Part shown: one piece after another, positions 1-64,000 of the stretch
How positions within the stretch are numbered: the first letter of the stretch is position 1
Layout of the letters: each line of letters starts with the position of its first letter
Source: Antedon mediterranea
Taxonomy: Eukaryota; Echinodermata; Crinoidea; Comatulida; Antedonidae
Direction: 5' to 3'
Assembly: GCF_964355755.1 (NCBI RefSeq)
Contig: NC_092674.1
Location: forward strand, 13,027,001 to 13,091,000
DNA: 64,000 bases
Notes under the pieces: generated by a model
The model's database searches: none
Told to the model about the DNA's origin: nothing
The model's input: the letters and a program-made list of their open reading frames with translations, nothing else
Position numbers and translations under genes: made by a program

Positions 1-154
1 TGTATCTTATAATAGGACTGACAATTACTACTTAATAAAATAATCCATGATCATTAAGATTTAATTCTATTTTTTTAACAAGCAATCCCAATTATTATTT
101 ATTATGTTCATTATTACCTTTCCAAGCTTTGTTTTAAGTTTTCATAGTACTTAC

Positions 155-245
155 CTTTCAGAATGTTAATGATTTCTTTTTTCTGATCTTTATCATATTT
201 ATCACAACTGTTTTCATTATAGCAATCCAAGGCAGACTTTCCCTC
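155..245 (-). CDS. Ankyrin-repeat gene, exon (partial gene)
   Basis: Seen: a 91-bp minus-strand open segment preceded by TTAG at 250-246 and followed by the donor GTAAG (154-150). It reads EGKSALDCYNENSCDKY..., then a lysine-rich helix ending in IINILK, which fits the second half of an ankyrin repeat (GxSALD start, then a helix). It ends in phase 1. The next upstream exon (1877-1761) ends in phase 0, so the two can be joined in frame. Ankyrin repeats are protein-interaction modules; the partner and role cannot be told from this. The gene continues beyond the left edge of the window. Confidence 0.6.
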
Positions 246-1760
246 CTAACAATCAAAGGTTATAAATGTCATGTTATTATGTGATTACAAAATATATTAT
301 ACTAAGCAGTCCTAAACATATTACAAAAGTGTGCTTAAAATGTCACATAATTTGCAAGACCATAACCCCCTTTTCCTTTTTATCCAGCATATAAATGTAA
401 TTTTTATCTTGCTATTAAAACCATGGCAAACCTAGTGAGGGCTTACTGTACCTACCTCTACCTACATTACATTTTGTGTCATAGCTTAATTGCACTGCAT
501 AGTAATTGAATGTGCATTTGATGTAATAAATAAGTATACATCTAACTTTCCATGGTTGAATGCCTAATTCGAATCCCACTGAGGACCACTTTTTTAAAGA
601 ATAATTTTTGTTTGTGCTGGTTATGACCGTCTTCCTTTTAAACTAGAACTCTGTCAACATTCCGGGTTAAGATCATTAGTGTTGCAAAGTTTGCTACAAA
701 AAACTGGGCGGTAAAAAAGTTTTCTATACATTAAAAAAAAAGTAACTATAATGAAGTAAAACAATTAATGACATTCTTGAAATTTGATTACTGAGCTATT
801 GAGCTTTGACCAAATCTGACTTAATTTTTACACTATTTTTTAATTACAAAAAAAAGAAAATTAGAATTAGATGTTAACAGGCCTTTAACACTAAATTATG
901 ATTAACTATCTCTCAATATTTATTACATTGTTATTATCTCAATATTAGTTACAGTAGAAAAGCATTAAACAAATCCTCAGACGACAGTTGAATTAACAAA
1001 CAAACAAAACCAACAAGCAAACAAACAACAAACATACAGGGGCGAAAACATAACCTCCTAGACAGAGGGAATAAAAGTGTTCATTCTAAGCATTCTCAAA
1101 TTGTCTAACAAATGTGTTGATTACTAAACAATTTGACCACAAAATTCATTTTGCTTTAAATCCAAAGCTTACAAATATTCAAAAGGAACCTTTTTGGACA
1201 GTGTACATCCAGCTGAAATAAATTAGGATTTTGTTAATATGTATAATGAGCAACTGAGAGGATACATTTAATATCAAATGATATGTCAACAACTAAAATT
1301 TAAAGAAATATAGAACAAATACTTAATGTACTTTCATTATTTATTATATGTATTTAATTATGTATAATACTTCAGTTTATAGTTTTGTAAAATATGAGAA
1401 AAATAGCAATAAAGGAAGCATGGTTCTGTTTATTTGTGATTATAAACAATTCAATTTAGATTTACAATTTAACAATACAATGTCAATACTGTAATGATAA
1501 AAAAGAAATATTAATCACTATAAAATTTGTTTGGGAGTATCATTTTCATTTTAATATATCTGTAATTAATCATTCTTTCAAACAAATATACAGGTACATG
1601 GTGGATGGTCAATAGATTGCTCGATGATCAGACAAGAAGAAACTAGCCTGAAATTGTCAATGATAATAATAAACCTTTTTCATTATATAATGTAAAAAAA
1701 AAGAATAGAACATCTATATTATTAACATAATTTCATTACAGTACTTAATAACAAACTTAC
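246..1760. other. Intron-like AT-rich stretch, no gene seen
   Basis: There is no coding signal beyond chance ORFs. The stretch contains short A/T runs and an AAAC-rich tract near 1000-1035. It sits between two minus-strand ankyrin exons and is most simply intron. Confidence 0.5.
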
Positions 1761-1877
1761 CTTGTTTGTATTGTAAATGTCCATACTTCCTTCCTGTATG
1801 AAGAACACAAAAATATTCCTGTGTTCTTCATATTGAATATTTGCTCGAGCACATACTTGCATAGCATTGTCTCCATT
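1761..1877 (-). CDS. Ankyrin-repeat gene, exon
   Basis: Seen: 117 bp (39 codons, phase 0-0) on the minus strand, bounded by the acceptor CTAG (1881-1878) and the donor GTAAG (1760-1756). The translation starts NGDNAMQVCARANIQ and ends GSMDIYNTNK, a variant ankyrin repeat (DGxTAL...A...G start; D-I-x-N-T/K turn at the end). The middle, YEEHRNIFVFFIQEG, is longer than a standard 33-residue unit, so the second helix is probably extended. Spacing and phase match the exons at 6278-6373 and 155-245. Confidence 0.65.
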
Positions 1878-2551
1878 CTAGTAAAAAGTGAAAAAATAAA
1901 GTGCACCAGCTGTACTGCATATATTTTAAATAAGTTTAACAAAAAGGCCAGAGAGGCCAGGGGAGAGTGGGGTTGGTTGAATCAAATTTTCTAATTTTGA
2001 CCATAATTATTTTTTTTTTGGTTGCTTTGGTTAAGCTGTAATTAACAGTGTATGTTCACTAACATTCCTTCAGGCAACACAGTGAATTATATGGACATCA
2101 GAAAACATATTTAGAAAATACATATTAAGAAATTACCAAGATGAGTCGACCGATTCAACCAACCCCTTCATCAGGGTAGGTTGAATCACATAGTGGGGTT
2201 AGTTGAATCATGAAATAATATGTAATAAATACAATGATATCTTTAATATATATTTATTAAGATGAAAACCACATTATAACAAATATATATTAATTAATAA
2301 ACTACTATTAAAAAAACTATTTCATGATATATAAAGCTGCTGCACTATTATGTTTTTAAAATGTTAGTTATTATTACACGTAAAAAGCACCATAACATAA
2401 ATATGAATTGTTTAAAGAGTTAGGCTTTTTAACTAAATTGTTTACTTGAGTTGTTTAAAATAATATATTCGAATTACAGGAACAAACTTGGCACAACAAG
2501 AAATGTAATTAAATGTATACAGTAAATGTTTACGTTTACATGAAAAACTGG

Positions 2552-4174
2552 TTACTCGCAAACCGAGCAAATGAATGTGCGTCCATTTTCGGTGCACTCC
2601 ACATGTGACCTTTCTTCACAACCCTCCGCTAAACACTCCACAAATTTCACAATACCAGTCAGTTCCCTTACTTGGTTTTTCTTTTTGAGTGTTGTTTGGC
2701 GTTTTCGACTTTGATTTTGATTTACCTTTACTTTCACTTGCAGATTTCCTTTTCATTATTGCCTCTTTTTCTGGGGTGTCAGTCAGAATTGCAGATTTTA
2801 AAGTTTTTCTGCCATGGCCTTTGTTTTTTCTTGGTGGAGCAACTGGAAATGGGCGAATAGTTTCCGGGCTAAATGGCAATCTTCGGCATGCAGCAGATGT
2901 GGATGGTTCATCCTCTAAAATTTCATTGGGTGTTGACAGTTGACTTGCATTGACGACAGGTGGTGGAATTTCAAAATCATCATTTTCTGCTACTGGCTCG
3001 TTTTCTGTCAATGGCTCATTTTCTGCTACTGGCTCGTTTTCTGCCACTGGCTCATTGTCTGCAATTGACTCATCTTCTGCAATTGGCTCATCTTCTGCTT
3101 CTGGTTGATCAGTCGTATCAGCAGGTGCAAAGTCGAAATCCTCAAAGATGTCTCGGTTAAATGGAAATATTCCACACTTGCGAAACCCATTTGTTATATT
3201 TATAGGCGTATTTGCCTTAGAAAGTGCCTCTTTTACCACACCTGGGATGTCATAGATGGTCATTCTTTCACCGGGATGAGTCTTCATCCATGAATCCTGT
3301 GCAGACCGCAAGTATGTCTTAAATGGACCATATACGCTTCTATCCAGTGGCTGGAGTTTGTGACTCGTGTGGGGTGGAAAGGAAAGTATGACAATACCAT
3401 TTTCCTTAGCAAAGTCAAGGGTTTCTATTGACAAGTGTGGTCCTGCATTGTCCAATAATAATAACAATGGCTTCTCTTTAGATGGCTTTGAAAAATTGGC
3501 GAAATGTTTGATGAAAGCAAGGAAGTCATCTTCTTGCATCCATCCAGATCCATTCGCTCTACCAATGCTTCCTGGTGGTCCATCGCGGATGAAATAGCCC
3601 TGATACTTAACCCGAGGAAATATGAACATAGGTGTTGTTGCATTACCTACTGCGTTTATTGCTTGGCACACAGTAACTAGAACACCTCGCTCAGCACTTA
3701 CAATAGCTCCGACTTGCTTTTCTCCCTTTTTAGCGACAACCTTTGATGGCTTTTGCACTGTTGTTGCCCCGGTCTCGTCCAAATTCCATATATCATTTGG
3801 AGCAAATTTGTGCCTGTTTGAAACATTGTTCCGGTTAAAATTCATAGCTCTCGCTAAACTTGTCGCTTCTGCAGCTCTTATACTAATATTTGGGTGACGC
3901 TTCAAAAAAGAACAAAACCAATCCTTCCCTGCTTTCTGGTTTTCAGTCCAACTTTGTGGCAAATCTACTTCATATGCTATGGCTAGCTCATATGCAAACT
4001 TCCTTACATCATCTGGCGTCAAACCAAAATACATAGCAGCAGCTCTCAATATATATTAAACCAGCGTTTCCTCTTGGTTGTCACTAAACACCTGTCAATT
4101 TCGGACATATCCAACGTGTGTGTCAGTTAATGCTCTTGTCACTTCAAGAGGGGTATTCAAAGCACCATCGGCAT
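2552..4174 (-). pseudogene. pogo/Tigger transposase exon 2, DDE_1 catalytic domain, broken
   Basis: Seen: after the acceptor at 4175 the frame meets a TGA and, about 15 codons later, a TAA before the long ORF starting near 4049. That ORF carries CENP-B-like DNA-binding remains (SWTENQKAGKDWFCSFLKRH) and then the DDE_1 core: IWNLDETG, LLLLLDNAGPH and the SFPPHTSHKLQPLDRSVYG block. An acidic, repetitive PVAENEP linker and a basic tail follow. Near 2620 a frameshift splits a C-terminal Cys-rich domain (WYCEIC..., then C...C...HVEC...FICSVC) resembling the PHD-like finger of many invertebrate Tigger proteins. Three disruptions in an otherwise well-preserved sequence suggest recent inactivation. 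Confidence 0.8.
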
Positions 4175-4260
4175 CTGAAAATATAGTTTAATGTATACAG
4201 TTAGCTAATAGTAATATTTTAATACCTTATTATTATTTTTATACATTTCAGTATCCATAC

Positions 4261-4426
4261 CTTTCTTTAGTTTGTTGACAAGTTTTTGGAGAGTACTGTA
4301 ATTGACATCAAAGTCTTTTGCCACTGATCTTACAGACAGGTTCTCCAATATCACAATTCGTGCTGCTCGTTTTAAAATTTCTGGGTTTTTCCCCCGTTCG
4401 GTTTTTCTCTTATGAGTTCTAGGCAT
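4261..4426 (-). CDS. pogo/Tigger transposase exon 1: psq-type helix-turn-helix
   Basis: Seen: starts MPRTHKRKTERGKNPEILKRA (first 20 residues or so) and continues with a helix-turn-helix pattern including LSVRSVAKDFDVNYSTLQKLV. This is the pipsqueak-like DNA-binding domain found at the start of pogo/Tigger transposases. The reading frame runs on into the intron, but the donor G|GTATGG at 4261/4260 gives a phase-1 junction. Joined to the acceptor at 4175/4174 it restores an aspartate codon and an open continuation (DADGALNTPL...). The inferred intron is 86 bp (4175-4260). Confidence 0.7.
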
Positions 4427-4910
4427 GACTGTATGTTGATAACTGAAAAATGCAAACCAAAGATCATTAGAATTAACAAAAAATAGGTAGCGCTGGCAGT
4501 CGTATACTAGGCCTTATAGGCTATAGTAGCCTCCATAATTTAATTTTAATAACTATGCCTATAGTATAATAGTAATACAGTAAATTATTTGAAAGATGTT
4601 TATTTATATTTAATACTTACTTAATACTTAATAATAATACTGTAATTTTAGGCTAGGCCTAGTGTAGCAATGTAGTTTAATTTCTTACAATTTACATCTT
4701 TAAATTTCTATTCTGTATAAGAACATTTCTATAGTTAATATTATTGAGTTGAAAAGGTTTAAAACTACATAAATTAACATAAACAATGCACATTATTATC
4801 TTGGGGTTGGTTGCATCACGTGATGGGGTAGGTTGCATCACCTGATTCAACCAACCCCATAGGCACAGACAGCATTAATTCGTGTCATAGAAAAAAAAAA
4901 CGTGGCTCAA

Positions 4911-4934
4911 CCATGGAGGTTTATACCTCCATGG
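4911..4934. mobile_element. 24-bp palindromic insert (CCATGGAGGT family)
   Basis: Seen: 10-bp arms CCATGGAGGT / ACCTCCATGG around the 4-bp spacer TTAT, flanked on both sides by CTCAA (4906-4910, 4935-4939). A second copy of the same design lies at 62930-62959, flanked by TTTAA. The 5-bp direct repeats look like target-site duplications. Confidence 0.55.
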
Positions 4935-5199
4935 CTCAACCAAGAAGCTTATCATATAATATTTTACCCTAATATATGTGTTATATAAGACTACTAAATA
5001 TTTCAGGAAAAACGATCAGTATAAATAAACAAAACGAAAATCTTTACAAATTTGAAAAATGTACTTACAGGCATAAATCGAGCTGGATTTTTAAAACAAT
5101 AGGTTAATAGTACAGAAGTATTAGACTTTGAGGTAGAAATAAATATGCTAAAGCTGAATTTTTCAGGATAGGTCCCTAATGTTGTCTGAAACAACTTAC

Positions 5200-5900
5200 T
5201 AAAAGTCCCCGGGTTTCCCCGTTGTGCTTCAACCCGATTGGGCCATTTTTCAAAATGGCGGCCATCTTAAATTTATTTACCATTATGCTGACAAATACTC
5301 AGAAGACCCATATTTATATTCACTGTAATGAATAAGTTTAACAAGATGGTCAGAAATGCCTGTTTTGACCTTTGACCCTAAATTTGGATTATCTCAATAT
5401 CTCATCAACGACTGGCCGTAGAGACTACAAAGTTGTCCCAAATTATTTGGAATGCCCAACTTTCTATTCACTTTAATGAAAAAAAAAACAAATTCCTTTA
5501 GAAACCTTCTATTTTGACCTTTGAACTATTGAGGTAGGCATAGTTATTTTTATAGACATCTTGGTGATCGATAGGATACAAAATTGATTTCAAAATTTAT
5601 AACTTTGACCCTAAATTCTCAATACCGCATCAACTGCTGGCCGTAGAGACTTCCAAATTGTCCTAAATTAAGCAGTGTACCCAACTCTCTATTCACTGTA
5701 AAGAAAAATACTAAAAGCCTTTAGAAACCACCTATTTTGCCATTTGAACTATTTTTCTGGCCAATACAATATTTTATATCATAATTATATAGAAATCTTG
5801 GTGATCGATAGGAATACATAAGCGAATTTGTTGTCAAAATATTCCAAAACACCCATGTTTTTTACCTTTGACTTTAATCACTACATTATGATTTAATAAT
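5200..5900. repeat. Degenerate dispersed repeat with two internal copies
   Basis: Seen: a block beginning near CAAAATGGCGGCCATC and containing two imperfect copies, roughly 220 bp apart, of a segment including CTGGCCGTAGAGACT and CTATTCACT (5411-5486 and 5630-5703). TTTGACC motifs recur between them. No ORF. It looks like part of an interspersed repeat; the class is not recognised. Confidence 0.45.
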
Positions 5901-6277
5901 TTAAGTATTTGTATAGCGTTCGTCGATATACATCACACGACGTAACGCTTCGGAAATGTTCGCCTGGAAACTACAGTACATAATATTCTGGTCCCTGGAT
6001 GGAACATGATATCACGTGTAAACCGCAATGGGCCGGGCCCAATGCAGTGCGTACAAATTGTTTATTAGATCGCTGGCAATAATGCATGCATATAAAGTGT
6101 AATAGCCCTCCGACGTACTAACAAAAATGGAACGTCGCGGTTTTCTAGGCGCTGAAGCTGCGAAGTGAACACGAATAATTTTTACTGTATAATATTCCCC
6201 GACGAAAGTACTCGCGTTCCCCGCTAGGCTCCCCGACGAGGTGGCTATACAGCCCCCGTAGATTATTCACAACTTAC

Positions 6278-6373
6278 TTGGTTTTTGCGATTTAAATCAG
6301 CATGCTGGGCTAATGCTATGCAGCTTGCAGTTTGACCTACGCTAGCAGCTAACAAGAGTGGTGTATTTCCATC
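6278..6373 (-). CDS. Ankyrin-repeat gene, exon
   Basis: Seen: 96 bp (32 codons, phase 0-0) with the acceptor TTTTTAG ending at 6374 and the donor GTAAGT from 6277. It reads DGNTPLLLAASVGQTASCIA, then LAQHADLNRKNQ: a clear ankyrin repeat (DGxTPLxxAA..G...C...L...ADLN). It is the nearest upstream neighbour of the exon at 1761-1877 and in compatible phase. Confidence 0.75.
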
Positions 6374-7555
6374 CTAAAAAAATAGAATATAATATTTCAT
6401 ACAATATTACAAACTTCTTAGCAACGAGGAGGCATGGTTATTAATGTGTTTAATTTGTTTAAACACATTAATACTAACTATTCATATATCTTTTTAAGTC
6501 ATTTAATTCAGTCATGATTTTAACTTTTCATAAATAAAAGTTTACACAGTGAAGATATAATACACTGATCCATTCCATATTCTTTCAAAAACAAACATCC
6601 ATATTTTTATTGTTTTTTCCTGTGCAAACATGGTTTTATACTGCTACAATACTATCTATACATGTTGGTACTGTATTACTAAAAAAATTTAATATATATT
6701 GTTATAATCAAAATACAACTAATATGACCATTCTAAAACTTCTGATGAAGTTTTATAAATTTCTGTAAATAAATCAATGATTGAAATGATAAAATAATGG
6801 CATTTCAACAAAGTATTAAAAAGGCTGTGTACATCATAAGTTAACAGTTTTTAGTCTCACTGAGCTTTATATCTCCATGATTTGGTAGACTGTGTTTGTA
6901 TTTATTTGTGTTTGTATCTGTGTATTTGTATTTGAACAGCAATTAACATTAATAAAATATAATATAAATACAATTGAAGGTTTTCAATGTAAATTATTTT
7001 AAATAAGATAATTTACATTGTCAAATCTCACTCTGAATACATTTAACTCGATTTCACATTAAAAGTTAGAGTGTGGTAAGACCTTAAACAAACAATAAAT
7101 TAATAGGACACATTATAACAATATTTAATATAAAAAACTCATTACAATCCAGCAGAGAAATAATATTGAAAAAGGTTTTCATAACATTGCAGAAGTAATT
7201 AATTTTCTTCCTGGTCACCTTATTCCAGCTGTGACAATTGTATTATCATCGCTCTGCACAACCATGAAGAAACATCAGAATGGTTGACAATATTATAATT
7301 ATTAATAAAGGACAATAGGAAAAGGATCTGATCCTATTATAATGCACTTTTATATGATCTAGCGAACTTAAGTAGAGCAATAAGGTGCAAATGCTATTCA
7401 TATAATTAATTCACGTCACCATCGATAACATGTTATGTAATACAAGACTATGTAAACAATGAAACTTTATAAAATGATTTTATATTTTTAATATTTTTTT
7501 AAACGTTTTTAACATTTTTAGCCTATTTGAATTTTAGCAATTTATAAATTGTAAG
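6374..7555. other. Intron-like stretch, no gene seen
   Basis: AT-rich sequence without coding signal or clear repeat structure apart from short imperfect inverted words. It is probably upstream intron or flank of the ankyrin exon. Confidence 0.4.
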
Positions 7556-7848
7556 GTTTTAGGAACATTCTAATGGTTTTAATCCTTTTAAAGCTGTTTT
7601 TAATCCCTTTAAAGCTGTTTTAAACTATTTTAATCTCCTAAATCCTATTCAATTTTTATACCTTGTCATTTTTACACCGTGTTTCATAACTTATATTTTT
7701 TTGTGCAATTATGTGTGTGTACATTATATATTTTATTGTATATCTATTTATTATTTTACTAATAATTGTCAATCTTCAAGAAGAATTTCTGTTGTTATTT
7801 TATGATGATGATTGACAAATAAAGCTTTTCAGTATTCAGTATTCAGTG
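7556..7848 (+). repeat. LINE 3' end fragment with CAGTATT tail
   Basis: Seen: a T-rich segment with repeated TTTTAATCC/TTTAAAGC words, then GATTGACAAATAAAGC and a terminal short tandem repeat CAGTATT x3 (near 7828-7848). Short tandem repeats directly after an AATAAA-like motif are typical of CR1/L2-type non-LTR retrotransposon 3' ends. No ORF remains. Confidence 0.45.
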
Positions 7849-8740
7849 TCTGTGCAGATTGTGTTGGAAGGCATTGGATAATAAGACACAAATAAGTGTA
7901 CAAGTGTGTCATTAGCTGTGAATGGTAGGCTGCACTATCAAAGACGGGTAGATGTTATTGTGTTCGGTGTATTTTAATACACCAAACACACTATTTAAAA
8001 ATAGTTTCAAAAAGAGATGATAGCATTCGGTTTATTATAAAGTTGTAGGTATGGTTATATGTTAATGTTAAAAAAACTATAGTGAGGCATTTAATGAATA
8101 GGAAAACTGCCTTAAAATGTGGCATGTTTGGAGAAACTATTCTCATCATCAGAAGAGAATGATAATGTTACTATTGTAGTTTTGATGGAATGAAACTATG
8201 TTATGGAATGAATCTACAAAGGCATATTAGTAGTCGCTGTTTAAATACTGTATTCATTTGGATAATGTTTTCAGACTGATTAAAATGGATATGAAAGGGT
8301 TCCTAGCAATATCATTTTATTGGCTCAACGTGTAGATCAATCAGTTTTAAGCTTGCCATAGTCATACTTAATGTTTTGGAGGACGACAACGCCCTCAAAA
8401 CGCCCCTGAGAAACCTGTGAAAAACTTTTTGTGACGTCACTAAAAGTTATTTTTGTATTACAGAGATAGGAATTTAGCAGTAAATCATTGATTGATGCAA
8501 AAGCATGGTAGTAATTACTTATTGCTTTGATATTTTTATTCTTGGATAAGTATGTTAGCCTAATCGAATAAAATTAATTCATATTATCAACCAAGTTTTT
8601 TTTAAAACGGATTTTAATTTCGTTTTTCAAGGCCATCTTTTACGAAATTCATAGCCAAATGCCTATCTTGCTGGGTACACGGAGTTATTTTGCGCATGCG
8701 TGAGAATCACAGAGTCGACCACCTTGGCCTCTCTCTCGAC

Positions 8741-8802
8741 CAAAGATCGTATAGCGCCACGTAGTGGCGCTAGCGCCACTTCGTGGCGCTATAGTATCTT
8801 TG
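8741..8802. mobile_element. 62-bp foldback element with 8-bp target duplication (hAT-like)
   Basis: Seen: two ~31-bp arms with no spacer. CAAAGATCGTATAGCGCC and its continuation on the left pair with the inverted right arm (CAAAGATACTATAGCGCC outward) with three mismatches. The centre is two abutting self-complementary words (GCGCCACGTAGTGGCGC and GCGCCACTTCGTGGCGC). The direct repeat CTCTCGAC flanks it at 8733-8740 and 8803-8810. An 8-bp duplication and CA...TG ends fit a hAT-type miniature element. Confidence 0.6.
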
Positions 8803-8819
8803 CTCTCGACCCTCCTCGC

Positions 8820-11480
8820 GAGCGATGTTTATTTCGCTATTTATTATACACGTATTATTGAAACATTCATTTTATTATTATTTCGTTGTAATTAACTGAA
8901 ATTGATGGAAATTCGTCCACATCGTCTTGTTAACACGGGTGTTAACATCGTTTTGAAGAAACGGTTGGACGAGTAAATGGTGTTTGACAATGCCATGGCC
9001 TGGAGCTAGCTAGGCCTAGCCTAGGCCTTTTTAGTAGTGATGACTGCTGGATACGGTGTTTAGTCGCCCGGCCAGAGGTGAGCTGAGAGCGTATGCTCCT
9101 TGATGTATCGTTGAGGGTGTTAATGGTAGGCACAATTGTGTTACTGTATTATGTATATACACATTATTTATAAGTACGTTTATTAATATTGTTGTGTGCT
9201 GTAGTGTCCTGACTAACGTATTATTAAAATATTTTTTTGTTATTACATGCCGCCCTACTAGCTAGTAGGCTAGGCAACACTGAATACTAAATATTATGAT
9301 TCCCAATAAAATGAATAGAGTTGGATTTTCTCTAATGTAGTAATAAAGGTTATAACAGGCCAGGCCTAGTTAGGGGTATTTCAGCTTGTATCATATACAG
9401 TACAATATACAGTACAGTATACAGTAAATAAACAATTCATTTGTATTTTTACCTACCTACAGGTCTATAATTGGAGTGCAATTATGATAATTGATGGACG
9501 GGATAAGCAAATGTATTTATTGATTGGAATGGAAGCGCAAATGTTAGAGTAAAATTATAATATTAAGGTAACAGATACTGAGCATTGCTATTTTAAACTG
9601 TTGATCAAACCTACATAATACATTATACTAAATTATTTTGTTTTGAGGGCAGATAAACATGTGCTTATTCATTTTAATTTTTTCAGGTGAATAGAAAGAT
9701 ACCCAGAGTACTTTATAATAGATGCTACTTGGATCATGCTTGCACGATACATTTATGCAGTATACTAAGACACCAAGTATAGAATGAGCGCAGACAATTA
9801 AAATTACAGAACTAAATATTTATGAAGAATAGTAAAATATGCATAATAGAATTCTTTAGACGCGAGCGCTAGGGTTACAGTCATACTGTAACTATGGTAA
9901 TGTACTACCAGACAGTACACTAGTAGCAGTGCATCATATAGTGTTTGTTTTTAACCATCTAAATGGGTCTGGGTATATAAACAAATAAACCACTACTGTA
10001 CTTCTTTTTTTATTTATTTAGCCAAATACTATGTACAATGGACATTTATGAAAGAATCCATCTCTTGAATATGATGGAGCTGGCTGGTGTTGATAGAATT
10101 AAAATGTATCACTCAGGTCTCAAAAGTAATTTATGTCCTGTTTGAAAAATCCTGCTTGTTCCAAACTCATTATGATACATTTGTTCAATAAAATTCATTC
10201 CACACACTATTTCTGCCATATAATTTGATGTTTACAATTTTATTACTAGTACTATTACAGTTCTTCAAAGCCATCTCATGTACTGTTGATTCCATAAATC
10301 TGCAAAGATAAGACCAATAAATGGATGGAAATGTACTATTATTTTTATTCAATCCTACCTCTAGGCCCTATAGTATTATATTTTATGACTTGGTAACAAA
10401 CAGAAAGAGGTTATTATTTAATTACACTACAGTTACTAACTAAACTATAATAATCCTCTCGGCCTCACCTCCTCTGCTCTACTTTAATTATTAGTATTAT
10501 TATATTACTATATTAGTCAATAACAAAAGTCAGAGCCAAAAACAAGTTCAACACAAGCTTACCTTTTTTATTTACGTCGCCTTTTACATACGTCTACGCC
10601 CGCGCCTTGTCCACTTCCTGGAGGTTCGTCGGTGGACCGGCGACTGCTACTCTCTTGTACTGTAGGCCATGGAGTAACTCCATGTGTAGGCCTAGCCTAC
10701 TACTAGCGAATTTAGAAGAAACTATAGTCTACTAGACCTAGCCTAATTTGTAGTCTGCGTGAGTGGTTTAGTGTGAGAAGTACAAATACACACTTTCTTC
10801 TTTTCACGTACAATCTTTGCAGACATAACTTTTTATTGATTTGTGAAATATCGATATTTTCTACGACTGCAGCAACAGGGAGCTTGCAACACGCGAGTCT
10901 CGTGTAGCATGGGTTTGTTTATTTTGTTTACACCACACAGTCCGCGAACGAGACAAGGCGGTGATTGGACTGTATTAAAATTCATTAACCAATCACAAAA
11001 CGACTGCTGCCGTGGCTACAACCCCGGGTGTTTCAAACTCTAAATTTGACGATCTCGTACGTGCGTATAGAACGTTCATAAAAATTAAGATGGCGTGCCA
11101 GTTGGTCGGCCATTTTGCGGACGTTTTATACCAAAATTTAATTTGTTTATTTCTCAATTTCTACTAGGTATTTGAATCTAATTTTTTGTGTGCTGTTTAT
11201 TAACATTAAAAGGATTCATACAAAGTCCTTTTTGTGAAATTTTAAAATCCTTTCATATCCATTTTAAGGTGTATGTATATTCAGATGGGTATACATGTAA
11301 TAGTAAATCCCAGTATTTATAAAAAATGTTAAGCAATATATTTAAACAAATAATTCATGTTTTCAGTTTTATTCAGAAATATATTTATTGATGTTCTGAA
11401 TTAACTTTTGTGACCAAAAAAATATCATGACTTATTTTTGTATGCAATGTTTTTTGTGACAATGTTCTATTAACACACAT
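8820..11480. other. Long gene-poor stretch with a CpG-richer, promoter-like part near 10560-11080
   Basis: No convincing ORF. On the minus strand a GC-richer segment (about 10563-10690) contains a CAGGAAGTG word (ETS-type site) and ends in a good donor, AAAAAAG|GTAAGC, at 10563-10557. It could be a non-coding first exon upstream of the ankyrin exons at 6373 and below, which is speculative. GTTAACAC GG GTGTTAAC (8930-8947) is a short palindrome. TAGGCCTAG-type words cluster near 9000 and 9360. Confidence 0.3.
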
Positions 11481-11494
11481 ACCCAATTACGGTA

Positions 11495-11524
11495 ACTAGA
11501 TGGTACGCTCGCGTACCATCTAGT
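11495..11524. repeat. Perfect 14-bp-arm palindrome
   Basis: Seen: ACTAGATGGTACGC, spacer TC, then the exact inverted arm GCGTACCATCTAGT. No target duplication is evident at its borders. It could be a miniature foldback element or a binding site. Confidence 0.6.
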
Positions 11525-13250
11525 GCCCACAGATGGTTCTCGAATACACAGTAATTTCAGCGTAACAAAACTGGCGATTTCAAATGTACGTTCCGCAGGA
11601 CTATAATACTATAATTGTCGTATACAGAAACGAATAAATAGACACGATGATTTATGTTGTCAACTAAAATTAGCACCCTGGGAATTACTTCCGAAGGAGA
11701 AACTTATCACAAAATGAGTCCAAATTTTTGATTTGGACTCATTTAAAGAAACCCAATTTGTGTTTTGTATGTAACATTAGGGTTGAGGGATGGGAAAGCG
11801 GATAGGTACAAAGAGGAACAATTTTTAAATATATTCTTTATCCACTCAGTAACGAAATATTTTTTTCATGTTTTATATGCCTATAAATAATATACCTCTA
11901 AATACAGTAAAACATTTGCGATTTAATACTTTGTTAAAACTGTCACTGTCATAATCGATTGAAATATTAAAGTACATGTCACGATACACCACTACGACGT
12001 TTATATTGTTGGTAATTATTAATTAATACAAACGTTGAGAAGGAACTGTCAGTATAAAGTTTATGTGTATATAATAATGTGTTTATATATCTAACAGTAG
12101 AGCCTATCCACAATGTCAGTAATAACGTTTATTTGTATATATTTTTATATTACACCCAACAGTACGAATATTCACAGTAAGAAATGTTCGAATCAAATGA
12201 GGACCAAAAATAGTTAATAGGTATTTACAGTATTGCTCAAGTTTATTCTCATAGGGCCCATATATTTACCTACCGTATGTGTTAAACCAAGGGCTCATAA
12301 ATCTAACTACTTGTGTTAAACCAAACTCTGGCAGACTGAGAGATTGGGATGTTCCATTCATCGCAAATCAATACATTTGTATAATCGTATATTAAATTAT
12401 CAAAATAGTATTTTTTTTACATTATGATGCTGTACTCTAGCTGTTCAACCAGTTTTCAGCTATTAAAAACAATTATCGTAGGAGGAGATAGGAAAATGCG
12501 AAGCCTCCTCGCATTTTTGTGGCGGGTATTTTTCAAGATGGACATCCATTAGACAGTGTATACCACGATCGGAAAACACCCCTATTTGGGGGCAAATCGT
12601 TGAACCTAAATTCGTTTTAATCGTCAATAACTAATTATCTAACTTAATTTAATTAGTAAACAGGGTTACATCAGGTGGTTAAAATCAGTACCGAAAGTAC
12701 GAACCAACTTTATATACCATCGAGTAAAAACATCTAGAAGTAAGGCGCGATTTACCGAATTTTGCCCTTACGTAAATTTATATATAGATGAAAGGGCGTT
12801 GCAAACTACAGAAAGCCACTAATCTCATATCTGTATTGACATCATGCTCTTGTAGTACTCTTTCATGTGCTGTTATACTTTATGCAACATTCTCTTATAC
12901 ACGATGCTGAATGCACCAATGTAAATTATAATACATTGGTGTTTGCGTTTGAACAAGCAGTTACGACTGACAACGTATCCAAAATGTGTTCAGGTGGTAA
13001 CACATTTTGACTGGTAAATTCCAATTTCATTGGTTTCATTTGCCGTTACTGGGAGTGGATAAGGTTTAAAATAAATGTTTTACCAATGTAACAGGTATGC
13101 TTATACCCAATAATTGAATGATTTATCTGCTGAATTTGACTTGAATCTGAGAAACCTTGTGGGACCTATTAAAGTAAAAGCTGGAATGATAAGTGACCAT
13201 GCTATAAATAGATGAGTCACCTCATCCAAGTGGCGGGTAAACCCTTTGCA
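11525..13250. other. No gene seen
   Basis: AT-rich sequence without coding signal. There is a small inverted word pair near 12496-12517 (ATGCGA...TCGCAT). Nothing else could be assigned. Confidence 0.4.
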
Positions 13251-13257
13251 AAAAAGC

Positions 13258-13434
13258 CGTATACGATCCGTATACGCTGAAAACGTATACGACGTATACG
13301 GATCGTATACGATTTCACTGTTTACATTATTTCCACTCTGTTGCTCCACAAAGAGTTGGCGTCGTATACGTTTAGCATACGTAACGTATACGTTGTTTAT
13401 TCATGATAAGAATATCGTATACGGGACGTATACG
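13258..13434. repeat. Cluster of nine perfect CGTATACG palindromes
   Basis: Seen: perfect CGTATACG at 13258, 13269, 13284, 13293, 13304, 13363, 13385, 13416 and 13427, with an imperfect tenth (CATATACG) at 13438. The first group is itself a larger inverted repeat: the 19-bp CGTATACGATCCGTATACG (13258-13276) is exactly inverted at 13293-13311. An 8-bp word is expected by chance about once per 65 kb, so this density is striking. The cluster ends about 80 bp left of the Tc1-like element. Confidence 0.85.
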
Positions 13435-14570
13435 AATCATATACGAACAAACTAGGCCATTTTATAAATTATAATAGCAGTAATGAGTAGAATAGAGCTA
13501 AATAAAACATTTACAGTACTGACTACATGTCATATACCAAGTCCACACATTTTACACGGGTGTGAAAAACGCGTGACTCGCGTGTAATTATGTACTGAAA
13601 GGACAAACTACATTCACTCATGCATGACGGCACTGAGTAATTCAGCTTCAGCGAACTGCTATCGTTTTTATTCGTATGTTTATCAAACCGAGAGACGACG
13701 GATGTGTCGCGTCAAAACAAAAGATCATTTCCTACGTCTCACAAACAATAGAATAGGAAATAATACGTACAGTGATTATAGCTAATACTTTCTTTCTACT
13801 GTAGTTAAAGTGCTATATAATTCGAATTTTATAACACAGAAAAATGTTAACATGATGTTAAAATTAGATCGTGGAAATATTTCCTAATAATTCGACGTCG
13901 AGAAGAAGTACATAGTGTGTTTCGCTGCATAGCGATCTCTATGGTTACTGTCAATGACCTACTTTAAACAACCCTGGATTTTGCGCGTACTACCTTGTTA
14001 CAACAACTTAATTGCATTCATCCACGTCACAGGGCTTCGTGTGGAAAACCGTCTGTGTGTATACTGTGCCGACAACAGCAGTTTAAATTTTAATGTATCC
14101 TTCAAAAGTGAAAAAGAAAACCGTCCCATTGTTAAAAAATAAATCATAAACGTGTGGCAATTTTGTAGTATTGTATTTTGTTTTATTTTGTGAATTGGAT
14201 TCCGTTATTAATATTGATAAACAAAATATTCATAGAGAGGTATTTTCTAAACTGCATTTTTTAATTATTTTATATTGAAATATTGCTCTGATTTTTATTT
14301 TCGTGGGAACGGAATTTCCTGACGGGCGTTTCCAAATAGACGTCACAGAACAATGTTCAATGTATTGTTTTGTGTGTAGTCAAAGGAATCTATTGTTATT
14401 TTTCTCAATATACAGCGTGTTTATAACAAAATAACAGCACCTGCATAAGCTTGTATGGGTGAAATACATTTGTGTGAAACATTGTCTTCGTCTAGTTAAA
14501 TTGTAATTAAATGAAAATCCAAGTTGCGCTATGTGTGGGTGGGCGCTACGTTAATGAGAAAAGCTAGCTG

Positions 14571-14652
14571 GCCAATTGTGTACAATATGTTTGTGCATGT
14601 AAAAAGTTTTATGTTCTCCAGCCAATCAGAGCAGGGCTCACAATCTATAAAG
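14571..14652 (+). promoter_or_regulatory. Histone-like promoter of the BEN gene
   Basis: Seen: CCAATTG (14572-14578), CAGCCAATCAGA (14619-14630) and TATAAAG (14646-14652), followed by an initiator-like TCAGTT at 14682-14687 and the ATG at 14703. The inferred leader is only about 20 nt. CCAAT box plus TATA plus a very short leader is the usual layout of replication-dependent histone genes. The 12-bp CCAAT word is identical in the transposase promoter. Confidence 0.6.
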
Positions 14653-14702
14653 TATGAGCATTTCAATGTTCATGTACCAGTTCAGTTTTCTGAATCAACA
14701 AA

Positions 14703-15092
14703 ATGTTTACATCTATGTCAGCTCGTCAACGTTCAAGTATTCCACGCGAGGCGTTAGTTTACTTTCCCGAAGAAGAAAGTTTAAGTATCGTTAAAACAAA
14801 ATTGATCGTCGGTGATGTTTCGTCTGGAGCAGCAGTCGAGGTGCTATGGGAGGGGAATTTGCTCCCTGCAGTCATCCGCAAACTGTCCAATAATCCCCAT
14901 GAATTGCGTGAATTGGAAAGAAAATTGTTGAAGAGAGGGCAAGCCCAAGACACTGACGTGGATAGCGAAGAAGACTCTGATATTGATACAGATGACGACG
15001 AGCAACCAACAACGTCAAAGCGTGCGGCAATGCTAACAAAAACGTCGACACCGAAACCAAAACAGGCTGCAAAAAAGACGAAGGGCAAAGAC
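14703..15092 (+). CDS. BEN-domain protein, exon 1
   Basis: Seen: begins MFTSMSARQRSSIPREALVY and continues through a compact module (YFPEEESLSIVKTK, VGDVSSGAAVEVLWEG, LPAVIRKLS) of about 75 residues. A very acidic stretch (DTDVDSEEDSDIDTDDDE) and a Lys/Thr-rich basic tail (TPKPKQAAKKTKGKD), nuclear-localisation-like, follow. The N-terminal module resembles the small beta-rich head seen on invertebrate BEN proteins; I cannot assign a named fold. The exon ends in phase 0 at GAC|GTAAGT (15092/15093). Without splicing the frame stops two codons later. This ATG is the first after the TATA box. Confidence 0.75.
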
Positions 15093-15230
15093 GTAAGTTG
15101 ATTAAAAAAAATTTTATTCAATAATTTAACTCTGGGGTTGTTAACACACACACCAACACACATTTCAATGCCCATTTTTTTACTCTAAGACTTTAAACCA
15201 AATTTACGATTTATTTTATCTATTGTACAG

Positions 15231-15884
15231 GTACCCAGGGTGTTTCTTCGCGGGGACGTAACAGCCGATGGTATGAATGTTGAAGAGTCAGATGTAGAAG
15301 AACCAGAACCTGAAGTACCCCCAGCAGTAGATGTGTTTGACAGTATTGCAGGAATGGAACGGCGACTACGCGAGTACATCGACACAAAACATAATGAAGC
15401 CCCTCCTTGGTTGGCCGACCTGACGCAAAATATAAAAAATATCGTCGCTGAACTGATCGTCCAGGAATTTCAAAATAACCGTGTCGCCGCCCCAGCAGAA
15501 CCAGAGATCCTCGACAACTCGGTGGGTGACGACGTACTGCATAGAGATGTCGTTGCAGAAGTAAAAAGGTGGGCCACGTCTGAAAGAAATTTTGCACTCG
15601 GACTTGTAAGAAAACTATTCACCAAGGATGAGATGCGAATGGGTAACGTTAATGGAAAACAGGGCCAGCAGCAACTAGATGTCGTACGAATACAATGGGT
15701 AAAGGATCGAGTAATCAAATCCTATTCCATTCCATTGAATGAACAAACACGAACGTGGAAGCTTTGTGTGTTAGCAATTGACGAGGGATGCCGGCGTCTG
15801 CGAAATCCAAGACCTCGAGCACCACTCCAACCACGAGCACCGATGCAACAAATTCAACCTGCTGAACCAGTCATCGATTTCTAA
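15231..15884 (+). CDS. BEN-domain protein, exon 2
   Basis: Seen: after a 138-bp intron (15093-15230) ending in TATTGTACAG, the frame continues VPRVFLRGDV to a TAA at 15882-15884, giving a 347-residue protein. It holds an acidic linker, a possible coiled coil (IAGMERRLREYIDTK...) and, at about residues 248-323, a BEN domain: ALGLVRKLFTKDEM, GNVNGKQGQQQLD, WVKDRVIKSYS, then WKLCVLAIDEGCRRLR. BEN domains bind DNA and chromatin and often act in repression. Here it could bind the element ends, control transposase, or modify target choice; that is inference. The stop is 18 nt before the histone stem-loop. Confidence 0.85.
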   Translation, partial: VPRVFLRGDVTADGMNVEESDVEEPEPEVPPAVDVFDSIAGMERRLREYIDTKHNEAPPWLADLTQNIKNIVAELIVQEFQNNRVAAPAEPEILDNSVGDDVLHRDVVAEVKRWATSERNFALGLVRKLFTKDEMRMGNVNGKQGQQQLDVVRIQWVKDRVIKSYSIPLNEQTRTWKLCVLAIDEGCRRLRNPRPRAPLQPRAPMQQIQPAEPVIDF

Positions 15885-15902
15885 TTATATCTCAAAACAA
15901 AC

Positions 15903-15918
15903 GGCTCTTTTCAGAGCC
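15903..15918 (+). terminator. Histone mRNA 3' stem-loop of the BEN gene
   Basis: Seen: GGCTCTTTTCAGAGCC, a 6-bp stem with loop TTTC, preceded by ACAAAC and followed by ACCA. This matches the metazoan replication-dependent histone stem-loop and its flanks, bound by SLBP, with cleavage normally just after ACCA. It lies 18 nt after the stop codon, a histone-like distance. No AATAAA lies between stop and loop; the nearest is at 16030-16035, downstream. Confidence 0.85.
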
Positions 15919-15927
15919 ACCAAAAAA

Positions 15928-15940
15928 ACAAAAGAGATTT
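15928..15940 (+). promoter_or_regulatory. Histone downstream element (U7-type) of the BEN gene
   Basis: Seen: ACAAAAGAGATTT starting 9 nt after the stem-loop. AAAAGAG is complementary to the CUCUUUU segment at the 5' end of metazoan U7 snRNA. The same 13-mer is present after the second stem-loop in this element, while the spacer between loop and downstream element differs. Confidence 0.75.
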
Positions 15941-16587
15941 AAAGCATTTAAAATGGCAAACCCCACATAAAAACCAGTCACCTTCAAAACATACCACATT
16001 AAACTCTAAATAATAATTATTATTATAATAATAAATAACATGTTGTGTGAAATAACACACAACATAAAAAGGCATAAACAAATGAAAATTAATATAATAT
16101 TGACAGATTGAATAATTTCAGGTAAATTTGACGTTTCGATCATTTTCGCAATGTTCAAGTATCTGACTTGATAATTATCAAATTAATTAAGAATTGGAAT
16201 TACCATAGTTTTATTTTGATTAAATTTAAGCATGACCGTACAACATTTCTATTCCATTTTATGTTTTCAATCCCAGGTCTTTTATACTGTGTAGACGCGC
16301 TGTTCACGGTCTAGTGGTCACATAAACAAAACGGAACAACCGTACATGCAACACATAACGCTGCAGTCATGATAATAAATAATTTCTATAGCGCACATAT
16401 CCACTAAAAGTGCTCAATAATTGATAAATTATTTGATGTACTTTTCAAGGCTTAGCATTTCTTAAGTTGTTTGAATAAAACTAATTTCCATATTTTAATG
16501 AATGGAATGTATACTATACTTTTATATTGTATGTAAATATGATGAATGACTCGTTTTTGTAAGTGTGTGTCAAAATGTAAAACTTTC
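15941..16587. other. Spacer between convergent genes
   Basis: About 650 bp of AT-rich sequence with no ORF, between the histone-type ends of the BEN and transposase genes. It has a TAATAATTATTATTATAATAATAAATAA run near 16008-16035 (given here only as a low-complexity tract) and an AATAAA at 16030-16035 on the plus strand that could act as a fallback poly(A) signal. Confidence 0.5.
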
Positions 16588-16600
16588 AAATCTCTTTTGT
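16588..16600 (-). promoter_or_regulatory. Histone downstream element (U7-type) of the transposase gene
   Basis: Seen on the minus strand: ACAAAAGAGATTT, identical to the element behind the BEN gene, beginning 8 nt after the stem-loop. It contains AAAAGAG, complementary to U7 snRNA CUCUUUU. Confidence 0.75.
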
Positions 16601-16608
16601 CAATTTAT

Positions 16609-16624
16609 GGCTCTGAAAAGAGCC
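16609..16624 (-). terminator. Histone mRNA 3' stem-loop of the transposase gene
   Basis: Seen on the minus strand: GGCTCTTTTCAGAGCC, identical to the BEN-gene loop, with the same upstream ACAAAC. The 3' flank is ATAAA rather than ACCA. It lies 29 nt after the transposase stop codon. No AATAAA separates the stop from the loop on this strand. Confidence 0.8.
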
Positions 16625-16653
16625 GTTTGTTTTGAAAATGTTGGTCTTAAACT

Positions 16654-17676
16654 TCAGTATCCGGAAGCTCTTCCGTTTCGTTCGATCACGACAGGTATCA
16701 CTTTATGAATATGTCGAATGTATCTGCCGCATAATTCAGGTGTCAATGTGGTCTTCCACCAATTTTCTATGCCATTGATAAGTTCCTGTTGATTTTTTGG
16801 TTTTACATGTCGGCGAAGATTATTCTTCAGTTGATGCCAGACGTTTTCAATCGGGTTGAGATCTGGTGATTCGGGTGGAGTCTTCCACCAATTTATCCCA
16901 TGTTCTTCCATATATCGTGTGGATAAATTACTTGTATGTTTAGGATCATTGTCTTGTTGGAACCTATGTGAATCAGGGAACATGTGACGAATATACGGTT
17001 GCAGCGTAGCCTCAAGTATTTCGTTAACATAAAACTCCGCATTCATGTTTCCCCCGAAAATTAGGAAATTGGTGGCACCTCTGAAACTGATTCCCCCCCA
17101 AACGTGAACCTTTACCGGGTGTTTAGCCTTTGGTTTAAGTTTTGGCTCCTCTCCTTTTTTGTAGAAGCACACCTTTCCATGCTGCTCCAGGTGAATGGAA
17201 GTCTCGTCTGTCCATATCACGTCTTCAAACATATCTCCATCATCTAGCATTCGGGTACAAAATTCTAACCGCTTCACCTTATTTACATCGCGAATCATTT
17301 GGCAGTATTTTGGTCCGCTTTTCTTCCATCCTAACTTGTTTCTTCTTCTTCTTATTGTGGATGCTGAAACATTTAGATCAAATACGTCACGGAAGATACC
17401 CGATATTTGGTAGGAAGTTAACTCATCATCATCTCGGTAAAGGTCGTCAATGAAGTGAGCGTGCTCGATAGTGAATTTTGGTTTACGCCCTGATCGAATT
17501 CTTGCAGCCCATGAACCGGTTTCCTTGTAAGTTTTAATTATTCTCCCCACAGTGTGTCTCTCAACTTCTACCTGCTCTTCTTCCCGGAGAACATCAACAA
17601 TTCTTCTTTGGCGCATGCCCAGCTCGTTCAAACGGACAATCCGTTCTCTCAGATACAATGATAGTTGACCTTTCAT
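16654..17676 (-). CDS. Tc1-family transposase, DD34E, intact
   Basis: Seen: a 340-residue ORF, normal length for Tc1. Residues 1-115 hold two helix-turn-helix units (LYLRERIVRLNELGMRQRRI...; GRKPKFTIEHAHFI...STIRRRRNKLGW). The catalytic triad is D157 (IWTDETS), D242 (FQQDNDPKH) and E277 (SPDLNPIENVW), with exactly 34 residues between D242 and E277. Other hallmarks: VHVWGGIS and the PPESPDLNPIENVW block. No stops or frameshifts. It should bind the CAGTACTG termini and cut and paste the element at TA sites. The gene converges on the BEN gene, and its mRNA would end in a histone stem-loop. Confidence 0.93.
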   Translation of the reverse strand: MKGQLSLYLRERIVRLNELGMRQRRIVDVLREEEQVEVERHTVGRIIKTYKETGSWAARIRSGRKPKFTIEHAHFIDDLYRDDDELTSYQISGIFRDVFDLNVSASTIRRRRNKLGWKKSGPKYCQMIRDVNKVKRLEFCTRMLDDGDMFEDVIWTDETSIHLEQHGKVCFYKKGEEPKLKPKAKHPVKVHVWGGISFRGATNFLIFGGNMNAEFYVNEILEATLQPYIRHMFPDSHRFQQDNDPKHTSNLSTRYMEEHGINWWKTPPESPDLNPIENVWHQLKNNLRRHVKPKNQQELINGIENWWKTTLTPELCGRYIRHIHKVIPVVIERNGRASGY

Positions 17677-17711
17677 TTTTGGACAGTGAATTTTTTATTC
17701 AGAAACACGAA

Positions 17712-17789
17712 CTTTATACCTGTCAAGAACCACGCCCAAATCTTATAAAAGAATTATCCAATCGACGACGTAAACAATCTGATTGGCTG
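17712..17789 (-). promoter_or_regulatory. Histone-like promoter of the transposase gene
   Basis: Seen on the minus strand: CAGCCAATCAGA (17789-17778), then a reverse CCAAT (CGATTGGA, near 17764-17757), TTTTATAAG (17750-17742) and TATAAAG (17718-17712), with the ATG at 17676. The CCAAT word is a 12-bp exact match to the one upstream of the BEN gene. TTTCTGAAT shortly after the TATA box also recurs in both leaders. Confidence 0.6.
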
Positions 17790-17829
17790 ATATCTCCTTC
17801 ACGATGATGCGTGATAAAAAATAGATACC

Positions 17830-19044
17830 AATTTTGCATATTTTAAATGAATGTTTAAATGTACATATATTTGGTTTTGTTTACATTATCTATTTTGCAT
17901 TACAAATATACATTTATAAATAAATATACGTCGGAAACGTTTAAAATAAAGAGGTTTTTAAAGTTTTTTTCTGGATATCGCGTCAATCATTCAGACACGG
18001 TTCAAAAACTTTGTAATATAATACAGTAATATTATTTTTCATATTAGAATATAATAGAAGTTTCCATCAACTAAAGTATTTTCAATTAAGTTTTTTTTCA
18101 CTTTGGCCGAATTCGAAGCAAAGCCATTTCCGTCATCCAAAACGAACGAATTTAATTGGGCATTCGCAAATAATGTTATTGTTATTTTGAGGTGTATTTT
18201 TTCATAAAAACTTTAGTTGGGTTTTTATGAATATAAATTTTACCTTGTAATTACTAAAATGACTAGAAATTAAATCTGAAAACTTTCCGTTTATACTGTA
18301 GAGTACTGTGGAGTGGAATGCGTTGATTGGTTGGGTCATACCATTTCCTAAGGTCATAACCAACACGCTATGCATGCCGTAGAGTGTATAGTGTGAAATA
18401 GGCCTAAAAATTAGTTACTGTTTTGTTTATGACGGATTATATATTATACTGTACGTTGTTAATTATTAAAAATACTAGAGTAACTGGAAATGTCGCGTTG
18501 TAGGCCTATCGTTTTTCAAACACCCTACTCAACAAGTACAATGAGCCAGTGGAATTGGCCGCCGAGAGCCGTTATCACCTGATGAATAAACACGCAATGA
18601 TTTGTGGCCTTGGACTAATACTCGATTGGGCTAATTTTAATGGAAAAATATATGCATTGCAATTTATACATCAAACAGAACAGAATATTTATTATTAAAC
18701 CAATTCGACATTCGGTGTTTGGATTATTATTTTATTTGGCCTTCTAAAATCATCGGATTCTCATCCTTTGTTTTGGTTTTTTTATGGGTAACAATAGACA
18801 GAAGTAAACTTTGTTACATTACAGTGACAGGCGTGTTCTGGTTACATAATCATGGTCGCGTTCCTTAACACAAATTAAATAAACAACAACTATTCAAGCA
18901 CGCACTGTTTCACGATCGTCATGGACCGTGAATTCCACATTGTAGCAGGAAGTAGCTGACGTCATGGACCACACGCCGATTACAGGTCCGCGGTAATTAC
19001 ACATATTTTACACGCGTGACAAACGCGGTTTATGGTACATGATT
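17830..19044. other. Right arm of the Tc1-like element
   Basis: Non-coding AT-rich sequence between the transposase promoter and the right terminus. Near the end it holds GTCACGCGTGTAAAA- and GTGTAATTA-like words, similar to words inside the left terminus (ACGCGTGACTCGCGTGTAA, 13570-13588), perhaps subterminal transposase sites. No ORF. Confidence 0.45.
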
Positions 19045-19545
19045 TGTAGTCAGTACTGTAAATTGTCATTACAACAAATACGTACGTAGGCTCTGGCCTA
19101 GGGCTAGGCCTCTAGCTAGCACCAGCCATTAGATAGGCCTAGTCTAGTAGTATTAATTATTAATAAGTAGTAGGAGCTAGAACATAAGATCATATTTATT
19201 TCTATATTTATTAGATAGCCTAGGCTACCGATAAAATTCAAACAACGTTTTTCGCAAGTAAATAAAGTACGCTAAACAGGTATACTACTAGGTAGGCCTA
19301 GAAAAAACAACCCATAACAAAAAGTCTTAGTAGTTATAGCTCTATAGCGGTTAGCCTTATAGTCTATCCGGCTTAGTAGATATAGAGCTGTCGCCTATGT
19401 ATCACCTACTAGTAGATAGATATTTGATAGATTTTTTATAGTTGTTAGTAGATTTTTGCCTCATTAGCATATTTCGCGATGATATTAGTAGGCGACACCT
19501 ACTAAATACAACTATGATTAGACTACCAATAATCTATCTAGAATG

Positions 19546-20640
19546 GATTCTTAATTGGCTATTATTTGGCTTTTAAAAATCTACATTAATTTGCTATTTA
19601 TGGGCTATTAAAAATCTACTAATTAAATGACTATTATTGGGCTATTAAAAATCTGTATAAATTGGCTATTATTTGGCAATTAAAAATCTACATAAAATGG
19701 CTATAATTTGTCTACTTAAAATCTACATTATTTGGCTATTAATATACTATTAAAAATCTACTAAATAATTGGCTATTATTCAACTACTAAAAATCTACAT
19801 TATTTGCCTATTATTGGGCTATTAAAAATCTACATAAAAATGGCTATTATTTGTCTACTAAAAATCTACATTATTTTGCTATTATTGGGCTATTAAAAAT
19901 CTACTTAAAAATGGCTATTATTTGTCTACTAAAAATCTACATTATTTGGCTATTATTGGGCTATTAAAAATCTACATAAAAATGGCTATTATTTGTCTAC
20001 TAAAAATCTACATTATTTGGCTATTATTGGGCTATTAAAAATCTACATAAAAATGGCTATTATTTGTCTACTAAAAATCTACATTATTTGGCTATTATTG
20101 GGCTATTAAAAATCTTCATAAAAATGGCTATTATTTGTCTACTAAAAATCTACATTATTTGGATACTATTGGTCTATTAAAAATCTACTTAAAAATGGCT
20201 ATTATTTGTCTACTAAAAATCTACATTATTTGGCTATTATTGGTCTATTAAAAATCTACTTAAAAATGGCTATTATTTGTCTACTAAAAATCTACATTAT
20301 TTGGCTATTATTGGGCTATTAAAAATCTACACTATTTGGCTATTATTGGGCTGTTAAAAATCTACTTAAAAATGGCTATTATTTGTCTACTAAAAATCTA
20401 CATTATTTGGCTATTATTGGGCTATTAAAAATCTACATTATTTGGCTATTATTGGGCTATTAACAATCTACATATAGATATTATTGGACTATTAAAAATC
20501 TACATATAACTATTATTGGGCTATTAACAATCTACATATAGATATTATTGGGCTATTAAAAATCTACATATAAATTGGCTATTAAAAATCTACATAAATT
20601 AACTACTGTTAATTTAGATACTTAAAATCTACAGAAATTA
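19546..20640. repeat. Satellite array 1, ~35-bp units in ~71-bp dimers
   Basis: Seen: tandem alternation of two related ~35-bp units. One contains GGGCTATTAAAAATCTAC and the other TTTGTCTACTAAAAATCTAC, giving a ~71-bp higher-order period through about 19800-20460, with more diverged copies at both edges. The central copies are nearly identical, which implies recent homogenisation. Confidence 0.85.
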
Positions 20641-20799
20641 AAATTCTAATCTTTTCTGGCTAAAATACAGATACAGAACAATAATTCATCTTATTGGCAA
20701 ATAACAAATGTATAATGACAATAATAATAATAACAAATCAATTTTTTTCTCGTATTTGTAAACCTTAATCTTGTCCATACATATGCGAGTCCGAAAACT

Positions 20800-21300
20800 T
20801 TAAGCACATATTTTAACTCAGTTGGACATGTAAAAGGAAGAATACCAAACAACAACAGTTACTTTTGTAACAATTTAGACTTATTAAGTGAAACAAGACA
20901 TTAGTAAACCAAATATACAGTATACATTTTATAAATTTATTTAACAAAAAATTAAGATAGTACATTATTTGTAAACCTTAATATCTTAACCATTGCACAT
21001 GTTTTAACTCAGCTGGACATGTAAAAGGAAGAATACCAAACAACAACAACAACAGTTACTTTTGTAACAATTTAGACTTATTAAGTGAAACAAGACATTA
21101 GTAACCAAATATACAGTATACATTTTATAAATTTATTTAACAAAAAATTAAGATAGTACAGTATTTGTAAACCTTAATATCTTAACCATAACATTGCACA
21201 TGTTTTAACATCACTTTTGTAACAATCTAGACTTATCAAATGAAACAAGACACAGTATCCAAATATACAGTATACATTTTATTTAAACTTCAAAATTCAA
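20800..21300. repeat. ~191-bp tandem duplication, about 2.5 copies
   Basis: Seen: TAAAAGGAAGAATACCAAAC recurs at 20831 and 21022 (191 bp apart), within blocks that also share TTTGTAACAATTTAGACTTA and ACAGTATACATTTTATAAAT. A third, shorter copy follows to about 21290. CAA-type microsatellite length differs between copies. No coding signal. Confidence 0.8.
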
Positions 21301-22312
21301 AACAATTCCTGAATGGAATTAGACCAGACAATAAGAAATGCACCAAATATTGTCACTATTGACATGAAAAATTAATTACGCAAAAGCACACTTCACCATA
21401 AATTAATCATCTTTGCACTTGACCATCAAATTTGTACTTGTATAGGTTAAAGATCGTCTCTCTGAAAAAATAATTGTTTAAACATTTTTTTGTTGAATAT
21501 GCCATTTGAATTTTGCTATACAAGGGCTACCTACCAGTAACCTATTAACAGACTATAAACAAACTGATAATAGCCAGTAACTATTAATAAACTATTTATT
21601 TTATATACTTAGGCCTACTAAGAATTATTACAAAAAGATACAGTAGATATAGCTAGATGACCTAGGCCTCTAGGCCTAGATACTGCATTAGAAATCTATT
21701 ATTTAAATATCACAGTTGTAATATCTATCAACTGCATACTTACAATAGCTATACTAGGGCTACCAATAATAACCTATTAATAGACTAGGCTTAGGCCTAT
21801 TAACAAACTGATAATAGGCCTAGGCAGCCCAGTATAACTATTTAGTATTAATATTATAAACTAAAAAATCTATTTTATAATTGAACCCTGGGAAGTAGGC
21901 CTACAACTTGTGGCTTATTACTATGTTTTCATTTATGTACACACCTATAATTATATTATACTGTATAATGCTATTGTTGAATAAATAAATGTTTTTTGAA
22001 CAACAAATAGGCAATGTAGGGCCTAGGCTAACTAGTAGTAGGCCTATAAGCCTAGGCTATAAAGTATATTAGGCCTAGGCTAGGCTATTATAATTATAAA
22101 TTGAATGAAAAATGCCTAGTGCAATTTAAAAAAGACTAGGCCTAGGCCAGGGCCTACCTAGCTTAGTAGCCTAGCCTAGGCCTACTAACTAATACAGGCC
22201 TGGCTAGCTTATAGAGCCTACTAGAGGCCTACTAGCCTAGCTTCTAGCCTATCAAAAAGGAACACTTTAACTTTAACAAATAAAATGTAAAGATATGGAT
22301 TGATTCACTTAC

Positions 22313-22427
22313 CACTAAACTGACATTGTGGTTGGAATAAAAATAAACATTCATGGTCTGATCGAAAAGGCCTACAACAAGCGAATGCTCCTTTTTTCTC
22401 TGATCATCTGCATCGTGCCTGCTGCTG
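22313..22427 (-). CDS. Possible exon of unknown gene
   Basis: Seen: on the minus strand, a pyrimidine-rich acceptor TTCTGTTTTGCAG with tandem CAG alternatives (22430-22422), an open frame SSRHDADDQRKKEHSLVVGL followed by FDQTMNVYFYSNHNVSLV, and the donor G|GTAAGT at 22313/22312. The reading is amino-acid balanced, but no family is recognised. It lies inside a repeat-rich block and may be fortuitous. Confidence 0.25.
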
Positions 22428-22492
22428 CTGCAAAACAGAAGCGGGAATTTGGATGTAACAATTGTTATACACACGCACTAATATATAGACGG

Positions 22493-24716
22493 CTATCTAT
22501 AACCTATTAACAAACTACATTTTACATTTTACATTTAACTTATATTCCATACCTACTAAATATCTATTATATATAGATAGATGGAGGCTACTACAAATCT
22601 ATTAGAAATCTATGAGTAACACAGTTTTGTATTATCTATCAACTGTCTACTTATAATAGATAGACAACAGCTATCTATAACCTATTAACAAACTACGTTT
22701 AACATATATTCCATACCTACTAAATATCTATTATATATAGATAGATGGAGACTACTACAAGTCTATTAGAAATCTATGAGTAACACAGTTTTGTATTATC
22801 TATCAACTGTCTACTTATAATAGATAGACAACAGCTATCTATAACCTATTAACAAACTACGTTTAACTTATATTCCATACCTACTATATCTATTATATAT
22901 AGATAGATGGAGACTACTACAAGTCTATTAGAAATCTATGAGTAGCACAGTTTTGTATTATCTATCAACTGTCTACTTATAATAGATAGACAACAGCTAT
23001 CTATAACCTATTAACAAACTACGTTTAACATATATTCCATACCTACTAAATATCTATTATATATAGATAGATGGAGACTACTACAAGTCTATTAGAAATC
23101 TATGAGTAACACAGTTTTGTATTATCTATCAACTGTCTACTTATAATAGATAGACAGCAGCTATCTATAACCTATTAACAAACTACATTTAACTTATATT
23201 CCATACCTACTAAATATCTATTATATATAGATAGCTGGAGACTACTACAAGTCTATTAGAAATCTATGAGTAACACAGTTTTGTATTATCTATCAACTGT
23301 CTATTTATAATAGATAGACAACAGCTATCTATAACCTATTAACAAACTACATTTAACTTATATTCCATACCTACTAAATATCTATTATATATAGATAGAT
23401 GGAGACTACTACAAGTCTATTAGAAATCTATGAGTAACACAGTTTTGTATTATCTATCAACTGTCTATTTATAATAGATAGACAACAGCTATCTATAACC
23501 TATTAACAAACTACATTTAACTTATATTCCATACCTACTAAATATCTATTATATATAGATAGATGGAGACTACTACAAGTCTATTAGAAATCTATGAGTA
23601 ACACAGTTTTGTATTATCTATCAACTGTCTACTTATAATAGATAGACAACAGCTATCTATAACCTATTAACAAACTACGTTTAACTTATATTCCATACCT
23701 ACTAAATATCTATTATATATAGATAGATGGAGACTACTACAAGTCTATTAGAAATCTATGAGTAATACAGTTTTGTATTATCTATCAACTGTCTACTTAT
23801 AATAGATAGACAACAGCTATCTATAACCTATTAACAAACTACATTTAACTTATATTCCATACCTACTAAATATCTATTATATATAGATAGATGGAGACTA
23901 CTAAAAGTCTATTAGAAATCTATGAGTAACACAGTTTTGTATTATCTATCAACTGTCTACTTATAATAGATAGGCAGCAGCTATCTATAACCTATTAACA
24001 AACTACGTTTAACTTATATTCCATACCTACTAAATATCTATTATATATAGATAGATGGAGACTACTACAAGTCTATTAGAAATCTATGAGTAGCACAGTT
24101 TTGTATTATCTATCAACTGTCTACTTATAATAGATAGACAACAGCTATCTATAACCTATTAACAAACTACGTTTAACTTATATTCCATACCTACTAAATA
24201 TCTATTATATATAGATAGATGGAGACTACTACAAGTCTATTAGAAATCTATGAGTAACACAGTTTTGTATTATCTATCAACTGTCTACTTATAATAGATA
24301 GACAACAGCTATCTATAACCTATTAACAAACTACATTTAACTTATATTCCATACCTACTAAATATCTATTATATATAGATAGATGGAGACTACTACAAGT
24401 CTATTAGAAATCTATGAGTAACACAGTTTTGTATTATCTATCAACTGTCTATTTATAATAGATAGACAGCAGCTATCTATAACCTATTAACAAACTACAT
24501 TTAACTTATATTCCATACCTACTAAATATCTATTATATATAGATAGATGGAGACTACTACAAGTCTTCTAGAAATCTATGAGTAACACAGTTTTGTATTA
24601 TCTATCAACTGTCTATTTATAATAGATAGACAGCAGCTATCTATAACCTATTAACAAACTACATTTAACTTATATTCCATACCTACTAAATATCTATTAT
24701 ATATAGATAGATGGAG
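22493..24716. repeat. Satellite array 2, ~162-bp unit, 13-14 copies
   Basis: Seen: CTATCTATAACCTATTAACA recurs at 22493, 22671, 22835, 22997 and onward to about 24640. Copies are near-identical and differ mainly by single bases (ACGTTTAAC/ACATTTAAC, GACAACAG/GACAGCAG). Each unit contains its own inverted words (TCTATTATATATAGATAGAT; TATCTATCAAC with ATAGATAGAC). The array ends abruptly inside a unit near 24716. Confidence 0.92.
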
Positions 24717-24998
24717 ACTATTCCCTGTCTACATAAAAACTCTTAAGGTGAAAAATATCTATTAAAAACTATTAACAATGGTGTAGCTTAAATACCTACT
24801 TTAAATAGTGCTACATCAACTATGATACAACTACTTACTGTGTACTTTTAATAGGTAGTACCTATTATGTCACCTATCTATTTTATGTAGTCAGAAAGTA
24901 GTCAAAGAAATTATGATAAAATCCTTAGTAGCCAAGAGAAAAAAACTACTAACGGCCTATTAAGCCTACTAAGGATAGAGCTATTTCTATTAAAGACT

Positions 24999-27930
24999 AT
25001 CTAAATATACTTAATTATTTCGTTATGGGAAGGGGCCATTTTCACAAATCGACGTTGTTGTTTGCAGTTTTCCTTTATAAAATATGACAGAGGTCAGTCG
25101 CTCGGTTGCCTACAGTTCCAACTCGTGGTCGACTCGGCTCCCTGGTGGCCAATCATGCATATCATCGGGTGAATCATCGGGTTCGTCGTTCTCAATTCGT
25201 CATGCCACGTGCGAGCTTTGGGTGGTCAAATTACATCGTTAAGTTAAGCGATATTATTCCGCGACGTGTGTTGTAGCAATGGAGATGGAGTAACAATAAT
25301 TCGGCAATGCCGAAGAGGAAAACCATGACCCAAAACAGAAGTAAGGTCATTATAATAATTATTATTTAACGATGAATACATTCGGATTTTGAATATATAT
25401 AAATTGTATGAATTATGAATTATATATGAATAAAAAAAACCACAATTAGTGGTGATAGTAAATACAATTATATCGAATCTCAATTTATTCCCGGTAGCGA
25501 ACAGATTGAATTGCTTTCATTATTTCTGCTTGGTGATTAAGAAATCATAAAACATATCTTTCTTTATTTTCATGGTATTCCAATAATTGTTTAAAAAATA
25601 ACTACCCTCAACTTTAAATAACAAATTAAATAAGTCTACTAAACATTGTTGATTTCCCATGGACCCAACAATACCCCAACTATTTCATTAATAATTGTTT
25701 ATTTGTAACAGTTTATTTGAAATCCTTGTCCTTTGTTAATTCAATTGTGTGACAATTAAATTAGATTGTACATGCTTATGCTGTATATTATGTAAAAAGA
25801 TGATTCATGGTATATATCAGATTCTTAAAAAAGATCAACATTTTGAATTCTTAAAATGTGTTCTATATCTTTATTTGGAGTTAGACTCGTACTACATTCA
25901 TTAAAATGATAAACAAATAGCCGGCAGGCGTGTGTACAGAGGGGGGCTTATCAATGATGGAGGCATAAAAATGGGGGCGTAGGGTACCATTTTACCAGAG
26001 AGATGTAAAATAATTATTTAACAAACATTTAACTGGTTGGTTTTACTGCGTTCGCGTACAATTTATCATTTGGATTTTTTAAGTTATATGTAGGTTATGT
26101 TAAATTGTATTTATCAGTGACAATAGGTATCCCAATGTAAAAATTCAAATTAATGATGGTACTTTTTCTTTCAGTTAATCAGAAGGAACTTACTGAACAT
26201 AAACTTTTGCAATTTAAATGATTGAAATCGGATTATCCATTCAAAAGTTATGGTCCGTTAAAGTGCCCAAAAAACAGTGATTTTTGCTTGAAAAATTGCA
26301 CTTTTTCTAATTATATTTGAACCCATTTTTGAAGGGTTATAACTTTTATACTAATAATTTTAAAGTTCTTATTTTTTCCAAACCCATAGATACAACAGAG
26401 TTGTACAAGAAAAAATTTTTTTTGGGTGTCCTCGACATTTTTTTTTTTAGATATCGCCCTACAAAATTCGTCCGAGGGCTTTTTACGCGTGATTTTCCCA
26501 ATGTCTCAAAAATGCCCAAAAAGTTCCTGTCTTTAAATGATTCATAACTTTTGAACCAATGTGTGAATTAACTTCTTTTTTTTTTGCATTGCATAAAATG
26601 TAATATGTATTTTAGTAAGGTTATTTATATTGACAGGTAGGTAATTCTGAAATACAACATAAAATATTGTTAAAAAATGTTAAAATGTGAAAAAAAAAAA
26701 TTTTGCGTTAAAACACTGTGTGGGTATTGTTTCTTTTCATCAAATATTATTTTTCGTAAGTATACATTTGTTTAATAATTCTAGTATTTAAAGTTATATT
26801 TATAATCATATTATTTTAATTGATTTTCGAACCGCCAAAAATAAGAATTAAGCCCGTGCTTATTATGTGTTCGATTCCATTTGGAGCGCCGGGCCGAACG
26901 TAGACTCGGCCGCGCCTACTACAAGTTAAGTTATATAGGCCCCTAGCTGCTAACTAAGGTCTAAATAAAAGCCTGACGCTAAATTCTGCCTAAGAAATAT
27001 CGGGAAGAAATTTTTTATTTAACAAAGTAATTACCTCAATGGTATAATTGTAACATGTTTAATTTTATTTCCCTTTCGATTATTCTAACCGAAAGTTGCA
27101 CTTTGAATTGAAATATACGGAATAAAATTTAGGCCTAGAAACAGCGTAGACATACAACGGCAACACAGGCCAAAGCGCGTTTCGGCCGCCTACATAGAAT
27201 GGCTTACGGCCGCTGCATAGCAAAATCAAAGCTTCTTAAATTTCTTCGGTACATTTCTTCCTAACGTACTTGCTTTATATAGTAGATTTATAAATATTCC
27301 ACTTATTAAATAATTTAATAAATCGGTAAAATTGACGTTTCGAAGCAAATATTCCATGAGAGGCGACATTTTTCGACATGCCTCGTGTGCGGCGAAGACT
27401 AGTTCAGAAAATGGAACAGTCCACTGCAGGGGTTATCCAATCATTAATTAACGCGCTAATACATGCATACCATGCACATTGTCTGGGCGACGGTAATTTA
27501 GTAATAAGCGGAGAACTGAATCCCCCCCCGTAAGGAAAATGGTAAACACTGATATTTATGGTAGGGATTATTTTTTTCAGTGGTTGGTCTTGTTGGCCTC
27601 TTCGCACGAGGTCCACGCAAAGTCAAATAAAACGATGTGGTTTATCAAACAGAAATATAAATTAGCTTCAATTCAATACTAAATTAGCCAGATTTTGATA
27701 ATGAGAAAGACTAAAAAATTCAATTTTTATCGTTAAAATTGACATTTGAGGCGGATGTACATAATAATAATAACCGATTTACATATCAAAATAAAGAGTA
27801 TTTAAAGCCTGATAACATGCAACAAAAATTACTCCACCACCTATTATGGACCTCGTGCGATCGTGTTTTGAAAATGGGTAGGTGTTTTCCAAAGTTATTT
27901 TTAGCGCGCGGATTTCGGCTCGCCGGCTTT
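24999..27930. other. No gene seen; AT-rich with a CpG-containing patch
   Basis: Chance ORFs only. About 25040-25260 and 26870-27200 are locally richer in CpG (for example GGCCGCGCC near 26908). A segment at 26160-26530 has the look of an old interspersed repeat (GTTATGGTCCGTTAAAGTGC). Nothing could be assigned. Confidence 0.35.
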
Positions 27931-27936
27931 TGTACC

Positions 27937-28250
27937 TCATTTTTAAATGGTTCAAAAGTTATCTTTCCCAGCGTAAACAAATAGTTAAATATCATAATAA
28001 ATTATCTAAAAATACAAAAGTCAAAATTGGCATACCACAAGGTAGTGTCTTAGGACCAATTTTATTCATATTATTTATAAATGACCTTCCTCAATATGTT
28101 TACCCAGGATCATGTAGTATTTTTGCTGATGATGTCGTCATCTACACTACTGGAAATGCAATGGAAAATGTCAACATCAAACTGCAAACAATTATGAATA
28201 ACGTTGGAAATTGGTATAATCATAATAAATTACGAGTACATTCTAGTTCT
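27937..28250 (+). pseudogene. Non-LTR reverse transcriptase fragment
   Basis: Seen: FKSYLSQRKQIVKY, then the LINE block GIPQGSVLGPILFILFINDL and the catalytic FADDVVIYT, followed by NNVGNWYNHNKLRV. These are RT motifs of a Jockey/CR1-like non-LTR retrotransposon. The 5' part is missing, and after 28250 the reading dissolves into sequence ending in an AATAAATAAATAAATAAA tail near 28428-28445, probably the 3' end of the same LINE after an internal deletion. Confidence 0.8.
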
Positions 28251-29290
28251 CAAAAAAATAATTGTTTTTCCATACTTTTTCTTTTGAACGTTCTATTACT
28301 GATTGTTGTATTTTTTGTCTTGGATTTTTTAATTTTTGTGTTTTTAAGTTGTTTGCGAGACCATATTGGAAAACAGAAAATTATGATCTTTTTTTTCTGA
28401 ATTATGTTATCCTGCTTAAATATGTTTTAATAAATAAATAAATAAATTTCATAGGGGGTATTTTCATATTGCATTTTGTGTTATAAAATGTCGAGTGTTT
28501 CACCTGCTTTGATAGAAACAAAAATGTAAACATAATATTAGTGTATTGGTAAACACATGATGTACTGCTAACCATACCTAGTGTATTTGTGCACATAATA
28601 CTATAGTATGTGACATTTGAGACCGTTTTATTTGACACGACAAAGCATTTGACCTAAAAAACGTACATTATTATATATCCTAATGTAGTACATTTTGAAT
28701 GTTGACATGGCAGGAGAAACACTAAAAATGTTCCTTCTAACAGAGTTTTTCTCGGGTTACTTGGATTTCGGTGTATTGTTGTATTTATTGTAATGGGCTG
28801 TGTGCTCCATAGTTTAGAAACTTAGATACTATTTTAGTATTACAGGCGGATTAAAAATTTGTTGTTTATTATAAAACATAGACCTTTCAAAATACTAGGC
28901 CTACTTAGTTTATTAATGAAATATATCATAATTATAATATACATTTGGATTAGCTGTACGCGAGTGCAAATAAAACATCTAAATGAATATGTATTTGCAA
29001 AAAGCTAAAATTATGTTTTCGAGAATTTTTATTTTGACCACATACTAAGTGGTTAGTGTAACTTCACATTTATGATATATGAAACATTATGTTGATTAGT
29101 CACCTTAATATGGACCTTTGCCATATACGATGATTTAAAATTCAGAGTTTTAGTATTATAGTATTACAGTTGAACCCCCATGAGCGCTCACCCCCCGAAA
29201 GTTGGCTCCCTTAACGGCCGTACTTTCGAAAAGCCTGTTTGTTCTTCATCTAATTAGTTGACCTCCTGTAAGCAGGGGTAGTAACAAAGT

Positions 29291-29418
29291 GCGAGGCAGC
29301 GAGGCACGCGAGGAGGGGAAGGCAAGCGTGGCAAGTCAGACATTTATGCGAGGCATCATTTTACCATCATCAAAAAAATGCGAGGCATCATTTTATCATT
29401 TCTCAAAATTGCGAGGCA
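29291..29418 (+). repeat. Five GCGAGGCA words in 128 bp
   Basis: Seen: GCGAGGCA at 29291, 29299, 29348, 29380 and 29411. The third and fourth lie in ~32-bp direct repeats with CATCATTTTA. There is no ORF and no known class. Confidence 0.6.
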
Positions 29419-30488
29419 AGAAATCACCGAAATTGAAGAAGCACGGGCCTAGTAGCCGCTAAGCCCGCTATAGTTCCCTTTTGCACTTGCCTTGTATTTT
29501 AACTCGACATTTGTTAATCAACTTTATCCTGAATACCACACCTTAGAATTAGTAGAAAAATCACATAAAAGTAGAATAAATACGTTAAATTGATGATTTT
29601 AGAGACCTTTTTCTCGCATACTGTTTGCGAATTTCGCACACTCAATGTTCAATATTTTGGTTTTTATGGAACGCCAAAAGAGCAAAATTAATTAGAGGGC
29701 TAAAAACTCTGTGGAATCCATATATTTAACGCATTATTTAGTAAAAATTACATACAATTTCAATAGATTTTGTCACTGTCAGTAAGCAAAAATGTTACTG
29801 TTGATACTGTACCTTTTAAAGAATAAAATGGAAAAAAAATCTTAATATCTTTAGTAGGCTCATGGTTATGACGTTAAACTACAAACTACACCCAGGTAGA
29901 GTAGGCTGAGGTTGTGTGTGGAGCTAGCCTCTATTAAATGCACACAATAAACAAATTTCACCCACACTCCATGACTGGCGGGTATGGTCGGCGCCACAAA
30001 CCCGAGCAGGCTCCCAGGGTAGGGGGTTACGGATCCATCATCGGCAGCAGGATGATGAGTTGTAACAGCAACAGCCGACAAACTGTCATCTTGATGTTAC
30101 CAGTACAGCGGCAACTGAACAACAGCTGGCGCAACTATCCACAAGTGAGGTGGATACTGCGACAGTGGAAAGCAACGGCGACCTACCACGTGTATGTATT
30201 GCTAATCACTCATTATGACAGAACAATTTTGAAACCAACCCGATATGAGAGTGGATGGTGGAACTGCCAGGCCGGAAGCTCTCAGAGATTTTACTGGCGA
30301 AGAGTCGCATTTGTATAGGATAAAGGCAGGTGCACACCAAAGGCGAAGCAGCGAATTTCGCGTTAAAAGGTGACGCACGCGGCAGGCGATGGACGCTTCC
30401 AGTGTGAACATACAAGCGAACACTGTACGATAGTCGAATTTCAACTTTAACGCGTTGAAAACACACGCAAATTTTCAAATGTTGAACC

Positions 30489-31060
30489 TTGGTCAACTTT
30501 TTGAGGCGTCGCAAGCGCGGTTCTTGTTCGTCAACCAATCAGAACTCAGGAATATCCCTCATCATCGACGACCGACACCGAACCGACGGAAACAAGGTGG
30601 CTGACGAGTTACAGATGACGGACATGAGCCAAAGACCGCGGGAAACTCGATGCCTTGACGGAGGTAGTGTTGTAACCAAACAAATTCGACTAAGAAACTT
30701 GATACGAATAGCAACATGGAATGTGAGAAGTATGGCAGCTGGAAAACTAGGCACATCAGTGAAGCAACTCACTACAACATAAGTGTTTTGGGTGTAGCAG
30801 AGCACAGGTGGGCAGGACAAGGACATTTTAGACCAGAAGAAGGTGGTATGGTTATCTATTCAGGAAAGGAGATATCAGGCAATGGAGGTGTTGGAATTTA
30901 CCTTAAAGAAAGGACCTCTAAATCTTTGCTGGGATATAATCCAATAAGTGATAGGGTGTTGTCAGTAAGGCTGCATGGCAAACCCATGAAAATTACACTA
31001 TTGTAGGTATATGCCCCAACAATCACTGCAACTCAAGAGGAAGCTGATGAGTTTTATCCA
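30489..31060 (+). pseudogene. LINE ORF2 N-terminal endonuclease fragment (RTE-like)
   Basis: Seen: LIRIATWNVRSMAAGKLG, the usual start of an apurinic/apyrimidinic endonuclease domain. A frame change near 30780 leads into ISVLGVAEHRWAGQGHF, GGVGIYLKERTSKSLLGY and KPMKITLL(stop)VYAPT. The pattern matches LINE endonucleases often annotated as craniofacial development protein 2-like. The copy is cut off near 31060 by unrelated LTR-element sequence, and no RT follows. Confidence 0.7.
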
Positions 31061-31418
31061 TCATAGAATTACCTTATTATACCGTTAATCACTTCTACTT
31101 AAACACCCCTGGACCAACTTAGGACCAATCGTTACCCTCACAGATAACGTAGTGACATATGCAAATGAACCGAAGCCAATATACCCCCAAGTTTCAGAAG
31201 AGCCCAGACACACATCACAGCCACTTCTTCAGAAGCAGACCTACACACCTCACACCTCACCGACAGCATCACTGTATCCTCTGTTCCTGTTTCTATATTG
31301 TATTGTATTGTATTGTATTGAGTATATAACGTATTATTGAATAAACAATGTGTTACTACAGTTAAGCGAGTAAGAGTCTTCATTAGAAGTCAGTACCTCA
31401 ACATAACACTATATTACA
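31050..31418 (+). repeat. Probable 5' LTR of a truncated LTR retrotransposon
   Basis: Seen: the segment contains a (TATTG)n run (about 31298-31320), TTGAATAAAC and ends ...ATATTACA at 31418, directly followed by TGGTGGAAGACCC, which has the look of a primer-binding site. The left border is uncertain because it abuts a LINE fragment, and no second LTR copy was found to confirm it. Confidence 0.4.
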
Positions 31419-32101
31419 TGGTGGAAGACCCACATTTTATAAGGAACAGAGTGAGAAAACAGAATAACAAGAAAACAAGAAATAAACACAACAAGACACG
31501 AAGACGAAGACGAAGACAACCATATTTGTTTGAAAGGAGAAAACCAGAAATTTACTTTAGCACAAAAGACAAGCTGAGATTATATTCGAATGAGAGAAGC
31601 AGATTTTTTTTTTTCAAATAAGCATTTAACCGGATCGAGACAAGCAGAATTGTATTTTTCAAATTTGTATTTTAACTGGATCGAGACAAGCAGAATTTTT
31701 AAATTTCGTATAACCGTTGGATGAAGACAAAGAAGATAATCGAGAAAGACACAAGAAGAATCAAAAGGGAAAACAGAAGCAAGAGGACAAGAACTGTTTC
31801 GTTTGGACACTTTCAACTTCACGCCGTTTTTTTTTCGATCGTTTTTTTTAATATTTACCTTTTTTGACCATTTTGAAAATTGATGAACACCTTTCGCATT
31901 TTTTGAATTCGTTGTTTGAACACTTGAACATTGTTGAACACTTTTTGCATTTCCTTTAATTCGTTTTTAATTGGATCCGAAGCATTTGGGGTAAGTCAAA
32001 ACCATTTTGATTTTTGATTTGTAACCTTGATTGAAAAGTGAGAGTTTACATATATATACACTAAATTGTTTTTGATATTTTGATTAATAAAATTATAAAG
32101 T

Positions 32102-32980
32102 ATGGTTGACGTTGATAACGGAGTAATCGTAAATGAGCCCGTCCATCCTCATCCCGTGCCCCACCTAAGACAAACCGATTTCCTTCCCAAAAGATACGAC
32201 GGTTCCATCACCGATCACGAACAATGTAGTGCACACTATTTATCGTTTACCGACTACCTTGAGGCCCACACTTTAGAAAACCCTGAAAATAATGCCCAAT
32301 TAATTAATGTCATAAGTATTTTCAAACGTAGCCTTCAGGGCCAAGCTAGACTCTGGATTGAGGGAAAGCAGTTCGATTCACTGGAATCCTTGAAAACCCA
32401 ATTCATTAACAGGTTGAGTAAAAACAAATCAATCTATGCGCACATAAGAAAATACGATTCAATTACTTATACCACTGGAGACAACGCCGAAAAACACTTA
32501 ACCAAAATCAAACAGCCGCAGACAGAATTGGATACGCTGACCAGCAGATAAAGAATACATTTTTTTCGACCCTTCCACCAAAATGTAGAGCAGCTGTAGC
32601 CATGTCCACCCCAATCGATGCCACTATTGACAATATCGTACTAATAGCACACAAAATTACCTTGACCTTTCCGTAGATGATTCCACACGGGAAGTTTCAT
32701 TCAACATCAACAAGGAAACAGATAATAGTCTCGAATCGCTCCAACATGAGATAAATTCTCTTAAGTTAGATATAGCCACAACAAAACGATCCCTTAATGA
32801 TGAAACCCGACGCTCGCGTTCCCCCACCCGAAATTATATCCCAAGACGAAACCGAAGCCCAAGCCCATACAAACCCCGATTCCAGACCCCACCGACCCCA
32901 AGATATAGACAACCTCCCCCAACCTGTTATTACTGCGGGAAACCAGGCCACATAGCAAGGCACTGCCGACAACAAAACCG
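32102..32980 (+). pseudogene. Retrotransposon gag, broken, with zinc knuckle
   Basis: Seen: an ORF from 32102 (start MVDVDNGVIVNEPVHPHPVP) with a retroviral-type capsid pattern: SIFKRSLQGQARLWIE, FDSLESLKTQFINRLSKN. It breaks near 32550. A later frame holds an Arg/Pro-rich tail and a CCHC knuckle, CYYCGKPGHIARHC (32925-32966). This fits the Ty3/Gypsy-type gag layout. At least one frameshift makes it non-functional. Confidence 0.7.
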
Positions 32981-33150
32981 TTCTTACGGAAACTACCCCC
33001 ACCATACCCATACCAACAGTCAAACAATTACTACCCTAGCCACCAGCAGGATTTTTAAAAAGGGGACTAGATGCCGCCTATAATCTGGCCCCCCATACAA
33101 AATATGACAATTTTAAGGCAAAATACTTAGGGAATTCAGATAAGATTGAC

Positions 33151-33666
33151 TTGTTACTTAACGACAGAAATTACGTTAAAGGAAATTTACCAGACGGTAG
33201 AAATGTTTTAACTTTATTTGACAGTGGTTCAACTAGAACTATAATCTCACAATCGTACGTTATTTCCTCACTTTATTTATCGCGTCTAAAGCCAGTTAAA
33301 GTGAACACAACTAAATTTCGATTAGGTAACGGTGACTTCTTATATGCCAACAACTTAGTGCAATTCGAATTATTTATCCAAGGACACAAATTTAAAATTT
33401 CAGCATTAATCGTTAAAAATTTGACAGGTATTGACCTGATATTTGGAACCGAAACATTGTCTGAACTCGACGGTACTTTAAATTTTAAGGAAAACACATT
33501 TCGCATTAGACCAAAGATTTTTAGCTTTCGTCCAGTACACAAGATTTTTCTTAAACCCGGTGAGACTAAAACAGTTAAATCAAAAGGAAGGGTTCCCGCC
33601 TTTGTACGCAATTATGATGTTGTTCTGCATGCAACCACCCATATTTCTAGGATACATAGATACTAA
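33151..33666 (+). pseudogene. Retroviral-type aspartic protease region, truncated pol
   Basis: Seen: VLTLFDSGSTRTIISQSYV carries the DSG active-site motif, then LIFGTETLSELDGTLNF, which fits the second half of a retropepsin (hydrophobic-G motif). The frame stops at 33666 and no reverse transcriptase or integrase follows, so the element is cut off early in pol. Confidence 0.65.
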
Positions 33667-33869
33667 TCGAATACTATTGTCCGTGAAAACATGCGCCTCT
33701 CGATAAGAATCGAGCGAGGCTAGCACACACACACGTGCGGTCATGCACTCGATGTTGCGGGTGCGAAACTCATGAATAACAAGTTAGAAAGAACTGACGG
33801 AATGGGGGATTTCCCTTCTTGTTGATGCTGGGCGCGGCCGAGCCTGGTAAGAAAAAACATTGTTTTGAT

Positions 33870-33985
33870 GAAATATAAAGTGCGTCTTATACATCGACGA
33901 TATACAAAATACCGATGTTTTACTCTCAGTTAGAGGGTGCGTCTTATACACAGGTGCGATGTATACACCGAAATATACGGTACAC
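33870..33985. repeat. End of a TA-CCGTAT type inverted-repeat element
   Basis: Seen: GTGCGTCTTATACATCGACG and GTGCGTCTTATACACAGGTG in tandem, ending ACACCGAAATATACGGTA. Read inward, the end is TACCGTATATTTCGGTG, closely like the nested element at 56215 (TACCGTATTTTCCGGAG). The opposite end was not found nearby, so this is a fragment or solo end. Confidence 0.45.
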
Positions 33986-34249
33986 TAAATTCTAAAATAT
34001 TTAATTAGGCCTGCTAACAACGACCTACTGTGTATTAGGCCTTGCCTAGGCTAGTTTAGACACGGGGCCTAACGCGCCCAAACCAGAATTAAAGTGTGAA
34101 ACAAATTTTGGATAGATGTTTGAGCTCGTTGTTTTATTCAGTGTGTTTTGTTACTCTCAAATCCGAATACAATTAACAGAAATGAACATAAAAAAAAAAA
34201 TCCAAATTATTTTCGGATTTGACAAAAGCATATTTGGCAAATCAAAATT

Positions 34250-37200
34250 GATTACATTCCGATTATTAGGACCTACAATGGTATGAAAACGTAAACTTAC
34301 TGTGAGTTTTTTGCACTTAAATTATAATAGTATGAGGTTAATTAGGCATATTTCAGATAACAGAATATCGGATTTTGTTTCTCAGGTTCACTCTGCAATC
34401 ACGATCTCTTTTCGCGAATTCTAATCTCACATAAATGGGCACTGAAATCATTATTAACAACATGTAAGCTTATACAGTAGGCATATATTTATATTTATTA
34501 ATTTTTTTTTTATTCTTTTACTTGGTTTCATCGTATTAATAGGCCTATTCGTGGATACTATTTAAAAAATACAAACAAAAGGTTTGTATTTTTTTACGAT
34601 GGTTTCGCTGTATACAGTAGGTTGTCTGTTTCTATCGAAACTCTCAAATCAACCTGCGGATGCTTTAAATAATGTTGCTGATGACTTTTATGATGAGTTT
34701 GAAGAATATAATGAATAATTAAAAATGAGGCGTATGCGTGATTGATTTCTATAATATAAATTCTGCAAAAGCGTTGTTTCCAGTTTTCATTGTTTAGGAC
34801 GACATATCAAGTATGTTGTTATACAGGCTATGATTGTTATTATAAAAATATGATATGAAAATAACTATTGTTGTTATGTTGTACCATGTTGTGTTGAAGT
34901 TTAACAGAACAATACATAGTTGTAATTGTTCTGCTAATTTAGTATTATTTATATATAATGTACTGTACAGTACTTTAGGTATGTTATTACCGGTTCGCCC
35001 TTTAAATTTGAAAATTAAACCATTTATTTTAATCACACTGAACTATATAGCACCCCGTATTAATAATGTTTGTAAAACTTACATTGGTTGTAAGATCCAA
35101 ATTAGCACCTGCCTTGAGTAAAATAGTGCAAACATTTGTTTTGCCATTATTTGCAGCAGAATGCAAAGGTGTCCAACCATCCTGAAATATTACAAACATT
35201 ATGTTATAGTATTTTGTCACTTTACAACAAGCTATCTAACTTGTACTAAATCAATTAGATGTCATCATGTGTAATACTAATTCAATTAAATAATTAAATA
35301 TATATATTTAAAGTATGTGCAATCAGTGCTACTAAGCGCATTTGATGATTACATTGGTTAGTTAATTATTGCAATACAAACACATACATATCAAAGTTAA
35401 TTTTTAGGTTGTTAAATTATACTGGTATGTATACTTCTTGTATCTAATTTGTAAACAAAAAACTTTGTAAGGTTAAACCATTGGACAGTGTGTGTGATAT
35501 GTGTAATATATCATGTATCTAATTTATATAAAAACAATACTATTTTTAATTAGATTTTCATTAGGCATAATGTGTATGTACCAGTTTCAGAAACGAATGA
35601 AACACGATTATTAATGAAATGTTTTCGTTCGTTCGTTTTGAATGAAGTTATAGGCCTTCAAATTCAAATGTCAATGAATACTAATATTGAAGTACCTCAA
35701 GCTCTATTCGACCTTATTGACGAACGCGTGGTTTTCGGCTGGTTGTTTACTACACTGCAACATCACATCATTCTCTCCACTTCAAAATTATGTCTAAATT
35801 ATGTTGTACTCTAACACCGTGATACTTTTAAAACATTCATGTTGTCAACAACCTACGCCAACATCGGCAAATGGGGCATCATTTGACTCGACTGCCATCC
35901 TCTCTATTCTTAAATAAACGTTTACTAAGTTTATCCAGTTATTTAACTCAAATTTGTTGTCATCTTACTTCTATCACTATGACCACACTTCAAATGAATA
36001 TCTTGAATTAGGAAATCAGCAACATTTCATCACATATGAATGGTAATTGGTTTGGTTCTTGGTTCCTAAATTGGTGTGACAATTTCTATATACAGTAGAA
36101 TCTGATAACAGACTTCCATAACTGCTGCAACATCAACATTTGAACCAGAAAACTGGATAACCACATATTCATCACGAAATGCCCTGGGTTCTTTATCATC
36201 CGTTTAACTCAGATGTAATTGGAATCATATATGGACCTCAACAGCCTGCATCCCTTGCTATCAATTGTATTCCACCCAGCCACTGGTTCAGTCACCTGGA
36301 ATTATGCACCTCAACAGCATGCTTACTAGATCAGTGCTATTAATACTGATTGGGGTATATAGGCTGGTATATTTTTTAGTTTTGCAGAAACCAGATATCC
36401 TCTAATTTGCATCAGTTTAAGATTATTATCGCTTGACTAAAATCACCAAAGTCATCAATATCATCTTGGAATTGACTAAAATCAGCATTAACCTTAAGTA
36501 CTCCACCTGAAGTAATCAACATTAAATTGCGTGACACACTTTACAAACTGCGCAATCGTTTTGTTTAATTCCGGGAACATTGATTAAATAGGCGCTGTTT
36601 AGAGAAGACATGCTATATCAATTGTATAATTGTTGAATAATTCACCTGTACTTGTTTGTCTTCTTTTAAACAACATGTTGATGATGAAGTAACAATTACT
36701 AATAACCAATGTGCCAAACAGCCAAGGAATAGACAGTTACGGTATCCAGTATCATTGTTTAATCAGATCTGTAATAATTATGTCAAGTAGGCCTATAGCC
36801 ATTACTCTAGTAGCCATGTCAACCACTTCACTTGCTGGTGGTCATGAAAAAGTGCCCTGGTATTTGCACGGTTTAAAATCTCCAATTTTGACACAGACCA
36901 AAGATATTGGGATATACATACTTCAAATAATTATGTAAGGAGACAATGTAAGTCGCTTAGTATACGAAGATATTAAACTAATTTCATCATGTAACTGTGT
37001 GTGTCGGCAATACCTTCATCACGATTATGTTGACAATAATATGTATAATTAATGTTTAGCTATACTTTGCGTCATCAATGATGTTTTCAGATTGAACTTA
37101 ATTGATTTTAAATAAATTTGAGCTCATCATTCATATAAATTATAGTGATTTCTGATTTGACAAATTTAAATTTAGATTTGCAAGTAACAGAGAAGCATTT

Positions 37201-37300
37201 CTTTTGTCCGTTGTCAGATGGTTATTGGATCTGTGTTATTGATTTCTCTAATACTTATGTAATTAACCGCTTTAAGTCACCCTGCATAGTAGGTATTAAC
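34250..37300. repeat. Duplicated intron block A (contains an ankyrin exon)
   Basis: Seen: several segments recur at 41850-44230 and 52490-54770: flanks of the ankyrin exon (CGCCCTTTAAAT...TCACACTGAA), CAGTGCTACTAAGCGC, the TAGGCCTTCAAATTCAAATG segment, CAATGTAAGTCGCTTA, CGTAAACTTACTGTGAG, and CAAGTAACAGAGAAGC (also at 50400). Order and orientation are partly rearranged; some of the second block is inverted near 43800-43960. Confidence 0.6.
35083..35181 (-). CDS. Ankyrin-repeat gene, exon
   Basis: Seen: 99 bp, 33 codons, phase 0-0, acceptor TTTCAG ending at 35182 and donor GTAAGT from 35082. It reads DGWTPLHSAANNGKTNVCTI, then LLKAGANLDLTTN: one complete canonical ankyrin repeat. It matches the exon at 41960-42058 at 24 of 33 residues, and flanking intron sequence is also similar, so the two arose by segmental duplication. 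The asparagine/threonine-rich changes do not break the fold consensus. Confidence 0.85.
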
Positions 37301-37412
37301 AATGTATTAGAACTGTCCTTTTGCGATATCTATTTTCGACTCAATGTATTTAATTTCGTTTATGAATATGAACAGTTTGTCTGTTTATTGTATTAACAAT
37401 TGTCTGTAATTT

Positions 37413-38025
37413 ACCTCCGCCAATTTACCTCCTGTTAGCAGGATTACTCAAAAAGTAATTACAAGATCTTTACCAAAATGAATAGACAGATAGATATGTG
37501 GTCAAGGATCATTCCATTAAATTTTGGGACCATTTGGGACCACAGTCCCAATTCTGGACCACTTTTTAGTATACTTTTTGTTAAAAGATAGGACAGAATT
37601 TTCCAAAAGCCGGCGAGCAGTCTTAAAGTAACAAGTAAACTGAAATTGCATTTTCTCGAGAACTACTTGTCCAAAAAACTTCCTTTTTTAGCAATCTTGC
37701 TTTGTAATTTTAAAACATAATTGAATTTAATGTGCACGTTTTTTATGCGAGTTGTTTAAAAAAACTATTTCTTTTCAAATTCACTCGTTTGATTTTCGCG
37801 TTGCTGTTCTATTGTTAGTCAACTGAAGCTATTGTTAATTGAAAGGCTTGTTACATAACCATTACACCAAACTCGCATACACATGCTTGTAATGAAATTA
37901 GCCTAAATCACAAACAGCATTAAGACACACACAAATATATATATATATTTTTTACCGGAGAAATCTTATGTAGGAGAATGTTACAGTAGGCGGAGGTATG
38001 CACTCTCGGAGTGGCTTTCTAGTTT
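37413..38025. mobile_element. ACCTCCGCC-ended non-autonomous element
   Basis: Seen: ACCTCCGCCAA at 37413 and the inverse GGCGGAGGT at 37989-37997, with GTTAGCAGGATTACTCAAAA next to the left end and TATGCACTCTCGGAGTGG at the right. I recognise this layout as an interspersed repeat that is common in many marine animal genomes. No ORF; typical length of several hundred bp. Confidence 0.55.
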
Positions 38026-38609
38026 TAGTATTAATTTGTTTAAAGTGAATCTTATGAGGGTTAGTTTTATAGGAACAATAGTACTTTTTTTAAATTTGTT
38101 AAAGCGAAATTAATAATTCCATTCCATACATTCCATTTGGAATAATACGTCATGTAAAATTAAACATTAAAGGAACGCTCATCGTTAGATCTATGTATAT
38201 GTGGGGATTAATCTAATCATGTGATAATTAAATACTGCCCCCTATAGGTGTTGCTGCCCCCAATAATTGTAACAGTCTTTTTCAAATGATTTGCTTTCTT
38301 TTGTATTCATGAACCGGTCAAGGAAGCAGATAGTTTTGTCTCTTACTTAATTAAAGATCTGATTAAAAGGTAATTACTCTACTTTATACATATATTACTT
38401 TGTTATGCATTTATAAGATTATGTTATGTTTAAGAAACATTAATGTTGTATTTTAAGATGATTGCATTCATAGGCCTAGACATTTGTTTTGGGTTAACCT
38501 TGACTCATGGAATGTGCAGTTAGGAAGCCTATTGAATAGTATTGTGTTACAATCTTTGAACTAGGATTTTATGCCATATAATGTTATAATATATACTTTT
38601 GTGATAAAC

Positions 38610-39700
38610 CTTCTTTATCATATCATATCATATATACTTTATTGTCCATTTAAAAACAGAAATGTGATTTGAAAACTGGCAAAATACAAAAATATAAAAT
38701 ACAATTTACAAAAACACACACAAAAAGTTAAGAGGCTAAAAATTGTTAAAATTAGATAAAAAATTATCGGTTACATTTTACCTTTGTACTCTGGAGTTAT
38801 ATAAGTGTATAGCATTAGGTACAAACGAGCACCTAAACCGTTTTGTTTTGGTATTAAGTGCACGTAGTCTTATGCCAGAATTCATGAGAGCAAATTGTTT
38901 GTGAAGAGGATGTGTTTCATCATCAATGATACTTTTTACTTTTTTTAACACATTTTCTTTATACAAGGATTCAACATCAGGTAAGTGCTCTCCTACTAGT
39001 CTAATTGCTCTATTTCCTATTCGATTAAGTTTAATTTTATCTTTTTGCATTGTATTACCATAAAAACAAACATTACAAAAAAGTATTACACTGAGAATTA
39101 CAGAGTTATAAAACAATTTAAGTATAGTTTTGTCAATTTGTAGGTACTTCATTTTTCTTAAAATAAACATCCTTTGGTTGGCTTTGCATGTGGCTTTATT
39201 TACATTATTTATCCAATTTAGCTTATTGTCAATTATACAACCCAGATATTTGTACTCATTTACTACTTCAATCTCATTTTCATTTATAATCAGAGGTTCT
39301 AAGGGTTCTTTAATTTTCCTAAAATCAATTTGCATTTCTTTTGTTTTCTTTATGTTTAGTTTCAGGTTGTTATTGCAGCACCAGTGATAAAAATCACATC
39401 CTAGTTGTCTATAGCTTGTTTCATCATTGCCAGTAATGTATCCAGTGATGACTGTGTCATCTGCATATTTTACTATACAACATTCATTTGAATTGGCTCT
39501 GAAACTGCTGGTGAACAGTGAAAACAACATTGGGGAGATAACAGACCCTTGTGGCGTGCCAATGCTAACAGTTCTTTTATCAGATAAAATACCGTTTAGT
39601 TTAACATACTGGAACCTTTTTGTTAAGAAATTATATATCCATGAAGTCAATGTGTCGTTTACGTTCATTTCTTTAAGTTTGCGTACTAATGAACAAAATA
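38610..39700 (-). mobile_element. 5'-truncated non-LTR retrotransposon
   Basis: Seen: a minus-strand RT ORF (39668-38778) followed by about 120 bp of 3' UTR. That UTR contains GGACAATAAAGTATATATG and ends in a short ATATGATATGATATGATA repeat near 38610-38630, a CR1/L2-style 3' end. The 5' end breaks off in the palm domain near 39700, as usual for incomplete reverse transcription. Confidence 0.8.
38778..39668 (-). CDS. Non-LTR reverse transcriptase, C-terminal part
   Basis: Seen: 296 uninterrupted residues with SIGTPQGSVISPMLFSLFTS, catalytic YADDTVITGY, the thumb block LKLNIKKTKEMQIDF, YKYLGCIIDNKLNW, and a C-terminal region ending in FVPNAIHLYNSR. That last block is a typical LINE tail. The lack of stops points to a fairly recent insertion even though the 5' part is missing. 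It would copy LINE RNA at a nicked target if complete. Confidence 0.9.
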   Translation of the reverse strand: MNVNDTLTSWIYNFLTKRFQYVKLNGILSDKRTVSIGTPQGSVISPMLFSLFTSSFRANSNECCIVKYADDTVITGYITGNDETSYRQLGCDFYHWCCNNNLKLNIKKTKEMQIDFRKIKEPLEPLIINENEIEVVNEYKYLGCIIDNKLNWINNVNKATCKANQRMFILRKMKYLQIDKTILKLFYNSVILSVILFCNVCFYGNTMQKDKIKLNRIGNRAIRLVGEHLPDVESLYKENVLKKVKSIIDDETHPLHKQFALMNSGIRLRALNTKTKRFRCSFVPNAIHLYNSRVQR

Positions 39701-40526
39701 TGTTTAGATAGATTTAGTAATGTTTAGTTTATAGGAGATAGTTTCTAGTTAACAGTTTGTATAAAATAGTTCATCCTACAGTTCACACTTGATTAATTTG
39801 TACACACGAGGCTACCATGCTCGTGATAGATCGTCATGTAGTGCGCCCTCTATTTATCATACAAAATGGCTGCGCCCATGGATTTGTTATTGTTTATATA
39901 TTTTACACAAACCTAAGATTATAACTCCTTGATTCAATGAATAGACTAAGTTTAGTATTCAAATAGTGTGAGTAAATTCCAACATGCATTTATTCTAGTA
40001 ATATAATAGTAATATTCAGGCACTTATGATGCAATTGTGTAGGTAATTAATTAGGTATTTGTATACTCTAACAAAGTATACAGAAGCTGTTTAGGTAGAC
40101 GTGCCGTTTGATGTAATAGTCGCAGTTCTCAGAGAGAATCCTTTTTATTAGAGTCGCCTGTTAAGTTGAGGTCGTTACTAAGAATTGGCTTGTATTTTAG
40201 AATATTATTTACTTTTGTTTCTCATTGTATTTATTTTGTGGTTTTCAGGACCATACTGATCTCTATTGTTATGCTAAAAACAAATTAAAACCAAATACAC
40301 CACCGGACCGTGAGAAAAGGCGTGTTTTTCCTTTTGTGTTGTCGTCCACATCCTTACATAGTAATGAGAAATATACAAACAATGATGTTTTTGTGATGTC
40401 GGTGGTGGGTGTTAGGTTTGTAATGTACGTGGCGGGGCGTTTATTAGAGGGTGGAGGTTGGATATTCCATTATTATTGGGGGAGAGGGCATTTATTCAAA
40501 TAAATGCGGTAGGCCTAATTGGTATA

Positions 40527-41398
40527 CCGTAAATCTTTTAATAGGAACCCTGGGTTATTATTCTTTGAATGTTTTTTAGGGTGGGTTACTATTATTAGAA
40601 GGAGGGTTACTATTAGAGTAGTGGGTCACGATTACTAATCTTAAATTAGGTACCTGAAAATAGTAACCCACCCCCAACATTTCCTGTCAGCAAAATAATA
40701 AAACAGTACGAATAAACTAGCCTAGAATTTCCATGCACGCGTATCCTAGGCATAAACACATTTTCGACGTTAAAAAAAATTACAGCGAAAGCTAGTAGTA
40801 GTGTAATTGTGTATAAAATTACATTTTTGAGTAACATCAGGGGCCACCATGTGCATAAACAAGTCTGGAAACCAATCACAGGGGAATGGATACAATGTCA
40901 TAAAGATGATAGAGGTGTCTACAAAGGAATTCATGAAGAGGCACTGTTGGTTGGACATGTCCAAAATGAATTATCAAGAATTCTTGCTGGATTTTTAAAA
41001 TTGAATGATAGTCATATTAACGTAGAAGTAATGGGGAAGATAGTCAGCGAACACGGTCTCTTGGTCGCTATGTCCTATGTCGCTACTTGTGGCCGAAAAC
41101 AAATCGAAAACAAATATTGATTGATGAACTGTCAAGGGGATGTATTAAAATATCCTTATTTTGAACTAAAAATGGAACAATAATTGAGACTAAGCTGAAG
41201 TACATACAAATAAGGATCATCGACATAATCACATTGTAAAAAATGGCGTTTTTAAGGAATAAATTGTGTTAAAACCAAAATAAATTTGATTTTAGTGTCA
41301 TTTTGTCAATAGTTGTTGTGACTAGGGGGTTATTATTGGAGTAGTGGGTTCTTATTATAGATTGAATTATAGGTGGGTTACTATTAGAAGATTTACGG
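40527..41398 (+). mobile_element. TA-flanked inverted-repeat element with HIRAN-like ORF
   Basis: Seen: the left end CCGTAAATCTTTTAATAG and the right end inverted, CCGTAAATCTTCTAATAG, each flanked by TA (40525-40526, 41399-41400). Subterminal GTGGGTTACTATTAG-type repeats lie on both sides (about 40580-40680, 41320-41390). The CCGTA start matches the nested element at 56215, suggesting one superfamily. Its only gene is a 104-codon ORF, so it is probably non-autonomous unless the ORF itself is the needed factor. Confidence 0.65.
40809..41120 (+). CDS. Small HIRAN-like protein inside a transposon
   Basis: Seen: 103 residues, start MYKITFLSNIRGHHVHKQVW, then TGEWIQCHKDD, LVGHVQNELSRILAGFLK and VEVMGKIV, ending GRKQIENKY. 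The R-G-H/Y-H-V-Y-K start, an x-V-G-H-x-x-x-x-L-S-R centre and a late V-x-G strand match the HIRAN-like domain found in many small invertebrate transposon-linked proteins. A short segment usually rich in H-D-x-Y-A-V is missing. HIRAN domains bind DNA ends or damaged sites; the role here is unknown. Confidence 0.55.
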   Translation: MYKITFLSNIRGHHVHKQVWKPITGEWIQCHKDDRGVYKGIHEEALLVGHVQNELSRILAGFLKLNDSHINVEVMGKIVSEHGLLVAMSYVATCGRKQIENKY

Positions 41399-41959
41399 TA
41401 TTTACTTTAAATCAAACATCAAATAATGACAATCATCAATGGGTCATTAATAAAAAACACGTTTTAAATGGCTTGCAACATGGGTCAAAGCACCCTGGGT
41501 CTCAATGGCAATGCAGTACATACAGATAGCGCGCAACCTTTTCAAACCTAACAGCAACTCAACAACTCGGGTACCATTCGGCTATATCAATTTCTGATAT
41601 AATTTTATACGCTAATTTTATAATTTTCCCTGCACAATACTTCGATGATTTTTTAATAAAATGGATTTTTTAAATTTTTTATTTATTTATTTTTTTTTTG
41701 CAGTACAATGTCATTTTGTTTAAACTACAGGCGTGGCCCGTGAAAAAAAAAGCAAAATATATGTGTCGCAAATATTGGAGGAGAGGAAAAACTATATCAA
41801 CCCGAAAATCATTTTTATACCGCGGACGGTTGTTGAAAATATGTGGTTGCTTCATTTAGATATGTTATTACTGGTACGCCCTTTAAATTGTAAAATACTT
41901 TTTAAATCACACTGAATTATATAGCACATATTATAATTATTAATTTGTGTAACACTTAC

Positions 41960-42058
41960 TTTGGCCTGAAGATCCAATGTAGCACCTGCCTTGAGCAATA
42001 CAGTGCAAACATCTGTGTGGCCGTTTTGTGCAGCCAAATGTAAAGGTGTCCAACCATC
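41960..42058 (-). CDS. Ankyrin-repeat gene, exon
   Basis: Seen: 99 bp, 33 codons, phase 0-0, acceptor TTTCAG ending at 42059 and donor GTAAGT from 41959. It reads DGWTPLHLAAQNGHTDVCTV, then LLKAGATLDLQAK, an almost perfect ankyrin consensus repeat. It is the furthest-upstream exon recognised. The next one downstream is 35083-35181, in the same phase, so splicing the two would add repeats without changing frame. Confidence 0.88.
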
Positions 42059-43541
42059 CTGAAATATTACAAACATTATGTTATAGTTTTTTTCATTCTA
42101 AACAAAGTATTATAATATTGTCCTGAAATCAATGCAATGTGATCAATTAAAAATAACGTTCTGGATTTAAATAATGCTACATTGTTAAATTAAATAAAGA
42201 TTATTAACCTCTCATGTTTTCTTTAAGATAATGTATTGTATACGTATACATCTGTCTTGCTTGTATAACTTTTATAGTACTTTATAAATGTAAAACAAGT
42301 GTTTCTTTGCCTGAAATGTAAACACTTTATCCGGTAGTGCTAACTAGTCTCAGTGTAAATGTGTTGACGAGAGGACGTTCTGCCGATAGGGGGCCAAAAT
42401 CACGTATTATGGCTATGCACAATATTTTTTTGGCGTTCCAGATAATTGTATTTTATTGTTTATGTGGTTTGGCATTATTTATGATTGTTTGACAAATTTT
42501 AAAAGTTTATATGCTTTCTCATCTTTTAAATCAAATATCAACTGTATACGTGAAGCATAATTAACAATACATTTCAGTTCCAACATATCCTTACATACTG
42601 CAATATCAAACGTGGTTCTTAATTGATATGACAATCCTTATTGCAACTTAAAAGAAGCTATACTGGTATTGGGTGCAATAGAATCTGACAAACGGCATCC
42701 TTCAATAACTGCTGTAAAATCAAGAGGGGCTAAACTTGAACCAGGACACTGGGGTAACCCCATATTCATCACGAAAGATGCCCTGGATAATTTATCATCT
42801 TGTTTTAAATAAGATGTAATTAGAATTCTATGGAGCTCAACAGCATTCTAGATATTCTAGATAAATGTCATTCATACTCATTGGGAGTAGGCTGGTTTAT
42901 TAAGCAGAAACCAGATATCCTTTGACTTGCACCAGCTTAAACTTATTATCGTTTGACCAAAATGATCAGCATTAACCTTAAAAATGGGAGCCAATAATCA
43001 AATTTCTAACGTATTACCTTGTCAACTAACTGATGAAGCGAGAATAAATTATCTAAGTAAAATTTACAAACACCTTGTTAACCTGTTTCAGGTTAAAACA
43101 TTTTTCATTTGTTTATTTATAGTCACAAAATGTAATAATATCATTGTGTTTTGGTCTGGTTGTACAATGTTTATTAAATGGAGGAGGTCTACCTGGTTTT
43201 CTCTCGCTGCGATGTATTTTTATGAGCTGGGTCAAATTCGATAGAAAAGAAACTTCCTAGCTACTAGATTCAATTTTCCTGTAAAAATGATATGATTTCA
43301 TGAAAAAAGGCCATTAGGCCTAAACATGTAAATATTTGTATCAATTGTATTGACTGGATTGGTTTGGATCACCGCTGGGATTAGTCCTGAAAGCAGAATA
43401 ATAGAGCAGGTTTATCGTATTTTTATACCGCATGCAAAAATCCTCCCTCCCTGCCTCAATTTCCGCCGCTTTATTTAGGCTTCCTCCAAAGCAATTATTG
43501 TTATTGATTATACGAATTACGTAATTAGTTCAGTAGCTTAT

Positions 43542-43598
43542 AGCAGGGAGTTGTAAAATAAAAATTATACTTGTAAAATTATTTTACAACTCCCTGCT
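43542..43598. repeat. 57-bp inverted repeat (AGCAGGGAGTTGTAAAATAA)
   Basis: Seen: AGCAGGGAGTTGTAAAATAA (43542-43561) and its perfect inverse (43579-43598) around a 17-bp spacer. Flanks are CTTAT on the left and GATAG on the right; no clear target duplication. Likely a miniature foldback element. Confidence 0.6.
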
Positions 43599-44705
43599 GA
43601 TAGTACCTTTTTAGTAGGGCAAAAAAAGACAATTCGAGCATAAGCAACACAATCCAACTAATTGGAACTGTTATTTGTAATAGTATAATTTAAATGCAGA
43701 AGTTCACAGTAAGTTCACGTCTTTGTATCACTGTTTATGTAAATTATATTAAAACATTTTTTAAGTTTCCAGATAATTGGAATGTTATCAGTTTGACAAA
43801 TTAAATTTGTCAAATCAGAAATCACTATAATGTATGACTGATGAGTTCAAGTTTAATCAGAAAATATCACTGATGACGCAAATTATAGCTAAACATTAAT
43901 TATACACATTATTGTCAACATGATCGCGTTGATGGTATTGCTGTATATGTACGTAAATATCATAGTATAGCATCTGACAAAAAACGTGAAGAAATGAGTC
44001 TATCTTCGTATACTAAGCGACTTACTTTATCTATATATATATCCCAATATATTTGGTTGGTGTCATAATGGGCGATTTTAAACTCACATAAACGGGCAAT
44101 AAAATCCTCGTTATTGAAAAAAAACAGTACTATTTTAAGCTTATACACTACAGAATATTTTAATTATCTACTTACTAATATTTATATATTGTTTTCTCTT
44201 TTTACTTGGTTGTTAGATAAATCATGTTACTGAGAAACGGCAAACATTCTAGTTTAAATTCTTTATGTTAAGTATACCCACAGATTGCACTATTTACTAT
44301 ATACTTAAATAGGTTCTCTTTTTGTACTGTGTTGAGAATAGAAAATATTTCACTTCAAACATTTCCCAAAAAAATGGTACACAACAATGAAAAAAAAAAT
44401 GTGTGTTACGTTCTTGTCACTTGAACGATTCTTGCGACTGAGTTGAACCTCGAAAATGCCGGTCAGATGTAAAAACAAGTTAAAAAGAATAAATTAGCAA
44501 TTGTCACTGCATACTCATCCATCAAACTAGCCGCCATCGAGCAAATAGTCAATTCACAGTCATTCAGATTAACAAAAAAAAATACACTTATTTTCAGGTG
44601 ATTTTTTTTTTCTTACTTAATTTTTGTTTTGTTTTATATTATTGTAGATCTTTGTTTTCTTTGTTTGTACTACTACTGTATGATGCCAGGCCAATTATAT
44701 ATTGG

Positions 44706-45100
44706 TGTCATATTATTGATGTTGTGATTCTCTGTGTTTAGAGAAGGATGCTTTAGACCAGGTCCGCCTTAATTAGCCAATCAAAATCGCATAAATTTTG
44801 GAGGGAAAATGTTATCCTCCTCTGAAGCCAAAAATTTGCATATCCAGTATAAAAGTGGAATGTAATAGGGGAGAAGAGAGAATAAGATCAGAGTAGATAA
44901 ACGGAAAGATGATAAAGAAAATATTAAGGCTTGACTGGTAGTGATAGAAAGATGTATTAATCGAATTACAAGGAATAAAAGTTCTAGTTGAGTTAAATAT
45001 ACTTTTTGTATGAGTTATCATTCAGTGACTGTGTACGTCGCGTGGAGTTATATATATACGCCTGAGAAAGCTCGGAACCAACTAAAATAAATTCACTACA
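44706..45100 (+). repeat. 5' LTR
   Basis: Seen: 395 bp from TGTCATATTATTG to CACTACA (TG...CA ends). It contains GCCAATCAAAATCGC (CCAAT box) and GTATAAAAGTGG (TATA box, about 44848), which fits a promoter. It matches the 3' LTR except for two substitutions and a 7-bp insertion present only in the 3' copy. Confidence 0.93.
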
Positions 45101-45508
45101 TGGTGACAGCGGTGAAAATTTTTGTTTAAGATACATGATTTAAGTATCACGAAGAAGAAGAAGTGACAGTGCCTACTCTACGGGCCTGTTAAATCAGTAA
45201 CCAAAAAGTTAAATGGTTACGAAGATCTGGATTCCTGACAGTTTTTATACCGTGCGTTGTTTGGATATTACAACGAAGAAGAAGTACTGTTGAGCTCAAG
45301 ACTGCTGGATATTCATCGGAGATACTGTATATATTCACCGAGGTCTGAAAGAAGAAGACTGAAGTAACAGAAGGAAGCCCAGTAAATTTGGAGAAGATTT
45401 GCAAAGCTGACTTTGTAAACTATTTTTTATTTCGAAAGTAAATTTTTGTACGGAGCGAACTTGGAACGTTGTTTGTGACTTTGAAGTAAATTAATGTCTT
45501 AGATTGTA

Positions 45509-46376
45509 TTGCAATTGAGATTAGAAGCAGATATAGAGCAAAAGAAAATAGAATCACAAGAAAGAGTGAAAATGATGGAATTAGAAAATAGGTCTAGCTA
45601 CAGTAATGCTAGGAATATAGTAGATGAAATGAAGGTAAAGGTTCCTACTTTGAAGGAATCAGATGATATTGATATATATTTTAGAACATTTGAACACTTG
45701 GCAGAAGCCACAGGTTGGGATAAGAATACGTGGTCCGCTAGGTTTAGCACCTGAACTGTCTGGTAAAGCTAGGACAGCATATGCATCCTTAACCGTAAAA
45801 GAATGTGTAGATTATGATACCTTAAAGAAGGCAATCTTAGAAAAGTATGATGTGTCCGCAGAGACCTACAGATTTAAATTTAGAAATTCAAACAGAGTTA
45901 AAGATATGTCCATCAGGGAATGGCTGAATGAGCTCTCCCATTATTTAAAATGTTGGATGAAATGGGCTAATGTAAAAGAAGATGATGCTGCAGGCATTAT
46001 TGAAATGATTATAATGGAACAGGCACTTGATAAAATGCCTGAAGATCTGAGGTTTATCTTAGAGATAAACAAGTAAATAAGAGCGATGATATGGCTATGA
46101 TAGCCGATGATTATATAGCTAATAGAGGTGGCCGTGGCTACTGGAATGCCGTAAATTCTGAAAATAAGCCTACGTATTATAAGGGCCAAGAAAATAGTAA
46201 ACCTAAGAATAGTACGACTCAGAATAACCCTGGAGCTAGGCAGCAAGGATACAATAGGTATCGCGGAAGGGGAGGCAAATTCCATAACTATGAATGGAAT
46301 GGATTAATGGCCTATGCTTTAATTGTAAGGAGAAGGGACATAAAATAGGGGATTGTCCTAAGATGGTAGCAAAAGG
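45509..46376 (+). pseudogene. Gmr1-like gag, SCAN-like capsid plus zinc knuckle, frameshifted
   Basis: Seen: an N-terminal coiled region (IEQKKIESQERVKMMELENR), then a capsid segment with YDTLKKAILEKYDVSAETY, SIREWLNELSHYLKCWM and a final EQALDKMPEDLRFIL. That last pattern strongly recalls the SCAN domain, which is known to derive from a Gmr1-like Gypsy capsid. A Gly/Arg-rich linker and a CCHC knuckle CFNCKEKGHKIGDC (46315-46356) follow. Single-base frame breaks occur near 45740, 46075 and 46300. The start codon is uncertain. Confidence 0.75.
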
Positions 46377-46760
46377 AAAGACTAGTGACACTAAGAAGGG
46401 CCCGAATGTGAAAGATGGCTTAAGATGTGAAGGACTAAAATCAGATAGACCCCAAGTAGTTATAGATAGTGTAGAAAATAAAATGGAGAAATGTACAATA
46501 CCAGGAAAATTAGAAGGACAGGATATAACTATGCTAAGAGACTCGGGATGTACCCAGTCAGCTTATAAGGAAAGTCTAGTGCCTAACAAATGTTACTTGC
46601 CAGGAAAATGGGTTACGGAGGCGATATTACCGTCCCCTTAGCTGAGGTAGCTATAGAAAGTAAGATAGTGACAGGAAAAGTGATTGTAGCCGTAATCGAA
46701 GGATTACAGAGGGACATGTTATTGGGTCATGATTTGGACCAGAATTGTGGGGAAACAATG
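46376..46760 (+). pseudogene. Retropepsin-like protease region, frameshifted
   Basis: Seen: ITMLRDSGCTQSAYKESLVP with a DSGC active-site motif (46540-46551), followed after a frame break near 46615 by GGDITVPLAEVAI and MLLGHDL, the second conserved block of retropepsins. It is continuous with the zinc-knuckle frame upstream and with the integrase ORF downstream. Confidence 0.7.
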
Positions 46761-48569
46761 GCTAAAGAAATGTTCGTCCTAACTAGGGAGCAAGCCAGAA
46801 TAGAAAATGATGTTAGAATACAAGACGAAATGATATTGTTAGGGAAAGATAGTAACTTTAAGCCGATAGAAGAGCCGCCTAAAGAAACTAATGTACAATT
46901 GTTGAAAACAACAAATGAAATGAATGACAACAAAGTAAATAAAACTAAGTGTTTAGATGATATGAATGGAACAGAAATGAATAATTTGTTTGACGAAAAT
47001 GAGGATAAAGCTAAAGATAAAACAGTCAAACATAAAACTTATGAACAACAGCACAAGCTGAACCTAACTAAACAAGAACTGATCAAATTGCAAACTAAGG
47101 ATGACTCACTCAAAGGAGTGTTTGACAGGGTAGTCCCTATAGAAGAAATAGGTCAGCATAGGGTATGTTTCTTTATGAGACAAGGTATATTGATGAGAAA
47201 TTGGAGTAGTATTAAAGATAAGAATAACCAAGTGGAACAGATTGTATTACCCACTCAGTGTAGACAGGGTGTATTACACTTAGGTCATAATGTGCCATTT
47301 GCAGGTCACATGGGTGTTGAGAAAACTAAAAGTAGGGTCCTGAACCAATTCTATTGGCCAGGTATATTTAAAGATGTGGTAGTCTATTGTAAAGTCTGTA
47401 AGGAATGGCAAAATGTAGATAAGGGTAAAAGTAAAAGGAAACATACTTTGATACCATTACCAATTATAAGTACACCATTTAAACGTATAGCGATAGACAT
47501 TGTTGGACTCTTATCTAGAACAAGCCGTAATAACAAATATATGCTTACTATAATTGACTATGCTACGAGATATCCGGATGCTATCCCGTTACCCAATGTT
47601 AGAGCTGAAACAGTAGCCAGGGCTCTAATAGAAGTCTTTACTAGAGTAGGATTACCCGAAGAGATTGTACATGATCAAGGAACTAATTTCATGTCTTCAA
47701 TTATGCAATCTATATGTAGTATGTTGGGGATTAATCAATTAAAGACTACAGTGTACCACCCCCAAAGCAATGGGCTTGTTGAAAGATTTCACGGTACATT
47801 GAAAAATATGATAAGGACACTTACAGTTAAGCAAAGAAAAAATTGGGATAACTACATACCCCCCTTTCTGTTTGCATACAGAGAAGTTCCTAGTAAAGCG
47901 ACGGGCCATTCACCTTTTAAATTGCTTTATGGTAGAGAGGTGAGGGGACCCTTGAGTTTACTCAAAAGTAATTGGGTAGAAGATGAAGAAACATCTACTG
48001 ATGTTATCAAATACATGTTAGACATAAGAGAAAAAATGGAGGTATTAATGAAAGATGCTAATGTAAACAAACTTGAACAACAAGAAATTATGTCCCACAA
48101 TTATAACAAGAATGCTATTGATAGAGAATTTGTAGAAGGGGACAAAGTGTTGATATTCCTTCCAGTAGGAAATAGTAAGTTAGACAGTAAATGGCAAGCC
48201 CCCTTCACTGTTACAAAAAAGGTCAATGATGTAAATTATGAAATATACATAGGAGGTAGAAGAAAAGAAAAACACATTCTACATGTTAATATGTTAAAGA
48301 GATGGTATGATAAAGTAGAAATAAGTAAAGATGGTTATTATGTAGTAACAAATGTTCAGTCGATAGAAGAAGTAGACTTAAATGAAACAGTCCATGACAA
48401 TGAGTTAGATAGTGAAATAGACATAGGATTGTCTTATCATCAATCAAAAACATGGAGAGATGTTAACGTTAGTAGTAATTTAAATGATACACAAACTAAA
48501 CAATTAACAGAATTGTTAAAGTACCAACAGAATGTATTCTCGGATGTACAAGGTAGAACTCACTTTTAG
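46760..48569 (+). CDS. Gmr1-like integrase
   Basis: Seen: part of a 659-codon ORF (46590-48569). After a Lys/Asn/Asp-rich linker come an HHCC zinc finger (HLGHNVPFAGHMGVEKTK ... CKVC) and an integrase core with catalytic D in RIAIDIVGLL, D in EEIVHDQGTNFMS and E in PQSNGLVERFHGTLK. GHSPFKLLYGR and a small C-terminal barrel (WQAPFTVTKKV...) follow. It inserts element DNA into the host genome. It sits upstream of RT, the reverse of most Gypsy elements. The ORF ends TTTTAG, and RT continues in the -1 frame. Confidence 0.9.
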
Positions 48570-49858
48570 TGACACATGAAATTAAGACTAATGGTGAAAT
48601 GCCTATAAGGCATAGGGCATATAGAACGCCCCAAGCATTAAAGGGTAAATTGAAAGAGGAATTAGATAGTATGTTGGCTATGGGTATAATAGAACCTACA
48701 GTTAGTGCCTATGCTGCACCTATTATTGCCCTGAAGAAAGGCCAGAATCAAATTAGAATGGTGACAGATTTTAGATCACTAAATAAGACTACACAATTTG
48801 ACCCTTATGTTATGCCTCGCATAGACGAAATGTTGGATGAGGTATCATCCGCAATATACATAACTACGTTAGATCTAACTAAAGGATTTCACCAGGTGCC
48901 TCTGGATCCTAAGACCAAAGACAAATCAGCATTTATTACACAATTTGGACAGTATTGTTACAATGTACTTCCATTTGGTATGCAAAATAGCTCTAGTACT
49001 TTCCAAAGATTAATGGATAAGGTATTACAAGGTACTGAGGGATATGCTAAGGCATATATAGATGACATATGTATTTATAGTCAAACTTGGAAAGATCATA
49101 TTTTTTATTTGAATGATGTATTAGAAAGATTAAGTAGTGCTGGATTGACAGCAAAGCCTTTGAAATGTAAAATTGCCTATGCACAGGTAGAATTTCTGGG
49201 GCATAAGATTGGTAATGGAGAAATTAGACCCATGATTGATAAGGTTGAGGCTGTGGAAAAGTTCCCCAGACCTTTGTCTAAGAAACAAGTCCGATCATTT
49301 CTCGGATTAACTGGCTATTACAGAAAATTTGTACAGAACTATGCCGATATGGCTAAGCCATTGATTGATTTAACTTTAAAGAGTAAAAGTAATACCATTA
49401 AGTGGAATGAACAATGTGAAAATGCCTTTGTAACTTTAAAGAAACGACTTACTGATGATAATGTATTAAAAGCCCCAAATTTTGATAAGATGTTTATAGT
49501 GCAAACCGATGCCTCAAATTATGGCATATGTGCAGTGCTGAGCCAAATAGATGGTGAGGGTAATGATTATCCCATTGTGTACTTAAGTAGAAAGTTATCC
49601 GTACATGAGCAGAGATATTCTGTGCCAGAAAAAGAGTGCCTCTCTATTGTTTGGGCTATCAATAAACTTAAGTATTATCTGTATGGTTGTGAATTTCAAG
49701 TTCATACTGACCACCAGGCATTGAGATGGATGGACTCAATGAAGGGTGCCAATGTTAGACTTATGAGATGGGCTCTGTTTTTACAAGGATATAAATTTAA
49801 AGTTATTTACAAGAAAGGATCATTAAATGGAAATGCAGATGGACTAAGCCGTGCATAA
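48569..49858 (+). CDS. Gmr1-like reverse transcriptase and RNase H
   Basis: Seen: 429 codons with a Gypsy-type RT start (YRTPQALKGKLKEELDSMLA), LPFGMQNSSSTFQRLMD, catalytic AYIDDICIYSQ, FLGHKIGNGEIRP and SFLGLTGYYRKFV. An RNase H part has VQTDASNYGICAVLSQ, PEKECLSIVWA, VHTDHQALRWM and a final KGSLNGNADGLSRA. No chromodomain or integrase follows; the stop lies about 100 bp before the 3' LTR. The frame opens exactly at the integrase stop (TTTTAGTG), without an ATG until four codons in, so it needs a -1 frameshift or is the product of an indel. Confidence 0.93.
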   Translation: MTHEIKTNGEMPIRHRAYRTPQALKGKLKEELDSMLAMGIIEPTVSAYAAPIIALKKGQNQIRMVTDFRSLNKTTQFDPYVMPRIDEMLDEVSSAIYITTLDLTKGFHQVPLDPKTKDKSAFITQFGQYCYNVLPFGMQNSSSTFQRLMDKVLQGTEGYAKAYIDDICIYSQTWKDHIFYLNDVLERLSSAGLTAKPLKCKIAYAQVEFLGHKIGNGEIRPMIDKVEAVEKFPRPLSKKQVRSFLGLTGYYRKFVQNYADMAKPLIDLTLKSKSNTIKWNEQCENAFVTLKKRLTDDNVLKAPNFDKMFIVQTDASNYGICAVLSQIDGEGNDYPIVYLSRKLSVHEQRYSVPEKECLSIVWAINKLKYYLYGCEFQVHTDHQALRWMDSMKGANVRLMRWALFLQGYKFKVIYKKGSLNGNADGLSRA

Positions 49859-49960
49859 ATAATATTATAGAGGTGTTATTAGTAGATAGTTTAAAGTAAA
49901 ATGGTTTTAAATGTTAAATTTTTGGAAAGATTGACACAATCTTTTTCCCAAAAAGGGGAA

Positions 49961-50362
49961 TGTCATATTATTGATGTTGTGATTCTCTGTGTTTAGAGAA
50001 GGATGCTTTAGACCAGGTCCGCCTTAATTAGCCAATCAAAATCGCATAAGTTTTGGAGGGAAAATGTTATCCTCCTCTGAAGCCAAAAATTTGCATATCC
50101 AGTATAAAAGTGGAATGTAATAGATATTAGGGGAGAAGAGAGAATAAGATCAGAGTAGATAAACGGAAAGATGATAAAGAAAATATTAAGGCTTGACTGG
50201 TAGTGGTAGAAAGATGTATTAATCGAATTACAAGGAATAAAAGTTCTAGTTGAGTTAAATATACTTTTTGTATGAGTTATCATTCAGTGACTGTGTACGT
50301 CGCGTGGAGTTATATATATACGCCTGAGAAAGCTCGGAACCAACTAAAATAAATTCACTACA
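49961..50362 (+). repeat. 3' LTR
   Basis: Seen: 402 bp, same ends as the 5' LTR, with one extra 7-bp block in the ATAGATATTAGGGG region and two substitutions. It is preceded by the purine tract AAAAGGGGAA (49951-49960) and followed by the target duplicate ATTGG. Confidence 0.93.
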
Positions 50363-50480
50363 ATTGGAAATAAGGATTTGATCGAATCGACTTTAGATTT
50401 GCAAGTAACAGAGAAGCATTTCTTTTGTCCGTTGTCAGATGGTTATTGAATCTTTGTTGTTGATTTCTCCTAATACTTAT

Positions 50481-50868
50481 TGTAGTGAATATTAAGTTGG
50501 TTCCGAGCTTTCTCAGGCGTATATAACTCCACGCGACGTACACTGTCACTGAATGATATCTCATACAAAAAAAGTATATTTTACTCAACTAGAACATTTA
50601 TTTCTTGTCAATCGATTAATACATCTTTCTACCAGTCAAGCCTTTTTTTCTTTAACATCTATCCGTTTATCTACTTTGATCTTATTTTCTCCTCTCCTTA
50701 ATCTCTATTATTACATTCTAATCTTATACTGGACATGCAAATTTTAGGCTTCAGAGGAGGATAACATTTTCCCTCCAAAGTTATACGATTTTGATTGGCT
50801 AATAATATTAGGCGGACCTAGTCTAAAGCATCCTTAAATAAACACAGGGAATCAGAACATAAATACTG
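50481..50868 (-). repeat. Older solo LTR of the same family, reversed
   Basis: Seen: starts TGTAGTGAATATTAAGTTGG, the inverse of the LTR 3' end, and runs to CAGGGAATCAGAACATA near 50868, matching the LTR 5' end in reverse. It has many substitutions and small indels relative to the young LTRs. It lies only ~120 bp from the young element in the opposite orientation, with no internal region: a recombination remnant of an earlier insertion. Confidence 0.85.
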
Positions 50869-52059
50869 TATTATGAAACACTCAATGTATTTATTTCTTT
50901 CATGAATGTTAACAGTTTGTCTTAAATGAAAGTTAAATTGAATTTGAATTGTGTGTTTATTGTATTAACAATTTTCTCTAGTTTTCGTATTAATTTGTTT
51001 AAAATAAATCTTATGAGGGTTAGTTTTATAGGAACAATAATACTATTTTAATTTGTTTTGGACATTAGTGCAATTAAAGCGTAATTAATTCAGCAATTGT
51101 CATATTCCATTTAGGAATACTACGTCATGTAAATGACTAGAATGTTCTCATGGTTGTATCGCGGCGCTTTTCCACGTATCATTTAATCGCATCCCGTCCT
51201 ATTACTATTGAAACCGAATTGAAACAACATGATAAAAAGCTTGTATGTTAGTCACAAAATGCCAAGGTACATTAAACTATTTGTTGTATTAATTTAGATA
51301 CACAAATAAAAATATGAAATCATAAGAAGAAACATTCGGGAATTACATATCGTGATCTTAGAAATTATATTTATGACTAATGTGTCTATTTTAATATTTG
51401 AAGTAACCTTTTCTTTATATTATGTCATTTGAACAATTGAATAGAACATGAACTCAGTACTTATGGATTTTAACACACGAAGCCTCTACATTTGCAATCG
51501 AACATTTTACCGGCACAAACGAAGAAAATTGAAAAAGTTAACATTTGCTGAAATGTTAGCAAAACAAGCCATGTGTCTTAGAAAAGATAGTATTAAGGGC
51601 TTTTATTTTCTGATGTCATCGGTAGACTTTTAACATTCGGCGGTAAAGTTACTTCTGAGTTCGTTATCACTTTGCGATTTCCTTGTTGCAACTACAACTT
51701 CGCTTTAGTTACAATAAAACACCTGTACAAAACGCGTGAACATGTACATTTGAACGTGGCATGTACATTTGATATACATTTGAGTCAAGATAATCCATGT
51801 TTCTCTCTTTAAACGTCAAAATGAACTAATTTATATTAATTATACTGTATAATACTATGGTTTGGCTATTTAATATTATTGTGACTCAGACTGTTTATAA
51901 CTTAATGAAGAAATGGCTCATAATGTTTAATATTTATTTTATTATATGCTTTAAGTCGTCCTAGGTAGCATGGATTTGTCTCTGAGAGATCATGTCAAAC
52001 CAACCTCGCACTGCTTCTTGCTACATCATACGATGCAATTAACAGCAAGAAGCAGTGCG

Positions 52060-52345
52060 ATGTGATTTACACTTATTTCTCTAAGGCTTTTGATTCCGTT
52101 TCCCATGATTTGCTTATTTTTAAACTTTCAAAATTTGATTTATCCGGTTCACTTTTAAGTTAGTTTAAACTAACTAACTAACTAACTAATAGACAACAGC
52201 GTGTTGTCATTGGGGGAGAGACATCTGATTGGCTCCCTGTGTTATCGGGCGTTCCGCAGGGCTCGATCCTGGGCCCGCTTTTGTTTAATTTATTTATCAA
52301 CGATCTTCCTTTAAAATTATATCGTATTAATCCATTCTGATCACT
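52060..52345 (+). pseudogene. Non-LTR reverse transcriptase fragment
   Basis: Seen: FSKAFDSVSHDLLIFKL (RT motif A region), a disrupted stretch with a CTAA microsatellite-like run (52165-52186), then [19 protein letters not shown] and [20 protein letters not shown] (motif B region). It is cut off before the FADD motif. The preceding 51990-52055 segment contains an inverted pair around GCAAGAAGCAGTGCGA. Confidence 0.75.
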
Positions 52346-52489
52346 CTTAAGACTTGTTGACACCTAATTGTTTACATAGACTATACCCCACTTCAAGTAT
52401 TATTACATTATAATAATTATTACCTATCCACGTTCTATCACCATATTAAATAATTTGTCATTGTTTAAAGAAAACATTAATCATGATGT

Positions 52490-54770
52490 TTTTAAAGTGT
52501 AATCAGTGCTACTAAGCGCCTTTGATGTTTACATTGGTAGTTAACTACTGCAATACAAATAACTACTTATCAATATAAGTGTATGCAAGTTACTTTTTGG
52601 TAACTTAAAATTAATTGTCATAAACAGGTTGTTAAATGATACTGGTATGTACTTTTGTGTCTAATTTATCCAAAACAATATTATTTAAATTATAAACTTT
52701 TAATATTAAATCATTGGACAGTTTTGTGTGATATGTGTAATGTACTTTCTAATTTAAAACAAAAAAAAAATAAGTATGAAAGCAAACATAACAACAAACA
52801 ATGATTACTAGTTTCCCGAATAATTGTTGAATTAAACTAAAATTTGAACTCAACCATCACCGTGATGATATCGGGATATCCACGTTAACGCACATAGTGT
52901 AACAAACATCTTGAAATACACTCATACTCTATGACCTGAAAAAATGTATAGTGCTGAATTATGTCTCATGTGTCATACAGTACTAAGTGCGAATAACCAA
53001 TAAAGTAGTGTTTTTTTTCAATTCATTTAATTTGATATTTTTCTTGATAGTATAATATTCAATTGTTTGGTTTATATCACTGTTATGAGTCCAGGTAAGC
53101 ACAACTGTGACATCTATTGTCTATAAACGTCTATAAATTTCAAGTCCTTTATTGTCTGACTTCGTTTTGAATGAAGTTATAGGCCTTCAAATTCAAATGT
53201 CAAATGAATACTAATATTGGTGTCCTTTCTACATGATCTCAAGCTCTTCCGCTAGTCACCTAATCGACCAAAAATAATGGTATGCATACAGGGAGTCATG
53301 TCAGGAATAAACAATGTAAGTCGCTTATTACGAAGATGGACCTATTTCATTATGTAACTGCTGTTGTCACTATCATGTTATTTACGTAAATAATTTGTAA
53401 TCATGATGTTTTTAAACACATGATGTTTTTAAAGTGTTTTTATAGTGCTGAATTATGTCTATGTGTCATACAGTACTAAGTGCGAATAACCAATAAAGTA
53501 GTGTTTTTTTTTTCGTAAAGAAAACAATTCATTTAATTTGATATTTTTCTTGATAGTATAATATTCAATTGTTTGGTTTATATCACTGTTATGAGTCCAG
53601 GTAAGCACAACTGTGACATCTATTGTCTATAAACGTCTATAAATTTCAAGTCCTTTATTGTCTGACTTCGTTTTGAATGAAGTTATACAGTAGGCCTTCA
53701 AATTCAAATGTCAAATGAATACTAATATTGGTGTCCTTTCTACATGATCTCTAGCTCTTCCGCTAGTCACCTAATCGACCAAAAATAATGGTATGCATAC
53801 AGAGAGTCATGTCAGGAATAAACAATGTAAGTCGCTTATTACGAAGATGGACCTATTTCATTATGTAACTGCTGTTGTCACTATGATATTATTTACGTAC
53901 ATAATTTGTATAATTAATGTTTATCTATTGTGTAATCAGTTATGTTTTCTGATTGAACTTAACTGATTTTAAATCAATGGGAGCTCATCAGTTATATACA
54001 TTATAATCATTTCAGATTTGACAAAATAATTAAAACTGATTACTTTCCGATTATCAGAAAGCTTAAATGTGTTAATATTTACATAAACAATGGTACGAAG
54101 ACGTAAACTTACTGTGAGCTTCTGCATGTAATATATACTATTAAGATGCTAATTATGCCTATTTCAAATAACAGTTCGGAGTAGTTGGATTTTGTTGCTT
54201 ATGTTCGAAATTGTCTTTTATTTCAAACTCACAAAAACGGGCAATGAAAATTTCGTTATTAAAAACATTATTTAAAGCTTATTCAGTATAGTTAAATTAT
54301 TCATTTATTTATATGTGTTGTTCTATTTTTTTTCTTTTTACTTGGTTAGATAAAACATGTTAGTGATAAAATGCTAATATTCTAGTTAACATTCTTCATT
54401 TAATGATATTCCCACAAATTGCACTGTTTATGTATACTTAAATAGGACGGTAGCTCTTTTCGTATATTTGTTGCTGTTAGGATAATAAATATTTCACTTC
54501 AAAAACTTTCCAAAAATAGTGTTACACAACAATGACAACGTGTCGCCATAAAGCAAATATTCAATTCACAGGAATTCAGTACATTATTGTTTTATATTAT
54601 TGTAATTCGATGTTTTCCTCATTTTTACTATTAGTAATGCCAATTATTATCCTATTGGAAAAAAGGGTTTAGTCGAGTCAACTTTAGATCTGCAAGTGAC
54701 AGAGAAGCTTTTCTCTTGTCCGATGTCAGGTGGTGATTGAATCTGTGTTAAAAGTTTTTAATAAAGCATT
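52490..54770. repeat. Duplicated intron block C, with a 494-bp internal tandem duplication
   Basis: Seen: CAGTGCTACTAAGCGC (52506) and following sequence match block A at 35320. GTGCTGAATTATGTCT recurs at 52951 and 53445, and the ~494 bp between are repeated nearly exactly (52951-53444, 53445-53937), so this tandem duplication is recent. No ankyrin exon is present at the expected place just upstream of 52490, where a LINE fragment lies instead. Confidence 0.7.
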
Positions 54771-54949
54771 TATTAGATTTTCGTAATACTTTACGTCACC
54801 TTTCATAGGTATTAAAATAAATGTCATTTTAATATGCATTTTCGACTTACAGTATATTCAATATATTTCATTCTTGTGTTTGATTTGTTTAGTCTGTAAA
54901 TCAACAATGTAATTATTATTACTCTGAAAGGGTCTTACGTGACAAGTTT

Positions 54950-55077
54950 TTTTATCTTCTAGTATTGATCCTATTATGGTTTCTTTATATCAATTCTATT
55001 TTTATCTTTTTACTATTTGTTTGTCATACTGAGCCATTTATGAAATAAATGTTGTTGAATTAAATTGATTTGAATGA
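54950..55077 (+). repeat. LINE 3' end fragment
   Basis: Seen: a T-rich segment ending GAAATAAATGTTGTTGAATT, then AAATTGATTTGAATG, resembling the short-repeat tail of non-LTR elements. No coding part. Confidence 0.35.
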
Positions 55078-55549
55078 ATATTATTATGAATAGTTTGTCT
55101 TGAATGCAATTTAATTTGAATTGCATGTTTATTGTATTAACATTTGTCTGTAATTGCAGTATTAATTTGTTTAAAATGAATCTTATGAGTGTTTTACAGA
55201 AACAATGGTACTTCCTATTAGTAGTAGGACTAGTATTGTCGAGGATGCCATTCCATTTTCAGATTGTTATTTGTAAATTAAAGTGCAATTAACCCAGCAA
55301 TTGTCATATTTCATTTAGAGTAGTACATCCTGTACGTATAATGTTTCCTATTATGTCATACAGTAATTAATCATGAATTATTCATGATTTCTGCACACGT
55401 TTGTCCTGGAAAAAAAAATTACGCGTCCTGTACGTATAAATCTACTTTGACAATACTTTTGCTTTTGATTCCAGAAGCGTTTTCCTTTCCGAAAGAAAGC
55501 GGAGTTATAATCGTTACCTGTGAAAGCATGGAATCCAATAAGGGATGAT

Positions 55550-56002
55550 TTATGCGCTTTTGTTTGACACTAGTACACAGCGAATAAGCTCAATCAATCT
55601 GGTCTTGTTTTTGCCGTTGGCAAGAAAATTGTTGAATTCGCGGGGCAACTTTGATATTGTTGAGCTTACAATTACCTTTGGTGCAATACCGTCTCTATTT
55701 CTCTCCAACAGACTTAATGCTTTTTGGCAAGTACCGGTATGCATCGGCAACAATATCAACACGCGTGTATCCTTTAGGGATGCTGTTGAAAACCTTTACT
55801 GCAAGATCCTCGTACGTATCAGGGTAAGATGTAAATGTTCTGATTAATGCCATCAAGTCAACAACATAGGCAATGACAGTAGCCTTTGCTGGCAGTTCTC
55901 GACCAGGATCCATAACATCTGTTGAACTTTTTTCGATGAGAATTTCCATTAGAGGACACTTTTCTGGGTTGTTCGTCTTGTCCCATCTACATTAGCCAGG
56001 CT
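55550..56002 (-). pseudogene. Uncharacterised multicopy protein family, C-terminal piece
   Basis: Seen on the minus strand: SLANVDGTRRTTQKSVL continues the interrupted frame. A small indel then shifts to MEILIEKSSTDVMDPGRELP, VVDLMALIRTFTS, DLAVKVFNSIPKGYTRVDIV, and a second shift near 55730 leads to RNRDGIAPKVIVSSTISKLP and a stop at about 55550. At least two frame breaks plus the insertion make it a pseudogene. The 9-bp direct repeats around the insert (GTCCCACTA / GTCTCGCTA) explain how the two halves fit. Confidence 0.55.
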
Positions 56003-56011
56003 TAGCGAGAC

Positions 56012-57768
56012 GCGATTTTTTTTTTCGTACATAAGTTGGGGACCCCTCATGAAACGTCACAAAATACACATGAATAATTCATCAGTTAAATTTGTTGTTC
56101 CGTGTGCATCCAAGCGTATAGCAACAAGTGATATTACAACTGCGATACGATTCTTCCTAGGCCTAGCATTCACGTGATTGCCTTGGCGCACTCTTCACAC
56201 ACACACTACCACTACCGTATTTTCCGGAGTATAGGTCGAGACTTTGTGGGAAAATTTTAATTGCAAAATCGGGGGGTCGACTTATACTCCGACCATGCGA
56301 TTTTTGAAAAAAATCAAGCGGAAAAAATTCGTTCAAAAGCCGTCAGCTGTCAAGGCCTAGCAAGGTCAGTGGCCTATCATCAATCACTCACAGGAGTTTT
56401 CAATTTAATAATAATACCTACATTGTACAAAATAATACAACTCCAACAAGTACTGGTGGTACAAGAACTATTAATATATAACACAGATTAATGTTGATGT
56501 TTATATTACGCTTTTATTAAAATAATTAAGAATAAATAGTTTTCGTTTGTGTTTCATATGCTTCGTATTCACTCGCGAAAACATCGTAACACACACCACA
56601 AACGAACTACACGATGTTGGAATGTCCATGCAGCATGTTTGTTATTGCGCGATATTTTGATCTATACACATGCGCAGTTTGTTTGTTTGTTCGTAATTAC
56701 AATTACTGCGCATGTCTATTCATAAAATAAATTCTCCTCAGTCCGGCGCGTGTACATTTACAGATAACGCGATTTACAACTACTCGCCTGTACAATTTAA
56801 TAAGCCTCCTAACGAAAAACTCGTTTTAACTTATTCGAGTGACGCGAAAAAACATCGCTGATGGCAAGTACTGTAACGCTACATCGCTGTCATTTATTAT
56901 AGGCTGGCGAAGACGGCGGCGAAGCCGTTGTGATTACGTCCGTCCGATATTGATTAGGCCTACACTTTAATAATTGTATAAACAAACAACCACATTTCAT
57001 ACATTTCTAGCCTTCTTTGAACTTTAAAGTAAGTTGTGTTATTAGCCGATTTTGGGGGTCGACTTATATTCAGGTCATACCAAAATCAACGATATTCTAG
57101 GTCAAAGTTGGGGGTCGACTTATACTTGGGGTCGACCTATACTCCGGAAAATACGGTATGCAAAATGTGTCGAGACTAATCGACAGCTAGGCAAGACACA
57201 TTCAACTAAGTAGTATTGGTCATACCCCAAAGAAAGTTTAGACACACGAGAATAAAGAATGTGTATAATTTTGTGTACTGTATTTTTTTAATTCTGTAAT
57301 ATTTTATTATCAAACAATTTGCATGTACTCAAAGGATGAACACGAGAATAAATTTTGTGTAATGTAATTGTTTAATTTTGCTGACTTATTACTCGGAGTA
57401 CCTAACACACACCCACACAGACTACTAGAATAGACACAAGCTTTAGAGACTAATTAGGCCTAATAGTATTAATAGAAACTATAATTTTAACACGTAATTC
57501 TTTAGTAATAAATTCTATTAAAAAAAAACCAAAAACTAAAGACAGATTATTTTGACAATCCACACAAAACGCCGCTATTCTTTTATGAAATCGCACGCCG
57601 CAAAAACATAGTGGAGAATCGCCTAGGCCTAGAATCGTATCGCAGTTGTTCTTGTTGCTATACGCTTGGGTGCACACGGAGCAAGACAATTTAACTGATG
57701 AATTATTCATGTTTATTTTGTGACGTTTCATGAGGGGTCCCCAACTTATGTACGAAAAAAAAAATCGC
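56012..57768. mobile_element. Mutator-like non-autonomous element, copy 1 (with nested insert)
   Basis: Seen: long terminal inverted repeats starting GCGATTTTTTTTTTCGTACA and extending inward past GACGTTTCATGAGGGG. They are flanked by TAGCGAGAC (56003-56011) and TAGTGGGAC (57769-57777), a 9-bp duplication with two mismatches. Long inverted repeats with 9-bp duplications are the signature of Mutator-like elements. No transposase. It carries a 942-bp element at 56215-57156. Confidence 0.75.
56215..57156. mobile_element. TA-flanked CCGTATTTTCCGG element, nested
   Basis: Seen: CCGTATTTTCCGGAGTATAG at the left and its inverse at the right, flanked by TA (56213-56214, 57157-57158). GGGGGTCGACTTATA-type subterminal repeats occur on both sides. 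No coding ORF. Copy 2 of the host element (62251-63221) lacks it at the equivalent place, which gives an empty-site comparison. Confidence 0.8.
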
Positions 57769-57777
57769 TAGTGGGAC

Positions 57778-58030
57778 AGGGGTAAGTGGATACTCAAATG
57801 CTTTCTTAAAGTCAATTATTCCACCATGCTTTGTTGAGGTGGCAAGAAGCTTTCCTAAAACATCCCGATTAGCTTCTATTGCTTTTACTTTCCCATTTGC
57901 CTTAATTTCGAGTTTCTTCCCACTATTCGAAAATAAAGTGAGCTTGTTGCGCTTAATAGGGTCATGGAATTTCACTTTAGTTGACTCAAGCCGTTCCTTA
58001 ACATAGCTTTCATGGACTGACTTGCCATTT
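57778..58030 (-). pseudogene. Uncharacterised multicopy protein family, N-terminal piece
   Basis: Seen on the minus strand: GKSVHESYVKERLESTKVKF, then HDPIKRNKLTLFSNSGKKLE and further to EYPLTPVPL, where a transposon interrupts the frame. The reading continues at 56002 on the other side of the insert. I recognise the wording as a repeated, unnamed family in marine invertebrate genomes but know no function. Upstream of 58030 an in-frame stop precedes GKSVH, so the true start is missing or in another exon. Confidence 0.55.
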
Positions 58031-58034
58031 TACA

Positions 58035-58300
58035 GGACTTTAAATATTTGAATATAAACATCTATATTCTGGAGAGTTTGACACCAATTACAACTTTCTG
58101 TGTCGAGTAGTTACGGAGATAATATGATATCTGTTGGATATTGGGTCAAATGTCAATAGAGGTATTTCCGGCCATTTTCGGACACAATGTGCTATTACAT
58201 CAAATAGGAACATGTACATTCCGAACAATTTGACACCAAAATCAACTCTCTATGATCAGTGGTTGCCAAGATATTATAGTCTACTGTAACTGGCGCCATT
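58035..58300. repeat. Two diverged copies of a GTTTGACACCAA-type segment
   Basis: Seen: GAGAGTTTGACACCAATTAC (58072) and GAACAATTTGACACCAAAATC (58222), each followed by CTTTCTGTG/CTCTATGATC, a GTAGTTACGGAGATA/GTGGTTGCCAAGATA word and, later, GGCCATTTTCGG/GCGCCATTTTG. This looks like part of a dispersed repeat; no gene. Confidence 0.4.
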
Positions 58301-58739
58301 TTGAAAAAAACGCCCTCACGCGAAAGTACAGCCCGTTTACCCAATATATTTGAATTCCCCAGAAAAAACTGGTCTAGAAAAGTCATATGAGAATTTCTAC
58401 CTCTCCGGGTGGCACCTACCTCATTCATAGCCTAGTCTAATTTATGTGGCGGGGCGTTTATTTCAGTACAAGTAAGACGTTTTCAAACGGCTTGCAACAC
58501 CATGGGCCAAAGCATCGCGGGTCTCAACGGCGATACACATGCAGATAACGCACAATTGATTTTGACTTTTTTATGGTTTTTTTTTTTGCAGTATATAATA
58601 TTTTATTTTGCTTAAGTTCAGTCTACACTATCAAACTTTATGTGAAAAAAAAATGATGTGCCCATATATGGACATTATGATGTCATATCACTATCATTGA
58701 GCACATTACACTTTTTTATATTTTATGTTATCTACATTT

Positions 58740-60010
58740 GTTATTCAACGTATAAAACGGAACTTCGTGTAATCGCTGACGGGATAGCGACATAACCTGA
58801 CACTTTGCTGGATTCAATAACAGTAGGTTGGCTGTAGACCACTTTGCAATATACTCTACTATACGACGTCCTCTTGTAATGATAATATATCACAATCTGA
58901 GCGAATACATCTTGAAAAGAATGTGTCATCCGCGTATTGTCAGGGTTTATTTTGTAAATGTAGTTGCAAAACATAAACATTAAATATTAATGGTCCAAGA
59001 CATGACTCTTGTAGTATAGCCTACCGGATATAACTGATGTCCAGACAAACACTTGGCCTGAAATACCGGCTGTCGCGAAACCTAAGATCATGAAAGAAAA
59101 GACCCCCTAAGACCTAAGAATACAAAACATAAGACACAAGACCAACTGGCGAAAATATTGTGAGTTTATTTCTGTTTGTGATAAGTATATAAATGTATCG
59201 TAAAAAGCATTAATAAATGAAACCTACTATGTTTAAAATTGTGTATAGATAAACAATTATTGTTTTTAAGCTTTCGTATTATCTTATAATGTGTAATCTT
59301 AGGCCTTGGGTCTTAAGTTTCGCGATCTTAGGTCTTAGGGGGTCTTAGGTTTCGTGACACCCTACAATACCACACGTTGATTTCTACCGCTAAAAAAAGT
59401 TCAACCACTTTAAAATATTGCTACTAACACCATAATGTGCGCCCAAGGGTTATGTGCGAGATGGAGTCGAACGCACGAGAATGATCAAATGATATAATAT
59501 CTATACGCGATGCGAGATGCGTGTCGATCGAGGAGTCGTTGTTTCAGCGAGTAAGGTGGAACATGATTTTCCGGTATTATACACATGCTGTCTATTGTAG
59601 AGAAGATCAAATTCGTTAAGATGGGCGTTCAAATCCTCTGTTACTAGACTCTCGAGCAGCTTACAGAAAATCGACGTCAGAGTCACTGGTCTATAATTCT
59701 TAAAATCCGTTTATGTATGGGAACGATGTTGGCCTGTTTCCAGGCTGATGGAGCTTCTCTTCTCTAGACAAACTAAAATTATATAGATCAGACAAAATTG
59801 GTCACAGGCTGTAAGCACATAATCTCAGCATCATACCAGTAACGCCATCAGGCCCAGATGCTTTGTGTGTAGGCGTTTTAAATATTTTATTTAATATCCG
59901 ATCAGGATGAATATACAGATCCGCAAGTTTAGGAACATATAGACATGGCGACGTGATTTCGTTCATACTACCATTTTGATCAGTAAAGTACGATGCAAAC
60001 AACGAGTTGA
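58740..60010 (-). pseudogene. Degenerate non-LTR reverse transcriptase, split by a MITE
   Basis: Seen on the minus strand, 5' to 3': THKASGPDGVTGMMLRLCA (60000 side); then, after frame breaks, NYRPVTLTSIFCKLLESLV, LNEFDLLYNRQH and TGKSCSTLLAE; then, beyond the insert at 59071-59359, ADDTFFSRCIRSDC and NLLLLNPAKCQVM. These follow the order of a CR1/L2-like RT. Many stops and frameshifts, so an old copy. Confidence 0.7.
59071..59359. mobile_element. 289-bp MITE with TGTCGCGAAACCTAAGA ends
   Basis: Seen: TGTCGCGAAACCTAAGA at the left and the inverse (TCTTAGGTTTCGTGACA) at the right, with inner CCCCCTAAGACCTAAG / CTTAGGTCTTAGGGGG repeats. No ORF. It interrupts the degenerate LINE RT, so it is younger than that LINE. 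No clear target duplication. Confidence 0.65.
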
Positions 60011-60019
60011 ATGCCTAAG

Positions 60020-62240
60020 ATTTTATTAGGGTCATTACAAACAGAATCATTTATGTTAAAAGACAAGTTGTCTACACATGTTCGCTTTGACTTAATAAAA
60101 GACAAACACTGTTTTTTAAGTTATCAGATTTGTTCATTAGATTATACAACGATCAGCTATAAGAACATTCAATTGAATATATTTTATTTCGTAGGCTATT
60201 CTCTTTATCCTAGTCATATCAGCCTTTCCAGTTTGCTTCTGGTCTTCATTCATTCATGACCTCAATTGACGTTTCCCTGTTATATTATTATACATTTCAT
60301 GTAACACATTATCAATTCCTTTAACTTTTAAAATTATATTCCTATGATGGGTGTGGACAGTGGACATAATCAATGATAAATGACATTTCGCGTATTATCA
60401 TATTCATTCTCGATAGCAGTAGGTTCAGTTCTGTGGTGGGTCAAATCGCATACAATAAACATTTAATTGGCGGATGGTCAAACATTGTAGTTTTATTTTT
60501 CCCTGTTCATACCTATATTTTTTATTTTATTTAGTTGACAACCAACTACGATGAAACCGCCACTAACAGGTTAAATGTAAACATAATAAACTATAATAAT
60601 ACATTCAAATATACAACTATAACATAAACAAAAATCGGAACATTATAGAGATTTAACAATTTTACCCTTAAATACATTTAAACTATCATAGAATAAATCA
60701 ATATCCAAAGTAAAAAGCACACTATTAAATGTGTTAGGTAACTGCTGAAAAATACCTGTTTTGTGCATTCAACACGACCACAAGGAACGTGAAGCAAACA
60801 CTTGATGCGAGTACGAGTTGGTATATTCAACTTAAACAAAGCAACAAGAGGAAAATAATAAACAGAATTGAAAGAGTTGTATAAAAATACCATATAAAAA
60901 ACAACTCGATTTTCGAGAGAAATAAGAGTAACACTAGATTTGAACTCGTCACGTTGACGAGTTAGGCTATCGCCCAACGCATCGTAACACGCACATGTTA
61001 TTTATTATGCTTAGTCTACAATAGGCTGCACTACAACGATTGTAAAGAACAGCTGGAATACATCAAAATCGTTTAATAAGTGTCAACAGTTGACGGTATT
61101 AGCATTGTAAACGGTTTAGTTGACGGTTATTTTTTATTTTACACCACTCACGTTTATTCAATTGTTTGAAAATGATGACCTTTTCAAATTAAAAAAAAAA
61201 GTTCATAAGTCTAAAAAGGAATTATTTTAGTAATAAAATATTGAAAATTGGAAGAAAATTGATAACGTTTACGCGGTATGCGCTCTATTGAATGTGACGA
61301 ACTGTGTCGAAAGAGACAAAATCCCTATATTTTACATTTGTGTGGCCATACGATGACGTCACAACAGCCCAGAGGTAAAAATTTTGCATGAATTCATATC
61401 TAAAATATATCTGCTTACATATTAGGTTAAAAAAATTGGGGGTCACCAGACATCCCGGAGAGCTATAATCGATTCAAAATAGGCATATTTTTTCACAAAT
61501 TTGCATAAAATTACCAATTTTCAAGCGCACGATTTTTAAAGTTTGACGTGCACGTGTGTCATTATTTTGCATTCATAATTCATCAAATATGAAAGAAATA
61601 TATCATAAAACTATGAAAAACAATAATCAAGCGCAAAAACGGGCTTTCTAGGCTGCGTACGACCGAAGTGCGCAAAAGCGCGCGCGCAACGCAATTTTTT
61701 TTAAAAAATGTGAAATGCTTAAAATGTCCTGAAACGTGTAGAAAGTTGATTAGAAATTGATTTTGAGCATTTTTAACTTTCAAAGCGCGCGTACGCGCGA
61801 TTTGACCAATGTTCAAAATTTTGCTGATGATACAGGAAGATGACCCTTGACATGAAGCATACGTGTGTCAAGTGGTATTTAAAAATAGCTATTGGTTTTC
61901 AAGTTATAGTCAATCTAAGAATTTCAGAAAATCGAGCGTAGTTACGCTACGCGACCATATTTTCATTAAACCAAAGTTTGTTGCACAACTACATATATAC
62001 GTGCATCTGCTAGCCAAGTTACAACATAACTGCTATTGCCATTTTTAAGATATGCGACCAACAAAAAATGAGCAGAAAAAATGAAATCTCTGACAATAAC
62101 AATAGGCTATCGCTCTACAGAGAGCGATAGCCTAATTATAATTAGGACAAGTGCGAGTAAGGAATGTAATAAATTTGTTCTGAACATTAGAAATACGCCG
62201 AGATTGTCTACCAGAAATTGAATTAAAAATGACTGAAGAG
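60020..62240. other. No gene seen; old repeat sequence
   Basis: Chance ORFs only. A segment at about 61430-61950 has alternating GC-rich words (GCGCGCGCAACGC, CGCGCGTACGCGCG) in AT-rich surroundings and looks like an interspersed repeat. A perfect hairpin lies at 62103-62134 (listed separately). Confidence 0.35.
62103..62134. repeat. Perfect 14-bp-stem hairpin
   Basis: Seen: TAGGCTATCGCTCT, loop ACAG, then AGAGCGATAGCCTA. All 14 positions pair. No target duplication seen at the borders. It may be a miniature foldback element; the strand and any transcript are unknown. Confidence 0.6.
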
Positions 62241-62646
62241 TATCCCGGGTGCGATTTTTTTTTTCGTACATAAGTTGGGGACCCCCTCATGAAACGTCAC
62301 AAAATAAACATGAATAATTCATCAGTTAAATTTTCTTGTTCCGTGTGCACCCAAGCGTATAGCAACAAGAAGTGAGCACACAAGTGCGGTACGATTCTAG
62401 GGCTATCTCCGCTGTTGTTGCGGCGTGCGATTTCATAGAAGATAGCGGCGTTTTGTGTGGATTGTTGAAATAATCAACCTTTAGTTTATGGTGTTTTTAA
62501 TATAATTTATTACTAAAGAATTACGTGTTAAAATTATAGTTTCTATTAATACTATTAGGCCTAATTATTAGTCTCTAAACCCATGTGAGTCTATTCTAGT
62601 AGTAGCTGTGTGGGGGTGTGTGTGACGTGTGTGTGTTAGGTATGAC

Positions 62647-62664
62647 CAAAGATAGTTATCTTTG
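62647..62664. mobile_element. 18-bp palindrome CAAAGATA-GT-TATCTTTG with direct flanks
   Basis: Seen: the palindrome is flanked by GTATGAC on both sides (62640-62646, 62665-62671). Its end word CAAAGATA is also the outward end of the 62-bp foldback element at 8741-8802. Copy 1 of the surrounding element lacks it. It may be a minimal deletion derivative or excision scar of that family. Confidence 0.45.
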
Positions 62665-62929
62665 GTATGACACAATCCGAGTAATAAGTCAGCAAAATTA
62701 AACAATAAACATTACACAAAAATACATTTTTTATTCTCGTGGGTCAAATCTTCCCATCTCATGTGTTCATATACGGGCATTTTGAAAGTTCCTTTGAGTA
62801 CATGCATATTGTTTGATAATAAAATAGCAGAATTAAAAAAATACAGTACACAAATTATATACACATTCTTTATTCTTGTGGCTCTAAGCTTTCTTTGGGC
62901 TATGTCCAATGAATTACTACTTAGTTTAA

Positions 62930-62959
62930 TCATGGAGGTATAAAAATATACCTCCATGG
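62930..62959. mobile_element. 30-bp palindromic insert (CCATGGAGGT family), second copy
   Basis: Seen: 13-bp arms (TCATGGAGGTATA / TATACCTCCATGG, one mismatch) around the spacer AAAA, flanked by TTTAA on both sides (62925-62929, 62960-62964). The related Mutator-like copy 1 has an uninterrupted sequence at this place (ACTTAGTTGAATGTG), an empty site. Confidence 0.65.
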
Positions 62960-63653
62960 TTTAATGTCTTGCCTAGCTGTCGATTAGCCTCGACTCGACA
63001 CATTTTGTGTGAAGAAGAGTGCGCGAAGGCAATCACGTGAATTGACTTATAATCCTAGGCCTACTGTAGAAAGTATCGTATCGCAGTTGTGTAATCACTT
63101 CTTGTTGCAAGCTATACGCTTGGGTGCACACGGAACAACAAATTTAACTGATGAATTATTCATGTTTATTTTGTGACGTTTCATGAGGGGGTCCCCAACT
63201 TATGTACGAAAAAAAAATCGCATCCCGGGTGGGGGCGCACAACTGAACGGTACAACGATGTTAATGCTCCATCGAAAAACAACAATTTAACTCACTATCA
63301 ATCAAAACTCCCAAATCCTTTTGAAAATTAACACAATGTAATTCCTGATCATTTAACTTATATTTGGTTAAAATAGGCTTTCGCTGATTATACTATGCCC
63401 AAGAAAACCCCGTCGTGTTAATTTAACATTCTTACTACATCAAGACGTAACTGAGATTTCACAACAAAAGTCCTAAGTAGAATTTCTGTTACCAATCTCA
63501 ACTTTGTGTTGCCTCCAAATAATAACACTAGGTCCGTGAATAAGTGCATTTTGTAGGATTGTATTGTAGATAATAAATAAATCATTTTGTTTGACAAATC
63601 CAAAAGAAATTACTCACATTCTTTAGCTTTCGCCATCTTGGCTGATGGCTTGA

Positions 63654-64000
63654 TCACAAGTGATCCGGTCCACTACTACTTCCTGGAAATCTGTTGTTAT
63701 TGTTTCTAGGTGACGTCATACTTTTTCGTAGCAGTGATGTGTATACGTGATCGAGATATACAGCCCCTTCGTCGCGGTTGATTGCGTTAGTCCCCCTCTT
63801 TCTGATTTGGATTGCCTCTCTGATTCTACGCTTGAATGTGTTAGAGTCTCAGAATTTTTGCCCCATCCCAATCGATGGTATGGTTTTCTTGCGCTGCATG
63901 GTCTGTGATGGCGGATTTGTGGATTTCGGATGTTGATTCCTTTCTTGTTGCCCGAGTGTATTTACGATCGGTGACCGTTTCAGTGTCGTATACACGTATA
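63654..64000 (-). pseudogene. Reverse-transcriptase-element C-terminus, Penelope-like
   Basis: Seen on the minus strand: RKYTRATRKESTSEIHKSAI, then TDHAAQENHTIDWDGAKIL, a stop/frame break near 63840, then FKRRIREAIQIRKRG and INRDEGAVYLDHVYTSLL, ending SGPDHL-stop at 63654. The HKSAIxDH ... IDW ... AKIL ... RREAIxIRK ... NRDEGxYxL pattern matches the GIY-YIG-linked C-terminus of Penelope-like retroelements. The rest lies beyond the window edge. Confidence 0.6.

Follow-up and report, generated by a model that had tools for sequence, protein, structure and literature searches.

Histone-type 3′ ends on both genes of a Tc1-like transposon in the crinoid Antedon mediterranea

The window that was analysed, a stretch of 64,000 nt of the Antedon mediterranea genome, contains a Tc1-like (DD34E) transposon at positions 13514–19058, in which a transposase gene and a gene for a BEN-domain protein are arranged convergently (Table 1). 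As in other Tc1/mariner elements, the terminal inverted repeats lie within a TA target duplication, and the inverted arms, when the flanks are included (13509–13539 and 19033–19063), are 31 nt long and 90% complementary. A preliminary description had placed the element at 13515–19058; its end is correct, and its start is one base late, as judged from the TA flanks. Its assignment to the Tc1-like group agrees with the DDE_3 transposase, DD34E spacing, inverted repeats and TA flanks. The DDE_3 match has a score of 81.8 bits, and 34 residues separate the last two catalytic positions. In 41 aligned sequences, including the one from the window, D157 and E277 are present in all and D242 in 98%; the first D of the QQDND motif of the transposase is presumably the catalytic one. 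The only solved structure that the transposase matched was SB100X (E 1.3e-24). The complete BEN protein, obtained by joining both exons in frame, has 347 residues, and a search with it returned a single match, in Antedon mediterranea. Evidence on mobility comes from the open frames of the copy in the window and from the sole other near-identical copy in the genome (copy 2), in which both genes are broken.

Table 1. Features of the transposon and its flanks (positions within the window)
Feature	Position	Strand	Basis
TA flank, left (presumed target-site duplication)	13512–13513	.	
Left terminal inverted repeat, starting CAGTACTGACTACATG	13514–13539	+	
CCAAT box (14622–14626) and TATAAA (14646–14651) upstream of BEN gene; core-promoter-like, common motifs	14622–14651	+	
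BEN gene, exon 1 (ATG at 14703)	14703–15092	+	
BEN gene, predicted intron (138 nt, GT-AG)	15093–15230	+	Reading frame and splice sites
BEN gene, exon 2 (BEN domain, stop TAA)	15231–15884	+	Pfam BEN, 24.4 bits (cut-off 23.2)
BEN gene, histone-type stem-loop GGCTCTTTTCAGAGCC	15903–15918	+	Pattern search, Rfam
BEN gene, histone-downstream-type element ACAAAAGAGATTT	15928–15940	+	Pattern search, comparison with host histone genes
Transposase gene, histone-downstream-type element ACAAAAGAGATTT	16588–16600	-	Pattern search, comparison with host histone genes
Transposase gene, histone-type stem-loop	16609–16624	-	Pattern search, Rfam
Tc1-like transposase gene, 340 aa, one open frame, DDE_3, DD34E (D157, D242, E277)	16654–17676	-	
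AGCCAATCA (17780–17788) and TATAAG (about 17742–17747) upstream of transposase gene; common motifs	17742–17788	-	
Right terminal inverted repeat	19033–19058	-	Boundary recurs in copy 2
TA flank, right	19059–19060	.	

Both genes carry a histone-type 3′ end. Just past each stop codon there is a 6-bp stem with a 4-nt TTTC loop and A-rich flanks; GGCTCTTTTCAGAGCC occurs exactly twice in the window, once per gene, and both occurrences are called by Rfam as histone 3′ stem-loops (RF00032; 40.6 and 38.0 bits, gathering score 34), in agreement with the preliminary description. No other Rfam family reached its own gathering score in the window. The distances from stop to stem reported earlier, 18 and 29 nt, were reproduced on re-measuring, as was the identical 13-mer ACAAAAGAGATTT, with two exact matches in the window, 9 and 8 nt past the stems. 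With up to two mismatches allowed, GGCTCTTTTCAGAGCC is found on average 0.01 times in shuffled sequences, and none of 100 shuffles contained two matches; ACAAAAGAGATTT alone is less striking (0.31 expected with up to one mismatch, and two matches in 4 of 100 shuffles). A relaxed pattern (perfect 6-bp stem, TTYN loop and AAAGAG downstream) gave two matches in the window and one in all 60 simulated 64-kb sequences. These counts, together with the existence of copy 2 at another genomic site with a flank of its own, leave chance or an assembly artefact hardly credible; they refute it in practice, and nothing was found in its favour. Poly(A) signals are also present downstream of both stem-loops, with an AATAAA at 16030, about 110 nt beyond that of the BEN gene.

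In sequence and spacing, including the upstream flank and the downstream element, the signal of the transposon corresponds to that of the host histone genes. Shared with replication-dependent histone genes, which use the SLBP/U7 route, are the stem-loop with a TTTC loop, the CAAA-type upstream flank and an equally spaced purine-rich downstream element; the distance from the stem to the AAAGAGA core is 12 and 11 nt in the element and 11–14 nt in 25 distinct host contexts. Many host histone genes further resemble the element in having a CCAAT box, a TATA box and a short 5′ leader. Unlike histone genes, the element codes for a transposase and a BEN protein, and its BEN gene has a predicted intron, whereas histone genes lack introns according to the available part of PMC5706932, which is also the source for the transcript rules of the host histone signal; the transposase gene, a single frame, follows the intronless pattern. 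Exact matches to GGCTCTTTTCAGAGCC number 99 in the genome, and the context was examined for 37 of them (among them the two in the window and one at a BEN relative, L053), the other 62 lying in five clusters; one of those examined, L013, lacks histone-like flanks. The stem types in these genome counts were GGCTCTTTTCAGAGCC and AGCCCTTTTCAGGGCT, with a further type, AGCTCTTTTCAGAGCT, outside them. A genome-wide Rfam search, in which 75 of 62,870 first-look candidates were scored, gave 76 matches, 72 of them above the cut-off, and a below-cut-off match in one control genome. A search for the host U7 RNA gave no match, though its controls were also silent, and a second search gave 70 matches compared with 86 in the reversed control. 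Putative U7-pairing sequences are ACAAAAGAGA and the B-type ACGAAAGAAA. Recent spill-over from a histone cluster was rejected, because the closest cluster of stem-loops on this contig is ~1.9 Mb away. No match to the stem-loop with AAAGAGA was found in viral contigs.

The transposase search gave 24 matches at 15 loci, and a further locus at C1:26.11 Mb brings the number to 16; the copy number was derived from protein and pattern searches. The 3′ flanks of 11 transposase loci (a count that leaves out C3:13.49, C7:14.28, C8:18.86, C5:15.38 Mb and C10:11.67 Mb, the last matching the N-terminal part of the transposase only) contained seven intact stem-loops and one decayed remnant (L069), and no stem-loop was found 3′ of the transposase at L059, L070 and L072. 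The hairpin script requires a downstream AAAGA-type word and misses L071, so its negatives are not absolute. In copy 2, the stem-loop of the transposase gene is kept and that of the BEN gene lacks 8 nt. In L053, 42 of 46 positions from the stem-loop through the downstream element are identical to the BEN gene of the window, compared with 193 of 322 (60%) in coding DNA and 59 of 105 further downstream. In a diverged transposase subfamily (33–52% identical), five loci have at the corresponding position after the transposase C-terminus AGCCCTTTTCAGGGCT, which differs from GGCTCTTTTCAGAGCC by two paired changes, with an identical loop; it has 11 exact matches in the genome and none for the reversed control. 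Between L068 and L071, the signal is identical at 37 of 47 positions, the coding DNA at 223 of 348 and the downstream DNA at 87 of 180. At L068 no stem-loop was found after the BEN gene, only after that of the transposase. Of the other BEN fragments, L055, L056 and L057 either lack the stem-loop region or have no recognisable stem left, and no stem-loop was seen at L054, the locus of the P0121 gene. Versions of the signal are also borne by a pogo/Tigger-type (DDE_1) transposase fragment and by an unnamed multi-copy gene family with tandem stem-loops. The expectation that other copies would keep the signal is therefore borne out by diverged relatives with paired changes, and fails for the BEN stem-loop of copy 2, although both genes of that copy are broken, and for three more distant transposase loci.

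In a pair count over nine sequences (six distinct), every cell was paired, and the score of 0.40 (0.199 in shuffles) was equalled in 1 of 500 shuffles; slid structures had no pairs changed on both sides. The number of pairs changed on both sides, two, was reached by 128 of 500 shuffles, and the count of further pair types by 493 of 500. Because the family has no more than two stem types, independent paired changes are few. The signal has been retained in diverged relatives whose stems have changed in pairs; as far as sequence comparison can indicate, it therefore appears to be under selection in these transposons, and it was perhaps gained more than once. Such conservation is a better argument than the one made in the preliminary description against a simple inverted duplication, which is weak by itself as the 28 nt surrounding both stems are identical between the two genes. 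Those shared nucleotides, and the broken BEN stem in copy 2, would fit a histone-gene 3′ end acquired once and spread between the genes by inverted duplication or conversion, with no function of its own. Such passive capture is nevertheless a distinctly improbable account: L053 and the B-type loci keep the signal with paired changes while their flanks diverge, several unrelated mobile-type genes bear it, and the pair count already strains it. Inverted duplication as the whole story was rejected on the relatives with diverged flanks.

The preliminary description had also stated that no DNA transposon with this signal was known, which is overstated. In root-knot nematodes of the genus Meloidogyne, the Tm1-HH elements (Gross and Williamson 2011) are non-autonomous, non-coding members of a DNA transposon family and contain a histone hairpin, according to the available portion of PMC3169594, where the authors leave selection open. 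They are a partial precedent. Tm1 is of the Mutator/Foldback type with 9-bp target duplications, whereas the element described here has TA flanks and Tc1-type ends, and in the same portion of PMC3169594 the hairpin elements are sorted apart from the transposase-encoding one; here, it is a Tc1-like element whose transposase gene and accessory gene both bear the hairpin, and the hairpin shows paired changes. With Sleeping Beauty and other Tc1-like DD34E transposons the element shares the DDE_3 transposase, 34-residue spacing, TA flanks and inverted repeats, but it has in addition a gene for a BEN-domain protein, and each of its two genes has a 3′ end of the histone type. A similar layout is seen in subfamily C of the same genome (L059, C2:9.90 Mb), which has inverted repeats TACCGTACTGAC and, arranged convergently, a BEN gene and a gene for a DDE_3 transposase (38% identical). 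It differs in that its repeats are ~8 kb apart, no histone stem-loop could be found in it, and AATAAA is present downstream of both genes.

That related elements keep the histone signal suggests that the activity of the transposon may be timed to coincide with DNA replication. The stem-loop binding protein (SLBP) and U7 machinery of the host would cut its transcripts just 3′ of the stem-loop, leaving no poly(A) tail; by analogy with histone biology, the mRNAs would accumulate and be translated mainly in S phase and then be destroyed, and, one step further, transposase would be present while replication forks move. Copy number could then rise in two ways: an element that has already been copied could move into DNA still awaiting replication, and the gap that it leaves could be refilled using the sister chromatid. 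A rationale for S-phase transposition is given in the available parts of PMC3878927 and PMC3687335, in which Sleeping Beauty transposase is also reported to prolong G1 instead, which counts against this reading. Also counted against it were the BEN intron, the downstream poly(A) signals, the small number of independent paired changes, the broken BEN stem of copy 2, the relatives without a stem-loop and the failure to find U7 RNA. The intron and the downstream poly(A) signals make polyadenylated isoforms possible. The element genes very probably have a working histone-type 3′ end; given that, S-phase enrichment of their mRNA is probable, and, given both, the odds that copy-number gain is the reason for selection are about even. 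We put the probability that the histone-type 3′ end works, has been selected and goes with S-phase-biased expression at roughly 0.6.

Selection might instead concern the germ line. Echinoderm eggs store histone mRNAs, and non-polyadenylated, SLBP-bound transcripts of the element could be stored beside them and used in the fast embryonic cycles, so that insertions reach the germ line. Besides this egg storage, it is in line with the stabilisation of histone mRNA in oocytes independently of the cell cycle (available part of preprint PMC12803260) and with the argument, in the accessible text of PMC3687335, that only germline transposition pays; sequence cannot separate it from S-phase-biased expression, and we regard it as unlikely. 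A similarly low probability is assigned to a signal that works solely to separate convergent genes, as a compact 3′ end that needs no poly(A), by which read-through and double-stranded RNA would be limited with no selection for S-phase timing. The convergent arrangement, with stem-loops ~690 nt apart and the signal on both genes, speaks for it, but the convergent relatives L059 and L070 do without the signal and L068 bears it on the transposase gene only; moreover, in dividing cells any SLBP-dependent mRNA should be confined to S phase, regardless of why the signal was selected.

We propose tentatively, at somewhat less than even odds, that DNA transposons have repeatedly adopted histone-type 3′ ends as a strategy, with at least three apparently unrelated gene families in one crinoid genome (the Tc1-like element with its BEN gene, the DDE_1 transposase and the family with tandem stem-loops) using the SLBP/U7 route, tying expression to S phase and multiplying by jumping during replication. 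If so, a 3′ end that is treated as special to histones would also serve protein-coding genes of mobile elements, and because of this the stem-loop would be unsafe for recognising histone genes and mRNAs of this kind would escape RNA-seq based on poly(A) selection.

The element, delimited by inverted ends within TA flanks in a host genome of 354 Mb (18 contigs), carries a transposase with catalytic residues D157, D242 and E277, for which Sleeping Beauty SB100X was the sole matching solved structure; these features are in agreement with the Tc1-like identity proposed in the preliminary description. The two genes face each other, as that description had also stated, with the transposase on the − strand and the BEN protein (347 aa, two exons) on the + strand. 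The BEN domain of the window's protein scores barely over the threshold (24.4 bits; cut-off 23.2), and relatives score higher at P0121 (33.3 bits) and L059 (32.2 bits) and below the cut-off at L060 (20.3 bits). A single match to the window's BEN protein was found among 5.8 billion proteins, and it comes from the feather star Antedon mediterranea itself. P0121, an annotated BEN-domain protein of this species encoded at L054, is 69% identical across 27% of the window's BEN protein; no transposase was found near L054, and P0121 could be a relative belonging to the host or a copy that became domesticated. BEN domains generally bind DNA or chromatin, and by analogy the element's protein may do so as well.

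Both genes are closed by GGCTCTTTTCAGAGCC, 18 and 29 nt past the stop, with the 13-mer ACAAAAGAGATTT lying 9 and 8 nt downstream of the stem-loops, so the distances and the repeated downstream element described earlier were reproduced, and both exceed the Rfam gathering score of 34 for the histone 3′ stem-loop, at 40.6 and 38.0 bits. GGCTCTTTTCAGAGCC has 99 exact matches in the genome (0 for the reversed control). Host histone loci have the same kind of 3′ end: in 25 distinct histone-locus contexts the stem is preceded by CAAACCAAAC or near variants and followed at 11–14 nt by an AAAGAGA-like core (12 and 11 nt in the element), with AAAGAGA itself present in 16 and the full 13-mer in 3 of the 25. 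CCAAT and TATA boxes lie upstream of both element genes, as upstream of many host histone genes, where 15/20 stretches have a CCAAT box, counted in both orientations, and 16/20 a TATA-like box; these are common motifs, and the word AGCCAATCA occurs four further times within the window. The intron of the BEN gene departs from the usual histone-type gene. Poly(A) signals lie downstream of each stem-loop, and a fallback polyadenylated isoform is therefore possible. No histone-type stem-loops besides the element's two were found in the window, the other features of which are listed in the table.

Coordinates of the element, other window features and loci elsewhere in the same genome (C, contigs; L, loci)
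Feature	Position	Strand	Description
Element	window 13514-19058		two-gene Tc1-like transposon
Transposase	window 16654-17676	-	340 aa; DDE_3 81.8 bits
Palindromic words	window 13258-13440	+	abundant, CGTATACG-like; a short way left of the element
Putative pogo/Tigger-type transposase	window 2616-4055	-	long open frame, by resemblance
Putative retroelement open frames	window 27882-28400, 32099-33666, 38778-39713, 46587-49858	+, +, -, +	reverse transcriptase, gag-like, LTR-type polyprotein
L052	C4:12.82 Mb		near-identical copy
L053	C4:14.61 Mb		BEN gene
L054	C5:1.315 Mb		P0121 gene
L059	C2:9904500-9913500, ~648-8628		larger relative
L029/L067	C4:12860470-12864301		coiled-coil gene
L073	C6:27339252/27339300		two exact B-type copies
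L074	C7:11334806/53/83		three exact B-type copies
L076	C4:14534935		one exact and one 1-mismatch B-type copy
L078	C3:10566700-10567900		DDE_1 fragment, 65.7 bits
L078 stem-loop GGCCCTTTTCAGGGCC	C3:10566895-10566910	-	some 50-60 nt past stop, then CAAAGAGATTT
L025	C2:25272316		stem-loop after Prp18-like fragment
L065	C10:13570090		stem-loop after Prp18-like fragment

The preliminary description had proposed searching other copies for the signal, and the outcome was mixed. L052 is 91–96% identical to the element along most of its length and its terminus is exactly the right inverted repeat; its left kilobase is absent, there are frameshifts, the BEN intron contains an insertion, and of its stem-loops the transposase one is whole and the BEN one short by 8 nt. 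Such a close, broken copy carries little information on selection; the informative cases come from older relatives. L053 has a BEN gene, cut short by an early stop codon, that keeps the signal: from the stem-loop through the downstream element, 42/46 positions are identical to those of the window's element (coding, 193/322; downstream, 59/105). In the related gene at L058 the stem-loop has decayed. A whole-genome transposase search gave 24 matches (15 loci by our own count), including the 47% identical transposase of L068, which has AGCCCTTTTCAGGGCT past the stop, CAAACCAAAC upstream of the stem and ACGAAAGAAATTTGATAGC downstream. Five of the 11 exact genome matches to this B-type stem (reversed control, 0) come after transposase C-termini, at L068, L050, L071, L075 and L077. 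L068 and L050 are 97–98% identical, and L068 and L071 agree at 223/348 coding positions and 37/47 positions in the signal.

The B-type stem, which falls under the Rfam gathering score (30.6 and 26.2 bits), differs from the window's stem at pairs 1 and 4, each altered on both sides, with the same loop. All pairs hold across nine sequences (six distinct; the decayed L058 and L069, the BEN end of L052 and host genes were excluded), and structures displaced by 1–3 columns gave zero pairs with a change on both sides. This is the pattern that selection on pairing predicts. The covariation score was 0.40 versus 0.199 in shuffles, with 1/500 shuffles that high, and two other pairing measures were unremarkable (matched by 128/500 and 493/500 shuffles); these statistics are modest, because two stem types represent few independent events and related sequences may exceed shuffles even without structure.

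In subfamily B the signal is found 3′ of the transposase; no stem-loop was found 3′ of the L068 BEN gene, nor, in a scan of L050, besides the transposase one. At L059 and L070 (subfamily C) and at L072, no stem-loop was found 3′ of the transposase, and a convergent BEN gene was observed at L059 and not at L070. L059 has TACCGTACTGAC inverted repeats, and a similar end occurs at L057 (position 9412). Since L068 and L069 cluster next to L059 and L070 in a FastTree tree (fragmentary copies, midpoint rooting), with the window's lineage separate, the signal would have been either lost in subfamily C or gained twice.

The claim that no described DNA transposon carries such an end did not stand in full: among open full-text papers, one precedent was found, Tm1-HH (PMC3169594). 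On histone mRNA, stem-loop binding protein (SLBP) occupies the stem-loop, U7 snRNP aids cleavage-factor recruitment and the message is short-lived after S phase (PMC5706932). By analogy, the element would produce its transposase and BEN protein during S phase. According to PMC3687335, S-phase synchrony would be advantageous and is unknown for mariner; a counter-example is Sleeping Beauty transposase, which is reported to prolong G1 (PMC3878927 and PMC3687335).

The signal also occurs on other gene families. An unnamed multi-copy family (L073, L074 and L076; C-terminus EQGGESMH...) for which no Pfam domain passed the cut-off ends in tandem B-type stems, with an AAGAGAT-type element at the last stem-loop. 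At L029/L067, a doubled tandem A-type stem-loop (the stem of the window's element) follows a coiled-coil gene that is unnamed, as are its top protein matches, and whose Tudor/Agenet-like similarity is weak and under the cut-off; L029 and L074 share 79% over about 100 nt around the signal. We infer from copy number that these unnamed families are mobile. L025 and L065 look like chimeric histone pseudogene repeats, because L065 also contains an H4-like stretch. GGCCCTTTTCAGGGCC, representing a third stem type, matches the genome at two places, an H2A gene and a pogo/Tigger-type transposase fragment (L078). In summary, the occurrences in the unnamed families and at L078 are read as recurrent use of the histone-type signal by mobile elements.
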